Of a stretch of 64,000 nucleotides of DNA, positions 1 through 64,000 are shown piece after piece. Where the stretch lies: NCBI RefSeq assembly GCF_900111925.1, contig NZ_FOKA01000004.1:62001-126000 (forward strand). The letters run 5' to 3'. The translations under genes were made by a program, and so were the position numbers. The stretch comes from Cellulomonas marina (GTDB lineage Bacteria > Actinomycetota > Actinomycetes > Actinomycetales > Cellulomonadaceae). Within the stretch, counting starts at the first letter, position 1. Each line of letters opens with the position of its first letter. Under the pieces are notes generated by a model that was given only the letters and a program-made list of their open reading frames with translations, made no database searches and had not been told where the DNA came from.

Positions 1-1109
1 GACCGGGTGAGCAGGACGGGCAGGAGCAGCAGCGACAGGGAGCCGACGACCGCGCCGAGCGCGAACGTGCCGATGCGGAAGCGGGTGCCCCACACGATGC
101 CGGCGCGGGTGCGGGCGGGCAGCGCGCGGAACTCCGGCAGGCGGCGGTTGAGCGCCATGCCCTGCAGGACGCCGAAGATCCAGCGGTGGCGCTGCTTGAA
201 GGCGCTGCGCACGGAGAACGGCGGCTGCTCGAGCATCGCGCAGCCGTGCCAGCCGAAGACCTCGCTGCCGGCGGCGGTGAACGCCTTCATGCCGAAGACG
301 TAGTCCTCCGCGATGAGCGGCTGGCCGTCCAGCGCCCCGATGTCCCAGCCGATCTCGTTCTCGAAGGCCTCGTCGACCACGAGGTTGGAGCCGTGCAGGT
401 GCAGCGGGACGCCGTCCTCCATGACCTGACGGCACTCGAAGCAGCCGACGGGGCGGTTGGCCTCCATCGCACGGCACAGGGCGCTCGCGTCCAGGTACTC
501 CAGCGGGTAGTAGATGGGCCCCTCGAGGACCTTCTTGTCCGTCGTCGCCAGGTGCGCCAGCAGCTTGCGGAACTCCGAGGGCGTCAGGACGCTCTCCTCG
601 TCGTAGTGCACGACGAAGGTGCGGCCCGGCTTGGCGTTCCAGCCGGCCCGGCGGCGCTCCACGGCGTAGTGCAGGCCGCGCGCCTTGAGCTGGGTGCCGC
701 CCGGCGTCTGGTAGTCGGCGGGCAGGAGCAGCACGGACACGTCGACCGGGGCCGGCGCGTAGCGGTCGTGCAGCAGCGTGGCCTGGTCGAGGGACTCCGT
801 GACCACCTCGACGGACAGGATCTCGCCGTAGAACTCGGGGTCCTCCGCCGCGAGCGCCATGACGTTGTCGATGCCGCGCTGGATGACCTCGCTGCTGCCG
901 GCCGAGCCGCGCGTGGTGATCTGCACCTTCACGAACGGCACCGGTGTCAGGCGCAGCTGGGCGGTCGAGACGACGTCGCGGTGGCGGTAGCGCCGCCAGG
1001 AGAACAGGAAGCTGCGCCAGTAGGACAGCATGCGGACGCCGATGACGGAGATGCCGACGAACAGCACCCAGCCGAGGGCGGTGGTGGCGTGCGCGAGCAC
1101 GGCGGACAT
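1..1109 (-). CDS. Membrane glycosyltransferase family 2 (polysaccharide synthase-like), C-terminus cut by window edge
   Basis: This is a processive-type GT2 glycosyltransferase that probably polymerises a sugar from a nucleotide donor at the cytoplasmic membrane. The frame is open from the ATG at 1109 to the left edge, so at least 369 residues are seen and the C-terminus is missing. An N-terminal hydrophobic segment (about residues 8-26) precedes the catalytic domain. Visible motifs are H-Y-D-E-E (D170), A-E-D-Y-V-F-G (E268/D269) and Q-R-H-R-W (306-310), the usual D,D,QxxRW set. A further hydrophobic stretch follows. The motif wording resembles the egh-like beta-mannosyl/glucosyl transferase branch rather than classical BcsA, but the donor cannot be read. 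It is divergent from a GH26-type glycanase, so synthesis and trimming of one glycan is plausible. Confidence 0.85.
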   Translation of the reverse strand, partial: MSAVLAHATTALGWVLFVGISVIGVRMLSYWRSFLFSWRRYRHRDVVSTAQLRLTPVPFVKVQITTRGSAGSSEVIQRGIDNVMALAAEDPEFYGEILSVEVVTESLDQATLLHDRYAPAPVDVSVLLLPADYQTPGGTQLKARGLHYAVERRRAGWNAKPGRTFVVHYDEESVLTPSEFRKLLAHLATTDKKVLEGPIYYPLEYLDASALCRAMEANRPVGCFECRQVMEDGVPLHLHGSNLVVDEAFENEIGWDIGALDGQPLIAEDYVFGMKAFTAAGSEVFGWHGCAMLEQPPFSVRSAFKQRHRWIFGVLQGMALNRRLPEFRALPARTRAGIVWGTRFRIGTFALGAVVGSLSLLLLPVLLTR

Positions 1110-1293
1110 GGGGACTCCTGACGGTCGAGGGAGGGGTCTCACGCCGTCGTGAGGCAGCACGGTGGTTCGTCCGGAACCGTAGGGATGTCCGTTTCGCCCG
1201 GGCAGGGCCGGGCGGGTGAGGTCGGTGTGCAGGTCAGGAGCAGGTCACACCGTCGGCTGACGTCGCCACCCGATCGCGCGAGGCCGCCGCCCG
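1110..1293. promoter_or_regulatory. Divergent promoter region between GT2 and GH26 genes
   Basis: This 184-bp intergenic stretch separates divergent genes. It contains GGGCGAAACGGACA on the minus strand (plus 1187-1200), which resembles GGGTGAAAACGGAC at 5186-5199 ahead of the HAS-like synthase. The site lies upstream of the minus-strand GT2 gene. No clear TAGnnT -10 box stands at a matching distance, so only the sequence similarity supports a regulator site. Confidence 0.35.
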
Positions 1294-2352
1294 GTGGTCG
1301 ATGGGGCGGGCGTGGTGGAATCGGGTCGCCGGCGGTGGACGGCGCTCGTCGTCGGGGTGCTGGTGACGGGGCTCGTCGGACCTGTCGGGGTGGCGCAGGC
1401 GGGGGTGGACGTGACGGCGGCGGGGACGACGAGCGGTGCGGCCGGCGCCATCGTCGCGGAGGGGTCGCTGTGCCCGCCCGGGACCGTGGCCGTGCGCACG
1501 GCGGCGCGGCCGGCGTTTGGCACGACCGTGCCGTGGGGGCCGCTCGACGCGCGGGCGCTAGGAGCGACGGAGACCCTCGTCGGGCGGCACGTGCAGTACG
1601 TGCACTGGTACACCGGCCTCGGTGAGCTGCCGGACCCCGCGAAGCTGCAGGCGGTCGTCGACCACGGCTCGGTGCCCGTCATCACCTGGGAGCCGTGGGT
1701 GTGGACGGGCGGCGTCGACCAGCCGGCGTACCGGCTGACGGAGATCGCCGGCGGGCGCTGGGACGCGCAGCTCGCCGCGTTCGCGGACGTGCTGGCGCGG
1801 TGGGGCGGACCGGTGCAGGTGCGCTGGGGGCACGAGATGAACGGCGACTGGTACCCGTGGGGCACGGGCGTCAACGCCAACGCGGCCGGGGACTACGTGC
1901 GCGCCTACCGGCACGTGCACGACGTCCTGACCGCCCGGGGCGCGCGGCAGGTGACGTGGGTGTGGTCGCCGAACGTCGTCTACCCCGGCTCGACACCGCT
2001 GGCCGGCCTGTACCCCGGGGACGCGTACGTCGACGTCGTGGCCGTGGACGGCTACAACTGGGGCACGAGCGCGCCCGGCAAGCGCTGGCAGACGCCGGCG
2101 GAGGTCTTCGACGAGACGCTCGCGCAGGTCCGGGCCGTGGCGCCGACGAAGCCGCTCATGATCGCCGAGACCGCCTCGACCGAGCTCGGCGGGGACAAGG
2201 CCGCCTGGGTGCGGGCGCTGTTCGCCTGGGCGGACGCGCAGCCCGGCCTGCTCGCCGTCGCGTGGTTCGACGAGGACAAGGAGACGGACTGGCGGATCGC
2301 CAGCTCACGGGCGTCCGTGGCCGCCTTCCGGGAGGCGCTCGCGCCGCGGTGA
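1294..2352 (+). CDS. Secreted glycoside hydrolase, family 26-like (endo-mannanase/glycanase type)
   Basis: This is a predicted extracellular endo-glycosidase of 352 residues. A basic, then hydrophobic N-terminus (about residues 12-36) looks like a signal peptide. The catalytic module carries R-W-G-H-E-M-N-G-D-W-Y-P-W, with E181 as the likely acid/base. P-L-M-I-A-E-T-A-S follows, with E292 as the likely nucleophile. This pairing is typical of clan GH-A family 26 enzymes found beside exopolysaccharide genes. No carbohydrate-binding module follows. Such enzymes cleave beta-mannan, mixed-link glucan or a self-made capsule; the substrate is not readable. The last codons and the stop lie inside one copy of a 40-bp repeat (2335-2374). 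The start was chosen for the signal peptide and could be slightly different. Confidence 0.85.
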   Translation: MVDGAGVVESGRRRWTALVVGVLVTGLVGPVGVAQAGVDVTAAGTTSGAAGAIVAEGSLCPPGTVAVRTAARPAFGTTVPWGPLDARALGATETLVGRHVQYVHWYTGLGELPDPAKLQAVVDHGSVPVITWEPWVWTGGVDQPAYRLTEIAGGRWDAQLAAFADVLARWGGPVQVRWGHEMNGDWYPWGTGVNANAAGDYVRAYRHVHDVLTARGARQVTWVWSPNVVYPGSTPLAGLYPGDAYVDVVAVDGYNWGTSAPGKRWQTPAEVFDETLAQVRAVAPTKPLMIAETASTELGGDKAAWVRALFAWADAQPGLLAVAWFDEDKETDWRIASSRASVAAFREALAPR

Positions 2353-2374
2353 CGCCCACGGCTGCAGCAGGCCC
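2335..2374 (+). repeat. 40-bp direct repeat, left copy
   Basis: This sequence is identical over 40 bp, in the same orientation, to 14056-14095. It covers the 3' end and stop codon of the GH26 gene. An imperfect stem (GCCGCGG...CCACGGC, 2343-2362) sits inside it, so it could serve as a terminator, a recombination scar or an attachment-like site. Identity ends sharply after the final GGCCC, and the flanks differ. Confidence 0.9.
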
Positions 2375-2516
2375 AGCGGTCGGACCTGGCGCGGTTCCGG
2401 CATTGGGTCTTTCGTCCGGATATGACCAGTGCCACAGTGGACCGGGCCCGCCGGCCCCGCCACTTCGGCAGCATGGGAGGCGGGCGGCCGCGCGGCAACC
2501 CGGGGGGAGAGCAGCG

Positions 2517-5165
2517 ATGCCGACCGACGGGAGCACGCTCCTCGAGCGACCCGTGCTGGACAAGGCGCTCGGCGCGCTGTCCGACGCACGTCGTCGCGGG
2601 CTCGTCGTCGTCGGGGCGCCCGGGGTGGGCACCTCGACGCTCGCGCACCAGGTGCTCGAGCGAGCGGCAGGGGTCGCGCTCACGCTGCGCGCGTCCGCCG
2701 CCTCGCGCGACGTCCCCTACGCGGCCCTGCTGCCGTTGCTGCACGAGGAGCCCGAGGCGTTGCAGGGACCGGCGCACGCCCTGGGTGCGGTCGCGCGCCG
2801 GCTCCACGCGCTCGGCGCGGGGCAGGCCGTCGTGCTCGCCGTGCACGCCGCCCAGCACCTGGACTCTGCCAGCAGCCTGCTCCTGCTCGCCCTGACGGCC
2901 GAGGACGCGTGCCGGCTGGTGCTGCTCACCGACGAGGTGGAGCACCTGCCCCCCGACCTGCGCGCAGCCGCTCTCGACGGGGTGCTCGGCGTCGTGCGGG
3001 TCCGGCCGCTCGGACGTGCGGCCCTGGGGCGGCTGGTCGAGGCCCGGTGGGGCCAGGTGCTGCCCGCACGGTCCCTGCAGACGTTGCACCGGGTGACCCG
3101 GGGGCACCTGCGCTCGGTGGCCGCCGTCCTCGACATGGCCGACGACGCCGCCCCGGGCGCCGACCCGGCGGTCCGCCTCGAGACCGCACTGGACTCGCTG
3201 GTGTGGGGCGCCCGTCCGCTGCCGGCGCTGCTCTCGGCCGTTCCCACGGCGGTGGCCTCCCTGTCCTTGACCGAGCGGTCGCTGCTGGACGCGCTCGCCC
3301 TGTCCGGTGGGCTCGCCGTGGGCACGCTGCGGCGAGCCGTCGACCAGGACGCCCTGGACGTCCTGCTGCGGAGCGGCCTCGTGCGCCTCGTCGAGCAGGA
3401 CGACACCGTGGTCGCACCGATGGACGAGGTCGTCGCCGCCGCGGTACGCGCGCAGGCGGGGCCCACCCGGCGCTCCCGACTGCTGGAGGCGTGCTACCCC
3501 GACGGCCCGCCGGCACCGGGGACCGCGTGCGGTGCGGGCTGGACCCGCTGGGCTGCGGCGTGCCGCGTCCCCGTCCCCGTGCGCCTGGCGGCGTCCGCCG
3601 TCGTCGCCGCCGTCGAGGCGGGCAACCTCGTGGCGGCACGGGCGACGCTGGCAGCCGCTGCACCCCACGAGAGCCCGGAGGTGCTCTCCCTGCTGCGTGC
3701 CGTGGTGCTGGCGCGCGAAGAGGGGTGGACCGCGGCCGCGCTGGAGGCGCTGGTGCAGCTCCCCGCGCTCGACCTCGCGGACGCGGACCTGTGCCACCTG
3801 GTCGCCTGGTCGTTGCAGCAGACGCTCGACGTCGTGCCCGAGGGCGGCGGGCAGTCCTGGGCGGAGCACCTCTTCGAGTCGCTGACCACCGGGGACCGCC
3901 TCCGCACGGGTGCCACTCCCCACGGGCTCCGGGCCTGCCGCGAGCTGCACCAGGGCCGAGCCCTCGGAGCGGTCGCGCTGCTGCGCGAGGAGCTCGTCCG
4001 ACCGGCCGACGGGACGGCGGACCCTGCGCTGGTCGCCCGGTGGCGGCGGCTGCTCGCCGCCCGCCTCGACGTCGCCGCGGCGCTGAGCGGCGGGGCCACG
4101 GGCATGACGGAGCCCGACCCGCACCACGACGCGGGCGACCAGTACCTGGTCCCGCTCCTGCTGCGCTTCCTCACCGGCGAGGCGGTCGCGGCGGCCACCG
4201 TGGAGGACGGGGTGCCGCAGCCCGCGCCCGCGCCGTGGCCGCTGCTCGGCGACCTGCGGCCTGCCACGGCGACGTACCACCACGACCTCGTCGTAGGGCT
4301 CGGCCTGCTGGTGCGCGGTGACGTCGAGGCGGCCCGGCGATGGCTCCGACCGGTCGCCGCGGCCCAGCGACCGTCCGAGCTGCTCGCGTCCCGCCTGGCG
4401 TCCGTCGCCCTGGTCGCCGCGGACGCGCTCGAGGGGACTCGCCCTCCGGTGGCGGAGGCCGAGCCCGTGATGGCACGCGCGCCGTGGGTGGTACGCCGGT
4501 GCTGGACCCTGCTGCACCTGTGGGCGCGTGGCGCCGCGGGCGACACGGGGGCGACGGAGCTCCTGCTCGACGAGGGGACGGCGGACCTCGCCGCGGGACG
4601 GCACCTGACAGCCCTGCGGTTCCTGCTCGCCGCGCTCGTCCTCGGCCGGGAGGGTGCAGCGGCTCCCCTGCTCGGCGCGGCCCGGCAGGTGCGGGGGCCC
4701 GTGGCCGCTGGCGCCCTGCCCCTCGCGACGGCCGTCCGGGACGGGGACGGGGACGCCCTCGCGCGGATCGCGCTCATGGCGGAGGACGAGGGCCATCGGA
4801 TCCTCGCCCTCGGGGTCGCCCGCCTGGCGCACGTCCACCACGCCGTCCCAGCCGACGTCGAGCACGCTCGACGCATGCGCTCCATCCGCGCCCGCAGCGT
4901 CCGCGTCCCGGGCGTCGGCGAGCCGGCACGGGTCCGCGGTCTCACGCCACGGGAGGGCGAGATCGCGGCCCTCGTCGCGCGCGGGCTGCCCAACGCGGAG
5001 GTGGCGCGGCTGCTCCAGCTCTCCGTGCGGACCGTCGAGGGTCACGTCTCCAACGTCTTCGCGAAGCTCGCCGTCTCCACGCGCGGTGAGCTGGCGGACG
5101 TGCTACGCACCATGGGGACGGTCGCCGAAGGCGGTACGCAGGTGGCACTTCGCTCCATCGGGTGA
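2517..5165 (+). CDS. LuxR-family transcriptional regulator with N-terminal ATPase domain
   Basis: This 882-residue protein has the layout of large LuxR-type (LAL/MalT-like) regulators. A P-loop, G-A-P-G-V-G-T-S, lies at residues 33-40. A long helical middle follows, rich in Ala and Leu like a TPR/signal-sensing region. A LuxR HTH lies at about 808-870, starting L-T-P-R-E-G-E-I and including S-V-R-T-V-E-G-H-V. Such proteins use nucleotide and ligand binding to control DNA binding. The ATG at 2517 was chosen because GGGGGGAGAGC precedes it; the open frame upstream of this overlaps the GH26 gene. It is followed after 145 bp by the HAS-like synthase, so it is probably the local activator of the polysaccharide genes. 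The ligand is unknown. Confidence 0.9.
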   Translation: MPTDGSTLLERPVLDKALGALSDARRRGLVVVGAPGVGTSTLAHQVLERAAGVALTLRASAASRDVPYAALLPLLHEEPEALQGPAHALGAVARRLHALGAGQAVVLAVHAAQHLDSASSLLLLALTAEDACRLVLLTDEVEHLPPDLRAAALDGVLGVVRVRPLGRAALGRLVEARWGQVLPARSLQTLHRVTRGHLRSVAAVLDMADDAAPGADPAVRLETALDSLVWGARPLPALLSAVPTAVASLSLTERSLLDALALSGGLAVGTLRRAVDQDALDVLLRSGLVRLVEQDDTVVAPMDEVVAAAVRAQAGPTRRSRLLEACYPDGPPAPGTACGAGWTRWAAACRVPVPVRLAASAVVAAVEAGNLVAARATLAAAAPHESPEVLSLLRAVVLAREEGWTAAALEALVQLPALDLADADLCHLVAWSLQQTLDVVPEGGGQSWAEHLFESLTTGDRLRTGATPHGLRACRELHQGRALGAVALLREELVRPADGTADPALVARWRRLLAARLDVAAALSGGATGMTEPDPHHDAGDQYLVPLLLRFLTGEAVAAATVEDGVPQPAPAPWPLLGDLRPATATYHHDLVVGLGLLVRGDVEAARRWLRPVAAAQRPSELLASRLASVALVAADALEGTRPPVAEAEPVMARAPWVVRRCWTLLHLWARGAAGDTGATELLLDEGTADLAAGRHLTALRFLLAALVLGREGAAAPLLGAARQVRGPVAAGALPLATAVRDGDGDALARIALMAEDEGHRILALGVARLAHVHHAVPADVEHARRMRSIRARSVRVPGVGEPARVRGLTPREGEIAALVARGLPNAEVARLLQLSVRTVEGHVSNVFAKLAVSTRGELADVLRTMGTVAEGGTQVALRSIG

Positions 5166-5195
5166 CACCTGGTGCAGCTGTACGCGGGTGAAAAC

Positions 5196-5213
5196 GGACG
5201 AAACGGGTAGTCC
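5196..5213 (+). promoter_or_regulatory. Candidate regulator palindrome upstream of HAS-like gene
   Basis: GGACGAAACGGGTAGTCC is an imperfect palindrome with outer arms GGAC/GTCC. A second related box, GGGTGAAAACGGAC (5186-5199), overlaps it. Its centre is about 42 bp upstream of the centre of the TAGCGT -10-like element, a position suited to an activator such as the adjacent LuxR protein. Binding is inferred. Confidence 0.4.
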
Positions 5214-5243
5214 TCGCTCTGCCGTCACCGGCCTCCCCCCTCC

Positions 5244-5249
5244 TAGCGT
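5244..5249 (+). promoter_or_regulatory. -10 element TAGCGT for the synthase operon
   Basis: TAGCGT matches the TAGnnT form of actinobacterial -10 boxes and lies 62 nt before the ATG at 5311. No good -35 is visible, which is consistent with an activated promoter. Confidence 0.4.
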
Positions 5250-5310
5250 CCAGGCATCCGGACGGCGACCGCCCCGCGGCCGCCCCCCTCCCACCAGCCG
5301 AGGACTGCTG

Positions 5311-6672
5311 ATGCCGTTCACCGCGCAGCTCCTGCCCGACCAGTGGTTCGTGGTCGGCGAGATCACCCCTCAGGACCTGTGGAAGGCGTTCCCCCTCGCC
5401 TTCGCCGGCCTGGTCGTCTGGGGCCTGTGGCTCTACCGGGTCGTCTTGTCGCGTCGCGCTCGGCCCGTCGTCAACGACTTCCGCACGAGCACATCAGTCG
5501 TCGTGCCTTCGTTCCACGAGGACCCCGACATCCTCATGGAGTGCCTGGCGACGTGGCTCGAGCAGAACCCCACCGAGATCATCATCGTGCTCGACGTCGC
5601 GGACACCGAGGCGGAGCAGCGCATCCTCGCCCTCGGCGACCCCCGGGTCGTGCCGGTCATGTTCAAGCACGCCGGCAAGCGGTCCGCACTCGGTGTCGGG
5701 ATGAGGCTGGCCACGAGCGAGCTGCTCGTGCTGGTCGACTCCGACACCCAGTGGCGGCCGGGGCTCCTGGACGCGGTGCAGATGCCATTCGTCGATTCTG
5801 CCGTTGGAGGCGTCGGCACGCAGCAAAACGTCTTCGCGCGCGAGACGAGCGTCTGGCGGCGTATCGCGGACTGGCTCGTCAACCTCCGCTACTACGACTA
5901 CGTCCCGGCGATGGGAGCCGCAGGCGCGGTCGCGTGCCTCTCGGGACGGACCGCTGCCTACCGCAGGGCCGCGGTCGTCCCCGTGCTCGACAACCTAGAG
6001 AACGAGTTCTTCATGGGTCGCCGCTGCATCGCGGGGGACGACGGCCGGCTGACGTGGCTCGTGCTGGCCTCCGGCTACCGCACGGTCCACCAGTCGAGCG
6101 CCCTGGCTCTGTCAATGTTCCCGTCGTCATTCCGGGCGTTCGTCAAGCAGCGCATCCGGTGGAGCCGCAACTCCTACCGCTGCTACCTGACCGCCGCAGG
6201 GAAGGGATGGTTGTGGAGGACGCCGTTCGTGACGAAGGTGACCGTCCTGCAGATCCTGCTGACACCAGTGACCATGGGCATCACGCTCGGCTACCTCTTC
6301 TTCGCCCGCATCGAGGGAACCGTCGTGAGCGTGCTGCTCGCGATCGCATGGGTGCTGCTGGGCCGCGGCATCCGGGGGTTCTCCCACCTGCGCAGGCACC
6401 CCCGCGACCTCGTCCTGCTGCCGCTGCTCACCCTGGTCGTCATCCTCGTCGCCCTGCCCATCAAGCTGTACGCCTTCGTGACCATGAACAAGCAGGGATG
6501 GCTGACGCGTCACGCGGACCAGACGGGTGGCGACGGGCAGACATCGGCGTCCCTGCAGGGTCGCGAAGCACCGGCGCCACGCCCCGCCGACGTGCTCGTC
6601 GAGGCCGGCGCCGCTCTGGCCCCGGCACCGACCCGCCGCAGCGGGCGCACCGGAACGGACGTGCTCGCGTGA
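5311..6672 (+). CDS. Hyaluronan-synthase-like processive glycosyltransferase (GT2)
   Basis: This 453-residue membrane synthase probably polymerises and extrudes a polysaccharide. A TM segment near residues 28-46 precedes the GT-A domain. The motifs match the HAS/NodC branch: D-S-D-T (D143, D145), G-D-D-G-R-L-T (D243, D244) and K-Q-R-I-R-W-S-R (Q280, R283, W284), with Y-R-T-V-H-Q-S between the last two. Three further hydrophobic segments follow (about 308-330, 338-352 and 368-392), as in class I hyaluronan synthases. A soluble, Pro/Ala-rich tail ends it. Its stop overlaps the next start by 4 bp (GTGA), so translation is coupled to a beta-helix protein. A UDP-glucose dehydrogenase downstream could supply UDP-glucuronate. 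The product might be hyaluronan-, heparosan- or alginate-like; the donors are not proven. Confidence 0.85.
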   Translation: MPFTAQLLPDQWFVVGEITPQDLWKAFPLAFAGLVVWGLWLYRVVLSRRARPVVNDFRTSTSVVVPSFHEDPDILMECLATWLEQNPTEIIIVLDVADTEAEQRILALGDPRVVPVMFKHAGKRSALGVGMRLATSELLVLVDSDTQWRPGLLDAVQMPFVDSAVGGVGTQQNVFARETSVWRRIADWLVNLRYYDYVPAMGAAGAVACLSGRTAAYRRAAVVPVLDNLENEFFMGRRCIAGDDGRLTWLVLASGYRTVHQSSALALSMFPSSFRAFVKQRIRWSRNSYRCYLTAAGKGWLWRTPFVTKVTVLQILLTPVTMGITLGYLFFARIEGTVVSVLLAIAWVLLGRGIRGFSHLRRHPRDLVLLPLLTLVVILVALPIKLYAFVTMNKQGWLTRHADQTGGDGQTSASLQGREAPAPRPADVLVEAGAALAPAPTRRSGRTGTDVLA

Positions 6673-8618
6673 GCCGGCAGACGACGCGTGCGGTGGTCGC
6701 GACGGCGGCCCTTGTGGTGGGTGCCCTCCTCAGCCCAGCAGGTCCGGCGCACGCGCACGCCGGCGAGGCACCCGACGAGGTGACGAGCGAGGTCGCCTAC
6801 CCCGGCAACACGATCACCGAACCGGCACTCGTCGCGGACGAGGAAGCCCGGCTGTCCGAGGTGCGCACGGTCGGCAGCATGATCCGGTGGCGAGATCTGG
6901 ACGTCCCTGGGCCGTACCGCCTGAGCACCGGTTCGACGTACACGTTGGTGCTCGCCAAGCGCGAAGAGCCGTACACACTCGCCGACCTCCTCACGCTCGC
7001 GCCGCAGACGTTCGTCCGCGAGCCCGACGGCGCGTACCTGCTCAGCGAGAACATCGTCATCCAGACGGGCGCCACGCTCGACCTGAGCGCCGCCGGTCCC
7101 TTGGAGGTGAGGCTGGCGAGCGATGCGGACCGGTTCGTCTCGATCGTCAACCTTGGCGGCAACCTCTTGACGCGTGGCACGGAGGCAGCGCCGGTGAGCA
7201 TCACGAGCTGGGACCGCGATGCCGGTGCCCCCGACGTGGAGACGGCCGACGGCCGCGCATACATCCGCTCGATCGGTGGCCAGGTCGAGCTGACGGGGAC
7301 CGAGTTCCGGTACCTCGGCTTCTGGAGCGGCAGGACCGGTGGCGTCGCCCTGACCGGCACCGACCTGCCGGTGAACGGCACCCTGGACGCGTACGGCAGG
7401 TTGCTGCGCGACGCCGTCAAGGCGCAGCAGGAGGCGACCGAGCCGGGGGAGACCGACGCAGCGGGCGCGGGTGCCGCAGGCGAGGAGGTCGCTGATCCCG
7501 TCGACCCGGTCGACGGCCTGCTACCCGCCGGCGAGCTCCCCGTGCCGGAGCAGGACGACGAGGACCTCGGCTACAGCTACGTCTCCGCGAAGATCGACGA
7601 CTGCACCTTCGAGGGCAACGCGTTCGGCCTGTTCGTCTCGAGCGCCAACGGCGTCGACATCGACCGTTCCGTCATCAGCGGCAGCCTCGTCGACGGTCTC
7701 GTCATGCACCGCTTCGTCGTGAACGCAGCTGTAAGCCGCACGCGCGCAGTCGACAACGCGGGCGACGGCATCGTCCTCGCACGCGCCACGACGGGCATCG
7801 TTCTGACCGAGGACCACAGCAGCGGGAACGGCGGCAGCGGCATCGTCGTCCGGGGCACACCACTGGCGGACGGTCCGAACGCGAGTGGCATGCCTGTCGG
7901 GGATTACGGCAACAACTCCGTGTCGAACAGCGTGTCGTCGGACAACGGTCGCTACGGGATCGAGATCGTCGGCGGGAGGAACGTCGACGTCAACGCGAAC
8001 GATGTCATCGGCAACGACATGGGCATCGTGGTGCGAGAGGCGGCGCACAAGGTCACGCTCGTCGGGAACCGCCTGGAGCAGAACGAGCGGCACGCGATCG
8101 CCGTCCGAGACGGGGTCACGGGCACGGTGCTAACCGGCAACATCATCGCCGGCGGTCCCGACGGCATCTACGTGCGCGACTCGGCTGCCACCATCCAGCG
8201 CAACACCTTCAGCGAGCACTCCCTGCACGCGGTGACGCTGGTGGGGACGGTGGCCGGGACGGTCGTCTCGGAGAACACGATGGGCGGCCGGGGGCCGAGC
8301 GCGATCGACCGCAAGCGCAGCGAGGGTGCGGAGATCGGGGAGAACGACACGTCCGGATGGGCGAGCACCAAGCCGTTCTGGACGGTCGTGCGCAACGCGA
8401 TGCAGCCTCTTACTGTCATGTGGACCCTGCTGGCGTTGCTGCTGGTCGGCACCGCGGTCGCCGGCAGCCGCAAGCGACGGCAGCGCGGTTTCCGCCACCC
8501 CTACGAGTCGCAGCGGCGCCTGGCCGAGCTGGTCGAGCCGCCGGTGCGGGTGGGCGTCGTCCCGTCCCGCGACCTCGTCGGCGCAGGGCGGCACGCCGGT
8601 GACGAGGGCCAGGGGTGA
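6669..8618 (+). CDS. Exported right-handed parallel beta-helix protein with C-terminal membrane anchor
   Basis: This 649-residue protein has an N-terminal signal peptide (about 1-32, ending A-H-A-H-A) and a large beta-helix of NosD/CASH type in its second half. Typical rungs contain G-I-V-V-R and N-x-I-x-G-N elements (about residues 300-555). One TM helix follows at about 578-597, then a basic cytoplasmic tail. An acidic Ala/Glu-rich insert around 255-300 splits the N-terminal domain from the helix. Family members include alginate C5-epimerases (AlgG/AlgE) and lyases. The AlgG D-P-H-D motif is not present, so the activity is open. The GTG start at 6669 overlaps the synthase stop (GTGA), and its own stop overlaps the next gene the same way. 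It likely acts on the nascent polymer at the outer membrane face. Confidence 0.8.
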   Translation: MSRQTTRAVVATAALVVGALLSPAGPAHAHAGEAPDEVTSEVAYPGNTITEPALVADEEARLSEVRTVGSMIRWRDLDVPGPYRLSTGSTYTLVLAKREEPYTLADLLTLAPQTFVREPDGAYLLSENIVIQTGATLDLSAAGPLEVRLASDADRFVSIVNLGGNLLTRGTEAAPVSITSWDRDAGAPDVETADGRAYIRSIGGQVELTGTEFRYLGFWSGRTGGVALTGTDLPVNGTLDAYGRLLRDAVKAQQEATEPGETDAAGAGAAGEEVADPVDPVDGLLPAGELPVPEQDDEDLGYSYVSAKIDDCTFEGNAFGLFVSSANGVDIDRSVISGSLVDGLVMHRFVVNAAVSRTRAVDNAGDGIVLARATTGIVLTEDHSSGNGGSGIVVRGTPLADGPNASGMPVGDYGNNSVSNSVSSDNGRYGIEIVGGRNVDVNANDVIGNDMGIVVREAAHKVTLVGNRLEQNERHAIAVRDGVTGTVLTGNIIAGGPDGIYVRDSAATIQRNTFSEHSLHAVTLVGTVAGTVVSENTMGGRGPSAIDRKRSEGAEIGENDTSGWASTKPFWTVVRNAMQPLTVMWTLLALLLVGTAVAGSRKRRQRGFRHPYESQRRLAELVEPPVRVGVVPSRDLVGAGRHAGDEGQG

Positions 8619-9832
8619 GCCGTGCACCCGCGCGGCGCGCGCTCGCGCTCCTCGCCCTCGTGGTCGTCCTGACGGCCTGCTCCGAGGGGGGGCCGGACGC
8701 CGCACCGGCCGTGACGACCGCGGCCGGCGAGGTGCCCGGCGAGGTGGTGGCGACGACGACCGGGGCACCGAGCGGCGCACCGCTGGTGTCCGGCTCGGGA
8801 GCCGCAGACGACCAGCCGTCCGGTGACGACGACGAACAAGCCGAGGACGACGACGAGAAGGAGGAGGACGAGGACGGCATGTCGCTCAGCTCCCCGTCGC
8901 CGCTCCCGGGCTGGATGGTCGCCCCGAAGCCGGACACCGGTCTCTGCAGGGCCGCGACGACCGAGGTGGCGGACGGCGACGAGCTGCGCGCCGCGCTGTC
9001 CGCCGCCGGACCGGGCAGCACGATCCGGCTGCGCCCGGGCCTGTACGAGGGGCGCTTCGTCATCACCGCATCGGGCACGTCGGAGGCGCCCGCGACCCTG
9101 TGCGGCCCTGCGGACGCCGTCCTGGACGGCGGCGGGGTAGAGGGCGGCTACGTCCTGCACCTGGACGGCGCGCAGCACTGGCTGCTGCACGGCTTCACCG
9201 TCCGCAACGGGCAGAAGGGCGTCATGGCCGACGGCACGGTCGGCACGACGATCAGCGGCCTGACCGTCTACGGGATCGGCGACGAGGCGGTCCACCTGCG
9301 CCGGCACAGCACGGACAACCGCGTCGTGGACAACGTCATCAGCGACACGGGCCACCGCCGGGGCAAGTTCGGCGAGGGGGTCTACATCGGCACCGCCACC
9401 AGCAACTGGGAGAGCATCACCGACGGCGAGCCGGACCGCAGCGACCGCAACGAGGTCGCCCGCAACGCGATCTACGCCACCACCAGCGAGGCGGTCGACA
9501 TCAAGGAGGGCACCTCCGAGGGGGTGCTGCACGACAACCAGTTCGACGGCTCCGGCATCACCGACGCCGACTCCTGGGTCGACGTCAAGGGCAACGACTG
9601 GGAGATCCGGGACAACGTCGGCCGGTTCAGCCCGCTGGACGGGTTCCAGACGCACGACGTCGCCGACGGCTGGGGCACGCGCAACGTCTTCACCGGCAAC
9701 AGCGGCGCCATCGACGCGGACGAGGGGCACCTCGTCGCCCTGCGGCCGGTGAACGAGAACGTCGTGCGCTGCGACAACCGCCTCGAGGGCGACGGCCGCT
9801 CCGCCGGTCTCAGCAACGTCGACTGCCGTTGA
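8615..9832 (+). CDS. Beta-helix lipoprotein (polysaccharide lyase/epimerase-like)
   Basis: This is a predicted lipoprotein of 405 residues with lipobox L-T-A-C (C22). An acidic low-complexity linker (about 68-92) precedes a right-handed beta-helix (about 115-400). Key strings are I-G-D-E-A-V-H, G-E-G-V-Y-I-G, V-D-I-K-E-G-T (K297) and V-D-V-K-G-N-D-W (K325), then D-G-F-Q-T-H. The acidic-x-Lys arrangement followed by N-x-F recalls the Ca/Lys site of PL6 (chondroitinase B-like) lyases. The usual downstream Arg of PL6 appears to be Lys here. It is a clear paralogue of the secreted protein at 11466-12872. The GTG start overlaps the previous stop by 4 bp. A cell-surface lyase, epimerase or binding protein for the locus polymer is likely. 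Confidence 0.8.
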   Translation: MSRAPARRALALLALVVVLTACSEGGPDAAPAVTTAAGEVPGEVVATTTGAPSGAPLVSGSGAADDQPSGDDDEQAEDDDEKEEDEDGMSLSSPSPLPGWMVAPKPDTGLCRAATTEVADGDELRAALSAAGPGSTIRLRPGLYEGRFVITASGTSEAPATLCGPADAVLDGGGVEGGYVLHLDGAQHWLLHGFTVRNGQKGVMADGTVGTTISGLTVYGIGDEAVHLRRHSTDNRVVDNVISDTGHRRGKFGEGVYIGTATSNWESITDGEPDRSDRNEVARNAIYATTSEAVDIKEGTSEGVLHDNQFDGSGITDADSWVDVKGNDWEIRDNVGRFSPLDGFQTHDVADGWGTRNVFTGNSGAIDADEGHLVALRPVNENVVRCDNRLEGDGRSAGLSNVDCR

Positions 9833-9947
9833 CCGTCGCCCCGCCTCGCACGCCCGCACCGGCGCCACGGCACCACCGCACCTGCACCACCGCACCTGCA
9901 CGGCAGCACCGCACCGTCCCCTATCCGCTCGGGCCCGAGGAGCACCG

Positions 9948-11405
9948 ATGAACAACCAGACCCACAGCACCGTCCGGCTCGTGGAGCCCGTGGTGGACCG
10001 ACCTCGCATGACCGTCATCGGCACCGGCTACCTCGGCGCGACGCACGCCGTGTGCATGGCGGCGCTGGGCTTCGAGGTGCTCGGCGTGGACGTGGACGCC
10101 CGCAAGATCGAGGCGCTCGCGGCCGGCCGCGTGCCCTTCTTCGAGCCCGGGCTGGAGGACCTGCTGCGCGAGACGCTCGCGACCGGGCGTCTGCGGTTCA
10201 CGCAGGACTTCGCGCAGGCGGCGGCGTTCGGCGACGTCCACTTCGTCTGCGTCGGGACGCCCCAGACGAAGGGCTCGCAGGCCGCCGACCTCACGTACGT
10301 GCACGCGGCGGTCGACGCCCTCGCGCGGCACCTCACGCGCAAGTCCCTCGTCGTCGGGAAGTCGACCGTGCCGATCGGGACGGCGGCCGCCCTCACCCAG
10401 CGCCTGCAGGCCGCGGCGCCGGCGGGCGCGGCGGTAGAGCTCGCCTGGAACCCCGAGTTCCTGCGCGAGGGCTACGCGGTGGCCGACACGCTGACGCCGG
10501 ACCGCCTCGTGTTCGGCGTGACATCGGCGTGGGCGTCCGCCCAGCTCCGGGCGGCGTTCGCGCCCGTGCTCGACAAGGGCACGCCGCTCGTGGAGTGCGA
10601 CCTGCCCACGGCAGAGCTGGTCAAGGTCGCCGCCAACTCGTTCCTCGCCACGAAGATCTCGTACATCAACGCCATGGCGGAGGTGTGCGAGGCGACCGGC
10701 GCCGACGTCAACCTGTTGGCCAGGGCGCTGTCCTACGACGCACGCATCGGCGGGCGCTTCCTCAAGCCGGGCCTCGGCTTCGGCGGCGGCTGCCTGCCCA
10801 AGGACATCCGCGCCTTCGCCGCGCGGGCCGACGAGCTCGGTGTGGGTCAGGCCGTGGCGTTCCTGCACGAGGTCGACGCGATCAACAACCGGCGGCGGCG
10901 GCGCACGGTCGACCTGGTGCGCGAGCTGGCGGGCGGCGCCCTGCAGGGGGTCCGCGTCGCGGCTCTCGGCGCCGCGTTCAAGCCGAACTCCGACGACGTG
11001 CGCGACGCGCCGGCGCTCGACGTCGCACGCATGCTGCACGAGGAGGGCGCGGTCGTGCGGGTGTACGACCCGCAGGCCATGGGCAACGCACGGCGTGCCT
11101 ACCCCGAGCTGGCCTACGTCGACTCCCTGCCGGCGGCGGTGCACTTGGCGGACGTGGTCGTGCTGCTCACCGAGTGGGACCAGTTCCGGCACGCCGACCC
11201 GGAGATGATGGGCTGGCTCGTCGCCCAGCGGAAGGTGGTCGACGGGCGCCACGCGCTGGACGCGGACGCCTACCGCGCGGCCGGCTGGGACTACCGGGCG
11301 CTCGGCCGCCCGCTCATGTCGAGCACCGTCGACCTCGGCACCGCTGACGCGGACTCGCTCGAATTCGCCCTCCGTCAGGTGGGGGCCGCCCCCGCTCCCG
11401 CCTGA
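9948..11405 (+). CDS. UDP-glucose/GDP-mannose dehydrogenase family, probably UDP-glucose 6-dehydrogenase
   Basis: This 485-residue enzyme should oxidise UDP-glucose to UDP-glucuronate with two NAD+ in the cytoplasm. A Rossmann motif G-T-G-Y-L-G lies at 25-30. The substrate-contact string A-E-L-V-K-V-A-A-N-S-F-L is followed by G-F-G-G-G-C-L-P-K-D with the catalytic Cys at 282, and C-terminal A-F-K-P-N-S-D-D-V-R-D completes the family pattern. UGD usually reads GFGGSCxPKD, so Gly replaces Ser before Cys. GAGGAGCACCG precedes the ATG at 9948; an internal Met at residue 21 starts the Rossmann fold and is an alternative. It lies 115 bp after the beta-helix lipoprotein, on the same strand as the synthase. 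Together they recall the hasA/hasB pairing. Confidence 0.9.
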   Translation: MNNQTHSTVRLVEPVVDRPRMTVIGTGYLGATHAVCMAALGFEVLGVDVDARKIEALAAGRVPFFEPGLEDLLRETLATGRLRFTQDFAQAAAFGDVHFVCVGTPQTKGSQAADLTYVHAAVDALARHLTRKSLVVGKSTVPIGTAAALTQRLQAAAPAGAAVELAWNPEFLREGYAVADTLTPDRLVFGVTSAWASAQLRAAFAPVLDKGTPLVECDLPTAELVKVAANSFLATKISYINAMAEVCEATGADVNLLARALSYDARIGGRFLKPGLGFGGGCLPKDIRAFAARADELGVGQAVAFLHEVDAINNRRRRRTVDLVRELAGGALQGVRVAALGAAFKPNSDDVRDAPALDVARMLHEEGAVVRVYDPQAMGNARRAYPELAYVDSLPAAVHLADVVVLLTEWDQFRHADPEMMGWLVAQRKVVDGRHALDADAYRAAGWDYRALGRPLMSSTVDLGTADADSLEFALRQVGAAPAPA

Positions 11406-11413
11406 CGCGCACG

Positions 11414-11450
11414 CGGCGCCGGCCCGGACCTGCGATCCGTGCCGGCGCCG
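11414..11450. terminator. Bidirectional hairpin between convergent genes
   Basis: Perfect 10-bp arms, CGGCGCCGGC and GCCGGCGCCG, flank a 17-nt loop between the UGD stop and the stop of the convergent beta-helix gene. There is no T-tract, as is common in high-GC actinobacteria. Confidence 0.6.
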
Positions 11451-11465
11451 CCTGCTGCCGGTCCG

Positions 11466-12872
11466 TCAGCTCGTGGGGCTGATGGCCCGGCCGTTGGAGC
11501 CGACGAGGCCCATCACCGCGCCGGCGGCGCTGTTCGTGGCGTCGGCGACGTTGCCTGAGACCGGGTAGAGGCCGATGCCGAAGCCCTTCACGGTGCCCTC
11601 GACGACGTTGCCGCGGAACACGTTGCCCGTCCCGTAGCCGCTGTAGACGGTGTGGGTCTGGAAGCCGTCGAGGAACGCGCCCGAGGCGCCGCGCACCACG
11701 TTGCCCTCGATGAGCCAGCCGTTGCCCTTGGCGTCGACCGCGGAATCCGCGGAGTTCTCGCCCGAGAAGCCCACGTTGACGAACACGTTGCCGCGCAGCG
11801 TGCCGGACTCCGTGCCCTCCTTGAGGTCAGCCCCCTCGGCCGGGACGTCCGTGAAGACGTTGTTCTCGACGAGGACGCGCTCGGAGTTGTCGCGACCGTC
11901 CGTGCAGCTGTACTTCGACCAGTTCGAGTTGGCCGAGCCGACGTACACGCCCTCGCCGTAGCGCGGCGCGCGCAGGCCGGTGTCGTGCACCGACGAGTTC
12001 CGCAGCACGCCGTCGGAGGAGCAGGCGCGGAAGTGCACGCCCTCGTCGCCGATGGTGCCGACGTCGACGCCGTCGAGCACCGTGCCCACGCTGCCGTCCA
12101 GCACGATGCCCTTCGTCGCGTCCCGGACCGAGAGGCCGAGCACCCGCCAGTGGTCACCCGTGATGTGCAGGCCGTAGTCGCCGGTCACACCGCTGGAGGT
12201 CAGCACGGCGGTGCGGGGACCGCGCAGCGTGATCGGCTGCGCCGACGTGCCGTTCGCCGCCGCCACCCACCGGGAACCGCCGGCGCGCACGTACCGGCCC
12301 GGCGCGAGGTCGATGACGCTGCCGGGCCCGGCGGTGGCGAGCGCGCGCTCGAGCTGGGCGACGGTGCTCACCGTGACGGCGGCGCCGGGGGTCGGGGCCG
12401 GTGTCGTCGGCTGCGGGGTGGGGGTCGGGGTCGGCGCGGGGGTCGTGGGGGTGGGCGTCGGGGTGGGCGTGGGCGTGGGGATCGGGGTGGGGGTCGCCGT
12501 CGGCGGGGTGGTCGGGGCCGCCGCGGTCGCGCTGACCGTGAAGGACACCTCCACGCGGCCGAGCGAGGCCTTCTGGCCGTCGTAGAGCCGCACCTCGAGC
12601 TCGTGCGCGCCAGGCGCCAGCGAGAGGGGCCAGGTGAAGGGCGCCGTGGAGTCCGCACCGAGGTAGGTGCCGTCGACGACGAACTTCGCCTTGGCCGTCC
12701 CGGCGACGGGCGGCGCGCTGACCGTGGTCTGCGGCGCGACGACCGCACCCGCGAGCGGGAGCCCGTCGACGGTCGGCCCGAGGGGGGCGGCACCGGCGCT
12801 CGGTGCCAGGAGCAGGGCGAGGGGCAGCACGGCCGCCGCCGTGACGCACCGTCGGAGCGTGGTCGTGGTCAT
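11466..12872 (-). CDS. Secreted beta-helix protein with Ig-like domain and Thr/Pro linker
   Basis: This exported protein has 468 residues. The order is a signal peptide (about 1-29), an Ig-like beta-sandwich (about 30-112), a T-P repeat linker (about 118-160) and a right-handed beta-helix to the end. The helix shares I-G-D-E-G-V-H, G-E-G-V-Y-V-G-S, A-D-L-K-E-G-T (K351), V-D-A-K-G-N-G-W (K382) and D-G-F-Q-T-H with the lipoprotein at 8615-9832. The two are therefore paralogues with different delivery: one lipid-anchored, one released. The T-P linker is typical of actinobacterial secreted carbohydrate enzymes. The ATG at 12872 was chosen because a signal peptide starts directly there. It likely degrades or remodels the locus polysaccharide outside the cell; PL6-like chemistry is inferred. 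Confidence 0.8.
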   Translation of the reverse strand: MTTTTLRRCVTAAAVLPLALLLAPSAGAAPLGPTVDGLPLAGAVVAPQTTVSAPPVAGTAKAKFVVDGTYLGADSTAPFTWPLSLAPGAHELEVRLYDGQKASLGRVEVSFTVSATAAAPTTPPTATPTPIPTPTPTPTPTPTTPAPTPTPTPQPTTPAPTPGAAVTVSTVAQLERALATAGPGSVIDLAPGRYVRAGGSRWVAAANGTSAQPITLRGPRTAVLTSSGVTGDYGLHITGDHWRVLGLSVRDATKGIVLDGSVGTVLDGVDVGTIGDEGVHFRACSSDGVLRNSSVHDTGLRAPRYGEGVYVGSANSNWSKYSCTDGRDNSERVLVENNVFTDVPAEGADLKEGTESGTLRGNVFVNVGFSGENSADSAVDAKGNGWLIEGNVVRGASGAFLDGFQTHTVYSGYGTGNVFRGNVVEGTVKGFGIGLYPVSGNVADATNSAAGAVMGLVGSNGRAISPTS

Positions 12873-12971
12873 GCCCTTTCGTCGGCTGGTGCCGTCCCTC
12901 ACTTGACACGTGCGGCACCGGGAGCACACGCGTGGCCCGTCCCCGCAGGTGGCGCGGGTAACGTCCGTCGG

Positions 12972-13970
12972 GTGAGCGAGCACCCGACCGCCGCACCGGT
13001 CCGCTGGGGGATCCTCGGTGCCGGCGCCGTGACGGAGCGCAAGAGCGGTCCCGCGTTCCAGCAGGCGCGTGGCTCCCAGCTCGTCGCCGTCATGCGACGC
13101 GACGGCGCGAAGGCAGCAGACTACGCGAGGCGCCACGGCGTCCCGTCCTGGTACGACGACGCCGACGCGCTCCTCGCCGACCCCGCGGTCGACGCCGTGT
13201 ACGTGGCGACCCCGCCCGACACGCACGCCGAGCTCACCCTGCGCGCCGCCGCCGCGGGCAAGCCGGTGTACGTCGAGAAGCCCATGGCGCGGACGGCCCA
13301 GGAGTGCGAGGGCATGCTCGCGGCGTGCGCGGCCGCGGGTGTCCCGCTGTTCGTCGCCTACTACCGCCGCGCCCTCCCCCGCTTCCTGGCCGTGCGCGAC
13401 CTGCTCGCGGACGGGACCATCGGCGAGGCGCGGACGGTGGTCGTCCGGACCCAGAAGCCGACGGGGCACTGGCCGACCGACCCGCCGCCGTGGCGGGTGC
13501 GTCCCGAGGTGGCCGGTGGCGGGCTGTTCGTCGACCTGGGGTCGCACACGCTGGACGTGCTGGACATGCTGCTCGGCCCTGTCACGGGCGTCGCCTCCCA
13601 CGTCGCCAACCTCGGGGGCAGGTTCGCCGCCGAGGACACCGTGGCGGCGTCCTTCACCTTCGCCTCCGGCGTGCACGGCGTCGGCCTGTGGTCCTACGAC
13701 GTGCAGGAGTCCCTCGACGTGGTGGAGATCGCCGGGACGGCCGGCACCCTCCGGTTCCCCTGCTTCGAGGACGGCTCGGTCACCGTGGTGACGGCCCATG
13801 GCACGCGCGAGGTCCTGGCGCCGGACCCCGAGGCCGTGCAGCTCCCGCTCGTGCAGGCCGTCGTCGACGCACTCCGCGGCACGGGGACGTGCCCGAGCAC
13901 GGGCGAGAGCGCACTCCGGACGGCGCGGGTCGTGGACGCCGTGCTCGAGGGGTACCGGGCGCGTCGGTAG
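12972..13970 (+). CDS. Gfo/Idh/MocA family NAD(P)-dependent oxidoreductase
   Basis: This cytoplasmic dehydrogenase of 332 residues probably acts on a sugar, sugar nucleotide or inositol. The N-terminal Rossmann fold reads W-G-I-L-G-A-G-A-V. The family hallmark V-E-K-P-M-A follows at about residues 102-107, and G-G-G-L-F-V-D-L-G-S-H marks the C-terminal substrate domain. The GTG at 12972 was chosen because the Rossmann strand begins about a dozen residues later; the much longer open frame upstream runs opposite the beta-helix gene. It is divergent from that gene across about 99 bp. As the last gene before the right copy of the 40-bp repeat, it may provide a modified sugar for the locus polymer. 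The substrate is not readable. Confidence 0.85.
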   Translation: MSEHPTAAPVRWGILGAGAVTERKSGPAFQQARGSQLVAVMRRDGAKAADYARRHGVPSWYDDADALLADPAVDAVYVATPPDTHAELTLRAAAAGKPVYVEKPMARTAQECEGMLAACAAAGVPLFVAYYRRALPRFLAVRDLLADGTIGEARTVVVRTQKPTGHWPTDPPPWRVRPEVAGGGLFVDLGSHTLDVLDMLLGPVTGVASHVANLGGRFAAEDTVAASFTFASGVHGVGLWSYDVQESLDVVEIAGTAGTLRFPCFEDGSVTVVTAHGTREVLAPDPEAVQLPLVQAVVDALRGTGTCPSTGESALRTARVVDAVLEGYRARR

Positions 13971-14025
13971 CGGTGCGTACCCCTGCGGGTCCGACTGGTG
14001 ACGGGAACGGCCCGGACCGAGGCTC

Positions 14026-14769
14026 TCACTCAGCTCCGCGGCGGCCGCGTCGGATGCGCTCGCGCCGCGGTGACGCCCACGGCTGCAGCAGGCCCGCCGG
14101 CCGCAGCAGCGCGATGGCCAGGACGAGGCTGCCCGTCGTCTCGAGCGCCTCCTCCACCAGCATCTTGCCGACGTAGCCGGCACGCTGGACGTCGCCGTCC
14201 CACTCGAAGGCCTCGAGCACCTGGGACGTACCCCACAGCGCGGCGACGACGACGAGCAGCGCGAGCGTGCGCCGGTCCGTGCGCCACAGCCGCCGCAGCA
14301 GCAGCACGGCGAGCACCACGGCGACCACCCCGAGCGGCGCGTAGAGCACCTGCCAGTCGACGCCGAGGTCCCGCTCGAGGGTCTCGTGCAGCGCGGCCCA
14401 CTCGTCGGCGGCCATGAGCAGCGCCCCCGCCGCGACCCACGCGTACAGCCGGCTGGACCGGACCGCGGCCGGCACGGCCACCGCCGCGGCGGCCAGCAGC
14501 ATCATCGCGCTCCACGCCGCCGGGATGGTCCGCTCGTCGTCGGGCGACAGGCGGTACGGGACCGTCCACGGGCCCGAGGCGGTCAGGTACGCGACGGTCG
14601 AGGCGGCGATGACGGCCATCGTGCCCGCCACGGCCGCGAGGACGAGCAGCCCGACGAGCGCCTGCCGGCGCGAGGACGCGGCGGCCAGGCCACGGGCGCC
14701 GTCCGGGTCACGGGCGTCGGTGCGGGCGGGGGCGTGCGCGTGCGCGTGAGCATGGGCGTCGGCGGCCAT
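14026..14769 (-). CDS. Multi-pass membrane protein of unknown function
   Basis: This 247-residue protein starts with a His/Ala repeat (H-A-H-A-H-A-H-A) and a short soluble region. About six hydrophobic segments follow. Charged residues sit in or near the membrane: M-A-A-D-E-W-A-A-L-H-E after the third segment and K-M-L-V-E-E-A-L-E before the last. A His/Asp/Glu set inside membrane helices could bind metal, but no family was recognised. The His-rich N-terminus might also bind metal. The last 20 or so residues are basic and are encoded by the right copy of the 40-bp repeat, so this C-terminus may have been created or replaced by a recombination event. It converges on the oxidoreductase gene. 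Confidence 0.7.
   Translation of the reverse strand: MAADAHAHAHAHAPARTDARDPDGARGLAAASSRRQALVGLLVLAAVAGTMAVIAASTVAYLTASGPWTVPYRLSPDDERTIPAAWSAMMLLAAAAVAVPAAVRSSRLYAWVAAGALLMAADEWAALHETLERDLGVDWQVLYAPLGVVAVVLAVLLLRRLWRTDRRTLALLVVVAALWGTSQVLEAFEWDGDVQRAGYVGKMLVEEALETTGSLVLAIALLRPAGLLQPWASPRRERIRRGRRGAE
14056..14095 (+). repeat. 40-bp direct repeat, right copy
   Basis: This copy is identical in sequence and orientation to 2335-2374. It lies within the 3' end of the minus-strand membrane protein gene. The two copies enclose about 11.7 kb containing the regulator, synthase, beta-helix, UGD and oxidoreductase genes. No integrase or transposase is seen between them. Confidence 0.9.
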
Positions 14770-14796
14770 GCCCGACCGTAGCGGGCGCGGGCGCCC

Positions 14797-15657
14797 CTAC
14801 GGCAGGCTCGCGCGCAGGGCCCACCCGTCCGGGGTGTTCTTCAGCGGGTGCACGGCGAACGGGCGGCGCACCGCGACCTCGTCGGGCGTCAGCGGGACGG
14901 GCGGCTTGTACTGCACCCACCAGGAGTCCAGGACGTCCCACAGCTCGTGCAGCTCGTGCCCGACGGACTTCGTCCCCAGCGCCAGCAGGTAGTCCTCCTC
15001 GTAGGTGAGGAACGGGTAGGGCGCGTCCATCCCGGCCAGGAAGCCGGAGTCGCGCAGCGCGCGGACGGTGTCGAGGGACATGGCGAAGACGCCGGCCTGC
15101 ACGCCGGTGCCGGGGCGGTAGCCGTTCGCGACGGCCGCGCGGTACGCGCCGCGCCACCAGGGGTAGCCGACGCGCAGGCCCTTCTCCGTCTTCTTCGGGC
15201 CGATCGGCCAGCGGACGTCCTGGAGCATGCGCTCGCGGGACCACCGGTGGTCGCGCGGCTGGCCGCTGGGCGCCACGTCGACCGCGCCGACGATGCCCGG
15301 GCGCGCTGCAAGGTGCGCCGCGAGGCGGTGGGCGTCGGCGGTGGCGACGACCCCGTCCGGGTCGCACTTGACGACGATGCCGGGGCCCGTGGTGGCGTCC
15401 GCGACCTCGCGCAGGACGGAGAACAGCGTGCGGCTGATGCCGTGGTAGCCGTTCTTGGTCGGGTTGCTGCTGAGGTCGAGGCCCAGCTCGTCGCGCACCG
15501 CCTCCAGCTCCTCGCGCGTGCCGTCGGTGGTCGCGTCCTCGCGCAGGAAGATCCGGCTGTCGGGGTACAGCCGGCGGATGCGCCGGAGGCTGTCGATCGC
15601 CATGGCCGCCTCCCCCGGGCCGGCCACCATCGCGAAGTGCACCTGCTGCTCGCTCAC
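14797..15657 (-). CDS. Glycosyltransferase-like protein, unrecognised family
   Basis: This soluble protein has 286 residues and no signal or TM segment. The N-terminus (V-H-F-A-M-V-A-G-P-G-E) and the following R-R-L-Y-P-D-S-R-I-F-L-R-E-D-A-T-T-D-G look like the first strand and loop of a GT-A nucleotide-sugar fold. V-V-K-C-D-P-D-G at about residues 96-103 resembles a DxD metal site. A later T-Y-E-E-D-Y-L (about 222-228) could be the catalytic acidic motif. No QxxRW or TM is present, so a non-processive transferase is inferred, not shown. It lies 27 bp from the membrane protein upstream in map order, both on the minus strand, so they may be co-transcribed. Confidence 0.65.
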   Translation of the reverse strand: MSEQQVHFAMVAGPGEAAMAIDSLRRIRRLYPDSRIFLREDATTDGTREELEAVRDELGLDLSSNPTKNGYHGISRTLFSVLREVADATTGPGIVVKCDPDGVVATADAHRLAAHLAARPGIVGAVDVAPSGQPRDHRWSRERMLQDVRWPIGPKKTEKGLRVGYPWWRGAYRAAVANGYRPGTGVQAGVFAMSLDTVRALRDSGFLAGMDAPYPFLTYEEDYLLALGTKSVGHELHELWDVLDSWWVQYKPPVPLTPDEVAVRRPFAVHPLKNTPDGWALRASLP

Positions 15658-15810
15658 GCTGCTCCTGCCGGTCGTCGGGATCTACGCCCATCGTCCCGGC
15701 TGGGCCCGGCCCGTGGTGCCCGACGAGGTGTGCCGTCGACCACGGCCGGCGACGGCCGCCGGGACGCTCGTGCGGCGGCCGGTCGGCGGAAGCGCGTGGA
15801 TCGGGCGGCG

Positions 15811-16620
15811 TTACGGCAGGCGGAGGGTCCGCAGGTCCTGGGCGACGATCTCGTCGACCTGCGCGAGCAGCGTGTCGGGGGTGTCCGCGCCGGCGCGGAC
15901 GAAGCGGCCGGACAGCGCGTCGAGCTGCCCGTCCGCGAACGCGACGACGAGCGCCGACACCTCGTCGAGCGAGGTCCACTCCGTGCGGTCGTCGTGCACG
16001 GGCATGCCCGCCGTCATGTCCGTGCGGACGACGCCGGGGGCCAGGTCCAGGGCGCGGATGCCGCGGTCGCGGAGCTGGTGGTCGAGCATCGTCGTGAGGC
16101 GGGCGAGCGCGCCCTTGCTGATGCCGTAGCCCGTGTACGCGCTCATGGGGCGGTGGCCCGAGCCGGAGTTGATGTTGAGCACCCGGCCGGCGCCGCGGGC
16201 GAGCATGGCCGGCAGCACCGCGTGGGTGACGAGGACGGGGCCGCGGACGTTCGTCTCGACGACGCGCCAGACGTCCTCGACGTCGTCCTGGTCGAAGGGC
16301 AGCTCCGCCGCCTCGATGACGCCCGCGTTGTTGACGAGCAGGCCGATGCCGCCCTGCTCGGCCAGGCCGACCTCGGCGCGGGCCACCGCGTCCGCGACGG
16401 CCGTGCCGTCGACGAGGTCCGCCGCCGCGACGACCGCTCGTCGCCCGGCCGCCCGGACCTCCTCCGCCACCGCCTCGAGGTGCGCGCGCGTGCGCCCGAC
16501 GAGCGCCAGGTCGTAGCCGGCGGCCGCCAGCCCGAGCGCGATGCCGCGGCCGATGCCCCGGCCGGCGCCGGTGACGAGGGCTGTGCGGGGGGTCGTGCGG
16601 GGGGTGGTGACGTCGCTCAT
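15811..16620 (-). CDS. Short-chain dehydrogenase/reductase (SDR)
   Basis: This classical SDR of 269 residues carries T-G-A-G-R-G-I-G (cofactor loop), N-N-A-G at about 90-93, N-I-N-S-G-S-G (the catalytic Ser region) and Y-G-I-S-K (the catalytic Tyr/Lys). The loop before the second strand suits NAD or NADP; the cofactor choice cannot be read. It reduces or oxidises a hydroxyl/keto group of an unknown small molecule in the cytoplasm. The next minus-strand gene is also a Rossmann-fold sugar-epimerase-type protein, 27 bp away, so the two may form an operon. No substrate clue lies nearby. Confidence 0.85.
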   Translation of the reverse strand: MSDVTTPRTTPRTALVTGAGRGIGRGIALGLAAAGYDLALVGRTRAHLEAVAEEVRAAGRRAVVAAADLVDGTAVADAVARAEVGLAEQGGIGLLVNNAGVIEAAELPFDQDDVEDVWRVVETNVRGPVLVTHAVLPAMLARGAGRVLNINSGSGHRPMSAYTGYGISKGALARLTTMLDHQLRDRGIRALDLAPGVVRTDMTAGMPVHDDRTEWTSLDEVSALVVAFADGQLDALSGRFVRAGADTPDTLLAQVDEIVAQDLRTLRLP

Positions 16621-16647
16621 GCGCCGCAGGCTGTCACAGCTCGGCGC

Positions 16648-17685
16648 TCAGAGCTTGCGCGGGCGCAGCGGCGGGGAGGCGTGGCCGGCGCCGTCGGCCA
16701 TGCCCTGCAGCGCCTCAGTCACCGCCTCGAGGCCGGTGTGCGCCGGGCGGAAGTCGAGCTCGCGGACGGCGCGGGTCGTGTCCATGAGCGGCACCCCGAG
16801 CGCCATGTCGAGCCAGCCGGGGCCGGCGGGGACGACGCGCGCGTGCCAGCCCAGCGACATGGCCGTGCGGGCGACGTGCGGCTCGACGTCCCTGAGCTCG
16901 CCCTTCGACACGACCGCGGCGACGTCCTTGCCGTGCACGATGCCCGAGCCGGCGATGTTGAACGCCCCGCGCGCCTGCCGGACGACCGCCTCGCGCAGCG
17001 CGTCGGCGAGGTCGTCGGCGTGCACGGCCTGCAGGCGCAGCCCCGTCGGCCACGGCAGCACCGGCGCCTTGCCGGCCAGCCAGCGCTTCGGCACGAACGG
17101 GCCCAGGAAGTAGCGCACCTGCTCGTGCGCGGCCGCCCGCTGGAACACCAGCGCCGGCCGCACCCGCGCCACGCGCAGCCAGGGGTGGGCGGCCTCCGCC
17201 TCGTCGAGCAGCCGCTCCACGGCCGCCTTGTCCACGCTGTACGACGACGAGCGGATGCCGTCGGTGGGCCACTGCTCGTCGCGCAGCACGTCCCCGGGAC
17301 CAGGGCTGTACGCGCCGACGGACGAGGCCACCACGAGGTGCGGGACGCGTGCGGCCGCGACCGCGGCGATGACCCGGCGCGTGCCGACGACGTTGACGCG
17401 GCGCAGGTAGCCGCGGTCGTGGCTCGGCTGGATGGCCCAGGCGAGGTGCACGACGGCGTCGGCCCCGCGGATGACGCGGGCGAGGTCCTCGACGACGGGC
17501 GCGTCGGCACCGTCGGCGGCGAGGTCGAGCGCCGTCCAGCGGACCGTGTCGTAGGGGCGCGGGACCCGGCCGCGCGGGACGCGTCGGACGACGCCGTCCA
17601 CCACGGGGACCGAGGCGTCGTCGCGCAGGCGCCGCAGGAGCGCCGTGCCGACGTTGCCGCTTGCTCCGACCACGACGACTCTCAT
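16648..17685 (-). CDS. NAD-dependent epimerase/dehydratase (extended SDR)
   Basis: This 345-residue extended SDR starts M-R-V-V-V-V-G-A-S-G-N-V-G-T, the NAD-binding glycine-rich loop. A V-H-L-A-W-A string follows at the usual HxxA position. S-S-V-G-A-Y-S and Y-S-V-D-K give the catalytic Ser and Tyr/Lys. The ATG at 17685 starts exactly at the first beta strand; an in-frame ATG at 17721 would add 12 Arg-rich residues and is less likely. It likely acts on a nucleotide sugar or similar metabolite, but the specificity is unknown. It is divergent from a membrane acyltransferase across about 160 bp and upstream of an SDR on the same strand. Confidence 0.82.
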   Translation of the reverse strand: MRVVVVGASGNVGTALLRRLRDDASVPVVDGVVRRVPRGRVPRPYDTVRWTALDLAADGADAPVVEDLARVIRGADAVVHLAWAIQPSHDRGYLRRVNVVGTRRVIAAVAAARVPHLVVASSVGAYSPGPGDVLRDEQWPTDGIRSSSYSVDKAAVERLLDEAEAAHPWLRVARVRPALVFQRAAAHEQVRYFLGPFVPKRWLAGKAPVLPWPTGLRLQAVHADDLADALREAVVRQARGAFNIAGSGIVHGKDVAAVVSKGELRDVEPHVARTAMSLGWHARVVPAGPGWLDMALGVPLMDTTRAVRELDFRPAHTGLEAVTEALQGMADGAGHASPPLRPRKL

Positions 17686-17846
17686 GGCGCACACGCTGGC
17701 ATCCCGCGGGCGTCGGCGCATCCGTTCGGGGGCGGAAGGCCTGGTAGTCCCGTCACAGGCGGCGCGGCGGTGCCGATGGTGGCCGTGTGCCTGCTCTCAC
17801 CGTCCCTCGCCGCCGGACCGGGCCCGTGGCGGCGCCGGCACCTGGG

Positions 17847-18989
17847 ATGATTCCGGCCGTGACTGCCGGAGGTGGCGCGCGCGTCGGATGGGTCGACGTG
17901 GCGAAGGGTGCGTCGGTGGTGCTCGTCGTGCTGCACCACGTGCTGGCGCAGCTCGTCGCGCTCGGGCTGGCGCCGGCGGTGCTCGTCGAGACGAGCCGGC
18001 TGCTCGGCACCGTGCGGATGCCGTTGTTCTTCCTGGCGTCGGGGCTGTTCGTCGGGCGGGCGCTGGCGGGGCCCTGGGGCCGGCTGCTGCGGCGGCGGGT
18101 GGCGCCGCTGCTGTGGATCTACGTCGTGTGGGTGCTCGTGCGGTACGTGGTGTTCTCGCTGCTGGCGCACGGGGTCGGCGTGGCGGCGTGGCCGCCGGTG
18201 GGCGTGGTGGCGGCGCAGCTGGTGCAGCCGGCGTCGGCGCTGTGGTTCGTGTACGCGCTGGCGCTGTTCACGGTGGTGGCGCGGGCGCTGCGGCGGGTGC
18301 CGGCGGGGGTGCGGCTGGCGCTGGCGGCGGGGCTGTCCGCGGTGGTGGGTAGCGGCGTGGTGGAGGTGGAGTCGTACGCGTGGCGGTCGATGGCGACCTA
18401 CGCGGTGTTCTTCCTGGTGGGGGCGGACCTGTCCGAGGGCGTGCGGCGGGCCGCCGCCGCACTCGACGCCCGCGGCACGGTGGTGGCGGCCGCGGTGGGG
18501 GCGGTCCTCGGCGGGGGTGCGCTGGTGCTGGCGGACCTCGTGCGGGACTCCGACCTCGCGCTCGACGAGGTGCCGGGCGTGCGGCTGGGCGTCTCCGTGC
18601 TGGCGGTCGCCGGCGGCGTGGCGCTCGCGGTGGCGGCGGCGCGGACGCGCGCGGGCGGGCGGCTGCAGGCCTTCGGGACGCGGACCCTCGACGTGTACCT
18701 CGTGCACGGGCTGGTCGTCGGGGTCGTGCTGCACGCGGCGGGTCCGTGGCTGGGTCAGGTGGTGTCCGGAGGATCGGTGGCTGCCGGGCTGGCGCTCGCG
18801 GTGCTGGTGACGGCGGGGGCGGTGCTGGCGTCGCTGTCCGCCGGGCGCGGCCTGCGGCGATGCGGTGCGGGGTGGCTGTTCCGGCTGCCGGAGCACGTGG
18901 CGGTGCCCGCGGTGCTGCGGGTGCGGCGCGGTGCCGGGCGCGTGGCGGCGGCCGGTAGCGCGGAGGTGTCGCTCGCGACGATCCGGTGA
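17847..18989 (+). CDS. Acyltransferase family 3 membrane protein
   Basis: This integral membrane protein of about 380 residues has ten or so TM helices. It belongs to the acyltransferase-3 (YfiQ/OafA core) fold, which moves acyl groups onto extracellular or lipid-linked glycans. The first helix begins V-G-W-V-D-V-A-K-G and contains V-L-H-H-V (the conserved His). M-P-L-F-F-L-A-S-G-L-F follows (the R/M-P-x-F-F-x-x-S-G family motif), and T-L-D-V-Y-L-V-H-G closes the C-terminal part. The start could be the ATG at 17847, a GTG at 17859 or a GTG at 17787; no strong ribosome site decides. It lacks the SGNH domain present on the paralogues at 22456 and 24696. Its target is unknown. Confidence 0.8.
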   Translation: MIPAVTAGGGARVGWVDVAKGASVVLVVLHHVLAQLVALGLAPAVLVETSRLLGTVRMPLFFLASGLFVGRALAGPWGRLLRRRVAPLLWIYVVWVLVRYVVFSLLAHGVGVAAWPPVGVVAAQLVQPASALWFVYALALFTVVARALRRVPAGVRLALAAGLSAVVGSGVVEVESYAWRSMATYAVFFLVGADLSEGVRRAAAALDARGTVVAAAVGAVLGGGALVLADLVRDSDLALDEVPGVRLGVSVLAVAGGVALAVAAARTRAGGRLQAFGTRTLDVYLVHGLVVGVVLHAAGPWLGQVVSGGSVAAGLALAVLVTAGAVLASLSAGRGLRRCGAGWLFRLPEHVAVPAVLRVRRGAGRVAAAGSAEVSLATIR

Positions 18990-19209
18990 TCGCGCGGCCC
19001 GTCCGTCGCTCCTGGTGACTCGTCGGCCTTCGTGTTGGGCGTGTCCACAACGAGAGCCGGCCAGCGGTGGCTGCTGGAGAAGCGGGCGTGTCGGTGGGCT
19101 GCGGCACGCTGTCCCGGAGCAGGCGTGCGCACTGTCGGCACTTCTCTTTCTGTCGGGTGACCTGCGAGAACACCCGATCGTGGCATCGCGGTCGGAGCAC
19201 GCATCCCTC

Positions 19210-19215
19210 TAGGCT
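19210..19215 (+). promoter_or_regulatory. -10 element TAGGCT before the DUF222-HNH gene
   Basis: TAGGCT lies 45 nt before the GTG start at 19261, and GGGAGG provides the ribosome site. The 271-bp gap from 18990 to 19260 otherwise shows no gene. This local stretch is slightly less GC-rich than its neighbours. Confidence 0.4.
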
Positions 19216-19260
19216 CTAGTACAAGAGTTCTACCGCCGCCGCTGAGGGAGGTGCCCGCTC

Positions 19261-20838
19261 GTGTATCAAGACCTGCTGTCGTCCTTCGAGGCGGTGCGTG
19301 CCGCCCTGGGTGCGGTGAGTGCGCAAGCCGGTCAGGCGGGGGCGTTGAGCGGCCCGCAGCGGGCGCACGTGCTCTCGCTGTTCCAGGCGGTGTCCGGTGC
19401 GGTGGCGGGGGCGCGGTCGGCGTGGATCGCCGCGGACTCCAGGCTGCGCGTGCCGCGCGACGGGGACAAGGGCCCGGCGGAGGGCATCGCCGGGCGTGAC
19501 GGGGTCGGGCTGCCCGAGGCGCGCCGACAGGTGCGGCAGGCCGAGGCCGTGGAGGTGGTGTCCTCCTTCGCGGAGGCGGTGGCGGCGGGGTCGCGGTCCG
19601 AGGCGCACCTGGACGCGCTGGCCGGGGTGCTGGCCGAATCCTCGGCCAAGGTGCGGAACGAGTTCGGGTCGCCTCTGGTCCAGGCCGAGCTGACCGATCT
19701 GGCCGGGCGGGTCGACCCTGGCACGTTCCGCACCAAGGTGCGGCAGAAGGCCGCCGAGATCGACCCGCCCGCGGTGGAGTCCCGGTTCGAGGCCCAGCGG
19801 CGGGGCCGGCACCTGCACCTGAGCGACACCGAGATGGGCACGCGGATCCAGGGATGCCTGGACCCCTCGGCGGGGGTGGCGCTGCGGCGGGCGTTGGAGC
19901 TGACCCGGCAGATCCCGGGCGAGGACCGCACCCCCGGGCAGGCGCAGGCCGACGCCCTCGAAGCCCTCGCGCGGGGCGCGCTGGCGGAGAAGAAGGGCGG
20001 GGTGACCGGTGCGTCGGTACGCCCGCACCTGACCCTGGTGACGGACCTGGACACGTACACGTCGATCGTCGACGCCCTGTGCGAGCACGAGACCGCGCGC
20101 CTCGACGTCGACTGCGTCCCGAAGGGCGACGAGCACGCCTCGGCCGGCGCCAGCACCGACACCCACGCCGCCTCTGTTGGTGGTGGGTCGGCTTCCGCGG
20201 TCGCCTGCACCGAGGACCTGCCCGACGTGGACGTCCTCGGCGCGGCGCTGACCGGGCGCACGCCCGTGGTCGACGAGGACGGCCACGTGCTCGCCGCCAC
20301 CGCGGTCGCACGGACGCTGTGCGACGTGGGCACCGCCGCCCTGGTGATCGGGCCGGACGGGCAGCCCACCGACCTGGGGCGCGAGGAGCGGCTGTTCACC
20401 GGGCACCAGCGCCGCGCGGTCATCCTGCGCGACCAGGGGTGCGCGTTCCCCGGGTGCGAGACACCGGCCCGCTGGTCCGAGGTCCACCACATCCGCTGGT
20501 GGGCTCGCGACGACGGGGAGACCAGCGTCGACAACGGCGTCGTCCTCTGCGGACGGCACCACCACGAGGTGCACCGCGCCGACCTGACCATCCGACGACT
20601 CGTCAACCCCCACAGGCGACCACGGTCAGGACGCGTGAGGGCGACCGAGCTGCAACCGGCCCGGTACGAGTTCCGCGCACCCGACGGACGGATCGTCGGC
20701 CACCAGCGGAGCCATGTCAGGCCGACGCTCGTCGCGCCGCCGCCTGTCGCGGGCGTGCTCCACGTCGCCGCGTCAGGGGACGAGGAGGCGGACCTCGACG
20801 GCTCGTGGGCACCCGCACGAGCGCACGCCGTCGGTTAG
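19261..20838 (+). CDS. DUF222 domain protein with C-terminal HNH endonuclease
   Basis: This 525-residue protein is of the type abundant and multicopy in actinobacteria. The N-terminal DUF222 helical domain spans about 1-330, with a low-complexity insert around 290-325. The C-terminal HNH module (about 385-445) reads D-Q-G-C-A-F-P-G-C-E-T-P, S-E-V-H-H-I-R-W-W, V-D-N-G-V-V-L-C-G-R-H-H, giving the paired Cys zinc sites and the His-Asn-His core. It is a predicted DNA-cleaving enzyme. Its biology is unclear; such genes behave like mobile or repeated elements. The GTG at 19261 follows GGGAGGTGCCCGCTC. It stands alone between a promoter and a convergent small gene, with no partner gene such as a methylase. 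Confidence 0.88.
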   Translation: MYQDLLSSFEAVRAALGAVSAQAGQAGALSGPQRAHVLSLFQAVSGAVAGARSAWIAADSRLRVPRDGDKGPAEGIAGRDGVGLPEARRQVRQAEAVEVVSSFAEAVAAGSRSEAHLDALAGVLAESSAKVRNEFGSPLVQAELTDLAGRVDPGTFRTKVRQKAAEIDPPAVESRFEAQRRGRHLHLSDTEMGTRIQGCLDPSAGVALRRALELTRQIPGEDRTPGQAQADALEALARGALAEKKGGVTGASVRPHLTLVTDLDTYTSIVDALCEHETARLDVDCVPKGDEHASAGASTDTHAASVGGGSASAVACTEDLPDVDVLGAALTGRTPVVDEDGHVLAATAVARTLCDVGTAALVIGPDGQPTDLGREERLFTGHQRRAVILRDQGCAFPGCETPARWSEVHHIRWWARDDGETSVDNGVVLCGRHHHEVHRADLTIRRLVNPHRRPRSGRVRATELQPARYEFRAPDGRIVGHQRSHVRPTLVAPPPVAGVLHVAASGDEEADLDGSWAPARAHAVG

Positions 20839-20886
20839 CGGCCGGACCGCCACCTCGAGGCCGCTACGTGTGTCCCGGCTCCGGCG

Positions 20887-21084
20887 TCACCAGATGAGGA
20901 GCGCGCCGGCGAGGGCCATGCACAGGCCGAGGACGCCGACGCCGGCCGTGACCCAGAGCGGTGGGCGGAGGGCGACGTCCTCGTCGTGCACCAGCTCGGG
21001 ACGGGCGAGCCGGAACAGCAGCGTCAGCGCCGTCACGAACGCCACGGCGCCGCTGCCGAGCAGGAGCCATCCCAGGACCGTCAC
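20887..21084 (-). CDS. Small two-helix membrane protein
   Basis: This 65-residue protein has two clear TM segments, residues 2-24 (L-G-W-L-L-L-G-S-G-A-V) and 43-64 (V-T-A-G-V-G-V-L-G-L). A short charged loop joins them (R-P-E-L-V-H-D-E-D-V-A). It ends five residues after the last hydrophobic run. Such small proteins are common in actinobacterial genomes and lack known roles. It converges on the HNH gene and lies 88 bp before the GH6 gene on the same strand. It is kept as real because the hydropathy pattern and charge distribution are orderly, not because of recognised homology. Confidence 0.55.
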   Translation of the reverse strand: MTVLGWLLLGSGAVAFVTALTLLFRLARPELVHDEDVALRPPLWVTAGVGVLGLCMALAGALLIW

Positions 21085-21172
21085 GCACCCCAGCCTGCCG
21101 GATCGACCGACCTGCCCGGAACACCCGTGGCCGGGACCGGACGGGGGCCGTGCCGGTCGGTCGACGCGCTCG

Positions 21173-22291
21173 TCAGGCAGGGGGGCAGGCGACGACCAGG
21201 GGGAAGGGGGCCGGGTCGCGGCCGGCGGCGGTGGCGACGAGGTCGCGGGCCTGGTCCGGCCACCAGGTGCCGGCCGGGGGGCCGCCGTTGCAGGTGCCGT
21301 CGGAGTGGCCCGGGTGCTTGATCCAGAGGAGGGCGTCGAGGGCGACGTCGGGGACCCGCTGCGTGGGGGCGCCGATCGCGCGGCCCGGCGGGTTGCACCA
21401 CTGGCCGTTGTGGCCGGCGCCGTTGCGGGAGGTGTCGACGACGAAGTGCCCGCCGCCGAGCAGCTCGACGACGCGACGGCCGTAGGTGACGTTGTCGGCC
21501 GTCGGGTAGAAGTTCGAGGTGTTGAGGGCGAATCCGGCCAGGTTCTCGACGCCGACCGCGCGCAGGCGGGCGGCGGCCGTGGCCGCCGGCATCCAGCGCG
21601 CGTGGCCGGCGTCGACGTAGACGCGGGCGCCGGCGGCGGTGAGGTCGGCGGCGGCCTGGCGGAGCAGGCGGAGGCGGGTCTCGCCGTCGCCGCAGCGGTC
21701 GACCATGGCCAGGGCGTCCGGCTCGAGGACCACCCACACGTCGCCGACGAGGCCGGTCGCGACGGTGCGCACCCACGCGCCGTAGGCCTCCGCGCTCGTG
21801 CCGCCGGCGGAGTAGGACCCGCAGTCGCGGTCGGGGATGGCGTAGAGGACGACGAGGGCGGTGCGACCCGCGTCGCGGGCGGCGGTGGTGTAGCGGAGGG
21901 CGTCGGCGCGGGCGACGGCGGGGTCCTTCTGCGTGAGCCAGCGCGCGGTCGGGGTGAGCGCGAGGGGCGCGAGCTGCTCCTTGGCGGCCCCCGTCGCGGC
22001 GCGCCAGGCGGCGTAGGCGCTCGTGGCGGTGTCGACGGCGAAGGTGCCGTCGTCCTGCGCGCGGGGGCGGACCTCCACGGTGACCTGCCGGGCGGCCACG
22101 GACCCGTCCGTCACGGAAGTGCCGGTCGACGTGCGGGCTGACGCGCCGGTCGCGGCGGCGGCGGGGGCGACGAGCGTCGTCGAGGCCGCCACGAGCGCGG
22201 CGGCGAGGGCCACTCCCCCGCGTCCGGGCCGGGACCGGCCGGCCAGGGGTCGGGTGCGTCGCACCGGGCGACCGGGTCGGGCGAGGCGCAC
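21173..22291 (-). CDS. Secreted glycoside hydrolase family 6 (endoglucanase/cellobiohydrolase)
   Basis: This secreted enzyme of 372 residues cleaves beta-1,4-glucan with inversion. An Arg-rich N-terminus then a hydrophobic core (about 26-47, ending A-P-A-A-A-A) forms the signal peptide. GH6 signatures are visible: L-Y-A-I-P-D-R-D-C-G-S-Y-S-A-G-G with the conserved Asp, W-V-V-L-E-P-D-A-L-A with the second Asp, V-Y-V-D-A-G-H-A-R-W, and D-T-S-R-N-G near the end. There is no binding module or linker, so it is a compact catalytic form. The GTG at 22291 was chosen as the first start giving a complete signal peptide. It lies downstream of two acyltransferases and a cellulose-synthase-like GT2 on the same strand, as GH6 enzymes do in Streptomyces csl loci. 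Trimming or release of the home-made beta-glucan is likely. Confidence 0.88.
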   Translation of the reverse strand: MRLARPGRPVRRTRPLAGRSRPGRGGVALAAALVAASTTLVAPAAAATGASARTSTGTSVTDGSVAARQVTVEVRPRAQDDGTFAVDTATSAYAAWRAATGAAKEQLAPLALTPTARWLTQKDPAVARADALRYTTAARDAGRTALVVLYAIPDRDCGSYSAGGTSAEAYGAWVRTVATGLVGDVWVVLEPDALAMVDRCGDGETRLRLLRQAAADLTAAGARVYVDAGHARWMPAATAAARLRAVGVENLAGFALNTSNFYPTADNVTYGRRVVELLGGGHFVVDTSRNGAGHNGQWCNPPGRAIGAPTQRVPDVALDALLWIKHPGHSDGTCNGGPPAGTWWPDQARDLVATAAGRDPAPFPLVVACPPA

Positions 22292-22455
22292 GGGGGACCA
22301 CCGTCGTCGAGGGCTGCGGGCGGCGTCGTCGGGACGCCGGGGACGCCCCTCCCGATCGTCCGGCGCCCGGTCGGGGTGAGGTGCGGAGGTCGCCGGACCG
22401 CTGACGGCAGGACGGGGGGCGACGAGCGGCGGACGTCCGGCACGCCGTGACCCCG

Positions 22456-24699
22456 TCAGGGGGCCGTGGCGGCGGTGACGGCCTCGTCGGACGGCGGGAC
22501 GAGCGGCGTGAGCAGCGGCGCGAGCCACCGGCTCCACGCCGCCGTGATGTGCGAGGCGTCGCGGTAGACCAGGAGGTTGCCGACCACCGCGGGGCAGGTG
22601 CGGTCGGTGCAGAGCCACTCGAGGGGGTCGACCGTGGGCACCCCGAGGCCCGCCGCGGCCGCGGCGACGGCCTCGCGGCGCTGCTCGTAGGGCACGACGT
22701 CCTCGCGCGGGACCGCGCACGCGCCGACGTCCGCCAGGTGCCCCGCCAGGCACTCGGGGACGTCGATGCCCGGGTACGGGGTGTCGAGGAGGAGGACGAC
22801 GGGCAGGCCGGCGTCGGTGAGCCGCGCGAGGGTGCGACCGGTCGCCTCGCCCCACTGGCCGGAGCCGACCTGGTCGCCGGGGACGGTGTCGGACTGGGAG
22901 ACGACGACGAGGTCGGGCGCCAGGGCCACCACCCGGTCGACGGTGGCCTGCCGCCACGCGTCGCACTCGGTGTAGTCGCGGCGCAGGTCGGTGTTGAACA
23001 GGGGCACGTCGGCGACCGGGCACGCGGCCTTCGTCCACGCGCGGACCTGCCAGCCCGAGCCGGCGGCGGCGGTGTCGAGGGCGGGCAGCCACTGCTGGGC
23101 GTGGGAGTCGCCGAGCAGCACGACCGTGCGGTCGCCCACGACGGCGCCGTACACGCAGGCGGGCTGGTCGACCTGGTCGTAGGCGGCGTGGCAGCCGTCG
23201 GACGACGAGACCGGCTGGTCACCGCGCGCGACCGCGAGCGCCGGCGTGAGGTTGGAGGGCAGGTCGGTGACGCCGGTCGCGGTGGCGATCGTCGCGCGGA
23301 CGGCCCGGACGTCGGCCGCCGCGACGGGTGCGGCCTGCGCGGCGGCTCCGCGACCGACGACGGTGGGCAGGGTGAGGTGCACGGCCAGCCCGGCGACGAG
23401 GGTCGTCGCCAGCAGCGCGGCCCCCGCGGCCAGCCAGCGGCGCGGGCTCACGTGCAGGGTGCGCAGCGGACGCTCGACGAGCCAGTACGACAGCACCGCG
23501 AGCCAGAGCGTGAGGACCGCGAGCTGCAGGTTCGTCGTCCAGCCGAGGGTGCGGCTGAAGAGCTGCGGCACGAGGACGAGGGCCGGCCAGTGCCACAGGT
23601 ACCAGCCGTAGGACACGGCCCCGATCCCCTGCAGCGGCCGCAGCGCGAGCAGACGCTCGACGGCGAGCCGGGGACCGGTCCCCCGCACGCCGACCGTGCC
23701 GGCGGCGATGACCGCCGCGGTGGCGAGGACCGGCAGGAGGGCGGCGGTGCCCGGGAAGGGCGTGCGGTCGGTGTAGGTGACGCCCGCGGCGACCACGCCG
23801 ACGAGGCCCGCCCAGCCGAGGACGGTCGACGCGAGCGCGGTCGCCGCCGCGACGCGGCCGTCGGACGTCCCGGCGCGGGTGCCGGCGCGGGCCAGGGCCC
23901 CGGCGCCCAGCGCGAGGAGGCCGCCGACGCCGAGCTCCCACGCGCGAGTGTGGAGGGAGAAGTAGGCCAACGGGCTGCCCGACCCGACCGCGCGGACGGA
24001 CGCCAGGAACGAGGCGACGACCACCGCGGCGAGGACGACCCCGAGCGCCAGGGGGAAGACCGTGCGGCGTGCCGACGTCGCGCGGGCGGACCTCGTCGCG
24101 AGGAGGGCGCAGGCCGCGACGAGCAGCGGCCACAGGACGTAGAACTGCTCCTCCACGCCGAGGGACCAGTAGTGCTGCAGCGGCGACTCGGGGCTGCCCA
24201 CCTGGCCGTAGTCGACGCCGTCGGCGGCGAGCGCGTAGTTGAGCACGTGCACGCCCGCGAGCGCCGCGTACCGGGCGAGCTCCGGCAGGCCGAACACCGG
24301 CCCCCACAGGCGCGCGACGACGAGCGTGACCAGCACGACGAGGGTCGCCATCGGCGCCAGCCGTCGCACCCGCCCTGTCCAGAAGCGCGCGAACCGCACG
24401 CGGCCGTGCGTCCGCACGTCGCGCAGGAGGTGACCGGTGATGAGGAAGCCCGAGACGACGAAGAAGACGTCGACGCCGACGTAGCCGCCCGCGAAGCCCG
24501 GCACGCCCGCGTGATAGAGCACGACGAGCAGCACCGCGACGGCGCGCAGCCCCTGCACGTCCCGGCGCCACGTGCCCGCGGGGGTGGGGGCGGTGCGACC
24601 GGCGGTGGCGGGGGTGGGAGCGGTCGTCGGCGCCGGGCCGGTCCTGCTGGTGGCCGCGCGGGCGAGCGGCGGGGTGAGCGTCTCGGCGGGGGCGGTCAC
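22456..24699 (-). CDS. OafA-type acyltransferase with C-terminal SGNH domain (copy 2)
   Basis: This 747-residue integral membrane O-acyltransferase probably transfers acetyl groups to an exported glycan. The N-terminal acyltransferase-3 domain (about 45-400) begins R-D-V-Q-G-L-R-A-V-A-V and has L-Y-H-A-G, D-V-F-F-V-V-S-G-F-L-I-T and Q-H-Y-W-S-L-G-V-E-E-Q-F. The C-terminal extracellular SGNH esterase-like domain has L-L-G-D-S-H-A-Q-Q-W (Ser) and D-A-S-H-I-T (Asp/His). Both domains look complete. The GTG start overlaps the upstream stop by 4 bp (GTGA), so it is translated with its paralogue at 24696-26825. It sits between a cellulose-synthase-like GT2 and a GH6 enzyme, suggesting O-acylation of that beta-glucan. 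Confidence 0.88.
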   Translation of the reverse strand: MTAPAETLTPPLARAATSRTGPAPTTAPTPATAGRTAPTPAGTWRRDVQGLRAVAVLLVVLYHAGVPGFAGGYVGVDVFFVVSGFLITGHLLRDVRTHGRVRFARFWTGRVRRLAPMATLVVLVTLVVARLWGPVFGLPELARYAALAGVHVLNYALAADGVDYGQVGSPESPLQHYWSLGVEEQFYVLWPLLVAACALLATRSARATSARRTVFPLALGVVLAAVVVASFLASVRAVGSGSPLAYFSLHTRAWELGVGGLLALGAGALARAGTRAGTSDGRVAAATALASTVLGWAGLVGVVAAGVTYTDRTPFPGTAALLPVLATAAVIAAGTVGVRGTGPRLAVERLLALRPLQGIGAVSYGWYLWHWPALVLVPQLFSRTLGWTTNLQLAVLTLWLAVLSYWLVERPLRTLHVSPRRWLAAGAALLATTLVAGLAVHLTLPTVVGRGAAAQAAPVAAADVRAVRATIATATGVTDLPSNLTPALAVARGDQPVSSSDGCHAAYDQVDQPACVYGAVVGDRTVVLLGDSHAQQWLPALDTAAAGSGWQVRAWTKAACPVADVPLFNTDLRRDYTECDAWRQATVDRVVALAPDLVVVSQSDTVPGDQVGSGQWGEATGRTLARLTDAGLPVVLLLDTPYPGIDVPECLAGHLADVGACAVPREDVVPYEQRREAVAAAAAGLGVPTVDPLEWLCTDRTCPAVVGNLLVYRDASHITAAWSRWLAPLLTPLVPPSDEAVTAATAP

Positions 24700-26825
24700 G
24701 CGGTCTCCTCCAGGCGGGTGTCGACGACCTCGCCGAGGACGGGGGCGAGCAGCGCGCTGTAGGTGGCGGTGACGTGCGAGGAGTCGCGGTAGGTCATGAC
24801 GTCGCCGACGACGGGCGGGCAGGCGACGTCGGTGCAGAGCCAGGGCGTCGGGTCGACGGTGGCGACGCCGCCCGTCGCCAGGGCCTGCGCGAGGGCGCCG
24901 TGGCGGTCGCCGAACGGCGTGGAGCCCTTGACCGTCTGGATGCAGGCGCGGGCGTCGTCGAGGTGGCGGCCGAGGCAGTCCGGCACGGACTGGGCGCGGT
25001 AGGGGGTGTCGAGCACGTAGAGGACGCGCTCACGCTCGACGCCGATCGCGGCGAGCCCGGCCAGGGTCCGCTCGGACCACGTGTCGTTGTCGACGTCGTC
25101 GCCGACGACCGCGTCGCTCTGGGAGACGACGACGAGGTCGGGGTCGAGCGCCGCGACGCGGGCGCGGGTCTCGTCGCGCCAGGTCGTGCACTCGGTGTAG
25201 GCGCGGCCGAGCGGTCCGGCCCACGCGTCGAGCTCGGCCACGGGGCACGCGGACTTCGTCCAGGCGACGAGGCGCCAGCCGCGCTCCTGCGCGCTGCGGT
25301 CCAGCGCCGGCAGCCACTGCTGGGCGTGCGAGTCGCCGATGAGCACGACCGTCCGGTAGCCCGCCGGGTCGCCGTACCGGCAGTCGGGCTGGTCGACGAC
25401 GAGCCAGTCCGCGTGGCACCCGTCGGTGGTCGACGCCGGCTGGTCGGTGACGGCCTCCGCGAGCGTGGGCGTGAGGTTGGCGGGCACGGCCCGGGTGTCC
25501 AGGGCCTGCTCCAACGTGGCGGCCAGGCCGCCGGCAGCGGCCTCGTCGAGCCGCAGGGGCGCCACGGGAATCCCGGGCCCGACGAGGGACGGCAGCGTCA
25601 CGAGCGCGACGCCGGCGGCTGCCACGGAGGACGCGACGAGCGCGCCGCCCGTGGCGAGCCACCGGCGCACGGGCCAGCGGGTGCGCTGCAGCGGGCGCTC
25701 GACCAGCCAGTACGTCATCGTCGCGAGCCAGAGCGTCACGGCCGCGAGCTCGAGCAGCACCCACCACGGCAGGTCCCGGCCGTAGACGGTGGGGACGAGG
25801 ACCATCGCCGGCCAGTGCCACAGGTACCAGCCGTAGGAGGCGGCGCCCAGGCCCTGCAGGGGGCGCAGGCCGAGGAGGCGGCCGGCGCCGTGCCCGCCGG
25901 CGGCGATGACCGCGGCCGCACCGAGCACGGGGACGAGCGCGGCCGAGCCCGGGAAGGGGGTCGTCGCGTCGAAGAGCAGCGCGCCGGCGAGCACCGCCGC
26001 GAGCCCCGCCCACGCCAGCACGCGCGCCGCCGCCACCGGCAGGCGCGCGACCCGCCCGGCGCCGACCGCCAGCAGCGCGCCGACGCCCAGCTCCCACGCC
26101 CGGGTCTGCAGGGAGAAGTAGGCCAGCGGCGCGTTCGTCGCCGTCGTGCGGACGGAGACCAGCAGGGACACCGCGACCACGAGGACGAGCCCCACGGCGG
26201 CCGCGCGCCGGCGGTGGCGGCGCGGCACGAGCGCGAGCAGCCCCAGCAGCAGCGGCCACACGAGGTAGAACTGCTCCTCCACCGCCAGCGACCAGAAGTG
26301 CTGCAGCGGCGACTCCGGGCCGTCGACGTGCTGGTAGTCCACGCCCTGCGCGGCCAGCCGGTAGTTGAGCCCGTTGACCCCGGCCAGCAGCGCGTCCCAC
26401 GCGATGGACGCGATGCGGAACGGCGAGCCCCACAGCCGGGCGACGACGAGCGTCGTCACCACGACGAGCGTCGCCAGCGGCAGCAGGCGGCGGGCGCGGG
26501 CCGCCCAGAACCGCGCGAACCGGATGCGGCCGTGCTCGTCGAGGTCGCGCAGCAGGTGGCCGGTGATGAGGAAGCCGGAGATGACGAAGAAGACGTCGAC
26601 GCCGACGTAGCCGCCCTCCAGCCCCGGCACGCCCGCGTGGTAGAGCACGACGACGAGCACCGCCAGCGCGCGCAGGCCCTGGACGTCCGTGCGCCAGCCG
26701 GGGCGGGTGCGGCGGTGCGGGGTCGGGTCCGCCGGTCCTGCGGGGTCGGCGTCCGCGCCGGGGGGCGCGGGGGCGCCGGCCGGGCGCTCGCCGGCGGGGG
26801 CGCGGGTGTCGAGCGCGAGCGTCAC
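24696..26825 (-). CDS. OafA-type acyltransferase with C-terminal SGNH domain (copy 1)
   Basis: This 709-residue paralogue of the following gene has the same order. A Pro/Ala-rich cytosolic start precedes acyltransferase-3 helices (R-T-D-V-Q-G-L-R-A-L-A-V, L-Y-H-A-G-V, D-V-F-F-V-I-S-G-F, Q-H-F-W-S-L-A-V-E-E-Q-F). An SGNH domain follows with V-L-I-G-D-S-H-A-Q-Q-W and D-S-S-H-V-T-A-T-Y. All expected catalytic residues are visible. Its GTG start lies 7 bp after the stop of the GT2 synthase, and its stop overlaps the next start. The three genes therefore form one tight operon. Two tandem copies may acylate different hydroxyls or act in sequence; a recent tandem duplication is possible. Confidence 0.88.
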   Translation of the reverse strand: MTLALDTRAPAGERPAGAPAPPGADADPAGPADPTPHRRTRPGWRTDVQGLRALAVLVVVLYHAGVPGLEGGYVGVDVFFVISGFLITGHLLRDLDEHGRIRFARFWAARARRLLPLATLVVVTTLVVARLWGSPFRIASIAWDALLAGVNGLNYRLAAQGVDYQHVDGPESPLQHFWSLAVEEQFYLVWPLLLGLLALVPRRHRRRAAAVGLVLVVAVSLLVSVRTTATNAPLAYFSLQTRAWELGVGALLAVGAGRVARLPVAAARVLAWAGLAAVLAGALLFDATTPFPGSAALVPVLGAAAVIAAGGHGAGRLLGLRPLQGLGAASYGWYLWHWPAMVLVPTVYGRDLPWWVLLELAAVTLWLATMTYWLVERPLQRTRWPVRRWLATGGALVASSVAAAGVALVTLPSLVGPGIPVAPLRLDEAAAGGLAATLEQALDTRAVPANLTPTLAEAVTDQPASTTDGCHADWLVVDQPDCRYGDPAGYRTVVLIGDSHAQQWLPALDRSAQERGWRLVAWTKSACPVAELDAWAGPLGRAYTECTTWRDETRARVAALDPDLVVVSQSDAVVGDDVDNDTWSERTLAGLAAIGVERERVLYVLDTPYRAQSVPDCLGRHLDDARACIQTVKGSTPFGDRHGALAQALATGGVATVDPTPWLCTDVACPPVVGDVMTYRDSSHVTATYSALLAPVLGEVVDTRLEETA

Positions 26826-26832
26826 GCCGGGC

Positions 26833-28605
26833 TCACGGGGTCACCGCGACGGGTGCGGCCGCCGGGACCGCCGGGGTGACCGGCTCGGCGAGCGTGACCG
26901 GCGCGGCGAGCGTGACCGGCTCGGCGCCGGCGGCCGTCAGGGCCGTGACGGGTGCGGGCGCGAGCGCTGGGGCTGCTCGTCGGGCGGCGCCGTCGCGGAG
27001 GCCCGCAGCGACGAGCGGCCACTGGACGTACGCGCTCAGCGCGGCGAGCAGCAGCATCGCCCACAGCGGGCCGAGGCCGTAGGTGAGCACGCCGTGCACG
27101 AGGCCCGTCCAGAGCAGCGCCTGCGTGACGGCGACGGTGAGGGTGGCGGTGCGCACGATCGTCGTCGCCAGGGGCGTGCGCCGGCCGACGCCGCCCGCGG
27201 TGCCGGTCGCCACCCACTCCTTCGTGCGGCCGCTGAGCACGTGCGCGATCGCGACGGCGTGCGCGAAGGAGTACAGGATCTGCACGCGCAGCACGTCGAT
27301 GCGCCAGCGCCCGCGCATGACCAGCGGGTTCACGACGAGCCAGAGCGCGACCGCGCCCAGGAGCCAGACGGAGTTCATCGGCTCGATCCAGGCGGGGAAC
27401 GCCCAGAGCATGACGAGCGCCGGCAGCGGCGCGACGAACGCGTTCACCCCGGTGGAGATGTAGTAGAGGAAGCCGGCCCAGAAGCACAGGCGCTGGCGCA
27501 GGGACAGCGGCGTGCGGTCGTGGAAGGCCGGGTCGGCGAGCAGGGACATCGAGCCGGTGCACCAGCGGTACTGCTGGGTGACGAAGCTGCGCACGTCCTC
27601 CGGGCACAGGCCCTTGGACACGACGACCGGCACGTACCGCACGACGTAGCCGGCGCGCAGGAGGCCGATGCCGGTGTGCACGTCCTCCGAGTGGCCGATC
27701 TGGGCGAACCCGCCGGCGTCGCGCAGGGCCGAGCGGCGGTACAGCGCGCAGGTGCCGACGCAGATGGCGGCGTCGGAGGCGTCGCGGGCGGGCTGGATCC
27801 AGCGGTAGAACATCTCCTGCGTGGCGCCGGCGCAGCGCTGCAGCCAGCCCATGCCGCGGACGGCGTCGAAGAACTGCGGCGACTGGACGATGCCGACGCG
27901 GGCGTCGTCGAGGTAGGGCACGAGGTCGTGGAGGTAGTCCGGCCGCGGCACGAAGTCGGCGTCGAGGACGGCGATGACGTCGCCGTCGCTGTGCTCGTAC
28001 CCGTAGCGCAGGTTGCCGGCCTTCTTCAGCCGGCCGCGGTCGGGTCGCACGTGGTACTCGAAGCCGTGGGCCTCGGCGAGCGTGCGGACCTCCGGCCGTG
28101 CGGCGTCGTCGAGCACGAGGACCCGCAGCGGGCCGTCCCAGACCAGCGCCGCGACGTGGCGGTAGGTGTTGGCGAGGACGTCGAGCGGCTCCCCCGCCGT
28201 CGGGAGGAACACGTCCACCGACGGCACCACCGCCGGCGACCAGGACCGCACGAGCGCCTCGTGCGAGGCCAGCGACACGCGGCGGCGCCGGCTGCCGGAG
28301 ACGAAGGAGACCGCCATCGTCACGCCGAACAGCGACAGGGGGACGAGGAAGAGCAGCAGCCGCTGGTCCGCGACGGAGAACTGCGTCGCCGACACGGCGA
28401 TGAGCAGGAACGACACGCTCTGCAGCACGAGGAGCCAGCGGTGCTGCCGGCCCAGGTACCAGGTGCGCTCGGCGTCGGTCGGCGGGCTCGGCAGCCGCCA
28501 CGCCGCCTCGGTCGCGTCGATCGCGTCGATGGCGTCGGGCACCGAGCCCGTCGCGGTCGCGACGGGCGTCGCGCCCGTCGTGGTGCCCTCGAGCGTCGCG
28601 GTCAT
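26833..28605 (-). CDS. Cellulose-synthase-like glycosyltransferase (GT2, BcsA-like)
   Basis: This 590-residue membrane synthase probably makes a beta-glucan from UDP-glucose. Two TM helices near 55-100 precede the catalytic domain. V-L-D-D-A-A-R-P-E, A-V-L-D-A-D-F, S-E-D-V-H-T-G and Q-Q-Y-R-W-C-T-G-S give the full D, DxD, D, QxxRW set. L-K-K-A-G-N-L-R also matches cellulose synthases. Four to five further TM helices follow, then an Ala/Pro/Val-rich tail with repeats of V-T-L-A-x-P-V. No PilZ domain is present, so direct c-di-GMP control as in Gram-negative BcsA is not expected. The ATG at 28605 has AGGGAGG eight bases upstream; the longer frame to 28644 lacks a good site. It leads an operon with two acyltransferases and probably GH6. 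Confidence 0.88.
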   Translation of the reverse strand: MTATLEGTTTGATPVATATGSVPDAIDAIDATEAAWRLPSPPTDAERTWYLGRQHRWLLVLQSVSFLLIAVSATQFSVADQRLLLFLVPLSLFGVTMAVSFVSGSRRRRVSLASHEALVRSWSPAVVPSVDVFLPTAGEPLDVLANTYRHVAALVWDGPLRVLVLDDAARPEVRTLAEAHGFEYHVRPDRGRLKKAGNLRYGYEHSDGDVIAVLDADFVPRPDYLHDLVPYLDDARVGIVQSPQFFDAVRGMGWLQRCAGATQEMFYRWIQPARDASDAAICVGTCALYRRSALRDAGGFAQIGHSEDVHTGIGLLRAGYVVRYVPVVVSKGLCPEDVRSFVTQQYRWCTGSMSLLADPAFHDRTPLSLRQRLCFWAGFLYYISTGVNAFVAPLPALVMLWAFPAWIEPMNSVWLLGAVALWLVVNPLVMRGRWRIDVLRVQILYSFAHAVAIAHVLSGRTKEWVATGTAGGVGRRTPLATTIVRTATLTVAVTQALLWTGLVHGVLTYGLGPLWAMLLLAALSAYVQWPLVAAGLRDGAARRAAPALAPAPVTALTAAGAEPVTLAAPVTLAEPVTPAVPAAAPVAVTP

Positions 28606-28922
28606 GCGGTCGGCCTCCCTGGCGTGCAGATGCCGGCCCGTCATCCGGACGGAGGCACGACGTCACCTGTCGGCGCCGCGCCTACACCCGTTCGGATGCC
28701 GCCGCGACCCGTGAGCACGCTAGGGGGACCCCCTCTCCCGGGGGAAGAGCGGTCGGCGTGACGTTCCCGACGACCTGCGTGAACGCCCGGTGACCGCCGT
28801 CCGACGACCAGCTCCCCGGACGCGCCGCACCCCCGCTCCGGCAGGCCGGGCGGGGGTGCGGTCGGGCGTGCGGTCGGGCGTGCGGTCGGGCCTGCAGCCG
28901 GTGCTGCTGCTGCAGACCGGGC
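28606..28922. promoter_or_regulatory. Intergenic region upstream of the beta-glucan operon
   Basis: This 317-bp gap holds a minus-strand TAGCGT -10-like box (plus 28717-28722), about 112 nt before the GT2 start. An imperfect 25-bp palindrome (28751-28775; arms GGTCGGCG/CGACGACC) is centred about 43 bp farther upstream, where an activator could bind. Three perfect tandem copies of a 12-mer lie at 28856-28891, followed by CTGCAG-bearing short inverted repeats near the FKBP stop. No gene is seen. Confidence 0.4.
28856..28891 (+). repeat. 12-bp tandem repeat, three perfect copies
   Basis: GTGCGGTCGGGC occurs three times in a row without change, just beyond the FKBP stop codon. It may arise from slippage. 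No function is evident. Confidence 0.85.
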
Positions 28923-29333
28923 TCAGCGGGAGGTGCCGACGATGTCGACGACGAAGACGAGCGTGTCGCCGCCCTTGATGCCGGCCTGCGGCACGCCGCG
29001 GTCCCCGTAGCCGAGGTGCGACGGGATGGACAGCAGCACCCGGCTGCCGACCTGCTGGCCGACGAGCCCCTCGTCCCAGCCGCCGATGACGGCGCCGACG
29101 CCGATCGGGAAGCTGATGGAGGAGCCGCGGTCGTAGGAGTTGTCGAACACGGACCCGTTCCAGGACTGGCCCAGGTAGTGCACCTCGAGGTCGTCACCGG
29201 CCTCGACGAGCTCGCCGTCGCCGCGGCTGAGCACCACGACCTCGAGCTCGCTCGGCGCGTCGGCGGCCGGGAACGTCAGCGTCGGCTTCTCGCCGAACTG
29301 GCCGGTGGCCTCGGGCAGGCTGGCTGCGGACAT
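28923..29333 (-). CDS. FKBP-type peptidyl-prolyl cis-trans isomerase
   Basis: This small cytosolic FKBP of 136 residues speeds proline isomerisation during protein folding. The fold is complete: D-L-E-V-H-Y-L-G, F-D-N-S-Y-D-R-G, F-P-I-G-V-G-A-V-I-G-G-W-D-E-G-L-V-G, S-H-L-G-Y-G-D-R-G and L-V-F-V-V-D-I-V. These include the Tyr, Asp, Trp and Tyr residues that line the FKBP pocket. There is no signal peptide, and the N-terminal 25 residues are a short extension. The ATG at 29333 follows GAGGAGCCCCC. A TTGAGC and a CCTAAT-like pair upstream on the minus strand could form its promoter, located just past the stop of the AT-richer orphan gene. Confidence 0.92.
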   Translation of the reverse strand: MSAASLPEATGQFGEKPTLTFPAADAPSELEVVVLSRGDGELVEAGDDLEVHYLGQSWNGSVFDNSYDRGSSISFPIGVGAVIGGWDEGLVGQQVGSRVLLSIPSHLGYGDRGVPQAGIKGGDTLVFVVDIVGTSR

Positions 29334-29389
29334 GGGGGCTCCTCGCTGCGAACTGGATTAGGTACGGCCATCCCGGCCGCTCAAGAAAG

Positions 29390-32293
29390 TTACCCTCTTT
29401 TGAGCAGCCCTGCTACACCACCCGCGACTATAGCCGCCAGACCAAGTACCACCGCCCGCGCAACCCCGAAGATCAGCTGCAAGCGTTGCCCCGTAGTGGT
29501 GTCGTCGATGCGCCAATATTCGGCCTGGCGGCCTCCGATGGCCGGGACAGTTGCGTCCACAGCGTAAAAGAACGCGTTGAAGCATGGGTAAGAATCCGAG
29601 CATCGCTCGGAACTGACTATCGGAGTTTGCCCGGCGACTAAAACAGGGTCTGCTGCACCCGCGTCCACCGCCGAAGTGATGACATTTGTTGGGACGAAGT
29701 GGCTGCGACCCACGAACGCGACGCCCGACATCAATGCGAGGAGCAGAACAGTAAGCAGTGCCGCCCGAAACGGGTAATGACCAAAACCAGTCGTCACGCG
29801 AAGAACGACCGCCCACAAACTTCTGCCCCGACGCCTGGCCTCCGAGACTTCTAGGAGGCGGCGAGCTTGTTCAGGCCGACCGCCGGATGTGAATAGACGC
29901 GCGAAGGTCTCGGACACCTCAAGCGCGCCGTTCGGTTGCTGGGTCGACCGGATAAAATTTATCGCACTGTTCCAGTCGCGCATCAGGAAGCCGAACACGT
30001 CCTGCGTCGAGACACCGGTAAGGTCGATAGCGTATGGCGCTCCACCTGGCGCAGCCAACTCCGAGTCGAAGATGAGCGTCTTGGCGGAGCCATGACGAAA
30101 GTCAACCATGCCCAATGCGATGCCATCGCCCGTGCCGAAGTTCCTCCACGCAGGGTCGAGCGACTCCTTTGCAGGACTCCGCCATACGGTCGTCACGGAA
30201 ACGAAAGCTACACTCCCAACCACGACCGACTCCCGAAGGCTTACACGCTCGCCCGCCGTGCGAAGACCAGACAAGTCGAGGTCCCCCTGCACATGGCAGC
30301 GATCCGCGCTTACAGCGTCGTCATTCTCGTTACGGGACCAGATCTTGGCATCCCGCAGAACTATAGATCCTTCGACCCGCATTGCACGTAGCGACAGACC
30401 TTCTAGACAGCGCACCTCGTTGAGAAGCACGTCCCCCCCAGCCACGCAACCGTCGAGAAGGAGACGACCGTAGTGGCCCCCCTCTAGGTGCATCGGACCC
30501 ATGACCTCGGCGTGACCGAGGTCAGACGTCCCCCCTTCGGCTCTCAAGCCCGAGAAGAAGATGCCACCGCCGACGACGCACCTATTCAATAGGATCGACA
30601 AGTCGCTATTGTCTGCCGCCTTGATTATGGTTTCTGAGTCGCCGCTGATCTGGCCACCGACACGGGTGGCGGTCAGCCTCAGTGCACCCCAAATGACACG
30701 ACAAGCCGCGAGGAGAATGCTCCCCTCGATGGCCGCGCCTTCGATCCTGATGCCCTGCCTCGACTCTGATCCAACGAGCCCAATGGTCGCGCCTTGCAGA
30801 TCAAAATCTCCGTCCAACCGTGCGCCGTCTGCGACCAGACCACCTTCGCAAACTATATGCCGAGCCGCAAAATCGCCCTGCAGCCGAAGGCCTGAGCACT
30901 CAATCGCCACGCCATTCGGACCCGCCCCGAACCGCGTCCACGGGCTGAATTGCATCAGCGCGCCAATACTTGCGTTTCGCGCCCGAAGAGGGCCAGTTAG
31001 ATTGCAACTGGCGCCAAAATATGCTCCGCCCACGATGGATGCTTGTTCCATATCCATGCTCGGCCCGCCCGCCCCGCCTTTGCCGAGATGCAGGTCCTCC
31101 GCCTGAAGCAGCGCGCCGATTTTTGCTCGGCCGAACTGCACGGCGCCAGAGGATTTCAGCGAGGACAGTACGACGCGTCCGATGACGTCGATGTGACGGG
31201 CATCTACGCTGTCGCCTGCAAGATTCTGGTGCAAGTCTCCACCGATGGCGAGAGTCGGACCGACGTGCGCATAGGATGCGTCGAGGTGGCCCTTAGGCAG
31301 GCTAACTTTCTGTGCCTCAAGTGTCCCGGCGAAACGCCCTCCCGACACACTGATCGACCCGTGAGCAAGCGCTATAGAGTTGAATAGAGCCTTGCCCTCT
31401 ACGCGGCAGCTCTCGGCGGTGACGGAGCCCATGCCACGGATGCCGGTCAGATCGAGATCGCCTCCCACCCTTGCCCGATCTAGGGCGACCGAGAAGGCTT
31501 GGTCCTCAGGGCCGTTAACAATCATCCTGTCTAGGCGAACTTGCCTAGAACATTCCACCCCGGTTAGGTCGACCGGGCCGTGCTCCGAGCGAAGATCGGA
31601 CGCCACTAAGTGCCCGTCTACTTTCAGCCCATCGCCAATAATTGCCGCGGTTGCATCTCCCCGCGAATTTATCCAACTGCCACTGAAATCGGCGGCCCTA
31701 GAAAAATGGGCTTCCTGAATTCTTAGCGCGCCTCCGACCAAAGTGGTTTTGCGCATGAAGAACCCGTCCTGTACGCGCGACCCCTGCAAGTCGACGGCGA
31801 CGCCTTCATCACTACTTCCCCAGATTGCGGCGTCATTGAGTGCAAGCTGACCCGATATCTCACTATACCCTAAAAGAAGCGCTCCACGGTGGACAAAAAT
31901 GTTGTCGAGCCGAAGCGAACCAGCGACCTCAACCGCCTCTGCTAACAGAGCGAATGGATGCCCGTTTTGAGCTAATAGACGGGACTGACGAAGGTGCAGG
32001 TCTCCGTCGAAGCGCGCGCCTTCGATTGTGATCGAGTCGCTAAATATACAGCCGTGCAATCGGACGGGATGTGCCACGCGGCGATTCGCCAAATTGAAGC
32101 TGCCCTGAATGACTGCTCCAACCAGCGTGAGCCCGAACGGCGACGGCTGTGTCCCCGGTTCGGTCAGCACGCGCTGCAGGAGATCGGCGCTGAGTATCCG
32201 GCTTCCCTCAGAGAGACCTCGGACATCGACGGCTTCGCCGCTTCGCAGAGCATGCTCCAAGACGTGACTTGTCAGTCCTGCACGAATTGTCAT
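29390..32293 (-). CDS. Large AT-richer orphan gene: beta-solenoid repeat protein with C-terminal membrane domain
   Basis: This 967-residue protein of unknown function stands out because its base and codon use is visibly less GC-rich than everything around it, and it ends in TAA. About residues 50-760 form irregular repeats of roughly 20-25 residues with patterns like G-D-L-D-L-x-G and G-x-L-x-L-x-x-A-x-I, suggesting a long beta-solenoid. The C-terminal part has an Arg-rich helix, TM segments at about 835-855 and 935-960, and between them F-N-A-F-F-Y-A-V-D and Q-A-E-Y-W. This resembles the two-helix, channel-like C-termini attached to pentapeptide-like repeats in some bacterial proteins. GGGAGCGACGCAGA precedes the ATG. 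It stands alone between FKBP and a Bax-inhibitor gene, so horizontal acquisition is likely. Defence or stress sensing is only a guess. Confidence 0.8.
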   Translation of the reverse strand: MTIRAGLTSHVLEHALRSGEAVDVRGLSEGSRILSADLLQRVLTEPGTQPSPFGLTLVGAVIQGSFNLANRRVAHPVRLHGCIFSDSITIEGARFDGDLHLRQSRLLAQNGHPFALLAEAVEVAGSLRLDNIFVHRGALLLGYSEISGQLALNDAAIWGSSDEGVAVDLQGSRVQDGFFMRKTTLVGGALRIQEAHFSRAADFSGSWINSRGDATAAIIGDGLKVDGHLVASDLRSEHGPVDLTGVECSRQVRLDRMIVNGPEDQAFSVALDRARVGGDLDLTGIRGMGSVTAESCRVEGKALFNSIALAHGSISVSGGRFAGTLEAQKVSLPKGHLDASYAHVGPTLAIGGDLHQNLAGDSVDARHIDVIGRVVLSSLKSSGAVQFGRAKIGALLQAEDLHLGKGGAGGPSMDMEQASIVGGAYFGASCNLTGPLRARNASIGALMQFSPWTRFGAGPNGVAIECSGLRLQGDFAARHIVCEGGLVADGARLDGDFDLQGATIGLVGSESRQGIRIEGAAIEGSILLAACRVIWGALRLTATRVGGQISGDSETIIKAADNSDLSILLNRCVVGGGIFFSGLRAEGGTSDLGHAEVMGPMHLEGGHYGRLLLDGCVAGGDVLLNEVRCLEGLSLRAMRVEGSIVLRDAKIWSRNENDDAVSADRCHVQGDLDLSGLRTAGERVSLRESVVVGSVAFVSVTTVWRSPAKESLDPAWRNFGTGDGIALGMVDFRHGSAKTLIFDSELAAPGGAPYAIDLTGVSTQDVFGFLMRDWNSAINFIRSTQQPNGALEVSETFARLFTSGGRPEQARRLLEVSEARRRGRSLWAVVLRVTTGFGHYPFRAALLTVLLLALMSGVAFVGRSHFVPTNVITSAVDAGAADPVLVAGQTPIVSSERCSDSYPCFNAFFYAVDATVPAIGGRQAEYWRIDDTTTGQRLQLIFGVARAVVLGLAAIVAGGVAGLLKRG

Positions 32294-32417
32294 TCTGCGT
32301 CGCTCCCAACCGGCGGCAGCGCGGGTCGCTCGCCGAGCGCGGCGTTCCGCGATCCGGTCAGCAGCCTATCGGGCCGCGATCGGGGGAGCCTGATCGGCGG
32401 AACACGGCGCATGCAAC

Positions 32418-32456
32418 ACGCGCGCTCGCCCTGATATTGGCAGGGCGAGCGCGCGT
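32418..32456. terminator. Strong perfect hairpin downstream of the Bax-inhibitor-family gene
   Basis: Arms of 16 bp (ACGCGCGCTCGCCCTG and its exact complement) flank a 7-nt loop, ATATTGG. It lies 15 bp past the stop of the gene at 32471-33334 and about 125 bp before the orphan gene start. It should insulate the two. It also marks where the AT-richer segment ends. Confidence 0.85.
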
Positions 32457-32470
32457 CGCTGATCAGATTG

Positions 32471-33334
32471 TCAGTCGTCGCCGCGGAGGATGGCGATGAG
32501 GCGCAGCAGCTCCAGGTAGAGCCAGATCAGCGTGACGAGCAGGCCGAACGCCGCGGACCACGAGTACTTGGCCGGGACGCCCTTGCGCACGCCGCGCTGG
32601 ATGGAGTCGAAGTCGACGATGAGGCTCATGGCGCCCAGCACGACGGCGATGAGGCCGACCACGAGACCGAGAGCGCCGGTGCGCAGGTTGCCCACGCCCG
32701 TGAGCGAGAGCACCACGTTCACGACGGCGAACAGCAGGTAGCCGACGAGGCCGACGAGCAGGACCTTCTGGAACTTCGGCGTCACGCGCACGCGGCCCGA
32801 GGAGAACAGGAACAGCGAGGCCGCGAAGACGCAGAACGTCGCGAGGACGGCCTGCACCACGATGCCCTGCCACTGCGCGTTGAACAGCGAGCTGATCCCA
32901 CCGAGGAACAGGCCCTGCGCGACCGCGTAGATGCTGATGAGCGCCGGGCTCGGCTCGCGCTTGAACGCGTTGACGAGGCCGAGCACCAGCCCGACGACGG
33001 CACCGCCGAGCCACAGCAGCACGCTGCCGGACAGCCACGAGACGGCGGCCGCGGCGACGAGGACGGCCAGGAGGCCGCCCGTCTTCACCAGCACGTCGTC
33101 GTAGGTCATGCGGCCCGTGTCACGGGTCGTGGCGGTGGGCGCCTCGTACATCGCGTCGAGCGTGCGCGCGTCCGCGGCCTGGGCGCCCTGCGCGCCCAGC
33201 GTCGCGGTGCCGCCCCCGCCGAAGGGGTTGGCGCCGCCGAACGGGCCGGCGCCGCGGACGGAGGAGTCGCGACCGGGCCGCTGCTGGGCCGGGTCGCGGA
33301 AGATCGGCGAGTTGCTGAAGACGGGGTTGCTCAT
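32471..33334 (-). CDS. Bax inhibitor-1/YccA family membrane protein
   Basis: This 287-residue membrane protein has a Gly/Pro-rich cytosolic N-terminus of about 75 residues (P-F-G-G-A-N-P-F-G-G-G-G) and then seven hydrophobic segments. The arrangement and the ending D-F-D-S-I-Q-R-G-V-R-K and Y-S-W-S-A-A-F-G-L-L-V-T-L-I-W-L-Y-L-E-L-L-R are typical of the actinobacterial Bax-inhibitor-1/YccA group. Family members conduct protons or calcium or respond to stress. The bacterial role is unsettled. It is a single-gene unit with its own hairpin terminator and is divergent from the ABC transporter operon across 275 bp. Confidence 0.9.
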   Translation of the reverse strand: MSNPVFSNSPIFRDPAQQRPGRDSSVRGAGPFGGANPFGGGGTATLGAQGAQAADARTLDAMYEAPTATTRDTGRMTYDDVLVKTGGLLAVLVAAAAVSWLSGSVLLWLGGAVVGLVLGLVNAFKREPSPALISIYAVAQGLFLGGISSLFNAQWQGIVVQAVLATFCVFAASLFLFSSGRVRVTPKFQKVLLVGLVGYLLFAVVNVVLSLTGVGNLRTGALGLVVGLIAVVLGAMSLIVDFDSIQRGVRKGVPAKYSWSAAFGLLVTLIWLYLELLRLIAILRGDD

Positions 33335-33523
33335 CGGTGCTCCTGGTCATGCGGCCGGGAAGGGGTCGTGCTCCGGTGTCAACGTACGGGACCCCGCGCG
33401 CGTTCCCCATCGGGGACGCCCCTGAGAGCGACCCTCAGCACCCGTCCGGGTGCGCTCGGACGCCCGCCGACCCCGGTCGGGGTCCGTCTCGGGGATGAGC
33501 CCTGGTCTTACCCTGACCTGCGC

Positions 33524-33545
33524 GGATCCGTCCTCGGACGGGTCC
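33524..33545. promoter_or_regulatory. Palindrome before the ABC operon promoter
   Basis: GGATCCGTCC and GGACGGGTCC (one mismatch) are separated by 2 nt, making a 22-bp near-palindrome. It ends 20 bp before TAGGTT (33566-33571), the likely -10 box of the ABC operon. It therefore overlaps the -35 area, a classic repressor position. Confidence 0.4.
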
Positions 33546-33609
33546 ACCGGCACCCCGCCAGGCCCTAGGTTCGCAGACGACCACGCACCGACGCCCCCAG
33601 GAGAGCGAC

Positions 33610-34644
33610 ATGATCGAAGCCCAGGGCCTCACGAAGGTCTACGGCAGCAAGAAGGCCGTCGACGGCATCTCCTTCTCCGTCCAGCCGGGACGCGTGACCG
33701 GCTTCCTCGGTCCGAACGGCGCCGGCAAGTCGACGACGATGCGCATGATCGTCGGGCTCGACCGGCCGACCGCCGGGACCGTGACGGTCGACGGCCGTCC
33801 CTACGCGTCGCTGCGGTCCCCGCTGGCCGAGGTCGGCGCGCTGCTCGACGCGAAGGCCGTGCACACCGGGCGCAGCGCCCGTCAGCACCTGCGCGCCATG
33901 GCCGCCACGCACGGGATCGCGACCACCCGCGTCGACGAGGTCATCGAGATGACGGGCCTGCAGACCGTGGCGGGCAAGCGGGTCGGCGGGTTCTCGCTCG
34001 GCATGGGCCAGCGGCTCGGCATCGCCGCGGCCCTGCTCGGCGACCCGCGCACCCTCATCCTCGACGAGCCCGTCAACGGCCTGGACCCCGAGGGCGTGCT
34101 GTGGGTCCGCAACCTCGTCCGGTACCTGGCCGCCGAGGGACGCACGGTGTTCCTGTCCTCGCACCTCATGAGCGAGATGGCGCAGACCGCCGACCACCTG
34201 CTCGTCATCGGGCGCGGGCGGATCCTCGCCGACGCGCCCATCGCCGACGTCGTCGCCGCCGCCACCCGGCAGACCGTGCGCGTGCGGTCCCCGCAGGCGA
34301 CCGCGCTCGCCGAGGGGCTGGCCGCCGCCGATGTGCAGGTCCGAGCCGTATCGCCGGGCCTGCTCGAGGTCGAGGGCCGCACCGCCGAGCAGGTGGGCGA
34401 GCTCGCGGCCGCCCGCGGCCTCGTCCTGCACGAGCTGACGCCCGTCACCGGGTCGCTCGAGGACGCCTACATGAACCTCACGGCCGACGCCGTCGAGTAC
34501 GCCACCCACGGCACGCCCGACGGCGGCACCGGTGCGGATCGCGCCCCCGAGCTGGTGGACGTCCTGTCCGCCACCGCCGGCAGCACCACCACGAGCAGCA
34601 CCACCACGAGCAGCACCACCAGCACGGACGGAGAGGCCCGATGA
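33610..34644 (+). CDS. ABC transporter ATP-binding protein
   Basis: This 344-residue nucleotide-binding subunit powers an ABC-2 type exporter. Walker A G-P-N-G-A-G-K-S-T lies at 34-42. The signature reads F-S-L-G-M-G-Q (LGMGQ in place of LSGGQ, common in this subfamily), Walker B is L-I-L-D-E-P-V-N-G-L-D-P-E-G, and the switch is S-S-H-L-M-S-E. The C-terminal regulatory part ends in a low-complexity Ser/Thr tail built from repeated ACCACCACGAGCAGC units (about 34585-34623). The ATG at 33610 follows AGGAGAGCGAC. The stop overlaps the permease start (ATGA). Export of drugs or lipids is possible; the cargo is not readable. Confidence 0.92.
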   Translation: MIEAQGLTKVYGSKKAVDGISFSVQPGRVTGFLGPNGAGKSTTMRMIVGLDRPTAGTVTVDGRPYASLRSPLAEVGALLDAKAVHTGRSARQHLRAMAATHGIATTRVDEVIEMTGLQTVAGKRVGGFSLGMGQRLGIAAALLGDPRTLILDEPVNGLDPEGVLWVRNLVRYLAAEGRTVFLSSHLMSEMAQTADHLLVIGRGRILADAPIADVVAAATRQTVRVRSPQATALAEGLAAADVQVRAVSPGLLEVEGRTAEQVGELAAARGLVLHELTPVTGSLEDAYMNLTADAVEYATHGTPDGGTGADRAPELVDVLSATAGSTTTSSTTTSSTTSTDGEAR

Positions 34645-35516
34645 GCACCGCCACCGCCACCGCGACGACCGGGGCGCTGCCGCCGCGCACGGTCACCGCA
34701 CGTCCCGTCACCTTCGGCCGCGTCCTGCGGTCGGAGTGGATCAAGCTCTGGTCCCTGCGCTCGACGTGGTGGACGGTCGTGCTGACCGTCGTCGCGTTCG
34801 TCGGGCTCGTCGCCGCGATGAGCGGGATCGTGCGCCAGATCGGCGGCGACGGACCCGCCGACCCGGCCACGGGCGCGGAGCTCAGCGCCTCCTTCGTCTA
34901 CTCCATCGCCGTGCAGCCGGCCTCGCTGGCCGCCGTGACGCTGGGCGTGCTGGCGATCACCGGCGAGTACACGACGGGGATGATCCGCTCGACGTTCGCC
35001 GCCGTGCCGCGCCGTCTGCCGGCGCTGTGGGCCAAGGCCGTCGTCGTCTTCCTCGTCATGGCGGTGACGGCCCTCGTCGCCGTGGCGCTCGGGTACGCCG
35101 TGTCGACGCTCATCCTGTCCGGGCCGGGCCTGGCGCTGGACCTGGACCTCGCGGAGTCGTGGCGGGTGCTGCTGGGGTCCGTGCTCTACCTGGCGACCGT
35201 CGCCCTGTTCGCCTTCGCCATCGGCGCGATCATCCGGCACTCCGCGGGGGCGCTGGCGACGATCTTCGGCCTGCTGCTCGTCGTCGAGAACGTCGTGGCC
35301 GCCATCCCGTGGGAGCCGCTGCGCTACGTGCGGCCGTTCCTGCCGGCGAGCTCCGGGGCGCGGATCACGCTGCCCGACGCGGCGCAGGGCATCTACGCCA
35401 ACCCCGACGCGTACTGGCTGGACCTCAGCATCGCCGAGTCGTTCGGGATCCTCGTCGCCTGGACCGTCGTCCTCCTGGCGATCGCCGCCGTCCTCATGCG
35501 CCGCCGCGACGCCTGA
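34641..35516 (+). CDS. ABC-2 type transporter permease
   Basis: This 291-residue membrane subunit pairs with the ATPase encoded just upstream, whose stop codon it overlaps by 4 bp. After a Thr/Ala-rich start, R-V-L-R-S-E-W-I-K-L-W-S-L-R-S-T-W-W-T begins the first helix, a hallmark of the ABC-2 permease family seen next to such ATPases. About six TM helices follow, including A-I-T-G-E-Y-T-T-G-M-I-R-S-T-F, the conserved cytoplasmic coupling region. It ends in basic R-R-R-D-A. The pair should act as an exporter or bacteriocin/antibiotic tolerance pump. No dedicated regulator gene is adjacent. Confidence 0.9.
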   Translation: MSTATATATTGALPPRTVTARPVTFGRVLRSEWIKLWSLRSTWWTVVLTVVAFVGLVAAMSGIVRQIGGDGPADPATGAELSASFVYSIAVQPASLAAVTLGVLAITGEYTTGMIRSTFAAVPRRLPALWAKAVVVFLVMAVTALVAVALGYAVSTLILSGPGLALDLDLAESWRVLLGSVLYLATVALFAFAIGAIIRHSAGALATIFGLLLVVENVVAAIPWEPLRYVRPFLPASSGARITLPDAAQGIYANPDAYWLDLSIAESFGILVAWTVVLLAIAAVLMRRRDA

Positions 35517-35558
35517 CCGGCCGCTCCTCCCCGACGCCCTCCCCTCGTCCTCCTGCGC

Positions 35559-35600
35559 CACCGCCCGTCACCGCCCGTCACCGCCCGTCACCGCCCGGTG
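35559..35600 (+). repeat. 10-bp tandem repeat after the ABC operon
   Basis: CACCGCCCGT is repeated about four times, the last unit being altered, directly before a long hairpin. It is non-coding and likely a slippage product. Confidence 0.7.
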
Positions 35601-35601
35601 A

Positions 35602-35653
35602 GATGCCACTCCCGGACGCGGTGGCGGGCGGTGCCGCGTCCGGAAGCGGCATC
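35602..35653. terminator. Long hairpin terminator of the ABC operon
   Basis: Two 20-bp arms (GATGCC.CT.CCGGACGCGG and its complement, 18 of 20 paired) flank a 12-nt loop, between the permease stop and the next + strand gene. There is no T-run. Confidence 0.8.
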
Positions 35654-35712
35654 TCGGTGAGGGGTGGGCCGGACGCCGGGGCTCATGGGCGGGCGGGTTA
35701 GGGTCGGGCGCC

Positions 35713-36768
35713 GTGACCTCCTCGACGACCGGCTCCGCCACGCCCGGTTCGACCTCGCGCAGCTCGGCCTCGTCCGGTCCCGCCTCGTCGGGTCCTGCCT
35801 CGTCCGGTCCTGCCTCAGCCGGTCCCGCCTCGCCCGGTACGCCGCCCGGTGGCGGTGCGGCACCCGGCGCAGGAGGGGTGCGACGGCGGCAGGCGGCGCT
35901 GCCCGGGACCGTGCTGCAGGCGCACCGGGTCACCGAGCACCTCGTGCGGGTCGTGCTGGGCGGGCCCGGGCTCGCGGCGTTCGAGCCGTCGGTGCACGCC
36001 GACTCCTACGTCAAGCTCGCCTTCTGCGCGCCGGGGCCGCGGCCGCTCGACGAGGACGGGCGCGTCGACCTGACCGCCGTGCGCGACGCGCTCGGGCCGG
36101 ACGCGGTGCGGCTGCGCGCGTACACCGTGCGGGACGCCCGCGACGGCGAGGTCACCCTCGACGTCGTCGTGCACGGCGACGAGGGCCTGGCCGGGCCCTG
36201 GGCGGCGCGACTCGCGGACGGGCGCCCGCGCGAGGAGGACCTCGAGGCGCTGGTGCTCGGGCCCGGCGGCGCCTGGTCGCCGGTCGGCACGGGTCCGCGC
36301 GCCGGCGCCGGCACGAGTGCTGACACCGCCGCCGCCGAGGACGCGCCCGTCGCGACGGTGCTGGTCGGCGACGCCTCGGCACTGCCCGCGGTGGCCGTGT
36401 GCCTCGAGCGGATGCCGGCGGACGCCACCGGTGTGGCCCTCGTCGAGGTCGCGGGGCCGGCCGACAGGCTGCCGCTGACCGCGCCCGCCGGAGTCGAGGT
36501 GCGCTGGGTCGAGGCGGCAGGGGCACCCGGTGACGCCCTCGTCGCCGCCGTGCGGGAGCTGGCCTGGCCCGCCGGGCGCGTCGAGGCGTTCGTGCACGGC
36601 GAGGCGCAGGCCGTCCGCGCGCTGCGCCGGCACGTGCGGGCCGAGCGCGGCGTGCGCCGGGAGGACCTGTCGGCGTCGGGGTACTGGCGCCAGGGCGTCG
36701 ACGACGAGGGCTGGCGCGCGCAGAAGCGCGACTGGGTCGCCGCGGTCGAGGCCGACGACGCGGGCTGA
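35713..36768 (+). CDS. Siderophore-interacting FAD-binding reductase family protein
   Basis: This cytoplasmic flavoprotein of 351 residues probably reduces ferric siderophores to free iron. A low-complexity N-terminus (about 1-50, repeating S-S-G-P-A) precedes the FAD-binding barrel. H-A-D-S-Y-V-K-L-A-F and R-A-Y-T-V-R match the FAD site, and the NAD(P)H-type C-terminal half ends S-G-Y-W-R-Q-G-V-D-D-E-G-W, a strong SIP-family ending. The GTG at 35713 is the annotated start, but the repeat-rich first 50 residues have no family counterpart, so the functional start may lie farther in. No siderophore transporter is seen nearby. Confidence 0.88.
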   Translation: MTSSTTGSATPGSTSRSSASSGPASSGPASSGPASAGPASPGTPPGGGAAPGAGGVRRRQAALPGTVLQAHRVTEHLVRVVLGGPGLAAFEPSVHADSYVKLAFCAPGPRPLDEDGRVDLTAVRDALGPDAVRLRAYTVRDARDGEVTLDVVVHGDEGLAGPWAARLADGRPREEDLEALVLGPGGAWSPVGTGPRAGAGTSADTAAAEDAPVATVLVGDASALPAVAVCLERMPADATGVALVEVAGPADRLPLTAPAGVEVRWVEAAGAPGDALVAAVRELAWPAGRVEAFVHGEAQAVRALRRHVRAERGVRREDLSASGYWRQGVDDEGWRAQKRDWVAAVEADDAG

Positions 36769-36911
36769 GGAACCGGAGGACCCGGACCACCCCCAGCCGG
36801 ACCGCCCACCGGAGCCCGCACCTGCGCTCCACCCGCGCGCCCACCTGCAGCGCTCGCCGCGGCAGCCCGCCCGACGTACCGTCGAGGCCTCCGTCCGAAA
36901 GAGGTCCGTCC

Positions 36912-37433
36912 GTGCCCGAGCAGCAGGAGCGCGCAGCCGACACGCGCTCGGAGGCCGACCAGGGATTGCGCGCCAGCACGCCGCCGGACTCGTTCTCCCT
37001 CGTGCACGAGTGGGTCATCGACTCCCTCACGGAGCTCGCCGGGCTGCGGCGCTCGCTGCAGCAGGCGCTCGTGACCTCTCGACGCGCTGCGGTCGACGGC
37101 CTGTCCCGGACCCCCGACCTCATGGTGCTGGTGGCCTCGGAGCTGGCGACGAACGCCCTGCGGCACGGCCGGCCGCCGACGATCGTCCGGCTGCTCGCCG
37201 ACGGCGACGGCTGGCTGCTCGACGTCGCCGACCACGGCGTCGACACCGCTCCCGTCCTCGCCGGGGTGCGCGAGCCGGGCGAGGGCGGCTTCGGGCTGGC
37301 GATCGCCCGGAAGCTCGCCCTCGACGTCGGGTGGTACGCCACCGGGACGACGAAGCACGTGTGGGCGGTCTTCGCCGACACCTCCCCCGCCGACGGCGAC
37401 GCCGAGCCGGCGGACCCCGCGCCGACCGCGTAG
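36912..37433 (+). CDS. Histidine-kinase-like ATPase (anti-sigma/RsbW-type) protein
   Basis: This small 173-residue GHKL ATPase has S-E-L-A-T-N-A-L-R-H-G (N box), V-A-D-H-G-V (G1) and G-E-G-G-F-G-L-A-I-A (G2). It lacks a His-phosphotransfer domain. Such stand-alone HATPase_c_2 proteins act as anti-sigma factors or serine kinases of partner-switching systems in actinobacteria. The GTG at 36912 has GAAAGAGG just upstream. A paired GTCCG...GTCCG sequence (36890-36908) overlaps this leader. No anti-anti-sigma or sigma gene lies next to it, so its partner must be elsewhere. Confidence 0.82.
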   Translation: MPEQQERAADTRSEADQGLRASTPPDSFSLVHEWVIDSLTELAGLRRSLQQALVTSRRAAVDGLSRTPDLMVLVASELATNALRHGRPPTIVRLLADGDGWLLDVADHGVDTAPVLAGVREPGEGGFGLAIARKLALDVGWYATGTTKHVWAVFADTSPADGDAEPADPAPTA

Positions 37434-37481
37434 TCGCGCGCGAGCTCGCGGTCCGAAGCGGTCCGACGGCCGGGACACGGG

Positions 37482-37555
37482 TGCCCCCGCCGGGGCTCGA
37501 ACCCGGACTGGGCCGGGTTTAAGCCGGCTGCCTCTGCCGATTGGGCTACGGGGGC
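37482..37555 (-). tRNA. tRNA-like gene, anticodon UAA (Leu codon UUA) with class-I short variable arm
   Basis: The minus strand folds into a full cloverleaf of 74 nt. The acceptor stem is GCCCCCG/CGGGGGC with discriminator A. The D arm has a 3-bp stem GCC/GGC with GG in the loop. The anticodon stem is GCCGG/CCGGC with loop CTTAAAC, giving anticodon UAA. The variable region is only five bases, CCAGT. The T stem is CCGGG/CCCGG with loop TTCGAGC. CCA is not encoded. Leucine tRNAs normally have a long variable arm, so the identity is uncertain. It stands alone between the anti-sigma-type gene and ndh. Confidence 0.8.
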
Positions 37556-37692
37556 GGTGCGGGCGCTCGCGCCGGTGGCCACGGGGGCATGCCCGCACAC
37601 GCGGGCGCGAGCAGCCGGGCGCCGCGGGGCTCGCACCCACGACACCCGGCTGGACCGAGGGGCGGCCGCGGCACGCGCCGCCCGGGATGACG

Positions 37693-37727
37693 GACGGCCC
37701 GGCGCGTCGGGGACGCGCCGGGCCGTC
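37693..37727. terminator. Perfect hairpin terminator of ndh
   Basis: Two perfect 16-bp arms (GACGGCCCGGCGCGTC and its complement) flank a GGG loop. It lies 4 bp past the stop codon of the minus-strand NADH dehydrogenase gene. Confidence 0.85.
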
Positions 37728-37731
37728 GGCG

Positions 37732-39213
37732 TCAGCTCTTGCTGGCGTTCTGCTTCTCGGACTCGGCCGGCGAGCCGGACTCCTCCTTGATCGCGGGGAT
37801 GGACGGCGCCGGCTTGGCCGAGGCGAGCTCGGGTTCCCGCGGCGGCGCCTCCTGCGTCTTCGGCTTGGCCGGCTGCGACGCGGCGCGGAACTCGGCGCGC
37901 GGGTCGTGGATCGCGCCGAGGGCGACGACCTCGCGGCGGAGCAGGAGCGAGCCGGTCCAGCCGGCCATGATCCGGACCTTGCGGTTGAAGGTCGGCATGG
38001 CGCCCACGTGGTAAGTGCGGTGCAGGACCCAGGCGAGGAACCCGCGGACCTTGAGCCTGCCGAACATCTGCGCGACGCCCTTGTAGACGCCGAGCGACGC
38101 GACGGCGCCGACGTTCTTGTGGCTGTACTCCGTCGGCTCCGCGGAGCGGAGGACGCGCGCCAGGTTGTCGCCGAGGTGGTTGCCCTCGCGGACGGCGTGC
38201 TGGGCGTTCGGCGGGCAGGTCTTGCCGGGCTGCGTCAGGTCCGGCACGGCGGCGCAGTCACCCGCGGCGTAGGCGTCGGGCACGACGGTGCCGTCCTCCT
38301 GCGTGACCTGCAGCTTCGCGTTGCAGATGACGCGCCCGAGCTTGTCCAGCGGCAGGTCGGAGTCCTGCAGCACCGGGTTGGCCTTCACCCCGGCGGTCCA
38401 GATGATCGTCTCGGCGTCGAACTCCGTCTTGTTCGACAGCACGACGTGGCCGTCGACGCAGGAGGACAGGAAGGTGGAGAGGTAGATCTCGATGTTGCGC
38501 TTGCGCAGCTGCTCGAGCGTGTAGCCGCCGAGCTCCTCGCTCACCTCGGGGAGGATGCGCGGCGATCCCTCGACGAGGACGAACCGCAGCTCCTCCTCCT
38601 CGATCGCCTTGTAGTACTTCACCGCGGCGCGGGCCATGTCCTCGACCTCTGCCAGCGCCTCGATGCCGGCGAACCCGCCGCCGACGAAGACGAACGTGAG
38701 CATCTTGCGGCGCAGCCCGGGGTCCCACGTGCTCGACGCGACGTCGATGCGGTTGAGGACCTGGTTGCGCAGGGCGATGGCCTCCTCGACCTGCTTGAAG
38801 CCGATGGCCTGCTCCGCGAGGCCCGGGATGGGCAGCGTGCGGGCGACCGAGCCGAGGCCGACCACGAGGTGGTCGTAGGTGACCCAGTAGGGCTCACCCT
38901 CCTCCGGCGTGATCTGCACGGTGCGATCCGCGTGCTTGATCTGGCTGACCTTGCCCTGCAGCACGTCGACGCCCTTGAGCGCGCGGCGGTGCGGGGCGAC
39001 GGCCCAGCGGGGGTCGATGGACCCGGCCGCCACCTCGGGCAGGAAGGGGTAGTACGTCATGTACGGGCGCGGGTCGACGACGACGATCGCCGCCTCGCGG
39101 TTGCCGAGCCGCTTGCGCAGCCGCTTGGCGGTGTACAGGCCCACCGTGCCGCCCCCGAGGACGAGGACGCGGGGGACCTTGCGGGACTTCGTGGAGGCGA
39201 CCGGCTCGGACAT
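37732..39213 (-). CDS. ndh: NAD(P)/FAD-dependent oxidoreductase, type II NADH dehydrogenase-like
   Basis: This 493-residue flavoprotein oxidises NADH and reduces the quinone pool at the inner membrane face without pumping protons. The first dinucleotide fold reads V-L-G-G-G-T-V-G-L-Y-T-A-K. D-P-R-P-Y-M-T-Y-Y-P-F follows, then a second fold F-V-G-G-G-F-A-G-I-E, and Y-A-A-G-D-C-A-A-V-P-D binds FAD. A C-terminal hydrophobic/amphipathic part ends in a Pro/Glu/Lys-rich tail. The ATG at 39213 was chosen over one 8 codons upstream. On the minus strand TAGCGT ends 7 nt before it, so the mRNA may be leaderless, and no Shine-Dalgarno is present. It is a single gene with a strong terminator. Confidence 0.88.
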   Translation of the reverse strand: MSEPVASTKSRKVPRVLVLGGGTVGLYTAKRLRKRLGNREAAIVVVDPRPYMTYYPFLPEVAAGSIDPRWAVAPHRRALKGVDVLQGKVSQIKHADRTVQITPEEGEPYWVTYDHLVVGLGSVARTLPIPGLAEQAIGFKQVEEAIALRNQVLNRIDVASSTWDPGLRRKMLTFVFVGGGFAGIEALAEVEDMARAAVKYYKAIEEEELRFVLVEGSPRILPEVSEELGGYTLEQLRKRNIEIYLSTFLSSCVDGHVVLSNKTEFDAETIIWTAGVKANPVLQDSDLPLDKLGRVICNAKLQVTQEDGTVVPDAYAAGDCAAVPDLTQPGKTCPPNAQHAVREGNHLGDNLARVLRSAEPTEYSHKNVGAVASLGVYKGVAQMFGRLKVRGFLAWVLHRTYHVGAMPTFNRKVRIMAGWTGSLLLRREVVALGAIHDPRAEFRAASQPAKPKTQEAPPREPELASAKPAPSIPAIKEESGSPAESEKQNASKS

Positions 39214-39220
39214 GCGGTCA

Positions 39221-39226
39221 ACGCTA
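39221..39226 (-). promoter_or_regulatory. -10 element suggesting leaderless ndh mRNA
   Basis: TAGCGT on the minus strand lies seven bases before the ATG, so transcription would start at or next to the start codon. Leaderless mRNAs are frequent in actinobacteria. Confidence 0.4.
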
Positions 39227-39385
39227 CCCGCCCCCACGCGGGCCCGCCGTCCCGGCCGCCGGGTGCAGGGCTCCGGCCAGCGCTGATACCGCTTCCCGGG
39301 CCCCGGCTGTGAGGACCCTCACCCCCTGTCGGCCCACGCGCCCGTGCCCCACGAGGCCGTCGGCGCGCCCCGGCTGCCGCGCGCG

Positions 39386-40363
39386 TCAGGCCCGGGCGGC
39401 GCGATCGACGACGCTGAGGGCGATGCCGTCGAGGATGTCGTGCTCCGAGGTGACGACCGCGCTCAGCGCGCCGCCAGCCGCACGCACGTCCGCGTCCACC
39501 CGTGCGACGACGTCGTGCCAGACGAGCGCCCCCGCCCCGATGACGTCCACCCGGCCCGGGTGCATGAAGGGCAGCGCGGCCCGCGACGCGCGGTCCCGGC
39601 GCAGCAGGTCGTCGCAGGCGGCGAGCACCGCGTCCACCGCGAGGGCGGACCCGTCGATCCGCTCGGGCTGGTAGGCCGGCAGGCCGAGCGCGTGGGCGGT
39701 TACGGTCGTGACGGTCCCCGCCAGCCCGACGAGGGTGCGCGCCCGCGACCAGTCGACGTGCCCGGCCGCCTCGTCGAGCGCCGCGGCCACGTCGGCACGG
39801 GCGGCGGCGACCTCGTCGGCCGCCGGGGGGTCCGAGCGCAGGTGCCGCTCGGTCAGCCGCACGCAGCCGACGTCCATGGACCACGCGGCGTCGGGGGTGC
39901 CCGTGCCGACGACGAGCTCCGTCGACCCGCCCCCGAGGTCGACGACGACGTACGGGCCCGGGTGCGCCGCGAGCCCGCCGACGGCCCCCCGGAAGGACAG
40001 GGCGGCCTCCTCGTGCCCGGCCACGACCTCGGGCTCCACGCCGATGGCGTCCCGCACCCCGGCGACGAACTCGTCGCGGTTCTCCGCGTCCCGCGTGGCG
40101 GAGGTCGCGACGAACCGCACGGCCGCCGCGCCCGGCTCGACCCCGAGCTCGACGCACCGGTCGGCGTAGCGCCGCGTCGCATCCAGCGTCCGCGCGAGCG
40201 CCTCCGGCGCGAGGCGACCCGTGCGGTCCACGCCCTGCCCCAGGCGGACGACCTCCATGCGTCGGTCGACGTCGGTGAGGGTCCCGCCCTCGACGTCGGC
40301 GACGAGCAGCCGGATGGAGTTGGTCCCGCAGTCGATGGCAGCCACACGCGTCACGGGCGTCAT
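39386..40363 (-). CDS. ppx: Ppx/GppA family exopolyphosphatase
   Basis: This cytoplasmic enzyme of 325 residues belongs to the ASKHA phosphatase fold and removes terminal phosphates from polyphosphate or (p)ppGpp. A-I-D-C-G-T-N-S-I-R-L-L-V is the first phosphate loop, V-V-D-L-G-G-G-S-T-E-L the second, and G-L-A-G-T-V-T-T-V the adenosine-like motif. It is the short form that lacks the C-terminal HD domain, as usual in actinobacteria. It follows the DUF501 gene by 31 bp on the same strand, and the order ftsB-DUF501-ppx downstream of eno is conserved among actinobacteria, so co-transcription is expected. Confidence 0.92.
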   Translation of the reverse strand: MTPVTRVAAIDCGTNSIRLLVADVEGGTLTDVDRRMEVVRLGQGVDRTGRLAPEALARTLDATRRYADRCVELGVEPGAAAVRFVATSATRDAENRDEFVAGVRDAIGVEPEVVAGHEEAALSFRGAVGGLAAHPGPYVVVDLGGGSTELVVGTGTPDAAWSMDVGCVRLTERHLRSDPPAADEVAAARADVAAALDEAAGHVDWSRARTLVGLAGTVTTVTAHALGLPAYQPERIDGSALAVDAVLAACDDLLRRDRASRAALPFMHPGRVDVIGAGALVWHDVVARVDADVRAAGGALSAVVTSEHDILDGIALSVVDRAARA

Positions 40364-40394
40364 CGTGCCACCCGCACGCGGGTCGGCACGCGGG

Positions 40395-40985
40395 TCAGCA
40401 GGTGCAGCGATCGGGCCGCCACTGGTCGGCGACGAGCGCGAGGGCCTCGTCGCCCAGGGGGTTGACCCCGGGGCCGGCTGCGAGCGCGTGCCCGACGAGC
40501 ACGTGCAGGCACTTGACGCGCGTGGGCATGCCGCCGGCCGACACCCCCGCGATCTCGGGCACGTGCCCGAGCGCCTCGCGGTCGGCGAGGTAGGCCGCGT
40601 GCGCGCGGGCGTGGCCCTCGGCGAGCACGGGGTCCTCCGCCAGGCGCTGCGTCCAGGTCCGCATGATCCCCGAGGCCTCGAGCGTGCTGACCGCCGACAC
40701 CGCCGGCGGGCAGGTGAGGTAGTACGTCGTCGGGAAGGGGGTGCCGTCGTCGAGCCTCGGCGCGGTGCGGACCACGGTCGGCCGCCCGCAGACGCACCGG
40801 GCCGCGATCCCGACGAGCCCGCGCGGCGGCCGGCCGAGCTGCTCGGCGAGCACGGCCCGGTCGGCGTCGGTGACGACCGCGGGGTCGACGGCCTCGTCGG
40901 GCACGAGGGCGTCCGGCACGGCGGCGGGCACAGTGGTGGAGGCCGACGCGTCGGGGGCGGCGAGGGGGAGGTCGTGCTGCGTCAC
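40395..40985 (-). CDS. DUF501 family protein
   Basis: This conserved actinobacterial protein of 196 residues has unknown function. An Ala/Pro-rich N-terminus of about 45 residues leads into A-V-L-A-E-Q-L-G-R. V-A-A-R-C-V-C-G-R-P family strings follow here as I-A-A-R-C-V-C-G-R-P, then F-P-T-T-Y-Y-L-T-C-P-P and G-G-M-P-T-R-V-K-C-L-H-V-L-V-G-H-A-L. Conserved Cys and His residues suggest a metal or cofactor site. The GTG at 40985 follows AGGACCCCGC. It lies between ftsB and ppx, its usual neighbourhood, which ties it loosely to cell envelope or growth functions. Confidence 0.9.
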   Translation of the reverse strand: MTQHDLPLAAPDASASTTVPAAVPDALVPDEAVDPAVVTDADRAVLAEQLGRPPRGLVGIAARCVCGRPTVVRTAPRLDDGTPFPTTYYLTCPPAVSAVSTLEASGIMRTWTQRLAEDPVLAEGHARAHAAYLADREALGHVPEIAGVSAGGMPTRVKCLHVLVGHALAAGPGVNPLGDEALALVADQWRPDRCTC

Positions 40986-41081
40986 GCGGGGTCCTGGGGG
41001 TCGTGGACGGGGACGTCCCATCATCCCCGACCGCGAGCGCGCTCCCGGGCCGTCGCGAGCGAGCCCGTCGCTCGCGTGACC

Positions 41082-41705
41082 TCAGGAAGTCGCGGGCGGC
41101 GCCTCGGGCGTCGGCGCGGGCGGGGTCACGGGGGCCGCGCCCGCCTCCTCGACGGAGGTCCACACCGACTGGTACCAGGGCCGCGTCGTGCCGTCCGCGA
41201 GGGTCGAGGAGTCGGTGCTCGGACCGGCCGGCACGGCGGCCTCGGGGACCGTGCCGGGGTCGACGACGCGGTAGGCCCGCTCCCCCGGCAGGACGAAGGC
41301 GAGGCGGTCGCGCGCCTGGGCGCGGACGTAGGCCGGGTCGTCCCAGCGGTCGAGGTCGGCCTGGAGCTCGGAGTTCGTCGCCTGCGCCTGCTCCACCTGC
41401 TGCTCCAGCGCCCGCAGCTCGGCCTGCTGCTGCAGGTAGGAGCCCAGTGTCGGGTAGACGAGCACGAACGCGACGACGACGACGAGCGCCAGCACGAGCA
41501 CCCGCGCGGAGAACAGCCGTGGCACGGTGGCCTGCACGACGGGCACGGGACCGCGGGGACGGCGGCCGGCACCCCCGGGACGCGCGCCGGGGCGCGGTGC
41601 GGGCCGCTCGCCGAGCCGCTGACCGGACCGCTCGCCGTGCTTGTCGCCCGGCGCGGCCGCGCCGCGCGGGGCGCGCGGGTGGCCGGGACGGCGGGACGAG
41701 GGCAT
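41082..41705 (-). CDS. ftsB: FtsB/DivIC-type septum formation initiator
   Basis: This 207-residue single-pass membrane protein of the divisome bridges early and late division proteins. A basic, Pro/Gly-rich cytoplasmic region of about 60 residues precedes one TM helix (about 65-87, V-L-V-L-A-L-V-V-V-V-A-F). A short extracytoplasmic coiled coil follows (L-R-A-L-E-Q-Q-V-E-Q-A-Q-A-T-N), then R-D-R-L-A-F-V-L-P-G-E, the DivIC/FtsB signature end. A Pro/Ala/Thr-rich tail is lineage-specific. The ATG at 41705 was chosen; an in-frame ATG 29 codons upstream is less likely. It sits between eno and the DUF501 gene as in other actinobacteria. Confidence 0.88.
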   Translation of the reverse strand: MPSSRRPGHPRAPRGAAAPGDKHGERSGQRLGERPAPRPGARPGGAGRRPRGPVPVVQATVPRLFSARVLVLALVVVVAFVLVYPTLGSYLQQQAELRALEQQVEQAQATNSELQADLDRWDDPAYVRAQARDRLAFVLPGERAYRVVDPGTVPEAAVPAGPSTDSSTLADGTTRPWYQSVWTSVEEAGAAPVTPPAPTPEAPPATS

Positions 41706-41816
41706 GGCCTCGATTGTGCCCCGCACCTGCGGCCCCGGCGGCACCGACCCGCCGCAGCACGAGGTCGGCACGGGATCAGCACGGGCCAGCACGTGGTCAC
41801 CACGGGACGGGACGCC

Positions 41817-41850
41817 GCAGGGCCGGCGACCCGGAGGTCGTCGGCCCTGC
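41817..41850. terminator. Hairpin terminator of eno
   Basis: Arms of 14 bp (GCAGGGCCGGCGAC against GTCGTCGGCCCTGC, one mismatch) flank a 6-nt loop about 40 bp past the enolase stop. It separates eno from ftsB. Confidence 0.7.
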
Positions 41851-41888
41851 GTCGTGCTGCTGGGTGCTGCTGGGTGTGCTGCGGGTGC

Positions 41889-43181
<1,293 letters not shown>

Positions 43182-43298
43182 TCAGGCGGGGGGTCCTCGG
43201 TGCGAGGCGTGCAGTGGTCAGCGTAGACCGCGGGGGACGCCCACCCGCGGGACCTCCGTCGGGCGCGGGGGACGCGGGCGCGCGGTACCGTCCCGCCC

Positions 43299-44150
43299 AT
43301 GCGCGTCGAGGCACCCGTCCCGCTGACCGTCGCCGGGGCGCCGGCGCAGGGCCCCGAGCCCATCGAGGCGCCCCTCTCGTGGGACGGGCCCGGCGCCCCG
43401 CGCCACGTGCGCAACGTCAGCGTGCCGACGCTCACCGCCTACCTCCCCGACGCCGACGTGGCCACGGGTGCCGGGGTCGTCGTGTGCCCGGGCGGCGCCA
43501 TGCACTTCCTGTCGGTGGAGAACGAGGGCGAGTGGGTGGCGCGGCTCCTCGTCCAGCGCGGGGTCGCGGCCTTCGTCCTGCACTACCGGACGGTCCCCAC
43601 CCCGCCCGACGAGGTCGAGTGGGCGGCGCTCGCCGAGCGGTCGATGTCGGACCGCGCGTACATGCTCGACGTCGGCGAGCGTTACCGGCCCGTCGCGGCC
43701 GCGGACGGCGGGGCGGCGGTCGGCCACGTGCGCGCGCACGCCGAGCGGTACGGCGTGCGGCCGGACCGCGTGGGCATGCTCGGGTTCTCCGCGGGCGGGT
43801 TCGTCGTCGCGGCGACCACCCTGGACGCGCCCGACGAGCACCGGCCCGACTTCGTCGCGCCGGTCTACCCGGCGCTGTGGGGGCCGGCCGTCGTGCCGCA
43901 GCCCGCGCCGCCGATGTTCCTGGCCTGGGCGTCCGACGACGACCTCGGCGACGCCATCGTGGACTCGTCCCTCACCCTCTACCGGGCGTGGTGGGCGGCC
44001 GGCGGCAGCGTCGAGGCGCACGCGTACGCGACCGGCGGCCACGGGTTCGGCGCGACGCCGCGCGGCACGCGCTCGGACCGGTGGTTCGCGGACTTCTCCG
44101 CGTGGCTCGACGCGGTCGTGCTCGCGACGGCGGACGTCCGGCGCGCCTGA
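43299..44150 (+). CDS. Alpha/beta hydrolase (BD-FAE/acetyl-esterase-like)
   Basis: This soluble alpha/beta hydrolase has 283 residues and no signal peptide. The nucleophile elbow is M-L-G-F-S-A-G-G-F (Ser at about residue 165). A-W-A-S-D-D-D supplies the Asp, and T-G-G-H-G-F-G the His near the C-terminus. V-V-C-P-G-G-A-M-H-F-L-S carries an oxyanion-type GG loop. The order matches esterases that remove acetyl or other small acyl groups from sugars. Given several acyltransferases in the window, a sugar de-acetylase is possible, but this copy is not in a glycan operon. It is divergent from eno and converges on the SurA-like gene (17 bp). Confidence 0.85.
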   Translation: MRVEAPVPLTVAGAPAQGPEPIEAPLSWDGPGAPRHVRNVSVPTLTAYLPDADVATGAGVVVCPGGAMHFLSVENEGEWVARLLVQRGVAAFVLHYRTVPTPPDEVEWAALAERSMSDRAYMLDVGERYRPVAAADGGAAVGHVRAHAERYGVRPDRVGMLGFSAGGFVVAATTLDAPDEHRPDFVAPVYPALWGPAVVPQPAPPMFLAWASDDDLGDAIVDSSLTLYRAWWAAGGSVEAHAYATGGHGFGATPRGTRSDRWFADFSAWLDAVVLATADVRRA

Positions 44151-44166
44151 CGGTCGGCCCTGCGGG

Positions 44167-44718
44167 TCAGCCCGCCGCCGGGGCCGCCGCCTCGGGCGCC
44201 ACGAGCCACGGCAGGGCCGTGGGCGCGGTGACGGTGCCGCGCTCGTCGACGGCGCCGAAGCGCGGGTTGACCTCGAGGTCCTGCTCGGCGACGCGGGCGA
44301 GGAGCTCCTCCTGCGCCTCGGCACCGCCGTCCGGCAGGCCCTGCAGCGCGGTCGCGGCGGCCAGGTAGCGCCCCACGGACAGCGACGCGGGGCTCAGCTC
44401 GTCGACCGTCACGCCGGCGGAGGCGAGCGCCGCCTCCAGCGCGCTGCGCGCCTGGTCGTCCGACACCCCGACGCCGTTCTCCGCGGCGAGCTGCGTGACC
44501 ACCGGCTCCTGCACGAGCACCGCGAGGACCTGGGCGGTCGTCGCGCTGCCGAGCAGCGGCCCGATCTCCGTGATGACGTCCTGCAGGTCGGAGGTGGGGA
44601 TCTCCCGTCCGTCGACGACCGCCGCCGCCCCCGGCGCCCCGGCGCACGCGGTCAGACCCGCCGCGAGGACCAGCCCCGCCAGCGCCGTCGCCGCCGTCCT
44701 GCCCGTCCGCGTCCTCAC
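44167..44718 (-). CDS. SurA N-terminal domain-like lipoprotein
   Basis: This exported lipoprotein of 183 residues has lipobox L-T-A-C (Cys at about 25). After it comes a helical chaperone-like region, A-A-V-V-D-G-R-E-I-P-T-S-D-L, which is the SurA/PrsA N-terminal start. Further amphipathic helices complete it, and no parvulin isomerase domain follows. It may chaperone exported proteins at the membrane outer face. The GTG at 44718 follows GGAGGGACCT, a strong site; an ATG 18 codons upstream lacks one. It follows mazG by about 72 bp on the same strand, an arrangement often seen downstream of mfd-mazG in this lineage. Confidence 0.82.
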   Translation of the reverse strand: MRTRTGRTAATALAGLVLAAGLTACAGAPGAAAVVDGREIPTSDLQDVITEIGPLLGSATTAQVLAVLVQEPVVTQLAAENGVGVSDDQARSALEAALASAGVTVDELSPASLSVGRYLAAATALQGLPDGGAEAQEELLARVAEQDLEVNPRFGAVDERGTVTAPTALPWLVAPEAAAPAAG

Positions 44719-44790
44719 AGGTCCCTCCCCGTCATCGGGTCGTCCCGGCCGTCCCGTCGTGCGTCGTCGCACCCCCGGCCGCCGCTCATC

Positions 44791-45528
44791 CTAGGGTCCG
44801 GCGGGCGCCGCCTCGCGCCTCCGCAGGCCGTCCTCCCACGTCCGGGCGGCGGCCCGCAGCGCGGCCTCGGCGTCGACGCCCGTCGCCTCCGCCTCGAGGA
44901 CCAGTGCCAGCAGCCGCTCCCCCACGTCGATGCCCACGCCCGCGCCGACGGGCGTCCGGTCCGGCCCCTCGTCGAGCAGGCCGGCACGGCGGGCCCGGGA
45001 GGCGACCTTCTGCGTCCGGGCCAGCGCGCCCAGGGACCCGGGCACCCCGTCGAGCGCGGAGGCGCGCGCGGGCTTCTCGGCGCGCTTGAGGTCGTCCCAC
45101 CGCGCGAGCACGCCGTCGGCTCCGAGGCCCGGCTCGGCCGGGGAGCCGTCGGCGCCGCCGAACACGTGCGGGTGCCGCCGGACGAGCTTGTCGGCCAGGC
45201 CCTCGGCGACGTCGCCGACGTCGAAGGGGTCGTCGGGGTCCTCGGCCGCGATCCGCGCGTGGAAGAGCACCTGCAGCAGCACGTCGCCGAGCTCCTCGCG
45301 CAGCCCGGCGCGGTCGACGCCGCCCGGCCGCTCGACGGCCTCGACCACCTCGTGCGCCTCCTCGACGAGGTAGGTCAGCAGCGACGCGTGCGTCTGCTGC
45401 GCGTCCCAGGGGCAGCCGCCCGGCGAGCGCAGGCGGTCCATGACGGCCACCGCCCGGGCCAGCGCCCGCACGACGCGCGCCTCGTCGGGCAGGTCGTCCC
45501 CGGGCGCACCGCCGACCCCCACCGTCAC
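44791..45528 (-). CDS. mazG: MazG family nucleoside triphosphate pyrophosphohydrolase
   Basis: This cytoplasmic housecleaning enzyme of 245 residues hydrolyses (d)NTPs to monophosphates and pyrophosphate. The core reads R-S-P-G-G-C-P-W-D-A-Q-Q-T-H-A-S-L, then L-V-E-E-A-H-E-V-V-E-A (EExxE-type metal site) and R-E-E-L-G-D-V-L-L-Q-V-L-F-H-A (ExxD). P-H-V-F and K-R-A-E-K near residue 150 complete the MazG pattern. The C-terminal part is a shorter, divergent repeat. The GTG at 45528 overlaps the stop of mfd by 4 bp (GTGA), so it is translationally coupled to it. Confidence 0.9.
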   Translation of the reverse strand: MTVGVGGAPGDDLPDEARVVRALARAVAVMDRLRSPGGCPWDAQQTHASLLTYLVEEAHEVVEAVERPGGVDRAGLREELGDVLLQVLFHARIAAEDPDDPFDVGDVAEGLADKLVRRHPHVFGGADGSPAEPGLGADGVLARWDDLKRAEKPARASALDGVPGSLGALARTQKVASRARRAGLLDEGPDRTPVGAGVGIDVGERLLALVLEAEATGVDAEAALRAAARTWEDGLRRREAAPAGP

Positions 45529-48500
45529 CGGCGCGCCCCGGCCCCGACGCCCACCCCGGCCGCCGCGGAGACGTCCCCGCGGACCACCGCGTCGACGAAG
45601 GCGCGCGCCCACTCCAGCAGCGCCCCGCCGGACAGCGCCTTGCCGCCGATGCGGGCCGTCATCGGGAACGGCACGAGCACGGTCCGCGTGGCGGGCTTGA
45701 GCACCGCGCCGGGGAAGAGCCGCTTGAGCCGCAGCTGCGCCGACTCCGCCAGCTCCACCGGCGCGAACCGGATCATCCGGCCCTGCGCGGTGACGTCCGT
45801 CAGCCCCGCGCCGCGCACGTGGTTGCGGAACGCGGCGACGGCGAAGAGGTTCTCCACCGCCGTCGGGACCGCGCCGTACCGGTCGACGAGCTCGGCCCGC
45901 ACCTCCGCGAGCGCCGCGTCGTCGGCGGCCACCGCGATCTTGCGGTAGGCCTCCAGGCGCAGCCGCTCGTGGGCGACGTAGTCGTGCGGGATGTGCGCGT
46001 CGACGGGCAGCTCGAGCGTGACGTCCGGCAGCTCCTCGGGCTGGTCGCCGCGGAAGGACGCGACGGCCTCCCCCACCATGCGGATGTAGAGGTCGAAGCC
46101 GACGCCCTCGATGTGGCCGGACTGCTCCCCGCCGAGCAGGTTGCCCGCGCCGCGGATCTCGAGGTCCTTCATGGCGATCGCGATGCCCGCGCCGAGGTCG
46201 GTGTGGGCGGCCATCGTCTGGAGCCGGTCGTGCGCGGTCTCCGTGAGCGGGACCTCCGGCGGGTAGAGGAAGTAGGCGTAGGCCCGCTCGCGCCCGCGGC
46301 CGACGCGCCCGCGCAGCTGGTGGAGCTGGGACAGGCCCAGCCGGTCGGCACGCTCGAGGATGAGCGTGTTGGCGTTGGAGATGTCCAGACCGGTCTCGAC
46401 GATCGTCGTGCAGACGAGGACGTCGAACTTCTTCTCCCAGAAATCGGCGATGACCTGCTCGAGCCGGTGCTCGCCCATCTTGCCGTGGGCGACGGCGATG
46501 CGGGCCTCGGGGACGAGCTCCTGCAGGCGCCCGGCGGTCCGCTCGATCGACTCCACGCGGTTGTGCACGTAGAAGACCTGGCCCTCGCGCAGGAGCTCGC
46601 GCCGGATGGCCGCGCCGATCTGCTTCTCCTCGTACGGCCCGACGAAGGTGAGCACGGGGTGACGCTCCTCCGGCGGCGTGGCCAGCGTCGACATCTCGCG
46701 GATGCCCGTGACGGCCATCTCCAGGGTGCGCGGGATGGGGGTGGCGGACATCGACAGCACGTCGACGTTGGTCCGCAGCGCCTTGAGCGTCTCCTTGTGC
46801 TCGACGCCGAAGCGCTGCTCCTCGTCGATGATCACCAGGCCCAGGTCCTTGAACCGCACCCCGCCCGTGATGAGCCGGTGGGTGCCGATGACGACGTCCA
46901 CCGAGCCGTCCCGCAGCCCCTCGACGACGGCCTCGGACTCGGCGGGCGTCGAGAACCGCGACAGCGCCTTGACGGTCACCGGGAACGGCGCGTACCGCTC
47001 GGTGAACGTGTCGAGGTGCTGCTGGACGAGCAGGGTCGTCGGCACGAGGACCGCCACCTGCTTGCCGTCCTGCACGGCCTTGAACGCCGCGCGGATGGCG
47101 ATCTCCGTCTTGCCGTAGCCGACGTCGCCGCAGACGAGCCGGTCCATGGGGACCGGCTTCTCCATGTCGGCCTTGACCTCGTCGATCGTCGCGAGCTGGT
47201 CCGGCGTCTCGACGTAGGCGAACGCGTCCTCGAGCTCGCGCTGCCACGGGGTGTCGGGGCCGAAGGCGTGCCCCTCCGTCGCCATCCGCGCCGAGTACAG
47301 CCGGATGAGCTCGGCCGCGATCTCCTTGACGGCCTTGCGCGCGCGGCCCTTCGTCTTGGCCCAGTCGGCGCCGCCCATCTTGTTGAGCGTCGGCGACTCC
47401 CCGCCCACGTACTTCGTCACCTGGTCGAGCGCGTCCGACGGCACGAAGAGCCGGTCCCCGGGCTGCCCGCGCTTGCTGGAGGCGTACTCGATGACGAGGT
47501 ACTCGCGCGTCGTGGCGGTGGCGCCCGCGCCGATGGTCCGCTGCACGAGCTCGACGAACCGGCCCACGCCGTGCTGCTCGTGCACGACGAGGTCGCCGGG
47601 ACGCAGCTGCAGCGGGTCGACGACGTTGCGCCGGCGGCTCGGCATGCGGCGCATGTCCTTCGTCGTCGACCCGCCGCGACCCGTGAGGTCGGACTCGGAG
47701 AACACGGCCAGGCGCAGGCCCTCCGCGACGAACCCCGGCCCGACGAGGCCCGGCGTCACCAGGACGATGCCGCCCTCGGGCTCCGCGTCGACGGTCGGGA
47801 CCAGCCGCGCCGGCACCTCCGAGGCGTTGAGCTGCTCGACCATGCGCTGGGCGGACCCGTGGCCCTCCGTCGCGAGGACGAGCCGCCAGCCGTCGCGCTG
47901 CAGGCGGCGCACGTCGTCGACGGCCCGCTCGACCTCGCCGCGGTACCGCTCGACGTCCCGCGCGGCGACGACGTACGTGTCCACGCCGCCCACCGGCCCC
48001 GCGCCGCCGAGCGTCGTGCCGTCCTCGTCGTCGGTCTCCTCGAGCGTGAACGGGCTGAGCGTCCACCAGCCCAGGCCGCGGGCGGCGGCGCGCTCGCGCA
48101 CGTCGGCGAAGGTGAGGAACGACGCCGCGGACAGGTCCAGCGGGGTGCGGGCGCCCGCCGCGGCCGAGGTCCAGGCGGCGGCGAGGAACTCCTCCGTGGT
48201 GGCGACGAGGTCGTGGGCGCGGCGGCGCACCCGCTCGGGGTCGACGAGGACGAGCAGGGACTCGGGGTCCACGAGCTCGGTCACCGGGACCATGCCCTCG
48301 ACGAGCACCGGCGCGAGGGACTCCATGCCCTCCACGGCGATGCCCTCCGCGAGGCGGTCGAGCATGTCCGTGGCGCCAGGGAGCTGCTCGACGAGCGCGC
48401 GGGCCCGGGCGCGGACGGCGTCGGTGAGGAGGATCTCCCGGCACGGGGGCGCCCACACGTGGTCGGCGACCTCGAGGCTGCGCTGGTCGGCGACGGAGAA

Positions 48501-49172
48501 CCAGCGGATCTCCGACACCTCGTCGCCCCACAGCTCCACGCGCAGCGGGTGGTCCTCGGTCGGGGGGAACACGTCGAGGATGCCGCCGCGCACGGCGAAC
48601 TCCCCGCGTCGCTCGACCATGTCGACGCGGCTGTAGGCGGCGTCGACGAGGCGACCCGCGAGCGCGTCGAGGTCCACCGTGTCGCCCTGCCGCACCTCCA
48701 CGGGCTCGAGCTCCCCCAGCCCCGTCACGACGGGCTGCAGCAGCGCGCGCACCGGCATGACGAGCACGCGGACCGGGCCGGTGTGCGTGCCCGCGGGTCC
48801 CGGGTGCGCGAGGCGGCGGAAGACGCCCAGGCGACGGGCGACGGTGTCGCTGCGCGGGCTGAGCCGCTCGTGCGGCAGGGTCTCCCACGCGGGCAGCACC
48901 GCGACGTCGTGGTCCGGCAGGTAGCAGCGCAGGGCGGCCGCGAGCTCGTCGGCGTCGCGGCCCGTCGCGGTCACGACCGTGAGCGGCCGCCCGCCGGCCG
49001 CCCGGTCCGCCGGGGCGGCGCCGGCGCGCGCGCCCGCCATCGCGGCGAGCAGCGGCGCGCGGACGCCCGCCGGGCCGACGACGTCCGCCTGGCCGCGGGC
49101 GCGCACGTGCTCGAGCGCGGCCGTCGCGGCGCCGTCCTCCAGCAGGGCGGCGAGCAGACCGGTGAGGTTCAT
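45525..49172 (-). CDS. mfd: Transcription-repair coupling factor Mfd
   Basis: This DNA translocase of 1215 residues releases RNA polymerase stalled at DNA lesions and recruits UvrA. The order is complete: a UvrB-like N-terminal region, an RNAP-interaction domain (about 520-600, V-V-H-E-Q-H-G-V-G-R-F), and a helicase core with G-D-V-G-Y-G-K-T-E (Walker A), D-E-E-Q-R-F-G (motif II), S-A-T-P-I-P-R-T-L and motif V/VI G-R-V-G-R-G-R. A C-terminal TRCF domain follows. The length fits the family. The ATG at 49172 follows GGAGCCCCCTTC. It is the first gene of an mfd-mazG operon. Very long shadow frames run opposite it owing to GC bias and are not genes. Confidence 0.97.
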   Translation of the reverse strand: MNLTGLLAALLEDGAATAALEHVRARGQADVVGPAGVRAPLLAAMAGARAGAAPADRAAGGRPLTVVTATGRDADELAAALRCYLPDHDVAVLPAWETLPHERLSPRSDTVARRLGVFRRLAHPGPAGTHTGPVRVLVMPVRALLQPVVTGLGELEPVEVRQGDTVDLDALAGRLVDAAYSRVDMVERRGEFAVRGGILDVFPPTEDHPLRVELWGDEVSEIRWFSVADQRSLEVADHVWAPPCREILLTDAVRARARALVEQLPGATDMLDRLAEGIAVEGMESLAPVLVEGMVPVTELVDPESLLVLVDPERVRRRAHDLVATTEEFLAAAWTSAAAGARTPLDLSAASFLTFADVRERAAARGLGWWTLSPFTLEETDDEDGTTLGGAGPVGGVDTYVVAARDVERYRGEVERAVDDVRRLQRDGWRLVLATEGHGSAQRMVEQLNASEVPARLVPTVDAEPEGGIVLVTPGLVGPGFVAEGLRLAVFSESDLTGRGGSTTKDMRRMPSRRRNVVDPLQLRPGDLVVHEQHGVGRFVELVQRTIGAGATATTREYLVIEYASSKRGQPGDRLFVPSDALDQVTKYVGGESPTLNKMGGADWAKTKGRARKAVKEIAAELIRLYSARMATEGHAFGPDTPWQRELEDAFAYVETPDQLATIDEVKADMEKPVPMDRLVCGDVGYGKTEIAIRAAFKAVQDGKQVAVLVPTTLLVQQHLDTFTERYAPFPVTVKALSRFSTPAESEAVVEGLRDGSVDVVIGTHRLITGGVRFKDLGLVIIDEEQRFGVEHKETLKALRTNVDVLSMSATPIPRTLEMAVTGIREMSTLATPPEERHPVLTFVGPYEEKQIGAAIRRELLREGQVFYVHNRVESIERTAGRLQELVPEARIAVAHGKMGEHRLEQVIADFWEKKFDVLVCTTIVETGLDISNANTLILERADRLGLSQLHQLRGRVGRGRERAYAYFLYPPEVPLTETAHDRLQTMAAHTDLGAGIAIAMKDLEIRGAGNLLGGEQSGHIEGVGFDLYIRMVGEAVASFRGDQPEELPDVTLELPVDAHIPHDYVAHERLRLEAYRKIAVAADDAALAEVRAELVDRYGAVPTAVENLFAVAAFRNHVRGAGLTDVTAQGRMIRFAPVELAESAQLRLKRLFPGAVLKPATRTVLVPFPMTARIGGKALSGGALLEWARAFVDAVVRGDVSAAAGVGVGAGARR

Positions 49173-49268
49173 GAAGGGGGCTCCTGCGGGGCACGGCGGA
49201 CGTCGCGCACCGCCGCCCGGGCAGCACGCGCACCCCGCCTCGGGAGGAGGACGGGGTGGGTCCCCAGT

Positions 49269-50390
49269 CTACGGAGCGGTGTCCAGCCGGGCGCGCGCGG
49301 GGGCGGGCACGGAGGCGGGCGCGGAAGTGGGCGCGGGGTCGGGCGTGGCGTGCGGCGCGCTCCCGGGTGGCGTCACGGCCCCGGACGCCGCCAGCACCCG
49401 CCCCGCCGGCCCCGGGCCGCGCGCCGGGCGCCGCAGCGACCGCGCGACGAGCACCAGGCCCGCCAGCGTCCCGCGCACGACCGCCGAGACCGGCCGCCAG
49501 GGGCGCAGGAGCTGGCGACGTCCGCCGCGCAGCAGCACCTCGACGGCATAGGACCCCGTCGTCAGCGCCCACCGCAGACGGGTGCGCCGGGACAGGTGCT
49601 GCGTCGCGAACAGCAGACGGTTGCGGCAGTTCCAGTAGTAGTAGGTCGGGGACTTCGCGGGCGACGACGACGCGCCGCCCCGCTGCGTGCCCCCGACGGC
49701 GTGCCCGGCGCGGGCCTCGTCGAGCACGGCGACCGTGCCGCCCGCGCGGCGCACGCGCCAGCACAGGTCGACGTCCTCCCAGTAGAGGAAGTAGTCGTCG
49801 TCGTACCCGCCGACGGCCTCCCACAGGCGCCGGTGCACGACGAGGGCCGTGCCGACGAGCCAGGGCTCGGCCGGGGTGCGACCGTCGCGGACGATCGTCG
49901 CGTGGCCCGTGCGCAGGTCCAGGTCGGCGCCGGCGAACCACAGGTCCCCGTCCGCCTTGTCGATGCGCGGGCTGAGCAGCGCCATCGGGTCGGCCCGGAC
50001 CCGCCGCTCGAGGGCGTGGAGGTCCGCGGCGCCCATCCAGGCGTCGGGGTTGAGCAGCAGGAAGACGTCGTGGCCGTCCGCGGTCGCCCGGCGGACGCCC
50101 GCGTTCATGCCCGCGCCGAACCCGGGGTTGCCGTCCATCTCGAGGACCTGCCAGCCCTCGCGCGCGGCCAGGCCCCGCAGCCCGGCGCGCTCGGCGGACG
50201 TCGTCCGGTTGTCGACGACGTACACGGCGCCCGCCACCGCGGCCAGCTCGGAGCCGGCCAGGTGCTGCTCGAGCAGGCGCGAGGACGCGTAGTTGACGAC
50301 GACGACGGCGACGCCGCGGTCGCGTCCCCCGTGCGGGCGGTCCTCGTCCTCCCGGTCCCCCGGGGGGTGCACCTCGGTGCGCACGCTCAT
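49269..50390 (-). CDS. Family 2 glycosyltransferase (rhamnosyl/galactofuranosyl-type)
   Basis: This 373-residue transferase probably adds a single sugar to a surface glycan. The GT-A domain starts V-A-V-V-V-V-N-Y-A-S. V-Y-V-V-D-N-R-T-T, G-N-P-G-F-G-A-G-M-N-A-G and L-L-L-N-P-D-A-W (the DxD-like N-P-D) follow, and Y-F-L-Y-W-E-D-V-D-L-C-W-R supplies the acidic catalytic motif. This string set is typical of WbbL/GlfT-like rhamnosyl or galactofuranosyl transferases. No TM domain is evident. The Ala/Pro-rich C-terminus is low complexity. The ATG at 50390 was chosen over long upstream open frames because the domain starts there. It is divergent from the pyruvyl-transferase-like gene. Confidence 0.88.
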   Translation of the reverse strand: MSVRTEVHPPGDREDEDRPHGGRDRGVAVVVVNYASSRLLEQHLAGSELAAVAGAVYVVDNRTTSAERAGLRGLAAREGWQVLEMDGNPGFGAGMNAGVRRATADGHDVFLLLNPDAWMGAADLHALERRVRADPMALLSPRIDKADGDLWFAGADLDLRTGHATIVRDGRTPAEPWLVGTALVVHRRLWEAVGGYDDDYFLYWEDVDLCWRVRRAGGTVAVLDEARAGHAVGGTQRGGASSSPAKSPTYYYWNCRNRLLFATQHLSRRTRLRWALTTGSYAVEVLLRGGRRQLLRPWRPVSAVVRGTLAGLVLVARSLRRPARGPGPAGRVLAASGAVTPPGSAPHATPDPAPTSAPASVPAPARARLDTAP

Positions 50391-50485
50391 GGGCCGTCCC
50401 CTCTGCACGACGTCACTGCTTGGCGCCGGCGTCGGGAACATACCCGGCACAGGGGAGGGACCGGCCGCCACGTGACGGAGCCGAC

Positions 50486-50548
50486 GCGTCACCCGCCCGG
50501 CGTCACCCGTCCGTGGTGCCTCACCGGCCCGGGGGACGCCCCTAGAGT
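50486..50548 (+). promoter_or_regulatory. Direct repeats and -10 element before the pyruvyl-transferase-like gene
   Basis: GCGTCACCC occurs at 50486-50494 and again at 50500-50508, a spacing of 14 bp. TAGAGT (50543-50548), a TAGnnT -10 form, follows 34 bp later and lies 65 nt before the ATG at 50613. The repeats could be a regulator's half-sites. Confidence 0.4.
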
Positions 50549-50612
50549 CGGCGCCGTCCCCGGGTGCGCCGCCTCTCCGCGCGCCCGTCCCCGAGCAGAC
50601 GGGAACCCTGGC

Positions 50613-51695
50613 ATGCGCGTCCTCACCCTCTGGGCCGACGACCGGTCGACGAACCTGGGCGTGCGCGCGCTGGCCCACGGCACGGCGGCCCTCGTCGAGC
50701 GGGCCCTGCCCGGGGCGGAGGTCGTGCACCTCGCGTGGGGCGACGGCCCGGCGCCCGTGCCGGTCGACGACTGGCGCGCCGTGCTCAAGGGCCAGGCGAA
50801 GCCCGGCTCGGAGCTGCGGCGGTGGCTGGCGGGGTTCGACCTGGCGGTGGACACGCGCGCCGGCGACAGCTTCGCCGACATCTACGGCAGGCACCGCCTG
50901 CACACCATGAGCACGCTGGCCGAGCTCGTCACGGAGTCGGGCGTGCCGCTGGTGCTGGGGCCGCAGACCATCGGCCCGTTCCGCAGCCGTTGGTCCCGGG
51001 CGGTCGGGGCGTGGTCGCTGCGCCGGGCCGCCGTCGTCATGGCGCGCGACTCCATCAGCGCCGCGTACGCCGACGGCCTGGGCCACCCGGTCGACGTGCT
51101 CACCACCGACGTGGTGTTCGCGCTGCCGCGCCCGGTCGTCGAGCGCACGCGCGACGTGCTGCTCAACGTGTCGGGCCTGCTGTGGGCGCCGAACCCGCAC
51201 GTGGACCACGAGGCCTACCGGCGCACGGTCCTGGCGGTGGCCCGCGGCCTGCGGGCGGAGGGCCGGACGGTCGGCCTGCTGGCGCACGTCCTCGACAGCC
51301 CGCTGTCCGACAACGACGTCCCCGCCGTGCAGGCGGTGGCGGCCGAGCTGGGCGACGCCGAGGTGGTCGTGCCCACGTCGCTGGAGGACGTGCGGGAGGC
51401 CACGGCGTCGGCACGCCTCGTCGTCGGGTCCCGGATGCACGCGTGCCTCAACGCGCTGTCCACCGGCACGCCGGCCCTGCCGCTCGCGTACTCCCGCAAG
51501 TTCGACCCGCTGCTGCGCGACCTCGGGTGGCGGCACTCCGTCGACCTGCGCCAGGTGGCCGACCCTGCGCCGCTCGTCGTGCGGCTGGCGGGGACGGACC
51601 TGGGCGCGGAGGTGGAGGAGGCGCGCGAGCGCGCCGACGCCCTGCTCGAGCCGGCCGTCGCGGCGCTGGCCGGGGCGGTGCGCACCCGGGGCTGA
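50613..51695 (+). CDS. Polysaccharide pyruvyl transferase family protein
   Basis: This 360-residue cytoplasmic enzyme of the WcaK/CsaB family attaches pyruvate ketals to sugars of exopolysaccharide or wall glycans. The N-terminus W-A-D-D-R-S-T-N-L-G-V-R-A-L fits the family start (N-x-G-D/N). V-L-G-P-Q-T-I-G-P-F is the hallmark glycine loop in the middle, and the C-terminal half has V-V-G-S-R-M-H-A-C-L-N-A-L with the conserved Arg-x-His. The fold is the GT-B-like two-domain form. The ATG at 50613 starts the first beta strand directly. It is the lone + strand gene at the head of the second glycan cluster and is convergent with an acyltransferase. Confidence 0.87.
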   Translation: MRVLTLWADDRSTNLGVRALAHGTAALVERALPGAEVVHLAWGDGPAPVPVDDWRAVLKGQAKPGSELRRWLAGFDLAVDTRAGDSFADIYGRHRLHTMSTLAELVTESGVPLVLGPQTIGPFRSRWSRAVGAWSLRRAAVVMARDSISAAYADGLGHPVDVLTTDVVFALPRPVVERTRDVLLNVSGLLWAPNPHVDHEAYRRTVLAVARGLRAEGRTVGLLAHVLDSPLSDNDVPAVQAVAAELGDAEVVVPTSLEDVREATASARLVVGSRMHACLNALSTGTPALPLAYSRKFDPLLRDLGWRHSVDLRQVADPAPLVVRLAGTDLGAEVEEARERADALLEPAVAALAGAVRTRG

Positions 51696-51710
51696 GGCGG
51701 TCCGGTCGGC

Positions 51711-52859
51711 TCAGGCGGCGGGGACGACCGCCGGCTGCGGCGGCGTGCCGGCCACGCGGGCCCGCAGGCCGGCCGGCACGGCGAACAGGACGCGCGCCGG
51801 CGTCCGCTCGGCGAGGTGCTGCAGCCCGATCGCGGTGGCGACGAGCACGGCCGTCACCGCGAGCGGGTAGAGCGCGCCGCCCAGCGGCGTGCGGACGACC
51901 GCCGCGAACGCGCCGGACAGCGGGCCGAGCTGCAGCACGAGCAGCAGCGCGATGAGCAGCGGGTGCAGCACGTAGACGCCCAGCGTCCGCCGCCCCAGCC
52001 ACTGCCCGAGGTCCCGCACGGGGGCCCAGCGGCACGCCCACGCGACGGCGGTCAGGGAGAACACGAGGAACACCACGCCGCGCAGGTCGTACAGCGCGGC
52101 GCCCCACGCGGCCGGCACGAAGCGCCCCACCTCCATGAGACCGAGCGAGAGCACGCCGCCGATCACGACGACGGGCAGCGTCGAGCGCTCCGCCAGCCGG
52201 CGCAGGTGCGGCGCGGCGTGCACGCCGAGGGCGAAGAAGAGGAACAGGCTCGGGACCTTGAGGCCCAGGGGCTCCCCCAGCCGGCCGTCGAGCCGGTCGA
52301 GGACCTGGGACCCGGTGGAGAGCACGACGAGCGCGGTGAGCACGACCGGGGCCGGCACGCGCTGGAGGGCCGGGAGCACGAGGACGTAGACCGCGAGCGC
52401 CAGGACGTACCAGAGGGGCGTCGTCGGCACGACGAGCTCGGCCGGCAGGTCGGCCAGGTCGAGGCGGTGCGGCAGCGTCGGCTCGCGGACGAGCAGGTAG
52501 AACAGCACGTAGACGGCCACCCACACCAGGTAGAGGTAGTACGAGCCCGCCGCGCGCGTCACCGTGCCGGCCCGGGAGGCGCCCGCCCGCACCGCGCGCG
52601 ACAGGACGAGACCGGACACGGCCAGCAGGACCGGCATGCGCAGGTTGCCCAGGACCATGTTGACGTCGTCCCACACGCCGGCCGGCAGGCCCGCGACGGG
52701 CAGCCGACGGGCGCTCCAGGCGATCACGTGGAAGAGCACCACGGCCACCACGCACCAGCCGCGGGCGGCGTCGACCCAGGCGAGCCGCGGACGCGGTGCC
52801 GTCGGGCCGGCGGCGGGGTCCGCGGGTGCGGTGACGGGAGCTGTCGGGTCGGCCTGCAT
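51711..52859 (-). CDS. Acyltransferase family 3 membrane protein
   Basis: This 382-residue integral membrane protein with about ten TM helices belongs to the acyltransferase-3 family that acylates sugars. A-W-V-D-A-A-R-G-W starts the first helix, V-L-F-H-V-I supplies the conserved His, and L-R-M-P-V-L-L-A-V-S-G-L-V is the R-M-P-x-x-x-x-S-G motif. L-G-V-Y-V-L-H-P-L is the last-helix signature. There is no SGNH domain. The C-terminus A-R-V-L-F-A-V-P-A-G-L-R is echoed by a gene remnant about 200 bp upstream at 53035, so a relative once lay beside it. It probably decorates the surface glycan made by this region. Confidence 0.87.
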   Translation of the reverse strand: MQADPTAPVTAPADPAAGPTAPRPRLAWVDAARGWCVVAVVLFHVIAWSARRLPVAGLPAGVWDDVNMVLGNLRMPVLLAVSGLVLSRAVRAGASRAGTVTRAAGSYYLYLVWVAVYVLFYLLVREPTLPHRLDLADLPAELVVPTTPLWYVLALAVYVLVLPALQRVPAPVVLTALVVLSTGSQVLDRLDGRLGEPLGLKVPSLFLFFALGVHAAPHLRRLAERSTLPVVVIGGVLSLGLMEVGRFVPAAWGAALYDLRGVVFLVFSLTAVAWACRWAPVRDLGQWLGRRTLGVYVLHPLLIALLLVLQLGPLSGAFAAVVRTPLGGALYPLAVTAVLVATAIGLQHLAERTPARVLFAVPAGLRARVAGTPPQPAVVPAA

Positions 52860-53340
52860 GGACGCCTCCGGGGCGGGCGCGCGTCGACCCCGGTGGGCTG
52901 CGGTGGTCGGACGGGCGCCGCACGGCGGTCACCCGCCGCCAGTCTGTCCTGGGAGCGCGCTGGACGGGACCTGGGGGCGACGTGTCGCTGCTCACCCGCG
53001 GGCTCGTCGCCGCGACGGGCGGGGCGGCGCGGGGTCAGACCGGCGGGCGCCCCGCGACGGCGCGGCGGAGCGCGGGCGGCATCGCGAAGAGCACCCGCGG
53101 CGACGCGCCCGGGCAACCGTCCCGACACGACGTGCGCGGCGAGGCGGCCAGCACCGTGACAGCGACGGCGGGCCATGTGACGCGGCCGGCCGCGCGCCGC
53201 AGCAGTGGTGCGCCGTACACGCCCCCGGGGTGCCGACCACCAGGTGGTAGGGGTGCGCGGGAACGCTGCCGCTGCGGGACGAGGTCGCGGGCCCGAGGTG
53301 ACAGGTGTTCACCTCCGCGCCCGCACGCGTCGGGCGGCGG
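52860..53340. other. 481-bp gap with gene remnant, no intact gene
   Basis: Between the acyltransferase start and the next stop there is no intact gene. It holds the acyltransferase remnant (53035-53220) and a CCACC-A-GGTGG palindrome (53229-53239) that could be an operator. The rest shows no recognisable element. Confidence 0.5.
53035..53220 (-). pseudogene. C-terminal remnant of an acyltransferase family 3 gene
   Basis: A minus-strand frame ends S-P-R-V-L-F-A-M-P-P-A-L-R-R-A-V-A-G-R-P-P-V. This closely matches the end of the intact neighbour (T-P-A-R-V-L-F-A-V-P-A-G-L-R-A-R-V-A-G-T-P-P). Upstream, W-P-A-V-A-V-T-V-L-A also fits the last TM helix. No acyltransferase core precedes it, so only the last helix and tail remain. 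It reads as a decayed or deleted tandem copy. A small live protein is possible but less likely. Confidence 0.6.
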
Positions 53341-54357
53341 TCAGGAGGTCAGGCCCGGCAGCGTCGCGACGCGACGGGTGCCACCGCCCGAGACCGTGGT
53401 CGGCGTGTTGTTCGTGACGACCCGCACCTGCTTGATGATCTTCTTGAAGTCGTTGTGGATGTTCGACGCCTGCGTCGGGTCGCACGCCGCCTCGCAGTAG
53501 AGCGCGACCGTGCTCGACCGGATGAGCACGTGCGCGCCGTAGTTCTGCAGCGCCTTGGCCAGCGCCAGCCCGTCCGCGGTCAGGCCGAGCTTGGTGACGT
53601 CGACCGACGGCGGGATCGCGACCATCGTCCCCATGGGGACGCTGCCGGAGTAGGTCGTCGCCGCGCTGGAGTCCTGGGTCCGCGCCGGCCACACCTGCCC
53701 GTACTTGAGCATGCTGTCGGGGATCCCGAGCGCGAGCGTGTGCCGGATCGACCGGGCACGCAGCTCGTCGGCGCGGATGAGCCCGGCGAAGATGGACACG
53801 CCCGAGGCGCGCGCGCCGTCCGCCATGCCGTTGACGCGCAGGTCGGTCTTGACGACCCGCGTGGTGGTCCACGTGTTCGTGGCCACCTTCGTCATCTTGT
53901 AGAACTCCCAGCCGGTGTAGCCGTTCACGTCCACGACCGCCACGTGCTTGTCGGTGCCGTAGGTCGGGGCCGTGCCGCTGGGCATCTTGAGCCAGTACAC
54001 GGCACCGGTCTTGGTGTTGGTGACCTTCTGCGTCGGGTCGGTGCTCTTGGCCCGGAAGACGGCGATGGACCAGCGGGAGGAGTTGACGACGGGCACGCCG
54101 GACAGGATCTGCGCGGTGCGCGTCGAGGTGGAGGACTCGAACTTCGCCCCCGACCCCATCGAGGTGTTCCACACGGCGCTGGACGCGAACGGGTGCATCC
54201 CGGGGTTGCGCAGCGCGGTCGTCGAGGCCGGCAGGGCGGCCGTGGTCGCGGCGGCCGGGGCGGCGGCCTGCACGGCGGCCGCTCCGCCGGTCCCGACGAG
54301 CGTGACGACGAGGGCGGCGACGGCGACGCCGCGGGCGACGAGGGGACGACGGGGCAC
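53341..54357 (-). CDS. Secreted protein of unknown function in glycan cluster
   Basis: This exported 338-residue protein has a signal peptide (about 1-32, ending A-V-Q-A-A-A). The mature part starts with A-L-R-N-P-G-M-H-P-F-A-S-S-A-V-W-N-T-S-M-G-S-G-A. Later it has V-A-V-V-D-V-N-G-Y-T-G-W-E-F-Y-K-M, A-R-A-S-G-V-S-I-F-A-G-L-I-R-A-D-E-L and V-P-M-G-T-M-V-A-I-P-P. I know similar exported proteins next to polysaccharide genes but no proven activity. The Asp/Glu/His residues scattered through these strings could form an active site. The GTG at 54357 follows AAGGAGGTCACC, an almost ideal ribosome site. A minus-strand TAGGGT (plus 54464-54469) may be its -10 box. Confidence 0.75.
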   Translation of the reverse strand: MPRRPLVARGVAVAALVVTLVGTGGAAAVQAAAPAAATTAALPASTTALRNPGMHPFASSAVWNTSMGSGAKFESSTSTRTAQILSGVPVVNSSRWSIAVFRAKSTDPTQKVTNTKTGAVYWLKMPSGTAPTYGTDKHVAVVDVNGYTGWEFYKMTKVATNTWTTTRVVKTDLRVNGMADGARASGVSIFAGLIRADELRARSIRHTLALGIPDSMLKYGQVWPARTQDSSAATTYSGSVPMGTMVAIPPSVDVTKLGLTADGLALAKALQNYGAHVLIRSSTVALYCEAACDPTQASNIHNDFKKIIKQVRVVTNNTPTTVSGGGTRRVATLPGLTS

Positions 54358-54829
54358 GGTGACCTCCTTGGCCCTCCCGCCGGAGAGGACAGGACGGGGG
54401 GCACGACGACGGACGGACCCGGCCGGCGCACCGGACGGGGGCCCAGGGGGGCGGGCGCGAGAGACCCTAGGGCGCTCCTGGTAGGGGCTGGGGTGACCGT
54501 CGTCACAGGAGCGGCGCGTCCAGCAGATGGACGGACCGGGTGAAGTTCTCCGCCAGCAGTGGTGCCCCTCTCGTTCCCCTGCTAGGGCCCGCAGCGGCAG
54601 AAGGCGTATCAGCGCAGGTGGCGGGCCCTGCCACAGCACGACGGACGGTCCGTGCGACCGCGCCGCGACGTCGCGGTGACGCCGGTCGTCACCTCGCCGT
54701 CGCCTCGTCGTGACCACCTCGTGATGTGGTCCACATCACGGACCGAGCGTTCGGCGGTTCCCACATCGTGGATGGCGCTCTGCCCGGGGAGGGCGCACGA
54801 CCGCCGCGCGACCGGTCGCGCCGGCTCCC
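54358..54829. promoter_or_regulatory. 472-bp regulatory region with multiple palindromes
   Basis: This gap lies upstream of the secreted protein gene and past the stop of a GT2 gene. It holds a minus-strand TAGGGT (54464-54469), GTGAC-N4-GTCAC (54493-54506), CGTCCA-N5-TGGACG (54518-54534), a + strand box GGGTGAAGTTCTCC (54538-54551) followed after exactly 31 nt by TAGGGC, and the palindrome at 54721-54739. No protein gene is supported. The density of operators is unusual. Confidence 0.45.
54721..54739. promoter_or_regulatory. Perfect 19-bp Crp/GlxR-like palindrome
   Basis: GTGATGTGG-T-CCACATCAC has perfect 9-bp arms around one central base. A degenerate copy, CCACATCGTGG, lies 21 bp downstream (54761-54771). 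The TGTG...CACA arrangement resembles sites of Crp/Fnr-type regulators such as actinobacterial GlxR. It is far (about 365 bp) from the nearest start. Confidence 0.5.
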
Positions 54830-55720
54830 CTAGCGCGTGCCGTCGTCCTCCGCGCGGCGACGCTCCGCTCGTCGGGAGCGCACCTCGGCCTCGACGAGAG
54901 CCGTCCCGCGCAGGGCGGCGAGCCGGGCCGTCTCGAGCAGGCGGACCGACCGGGTCGGCGCGCTCACCCGACGGATCGAGGCGATCTGAGCCGCGAGGTG
55001 GCGACGGTCGGCGCCGGACAGGAGGGCCCGGTGCTTGTCGCGGTAGCGCCGGACCGCGGCGGCACGGCGCTCGGTCTTGTCCGTGAGCTGCCCGTCGCCG
55101 TGCACCCGGTTCGTGACCAGCACCTCGGGGACGACCGCGTACGTCAACCCGCCCAGCAGGGCGCGGACCAGCAGGTCCTTGTCGTTCGAGACCGGCAGGG
55201 CCGGGTCGAACCCGCCGATGCCGTCGAAGGCGGCGCGACGGATGACGAAGTTGGACCCGACAAAACCGGGGTTGCGGGCGACGACGTCGGCGGCCCGCAG
55301 CCCGGGCACCATCCGAGCCATCTCGAAACCGGGGCGGTCGGCCGCCGTCCAGGCGACGACCACGTCCGTGCCCTCCTGCTCGAGCAGGCCGACCACCCGC
55401 TCGAGGTACTCGGGCGACCAGACGTCGTCGTCGTCGAGGAACGCCAGGACCTGGTCGGGACCGGCCGGCACGGCAGCAGCCCCGGCGTTGCGCGACGCGC
55501 CGGCCGTGCCGGCGCCCGCGCCGGAGGCGTCGACCCAGACCACCGGCACCGACCAGCGCCCCTCCCAGGAGGCCACCAGGGCGCGGCACCGGTCCGCACC
55601 GGTGTCGTCACTGACCACGATCCGGTCCGGCGGCCGCGTCTGGGTCGCGGCGCTGGTCACCGCGTCGACGAGCATCTCGTCGCGGTCGTGCGTCGGGATG
55701 ACGCACGCGACCTCAGGCAC
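54830..55720 (-). CDS. Family 2 glycosyltransferase
   Basis: This 296-residue soluble GT-A transferase adds a sugar to a glycan acceptor. V-A-C-V-I-P-T-H-D-R-D is the first strand, R-I-V-V-S-D-D-T-G binds the nucleotide, and L-A-F-L-D-D-D-D-V-W-S-P-E-Y-L is the DxD metal site. V-S-N-D-K-D-L-L-V-R is the acidic catalytic region, and a basic, Arg-rich C-terminus (A-E-V-R-S-R-R-A-E-R-R-R) could contact the membrane. The start codon overlaps the stop of the epimerase gene by 8 bp, so they are co-translated. The donor is unknown, although the epimerase partner suggests a galacturonic or galacto-configured sugar. Confidence 0.88.
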   Translation of the reverse strand: MPEVACVIPTHDRDEMLVDAVTSAATQTRPPDRIVVSDDTGADRCRALVASWEGRWSVPVVWVDASGAGAGTAGASRNAGAAAVPAGPDQVLAFLDDDDVWSPEYLERVVGLLEQEGTDVVVAWTAADRPGFEMARMVPGLRAADVVARNPGFVGSNFVIRRAAFDGIGGFDPALPVSNDKDLLVRALLGGLTYAVVPEVLVTNRVHGDGQLTDKTERRAAAVRRYRDKHRALLSGADRRHLAAQIASIRRVSAPTRSVRLLETARLAALRGTALVEAEVRSRRAERRRAEDDGTR

Positions 55721-56654
55721 GGCGCGCCTCGACCCACTCCCACTGTCGACGCAGGCCCTCCTCGATCCCGACCTGCGGGACCCAGCCGAGCAGCTCCCTC
55801 GCGCGCGTCGCGTCGCCGCCCGTCCGGAAGACGTCCCCGTCGGACTTCGGGAACCGGTCGATGGCGAGCGGCCGGCCCGAGACCTCGCGGATGATGTCGA
55901 AGACGGCGAGGACCGACACGTTCGTCCCGCCCGCGATGTTGAGGACCGTGCCGGCCGGCACGTCCTGCGTCGCGGCGAGCACGTTCGCGCTGACGACGTC
56001 CTCGACGAACGTGAAGTCCCGGATCTGCTCGCCGGTGCCGTACAGGCGCAGGGAGCCCCCGGTGCGCGCCGCCGTCAGGAAGCGCGTGAACGCCATGTCG
56101 GGCCGCTGCCGGGGTCCGTAGACCGTGAAGTAGCGCAGCGAGACCGTCGGGACACCGAAGTTCACCGCGTAGAGCGAGCACAGGTGCTCTCCGGCCAGCT
56201 TCGTCACGCCGTACGGGCTGACCGGTGCGGGCCGGTCCGTCTCGACGGTCGGGTACCGCTGCGCGTCCCCGTACACCGAGGACGACGAGGCGTACACGAG
56301 CCGTCGCAGCCGCGGAGCCGATCGCGCCGCCTCGAGGAGCTGCTGCGTCGCCTCGATGTTGTGCTCCGTGTACACGGAGAACTCCTGCCCCCAGGACGCG
56401 CGCACGCCCGGCTGGCCGGCCTGGTGGAACACGACGTCGACGTCCGCGAGCAGCTCCTCGAGGTCGAGGTCCTGCAACCGGGCCTTGTGCAGCGTGAAGT
56501 CGCCCGTGAGCCCGTCGAGGTTCTCGAGCTTGAGCGCGGGGTCGTAGTACGGCGTCAGGGCGTCCACGCCCACGACCGACCAGCCGTCGGCGAGCAGCCT
56601 GCCGGACAGCGTGCTGCCGACGAACCCGGCCGCACCGGTGACGAGCGCCTTCAT
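55713..56654 (-). CDS. NAD-dependent nucleotide-sugar epimerase (UDP-glucuronate 4-epimerase-like)
   Basis: This 313-residue extended SDR interconverts the C4 configuration of a UDP-sugar. The NAD loop is T-G-A-A-G-F-V-G. V-F-H-Q-A-G-Q-P-G-V-R follows, S-S-S-S-V-Y-G-D supplies Ser, and S-P-Y-G-V-T-K-L-A-G-E gives Tyr/Lys. G-V-D-A-L-T-P-Y-Y-D-P-A-L-K-L-E-N-L resembles the UDP-glucuronate epimerase branch (CapI/GAE) more than GalE. T-V-Y-G-P-R-Q-R-P-D-M-A is the sugar-binding loop. The ATG at 56654 follows CAGGAGGTCGTC. It could convert UDP-glucuronate from the dehydrogenase at 9948 into UDP-galacturonate. It is co-transcribed with the GT2 that overlaps it. Confidence 0.87.
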   Translation of the reverse strand: MKALVTGAAGFVGSTLSGRLLADGWSVVGVDALTPYYDPALKLENLDGLTGDFTLHKARLQDLDLEELLADVDVVFHQAGQPGVRASWGQEFSVYTEHNIEATQQLLEAARSAPRLRRLVYASSSSVYGDAQRYPTVETDRPAPVSPYGVTKLAGEHLCSLYAVNFGVPTVSLRYFTVYGPRQRPDMAFTRFLTAARTGGSLRLYGTGEQIRDFTFVEDVVSANVLAATQDVPAGTVLNIAGGTNVSVLAVFDIIREVSGRPLAIDRFPKSDGDVFRTGGDATRARELLGWVPQVGIEEGLRRQWEWVEARRA

Positions 56655-56745
56655 GACGACCTCCTGCTCGTGGGCACGACCGCCCGGGGTGTCGCGGGGG
56701 CTTCGGGGGGCGTCGCCGTCGGCGCGCCGTCGCGGGTCGCCGGGC

Positions 56746-57942
56746 TCACGCGGCACCGCCGAGGACGGCGGAGACGACGGCGGGTGCGCCGTAGTGGTCG
56801 ACGGAGGCACGGACGTCCGCGCGCTCGAGCCCCCGGGACTTGGCGAGGGCGACGGCGAGCCCGCTCGCCGAGCGGTCGGTGATCGTGAACCCGTTGCGCC
56901 CGTCGACGACGAGCTGCCCCGTGTCGGCGCCGAGCGTCACGACGGCGGGCAGCCCGGAGGCCATCGCCTCGAGCAGGACGCGCGGGAACCCCTCGTACCC
57001 CGGGTGCGACGTCATGAGGAAGACGCCGGAGCCGGCCATGGTGTCGGCGACCTCCTGCGGCGTCAGCCGGCCGCGCAGCCGGACGCGCTCCCGGGTGCCG
57101 ACGGGCAGGGCCGCCACCGCCGCCTCGACCTGCGGCAGCAGGGACCCGGAGCCGACGAGGTCCAGCGTCCACGGCGCGGTCGGCTCGGCAGCGACCAGCT
57201 CGGCCAGCGCCGACACCGCGAGCAACGGGTCCTTCGGCTCCTCGACCCGGCCGACCCACACCACGCGGTACGGGTGCTCGGGGGCGGGCTCGAAACGCAC
57301 CACCTGCGGGTCGTACCAGGTCGGCGAGAACCGGGCCGCCGGGTTGATGCGGGCCGCCGTCGCCGCGAAGTCCGGGTTGAAGACGGTGGTGCTGGCCGCC
57401 GTGCGGATGAGCCAGTGCTCGATGCGGGCGTGCAGCCCTGCCGCGCCGCGCCAGAAGGAGTCCGACGTCGAGCCGGTCAGCCCGTGCTCCTGCGTGTGCA
57501 CGAAGTAGGCGAGCGGGCGGCGGAAGAGCAGGTGCACGGCGGCGGCGACGTCGACGCGGTGCGCCTGCACGAGCCCGGAGGCCGGGAGCGCCGGGAGGTG
57601 CCGGACGAGCCCGGCGACGAGCCGCAGCGCGTGCGGGACGCGGCGGACCTGGTCCGCCGGGTCGAACCGCGCCACGGGCAGGAACCACACCGTGTTGTCG
57701 CCCGCGCGGTGTCGCTCCCACCGGCCCAGTCGCCGGCCCGGGACCTGCCCGCCCGCGTCCACGCCGACCACGGCGAAGGTGGTCGGGCGCGGCGCGTACC
57801 GCAGCAGGCCGCGGATGCACGTGTCGATGCCGCCCGGGACCGGGCGGGCGAGGTCGGTCTGGTGCACGATGAGCCGGTCCACGCGTCGCGGGCGGCGCTC
57901 ACCCGACCCGTCAGGTCCCGCGGTCCGGGTGGTGGGGGTCAC
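56746..57942 (-). CDS. Family 4 glycosyltransferase
   Basis: This 398-residue GT-B retaining transferase works on surface glycan assembly. The N-terminal domain starts V-D-R-L-I-V-H-Q-T-D-L-A-R-P-V-P-G-G-I, with the acceptor-side G-G loop. The donor domain has V-V-W-V-G-R-V-E-E-P-K-D-P, L-D-L-V-G-S-G-S-L-L and H-P-G-Y-E-G-F-P-R-V-L-L-E-A-M-A, the E-x7-E motif. The GTG at 57942 follows GAGGAGACCCAC; longer frames upstream have no site. It heads the minus-strand run (GT4, epimerase, GT2) with gaps of about 91 bp, then overlap. A candidate promoter is at 58044-58094. Confidence 0.9.
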   Translation of the reverse strand: MTPTTRTAGPDGSGERRPRRVDRLIVHQTDLARPVPGGIDTCIRGLLRYAPRPTTFAVVGVDAGGQVPGRRLGRWERHRAGDNTVWFLPVARFDPADQVRRVPHALRLVAGLVRHLPALPASGLVQAHRVDVAAAVHLLFRRPLAYFVHTQEHGLTGSTSDSFWRGAAGLHARIEHWLIRTAASTTVFNPDFAATAARINPAARFSPTWYDPQVVRFEPAPEHPYRVVWVGRVEEPKDPLLAVSALAELVAAEPTAPWTLDLVGSGSLLPQVEAAVAALPVGTRERVRLRGRLTPQEVADTMAGSGVFLMTSHPGYEGFPRVLLEAMASGLPAVVTLGADTGQLVVDGRNGFTITDRSASGLAVALAKSRGLERADVRASVDHYGAPAVVSAVLGGAA

Positions 57943-58043
57943 GTGGGTCTCCTCGGCGGGGCGGGGGCTGACGGGCGGACCGCGGTCCGGGCGCGGTGCA
58001 CGCGGCCGGCAGCGGTGCGACGACCCGGTCGCGGAATGCGGTG

Positions 58044-58094
58044 AGACTAGTCCTGCGCCCCGCACCGCCGGGGGGCCTCTGGGTGTTTTCACCC
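58044..58094 (-). promoter_or_regulatory. Promoter with palindromic activator-like box for the GT4 operon
   Basis: On the minus strand GGGTGAAAACACCC (plus 58081-58094), a perfect GGGTG/CACCC palindrome with AAAA centre, stands exactly 31 nt before TAGTCT (plus 58044-58049). The same box-to--10 gap occurs at 54538-54588. It drives the GT4 start at 57942. The rest of the 57943-58289 gap holds the promoter of the divergent gene and no other gene. Confidence 0.45.
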
Positions 58095-58210
58095 GGGTGG
58101 ACGCAGGGGGATGCCGAGCAGGACCCGCAGGGGTGAGCCGTGGCCGACGTCACCCGCCGGACGGACGATTCCACCCGCCACGGGCCCTCCGTCGCCGGCG
58201 CCCCCGCGGG

Positions 58211-58216
58211 TAGCGT
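58211..58216 (+). promoter_or_regulatory. -10 element TAGCGT for the cytidylyltransferase gene
   Basis: TAGCGT lies 73 nt before the GTG start at 58290, in the divergent intergenic region. No clear -35 is visible. Confidence 0.35.
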
Positions 58217-58289
58217 CCGACCCCGAACCTGCTCACCTGGTCCCCGCCCGTCCCGTCGCGGCTCGGACCGCACCGCCTGGAGGAACGAC

Positions 58290-58733
58290 GTGAAGGTCGG
58301 CTACGCGCCCGGCGCCTGGGACCTGTTCCACATCGGGCACCTCAACATCCTCCGGCACGCCCGCGCCCACTGCGACTACCTCGTGGCCGGCGTCGTCGAC
58401 GACGAGCAGCTCGAGCTGGCGAAGGGCCGTCGCCCGGTCATCCCGACCGCGGAGCGCGCCGAGATCGTGCGGCACATCTCCTACGTCGACGAGGTCTTCA
58501 TCGAGGACCAGCCCGACAAGCTCGTGACGTGGCAGCGCCGGCCCTTCGACGTGTTCCTCAAGGGCGACGACTGGCGCGGGACGCCGAAGGGCCTCGAGCT
58601 CGAGCGTCGCTTCGCCGAGGTCGGCGTCGAGGTCGTGTACTTCCCCTACACGGTGAGCACGTCCAGCACGGTCCTGCGCAGCGCCCTCGCGGCGCTCGAC
58701 GCGCCGACGGGGCCGGTCGCCCGGGCGGACTGA
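58290..58733 (+). CDS. Cytidylyltransferase (glycerol-3-phosphate/alditol-phosphate type)
   Basis: This small nucleotidyltransferase of 147 residues couples CTP with an alcohol phosphate to form a CDP-alcohol. Y-A-P-G-A-W-D-L-F-H-I-G-H carries the HxGH motif, F-L-K-G-D-D-W the family string, and Y-T-V-S-T-S-S-T the RTxGIST-like C-terminal motif (in modified form). Length and motifs fit TagD/GCT-type enzymes. Adenylyl activity is not excluded. The GTG at 58290 has TGGAGGAACGAC upstream. The gene ends 6 bp before the stop of a convergent CDP-alcohol phosphotransferase, so the two may make and use one CDP-alcohol. Confidence 0.87.
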   Translation: MKVGYAPGAWDLFHIGHLNILRHARAHCDYLVAGVVDDEQLELAKGRRPVIPTAERAEIVRHISYVDEVFIEDQPDKLVTWQRRPFDVFLKGDDWRGTPKGLELERRFAEVGVEVVYFPYTVSTSSTVLRSALAALDAPTGPVARAD

Positions 58734-58739
58734 GCAGGC

Positions 58740-59585
58740 TCAGGCCTCGCCCGCGGCGCCCGTCCGGCGGATCTCCCGGTACCACTTGGGCAGCGCCAGG
58801 GCGAGGAACCCCGCGCAGGCCACCAGCAGGAGCCCGTACAGCGCCAGGAACGCGCTCGTCCACGCCAGCGCGACGAAGACGAGGCACAGCAGGCCGTAGT
58901 CCGTCGGCGAGACCGCCAGGGAGTACAGCAGGCTGGAGCTGCCGTCCTTCGCCATGAACTGGCCCGACCGCCCGCGCGCCGCACGCCGCAGCTGGTCCGT
59001 CAGCGTCATCGCGAAGAAGGACACGACGGCGACCACGGACCAGACGAGCGGCACGAGCAGCCACGCGTCGTCGAGGTCCGTGAACCGGTGCAGCGAGACG
59101 GCCACGGCCAGGTGCATCGTGGCGGTCTTCACCACGTCGACCACGTGGTCGAGCCACTCCCCCGCGGGCGACCCCGTCCCCGTCAGCCGGGCGAGCTGCC
59201 CGTCCGCGGAGTCCAGCGCGTACCCCACGACGAGGCCCAGCGCGACGAGCACGCCGACCACGGGCGTCGGGCGGACGAGGGCCACGGCGGCGATCGCGGC
59301 GAACGAGCACAGCGCGGACAGCCCCGTCACCGCGTTCGGGGTGAGCCCGACGACGTGCGCGGCCGCCGCGAGGCGCCGGCCCAGCCACCGGTTGACGTAC
59401 CGGGAGTACGCCGGCGCACCCTTCGACGTCTTCTGCAGGCCGGCGAGCGTGCGCACGCCGTCGCGGTAGCGGGCGGCCCGCGTACCCGTGGGCGCTGCGG
59501 TGCGCGCGTCGGTGGGCGGCGCGGTCGGCGAGGTCGGCACAGGGTCCCCCGGTCGGTCGTGGGTGCTGGTCGGCGTGGACGTCAC
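58740..59585 (-). CDS. CDP-alcohol phosphatidyltransferase family membrane protein
   Basis: This 281-residue integral membrane enzyme transfers a phospho-alcohol between a CDP-alcohol and another alcohol. The complete motif D-S-A-D-G-Q-L-A-R-L-T-G-x4-G-E-W-L-D-H-V-V-D (D-G-x2-A-R-x8-G-x3-D-x3-D form) is visible, with five to six TM helices around it. An N-terminal Thr/Pro/Arg-rich cytosolic extension of about 80 residues precedes. The GTG at 59585 has GGAGGATGAT upstream and follows the GT4 stop by one base, so the two are coupled. The nearby cytidylyltransferase could feed it. Phosphoglycerol, phospho-inositol or similar decoration of a glycolipid or glycan is possible. Confidence 0.87.
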   Translation of the reverse strand: MTSTPTSTHDRPGDPVPTSPTAPPTDARTAAPTGTRAARYRDGVRTLAGLQKTSKGAPAYSRYVNRWLGRRLAAAAHVVGLTPNAVTGLSALCSFAAIAAVALVRPTPVVGVLVALGLVVGYALDSADGQLARLTGTGSPAGEWLDHVVDVVKTATMHLAVAVSLHRFTDLDDAWLLVPLVWSVVAVVSFFAMTLTDQLRRAARGRSGQFMAKDGSSSLLYSLAVSPTDYGLLCLVFVALAWTSAFLALYGLLLVACAGFLALALPKWYREIRRTGAAGEA

Positions 59586-59586
59586 A

Positions 59587-60825
59587 TCATCCTCCGGTCG
59601 TCGCCCCGGTCGGGGTCCCGACGTCGAGGGCGTCGGCGAGGCGCTCCCGGAACGCGTCACGGGTGAAGAGAAAGCGGAAGCGACGGGCGGCTGCCGTTCC
59701 CTGCTCCCGGGCGCGCGACCGGTCCAGCGCACGCAGTGCGTCGGTCCACGCGTCGACGTCCCCGGTCGGCACGAGCGAGCCCGTCACGCCGTCCTCGACG
59801 ATGTCGGGCAGCCCTCCGCTGTCGGCGGCCAGGACCGCGCGGCCGAGGGCGGCCGCCTCGATGGCGATGGTGGGCAGCGGGTCCGGCCGCGTGCTCGGGA
59901 CCGCGACCACGTCGGCCGCCAGGACCCAGGCGGGCACCTCCGTGCTCTCGCCGACCACGTGGACCCGGCCGGGGTCGGGCAGCGCGCTCGCGAGCGCCGC
60001 GACGTCGACGCGCTGCCCCGAGGGCGGGGGCGCTCCGAGGACGACCAGGTGGGCGTCCTCGCGGCCGGCGCGCCCCCAGGCCTCGAGCAGCAGCTCGTGC
60101 CCCTTCCACGCGTTCCACCGGCTGGCGACGAGCACGACGAGGTCGTCGGGCCGCGCGCCCACGCGGTCCCGGAGCGCGGCCGCGCGCCGGTCGTCCGCGC
60201 GCGGCACGTCGAAGCCGTTGTGCACGACCGTCACCCGCGTCCCGGGCAGGGGCAGCCCCGACGCCACCGCATCGCTCACGGCGACCACCGTGTGGCACAG
60301 CCGGAGCAGGGGTCCGAGCAGCACCCGCTCCTGGCGGGACCAGGTCTCGTGCACGTGCACGACGACGTGGGCGCGCAGCAGCCGCGCCAGCGGGGCCACG
60401 AGGAGGGCTGCCGAGGTGCTCAGGTAGACGACGTCGGGACGCTCCCGACGCAGCTCGACGAAGCCACGGGCCGTGCGCACCAGGAGCGCGGGCAGCGCCC
60501 GCGGGTGCAGGTAGTCCCGGCGCAGCACGGGCACGTCGGTCGTACGGACGGGCACGCCCCTCCGGCGCAGCTCGTTCGTCAGCCGCTGCTCCGGGTAGGT
60601 CACGTCCCGGGGCAGCAGGACCCGCACCTCGGCCCCGCGGGACGGACCGCCGCCCGCCTCCTCCAGCACCGAGACGGCCTCGACGAGCACGCGGTCCGCG
60701 CCGTAGAGCTCGTCGGAGGGGTGGACCACCACGATCCGCGTGGCCGATCCCGTTGACGTCGCGCCCGTCGCCGCGGACCCCGGGCGTCGCCCCGCTTCTC
60801 GGTCCGTCCGTCGCCCTGCTCGCAC
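59587..60825 (-). CDS. Family 4 glycosyltransferase
   Basis: This 412-residue GT-B transferase carries V-V-V-H-P-S-D-E-L-Y-G-A-D-R at the start of the acceptor domain (the Y-G-A-D-R string is common in surface-glycan GT4s). V-V-V-H-V-H-E-T-W and V-V-H-N-G-F-D-V-P follow. The donor domain has V-L-V-A-S-R-W-N-A-W-K-G and S-T-R-P-D-P-L-P-T-I-A-I-E-A. In the E-x7-E motif the first Glu is Asp here. The GTG at 60825 was picked for its GGGAG site; the first 35 residues are low complexity and the start is uncertain. It is upstream of, and tightly coupled to, the CDP-alcohol transferase gene. Confidence 0.87.
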   Translation of the reverse strand: MRAGRRTDREAGRRPGSAATGATSTGSATRIVVVHPSDELYGADRVLVEAVSVLEEAGGGPSRGAEVRVLLPRDVTYPEQRLTNELRRRGVPVRTTDVPVLRRDYLHPRALPALLVRTARGFVELRRERPDVVYLSTSAALLVAPLARLLRAHVVVHVHETWSRQERVLLGPLLRLCHTVVAVSDAVASGLPLPGTRVTVVHNGFDVPRADDRRAAALRDRVGARPDDLVVLVASRWNAWKGHELLLEAWGRAGREDAHLVVLGAPPPSGQRVDVAALASALPDPGRVHVVGESTEVPAWVLAADVVAVPSTRPDPLPTIAIEAAALGRAVLAADSGGLPDIVEDGVTGSLVPTGDVDAWTDALRALDRSRAREQGTAAARRFRFLFTRDAFRERLADALDVGTPTGATTGG

Positions 60826-60950
60826 CGCGCTCCCATCTCCGCGCCGGGGACGGTCCCCGTGCGCCGCGGCCCGCCCCGGGCTCCCCGGGACGGGCCGCGT
60901 CCTCGCCGCCTCGCTCGTGCACGGGCACCCGGTGTCCGGGCGCCGCCGCC

Positions 60951-63900
60951 TCACTCCGTGCGGTCGGTCACCCGGACGTCGTCGAGCGCGACCACGACCG
61001 GCCCGTTCGTCGTCGAGGAGGACAGCTGCGCGTAGAAGCCGATGTGGCCGCTGGTCTGCAGCGTGGCCTGGTTGTCGGTGGCCGTCAGCGTCCACCCCGT
61101 CGGCTGCGTCTGGCCGTCGAGCCAGATGCGCGCCTGCAGCGTGGTCGGGCTGGTGCCCGTGACCGCCATCGTCGCCCAGAGCTTCTGACCCGCCGCGAGG
61201 GTGCCCGGGACCGTGGCGGTGCTGCTCACCGCGGTCTCGACGCCGCTCACCGACCGCACGAGGAACGCGGTCACGGTGCCGCCGCTGCTGACGTTCAGCT
61301 TGAGCCGGTAGGCGTCGTCGTTGGCTGCGATGCGGCCGCGCACCAGGAAGTAGCTCCCGGACCCGTTCGCCCGCTTGTCGACCGTGAACGACGCGGTGGT
61401 CACGAGGTCGGTCCCGGCGGCACCGGGCAGACGGGCCCCCGCGGCCGAGCTCTTCGTCGCGAGCGACAGCCGACCCGCGCCGCCGGCGACGCTGGTCACG
61501 TTGGCGGTCGTCACCCAGGCGCCACCGGTCTCGGCCGTGCCGAAGCCGCTGGCGACGCTCCGCTCGAACGCGTCGGCCCCGAGCACGGCCACCGTGGGCA
61601 CCGCCGTGACCGCGACCGACCGGGTGGCGGAGGCGGTCATGCCGTCGTCGTCCGTGACGGTCAGCGTCACGTCGTACGTGCCGGCGGAGGCGTACGTGTG
61701 CGTCGCCGTCGCGCCGGTCCCCGTGCTGCCGTCACCCCAGGACCAGGCGTACGAGGCGATGCTCCCGTCCGGGTCCGACGACCCCGTGCCGTCGGCCGTC
61801 ACGGCCAGGCGGTCCGTCGTCGTCGTGAGGACCGCCTCCGGCGGCGCGAGCGCCACGGTGACCTGGCGCGTGGTCGTCGAGGTGAGCCCCCAGTCGTCCG
61901 TGACCGTGAGGGTCACGGGGTAGGTGCCGGCGCTGCGGTAGGTGTGCGACGCGGTGGTACCCGTGCTCGTCGCCCCGTCGCCCCACGTCCACGCCCAGCT
62001 CCGGACCGTGCCGTCGCTGTCCGTCGACGAGCTGCCGTCGACGCTCGCGGTGAGCTTCGCGGTGCTCGCCGTGAACGCGGCGACCGGCGCCACCGCCGCG
62101 ACCGCGGCGGTGTTGGTCACCTGCACGTCGTCGAGCGCGACCACGACCGGACCGTTCGTCGTGGAGGAGGACAGGGCGGCGTACACGCCCGCGTGCCCGG
62201 ACCCCTGCAGCGACGGCGTCGAGTCGGTCGCCTGCACCGTCCACCCCGTCGGCTCGGCCTGCGCGGCCAGCCAGACCTTGCCCTGCACGGAGCTGGGGCC
62301 GGACCCGGTGACCGACAGGGTCGCCCGCAGCCCCGCTCCCGCGCCCAGGGTGCCGGGGACCGTGACGGCGGAGCCGAGGGCGGTCTCGGTGCTGCCGACC
62401 CCCTTGGCGAGCTGGGCGGTGACGGTGCCGGCGCTGCCGACCGTGATCTTCAGCCGGTAGGCGTCGCCGTTGTCCGCTATGCGTCCGCGCACCATGAGGT
62501 AGGTGCCCGAGCCGTTCGCACGCTTGTCGAGGGCGAACGTCGCGCTCGTCACCAGGTCGGTGCCCGAGGCACCGGGGAGCCGGCCGCTGGCGGCGGAGCT
62601 CTTCGTCGCCAGCGCCAGCCGTCCGGCGCCACCGGAGACCGAGGCCACGCCCGAGGTCGTCGTCCAGGCACCGCCCGTGTCCGCGGTGCCGAGGCCGCTC
62701 GTCACGGTCCGTCCGAACGTGTCCGCCCCCACGACCGTGGTCACCGGCGCACCGATCTCGACCTGCGCCGTCCGCGTGCCGGTGACGCCGTCGTCGTCCG
62801 TGACGGTGAGCGTCACGTCGTAGGTGCCCGGCTTCGCGAAGGTGTGCGAGATGGTGCGGCCCGTCCCGGTCGCGCCGTCGCCGAACGTCCACGCGTGGTC
62901 ACGGACGGTGCCGTCCGCGTCGGTGGACCCGGAGCCGTCGAGGGCGACCGTCAGGCCCGACACCGAGGACGTGAAGGACGCCACGGGTGCGGCGAGCCCG
63001 ACCGTCACGCCGGCGGAGGTCGTCGCGGTCTGGCCGTCGGAGTCCGTGGCGGTCAGCACGACGGTGTAGGTGCCCGGCGCGGCGTAGGTGTGCGTGGCGG
63101 TGGCCCCCTCACCGGTCGCGCCGTCGCCCCAGGCCCAGCGCCAGCCCGTGACGGTGCCGTCCGTGTCGGTGGAGCCCGAGCCGTCGGCCGTCACCGTGAG
63201 CTTGTTCGTCGTGGTCGTCATGACCGCCGTCGGTGCGACCAGGGCGACCGTCACGTCCTGCTGCGACGTGCCGACGGCGCCGCCGTCGTCCGTCACCGTG
63301 AGCGTGACCCCGTACGTCCCGGGCTCCGCGTACGTGTGCGTCGCGGTCGCGCCGCTGCTCGTCGTGCCGTCGCCCCAGCTCCACGTCCAGTCCGCGACCG
63401 AGCCGTCCCGGTCCGTCGAGGCCGTGCCGTCCGTGCTCACCGTGAGCTTGGACGTCGAGGCGGTGAAGGACGCGGTCGGCGGCAGGACCGGGGCCTTGCC
63501 CGTGGTGCCGAACGACTGGTGCCGGGCCACCTCGAGGGCGGTCAGCTGCTTGTTGTACGTCGCGACCTCGTCGATGGCGCCCGCGAAGTACGCGGAGCTC
63601 GGCAGCGGGGCCCACGGCGCGGCGAGCGTGTCGCCGCCGATCCGCCAGTAGCCCACGAAGCCGCCCGTCGGGACCTGCGCCGTCACGGTGCCGGTGTCGG
63701 ACCCGACGAGGACGCCGTCGACGTACAGGTGCTGGCCGTCCTGGCCGAGCGTGCCGACGACGTGGTGCCAGCGGTCGTCGTTGAGGGCGCCCGGGGAGGT
63801 GAGCACCTTGGTCTCCTGCGGGAAGACGCCCCACGAGACGCGGCCGTCGTCGCCCATCCAGATCATCCGGTCGTAGGACGTGCTGGGCGTCGACGCGTTG

Positions 63901-64000
63901 CGGCCGAACCCGACGATCTTGCCGCCGGAGGTGGTGCTCGTCCGGAACCACGCCTCGACCGAGACGGTGTCCGTGGCCGTCTCCGCCTGCGTGGAGCGGG
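60951..64000 (-). CDS. Giant secreted LamG/PKD multidomain protein, N-terminus beyond window
   Basis: This is an extracellular adhesion or carbohydrate-binding protein, at least 1016 residues here, with its start past 64000. In translation order there is a LamG-like jelly roll (about 64000-63490, W-H-H-V-V-G-T-L-G), three PKD domains (about 63485-62750, each with W-x-W-G-D-G or F-G-D-G and T-H-T-Y), and a roughly 210-residue jelly-roll-like module (62740-62110). Two more PKD domains (62100-61600) and a second copy of that module (61590-60955) follow. The two modules are nearly identical in parts, even at DNA level, showing internal duplication. There is no sortase or TM end, so it is probably released. 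It sits next to surface-glycan genes. Confidence 0.88.
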   Translation of the reverse strand, partial: RSTQAETATDTVSVEAWFRTSTTSGGKIVGFGRNASTPSTSYDRMIWMGDDGRVSWGVFPQETKVLTSPGALNDDRWHHVVGTLGQDGQHLYVDGVLVGSDTGTVTAQVPTGGFVGYWRIGGDTLAAPWAPLPSSAYFAGAIDEVATYNKQLTALEVARHQSFGTTGKAPVLPPTASFTASTSKLTVSTDGTASTDRDGSVADWTWSWGDGTTSSGATATHTYAEPGTYGVTLTVTDDGGAVGTSQQDVTVALVAPTAVMTTTTNKLTVTADGSGSTDTDGTVTGWRWAWGDGATGEGATATHTYAAPGTYTVVLTATDSDGQTATTSAGVTVGLAAPVASFTSSVSGLTVALDGSGSTDADGTVRDHAWTFGDGATGTGRTISHTFAKPGTYDVTLTVTDDDGVTGTRTAQVEIGAPVTTVVGADTFGRTVTSGLGTADTGGAWTTTSGVASVSGGAGRLALATKSSAASGRLPGASGTDLVTSATFALDKRANGSGTYLMVRGRIADNGDAYRLKITVGSAGTVTAQLAKGVGSTETALGSAVTVPGTLGAGAGLRATLSVTGSGPSSVQGKVWLAAQAEPTGWTVQATDSTPSLQGSGHAGVYAALSSSTTNGPVVVALDDVQVTNTAAVAAVAPVAAFTASTAKLTASVDGSSSTDSDGTVRSWAWTWGDGATSTGTTASHTYRSAGTYPVTLTVTDDWGLTSTTTRQVTVALAPPEAVLTTTTDRLAVTADGTGSSDPDGSIASYAWSWGDGSTGTGATATHTYASAGTYDVTLTVTDDDGMTASATRSVAVTAVPTVAVLGADAFERSVASGFGTAETGGAWVTTANVTSVAGGAGRLSLATKSSAAGARLPGAAGTDLVTTASFTVDKRANGSGSYFLVRGRIAANDDAYRLKLNVSSGGTVTAFLVRSVSGVETAVSSTATVPGTLAAGQKLWATMAVTGTSPTTLQARIWLDGQTQPTGWTLTATDNQATLQTSGHIGFYAQLSSSTTNGPVVVALDDVRVTDRTE

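Follow-up and report, generated by a model that had tools for sequence, protein, structure and literature searches.

The window, by which we mean the whole stretch of 64,000 nucleotides that was analysed, covers positions 62001-126000 of one contig of a 3.96 Mb genome and carries the five genes listed in Table 1. All five lie where the original prediction had placed them, with 4-base overlaps between GT2 and BH1 and between BH1 and BH2. UGD follows BH2 after a spacing of 115 bases. The proposed grouping of all genes in one operon holds for GT2, BH1, BH2 and UGD, which are co-directional, but not for BH3, which lies on the opposite strand, convergent to UGD, and is therefore regarded as associated with the operon rather than as part of it.

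Every part of the locus has recognisable homologues, and the predicted gene families were borne out by profile searches: GT2 matched PF13641 of Pfam (7e-26), BH1 and BH3 the beta-helix family PF13229 (5.2e-22 and 1.9e-9), and UGD the nucleotide-sugar dehydrogenase model TIGR03026 of NCBIfam (6.7e-124), while BH2 (25.4 bits) remained just under the 25.9-bit cut-off of PF13229. Hydrophobic segments were found in GT2 (residues 27-47, 312-330, 331-352 and 363-394) and in BH1 (an N-terminal one at 7-27 and another at 579-601); the latter, together with the lipobox LTAC of BH2, agree with the predicted membrane anchor of BH1 and the predicted lipoprotein nature of BH2.

Table 1 Genes and sequence features of the locus, with their coordinates in the window.
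Feature	Coordinates	Strand	Description
GT2	5311-6672	+	453 aa, membrane-embedded processive-type glycosyltransferase family 2, predicted polymer synthase
GT2 DSDT (D143-T146)	5737-5748	+	DxD metal/UDP motif in the sequence; aligns with DSDT of CvHAS
GT2 QRIRW (Q280-W284)	6148-6162	+	QxxRW motif; R283 aligned to R341 of CvHAS
BH1	6669-8618	+	649 aa, AlgG-like right-handed beta-helix protein
BH1 His347	7707-7709	+	36/36 family members; aligned to the His of AlgG DPHD
BH1 Arg372	7782-7784	+	36/36 family members and 4/4 variants; aligned to the Arg of the AlgG ISR/FSR segment
BH1 C-terminal transmembrane helix	8403-8471	+	residues 579-601, followed by a basic tail
BH2	8615-9832	+	405 aa, PsAly-type polysaccharide lyase, lipoprotein (predicted)
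BH2 lipobox LTAC (L19-C22)	8669-8680	+	from the sequence, ends in C22
BH2 Tyr257	9383-9385	+	catalytic Tyr184 of PsAly; 36/36
BH2 Lys297	9503-9505	+	catalytic Lys221 of PsAly; 36/36
UGD	9948-11405	+	485 aa, UDP-glucose 6-dehydrogenase (by homology)
BH3	11466-12872	-	468 aa, predicted secreted PsAly-type lyase paralogue, Pro/Thr linker after the N-terminal part

Recurrence of the gene set

A scan of species genomes returned 147 GT2 relatives. The top 80 of these were kept and represent 79 distinct loci (67-89% identity); genes were called and clustered in these 79 and in the window. In the resulting 80 loci, which were picked by GT2 similarity among the best 80 of 147 relatives, include near relatives and are therefore not independent, BH1 was found in 78, BH2 in 72 and UGD in 64, and any other neighbour family in at most 16, so that the grouping exceeds what chance would give. 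The 4-base overlap of GT2 and BH1 was present at 27 of 77 such junctions (the gene caller missed GT2 in loci L052 and L076). In 63 of the 80 loci, UGD is found downstream of GT2 at a distance of up to 9 kb; in eight of the remaining 17, by the judgement of the analyst, the contig stops before the operon is complete, which leaves UGD in 63 of 72 uncut loci and nine uncut loci without it over this distance.

Co-occurrence was assessed across the order in 297 genomes, among them that of the window. GT2 was detected at 1e-40 or better in 28 of them, 21 at 58-100% and seven at 34-39% identity. BH1 (1e-15 or better) occurred in 21 genomes, the same 21 as the close GT2, and BH2 (1e-25 or better) in 27, comprising 20 of these 21 and seven genomes without GT2. 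In G163, the single genome with a close GT2 and no BH2, the contig with the GT2 gene is about 3.3 kb long. Neither BH1 nor BH2 was found at these limits in the seven genomes with a distant GT2. Across the phylum, GT2 was detected at 1e-40 or better in four of 395 other genomes (40-61% identity). The gene order and its recurrence are direct observations: synthase, BH1, BH2 and UGD recur together in the 80 loci, as do synthase, BH1 and BH2 in the 297 genomes, with a patchy distribution. One genome (G185) carries the GT2, BH1 and BH2 genes in two copies each. Two contigs whose titles name Vibrio cholerae 35D and Stenotrophomonas maltophilia P13 encode this actinobacterial GT2 at 77% and 70%, respectively, the former with all four operon genes, which suggests mislabelled or contaminated assemblies.

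Five of the seven genomes with a distant GT2 were opened (L112-L116). In four of them, GT2 is followed by a protein of 486-565 amino acids and then by UGD (57-61%); in L115 a protein of 555 aa comes next, and the 17 kb examined showed no UGD. Pfam GH26 is matched by the second protein in L112, L114 and L116, the three tested; in L112 its closest PDB chains are named endoglucanase H (4.5e-27), which we take to be the lichenase CtLic26A. A Curtobacterium plasmid (L125) carries a trio of GT2, an annotated 'glycosyl hydrolase' and a dehydrogenase. This sister operon (L112, L113, L114, L116 and L125) shares with the window a GT2 related at 33-37% and an adjacent UGD, but has a glycoside hydrolase, identified by Pfam in L112, L114 and L116 and by annotation in L125, in place of both beta-helix proteins. 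The wider GT2 group thus pairs again and again with UGD and with a set of sugar-active enzymes outside the cell that can be exchanged.

The dehydrogenase and the synthase

In phmmer searches, UGD matched the UDP-glucose dehydrogenase 4a7p with 325 bits compared to 187 bits for GDP-mannose dehydrogenase, and the order was reversed for the control AlgD of a Rhizobium alginate operon (L122, named from gene order), with 434 bits for GDP-mannose dehydrogenase and 234 bits for the best UDP-glucose dehydrogenase. These scores uphold the assignment as UDP-glucose dehydrogenase, and UGD very probably converts UDP-glucose to UDP-glucuronate. Since a second homologue (61%) is encoded elsewhere in the genome, the operon copy is taken as dedicated. 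A true alginate operon, in which the dehydrogenase would supply GDP-mannuronate, could account for the AlgG-like and alginate-lyase-like partners, but it is hardly credible in view of these bit scores and of the distance of GT2 from Alg8 (hhalign 2e-10, compared to 1e-29 for NodC). This distance, and the clade of its own that GT2 forms in the tree described below, also count against an Alg8-type synthase.

GT2 has the motifs DSDT, GDD and QRIRW. The best NCBIfam model was NodC (3.9e-40), with 138 bits far under the 550-bit cut-off, and the best solved relatives of the family profile were the hyaluronan synthases (HAS) XlHAS1 (9.6e-26) and CvHAS (1.4e-24). Passages of two reports place K177 and R341 of CvHAS near the carboxylate of UDP-GlcA and give H174, C267 and R348 as further active-site residues (PMC12987647, PMC11750622). 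The GT2 equivalents are K123, R283, H120, C209 and R290, and NodC has the same ones except for the His; the carboxylate-side residues, being common to GT2 and NodC, are therefore no proof of a GlcA donor in GT2. The motifs GDDR and WGTR/WGTSGR, named as typical of HAS in a passage of PMC11750622, are absent from GT2, which has GDDG and, in the gating loop, WLTR, compared to WGTR or WGTS in HAS and WLSR in NodC. A 33-row tree placed the GT2 family and its variants in one clade (support 95/95) apart from HAS, Alg8, the hydrolase-paired sister and NodC. Several branches are long and the deep order is unsafe, and HAS is represented by two partial, long-branched sequences. With its replaced motifs and, as far as these two HAS rows allow, its separate clade, GT2 lends no support to the hyaluronan synthase suggested originally.

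We consider it quite likely, from homology and gene context, that GT2 polymerises a chain containing GlcA. A chitin- or PNAG-like polymer, next to which UGD would stand by coincidence, would fit the NodC model as best match and the resemblance of WLTR to WLSR, but is very improbable, since UGD is present in 63 of 72 uncut loci, is kept in four of the five opened sister operons and in L125, and the uronate lyases would be left without a substrate. A glycosaminoglycan-like heteropolymer, in which GT2 would alternate GlcA with GlcNAc or Glc to give a hyaluronan- or heparosan-like backbone and BH1 and BH2 would act on 4-linked GlcA in the way of chondroitin- or heparin-modifying enzymes, deserves more weight: the best solved relatives are dual-sugar enzymes, all five CvHAS residues have equivalents in GT2 (four of them also in NodC), and a GH26 protein closest to lichenase, which takes the place of BH1 and BH2 in the sister operon, hints at glucose plus GlcA there. 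Nevertheless, we judge it rather unlikely, since GT2 does not group with the two partial HAS rows of the tree and has neither GDDR nor WGTR, the neighbour families listed for the 80 loci include no recurring amino-sugar gene, and alginate, the known substrate of PsAly, consists of uronate only. A homopolymer is slightly favoured.

The beta-helix proteins

BH2 is homologous in sequence and fold to PsAly of Paenibacillus sp. FPU-7 (PDB 6kfn), which presumably belongs to family PL31. As is directly observed in the alignment, the positions of the catalytic residues Tyr184 and Lys221 of PsAly (PMC6796002) are conserved in all 36 members. Conserved in 35 or 36 of 36 members each are also K128, H154, R156, D250 and K252 of PsAly and its cation ligands E181, E216, D219, D246 and Q276; the sixth ligand, Y244, is not kept, and BH2 further differs from PsAly in lacking D188, K191 and Y195 and in being linked to a synthase. 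BH3 retains the same active-site residues as BH2 and matches 6kfn over residues 166-452 (phmmer, 5.8e-48), with a weak match of residues 59-103 to a GH9 chain (2.4e-5); judged by sequence, it is a lyase-type paralogue of BH2. Among the polysaccharides that its authors tried, a list without glucuronan and hyaluronan, PsAly was active on alginate only. BH2 and BH3 are likely to trim the polymer by lyase action. A lipobox, searched for with a narrow pattern, was found in seven of 85 BH2 homologues (BH3-like ones included), another 66 have an N-terminal hydrophobic segment and 12 have neither, so that the mode of anchoring seems to vary within the family.

BH1 is predicted to be secreted, held by its C-terminal transmembrane helix, and to act as a polymer-level C5-epimerase or a related uronate-modifying enzyme. 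The AlgG fold was matched over most of the chain, with a low-confidence insertion at about 233-303. The DPHD motif of AlgG is absent from the window BH1, where it reads V-M-H-R, with three of the four residues gone and the His alone kept; the main family, window included, carries DGLVMHR at the position of AlgG YGFDPHD. The position of AlgG Tyr314 is Asp342 in the window and, among the 36 members, Asp in 21 and His in 12. As a motif regex on 103 BH1 proteins gave 63 matches, with HG before the motif in many of the other proteins and an unrelated HR in several rows, the counts of the 36-row alignment are used for BH1 residues.

Two registers of BH1 on AlgG were considered. In that of hmmsearch and hhalign, one coil off, the HR of BH1 (Arg348) falls on AlgG ISR. 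In the other, given by mafft, YGFDPHD of the variants L117, L118 and L119 falls on DGLVMHR of the main family and its His on His347, which is not kept in a fourth variant, L120, whose BH1 also lacks DPHD. The ungapped block 305-348 was scored at 350 offsets on a three-row AlgG profile in which two rows are 95% alike, and the best offset placed His347 on the DPHD His (21.6, compared to 4.5 for the next; mean -38.4, sd 12.7); the 7-residue block on its own preferred other offsets, and alignment of the whole chain failed to separate the registers (-2.1 vs 1.3). We follow the variant alignment and prefer its register to that of hmmsearch and hhalign. The carboxylate-neutralising Arg would be Arg372 by the alignment with L117-L119 and Arg348 by hmmsearch and hhalign. 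The BLAST link between the window BH1 and L117 spans residues 53-230, outside the catalytic region.

For the DPHD-type BH1, C5-epimerisation is probable, whereas for the window type we regard it as evenly balanced, and whether a BH1 without DPHD is still an epimerase is the point of which we are least sure. BH1 could instead lack catalytic activity and serve as a scaffold that guides the chain or binds the polymer, or it could be a second lyase. The loss of DPHD and Tyr314 across the main family would fit this, as would the ability of beta-helix proteins to serve as binding scaffolds and the tandem duplication of BH1 in many loci, e.g. of Actinomadura, Herbidospora and Microbispora; however, none of the 36 members, tandem copies included, deviates at His347, Arg348 or Arg372, and DPHD-bearing relatives occupy the same place after GT2, which makes this alternative possible but the less probable one.

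The variant operons L117 (1-4920, minus strand), L118 and L119 encode a BH1 with the complete AlgG DPHD motif. In L118, the same 424-aa UGD homologue occurs at 56-1330 (+) and 7503-8777 (+), at both ends of the 8.8-kb contig, which may be circularised or mis-assembled. In the short tail past the transmembrane helix of BH1, a Pro-Tyr pair (residues 611-612, 8499-8504) is invariant in 36 of 36 aligned members and might dock to the synthase.

Proposed pathway and relation to known systems

We infer all activities, the sugar and the linkage of the following scheme from homology. UGD would convert UDP-glucose to UDP-glucuronate, which GT2 would polymerise, alone or with another UDP-sugar, passing the chain across the membrane in the manner of HAS. 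Outside, the tethered BH1 would act on uronates of the emerging chain, most likely by C5 inversion of D-GlcA to L-IdoA, analogous to the conversion of mannuronate to guluronate by AlgG. The lipoprotein BH2 would cleave at 4-linked uronate by beta-elimination for trimming, release or clearing, and the secreted BH3 would do the same away from the cell. The central claim of the original prediction, a uronic-acid polymer altered at the cell surface, is backed by the homology of UGD, of the AlgG-like BH1 and of the PsAly-type lyases and by the recurrence, and we hold it to be somewhat probable that the product of the operon is an extracellular polyuronate, made and then modified by its enzymes. Against this stand the nine uncut loci without UGD, the seven genomes with BH2 and no GT2, the loss of Tyr314 and most of DPHD in the window BH1, and the activity of PsAly on alginate only among the substrates tried. 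A more specific version appears unlikely as a whole: a beta-1,4-D-glucuronate homopolymer, made by an own-clade synthase from UDP-GlcA, would be epimerised extracellularly by AlgG relatives to a D-GlcA/L-IdoA copolymer, an 'iduronate alginate', with the lipoprotein lyase setting chain length, DGLVMHR as an AlgG site adapted to GlcA, and L117-L119 as an evolutionary bridge.

As alginate reference we used Rhizobium plasmid copies (L122-L124) named from order and homology (algD-alg8-alg44-algG-algX-algL). Both operons unite a dehydrogenase, a processive GT2, an AlgG-type beta-helix protein and a lyase in one cluster. The presence of an AlgG-like protein and a lyase within the cluster is given as a feature of alginate systems in a passage of PMC4444821; the operon has both (BH1 and BH2) and lacks AlgD and an Alg8-type synthase. 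In contrast to alginate operons, it has a UDP-glucose instead of a GDP-mannose dehydrogenase, a GT2 of another clade and a PsAly-type lyase, it is actinobacterial, and its four genes have no other recurring neighbour family (e.g. PilZ, acetylation or outer-membrane proteins). BH1 differs from the mannuronan C5-epimerases AlgG/AlgE in the DGLVMHR of its main family, its membrane tether and its insertion. With hasA/hasB, the operon has in common a HAS-related GT2 with dedicated UGD and the carboxylate-side Lys and Arg equivalents (kept in NodC, too), but the synthase is of a separate clade with GDDG/WLTR for GDDR/WGTR, and the beta-helix enzymes lie within the operon. NodC is the closest curated family model and has a similar motif set, but it differs by score and clade, and no NodB-type deacetylase is among the recurring neighbours. 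Having the four functions of alginate with other parts, the system is best seen as a variant of synthase-dependent exopolysaccharide systems, neither alginate nor hyaluronan.

Passages of a 2020 operon survey place alginate operons largely in Pseudomonas (PMC7112194), and a passage of its companion paper describes Pel operons in Gram-positives (PMC7112168). A description of this operon or polymer was not found in the open-licence PMC literature, which does not establish its absence from print. In many soil actinobacteria, the four genes look like a compact kit resembling that for making, editing and trimming alginate, with glucuronic instead of mannuronic acid. If so, actinobacteria would have, without an outer membrane, a counterpart of alginate that uses the glycosaminoglycan sugar and is cut to four genes, and Cellulomonas, Microbacterium, Streptomyces, Actinomadura and Herbidospora, all of which include carriers of the operon, would gain a candidate exopolymer. 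Should BH1 form iduronate within a polymer, polysaccharides with IdoA, which are of biomedical interest, could be reached by a bacterial route, and the existence of a DPHD and an HR type of BH1 would be a natural experiment of an epimerase changing its sugar.

Further genes of note lie elsewhere in the window. Two fusions of an AT3 acyltransferase with an SGNH domain (22456-24699 and 24696-26825, minus strand) adjoin another large GT2 (26833-28605, minus strand), and 22456-28605 is possibly a second locus, for an acylated cell-surface glycan. A polysaccharide cluster at 49269-60732 encodes glycosyltransferases, a pyruvyl transferase, an acyltransferase, an NAD-dependent epimerase, a cytidylyltransferase and a CDP-alcohol phosphatidyltransferase. 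A low-GC patch, with a GC content of 0.60 at 30001-32000 compared to about 0.70-0.79 in the other 2-kb bins of the window, encodes a 967-aa protein similar to pentapeptide repeats (29390-32293, minus strand).
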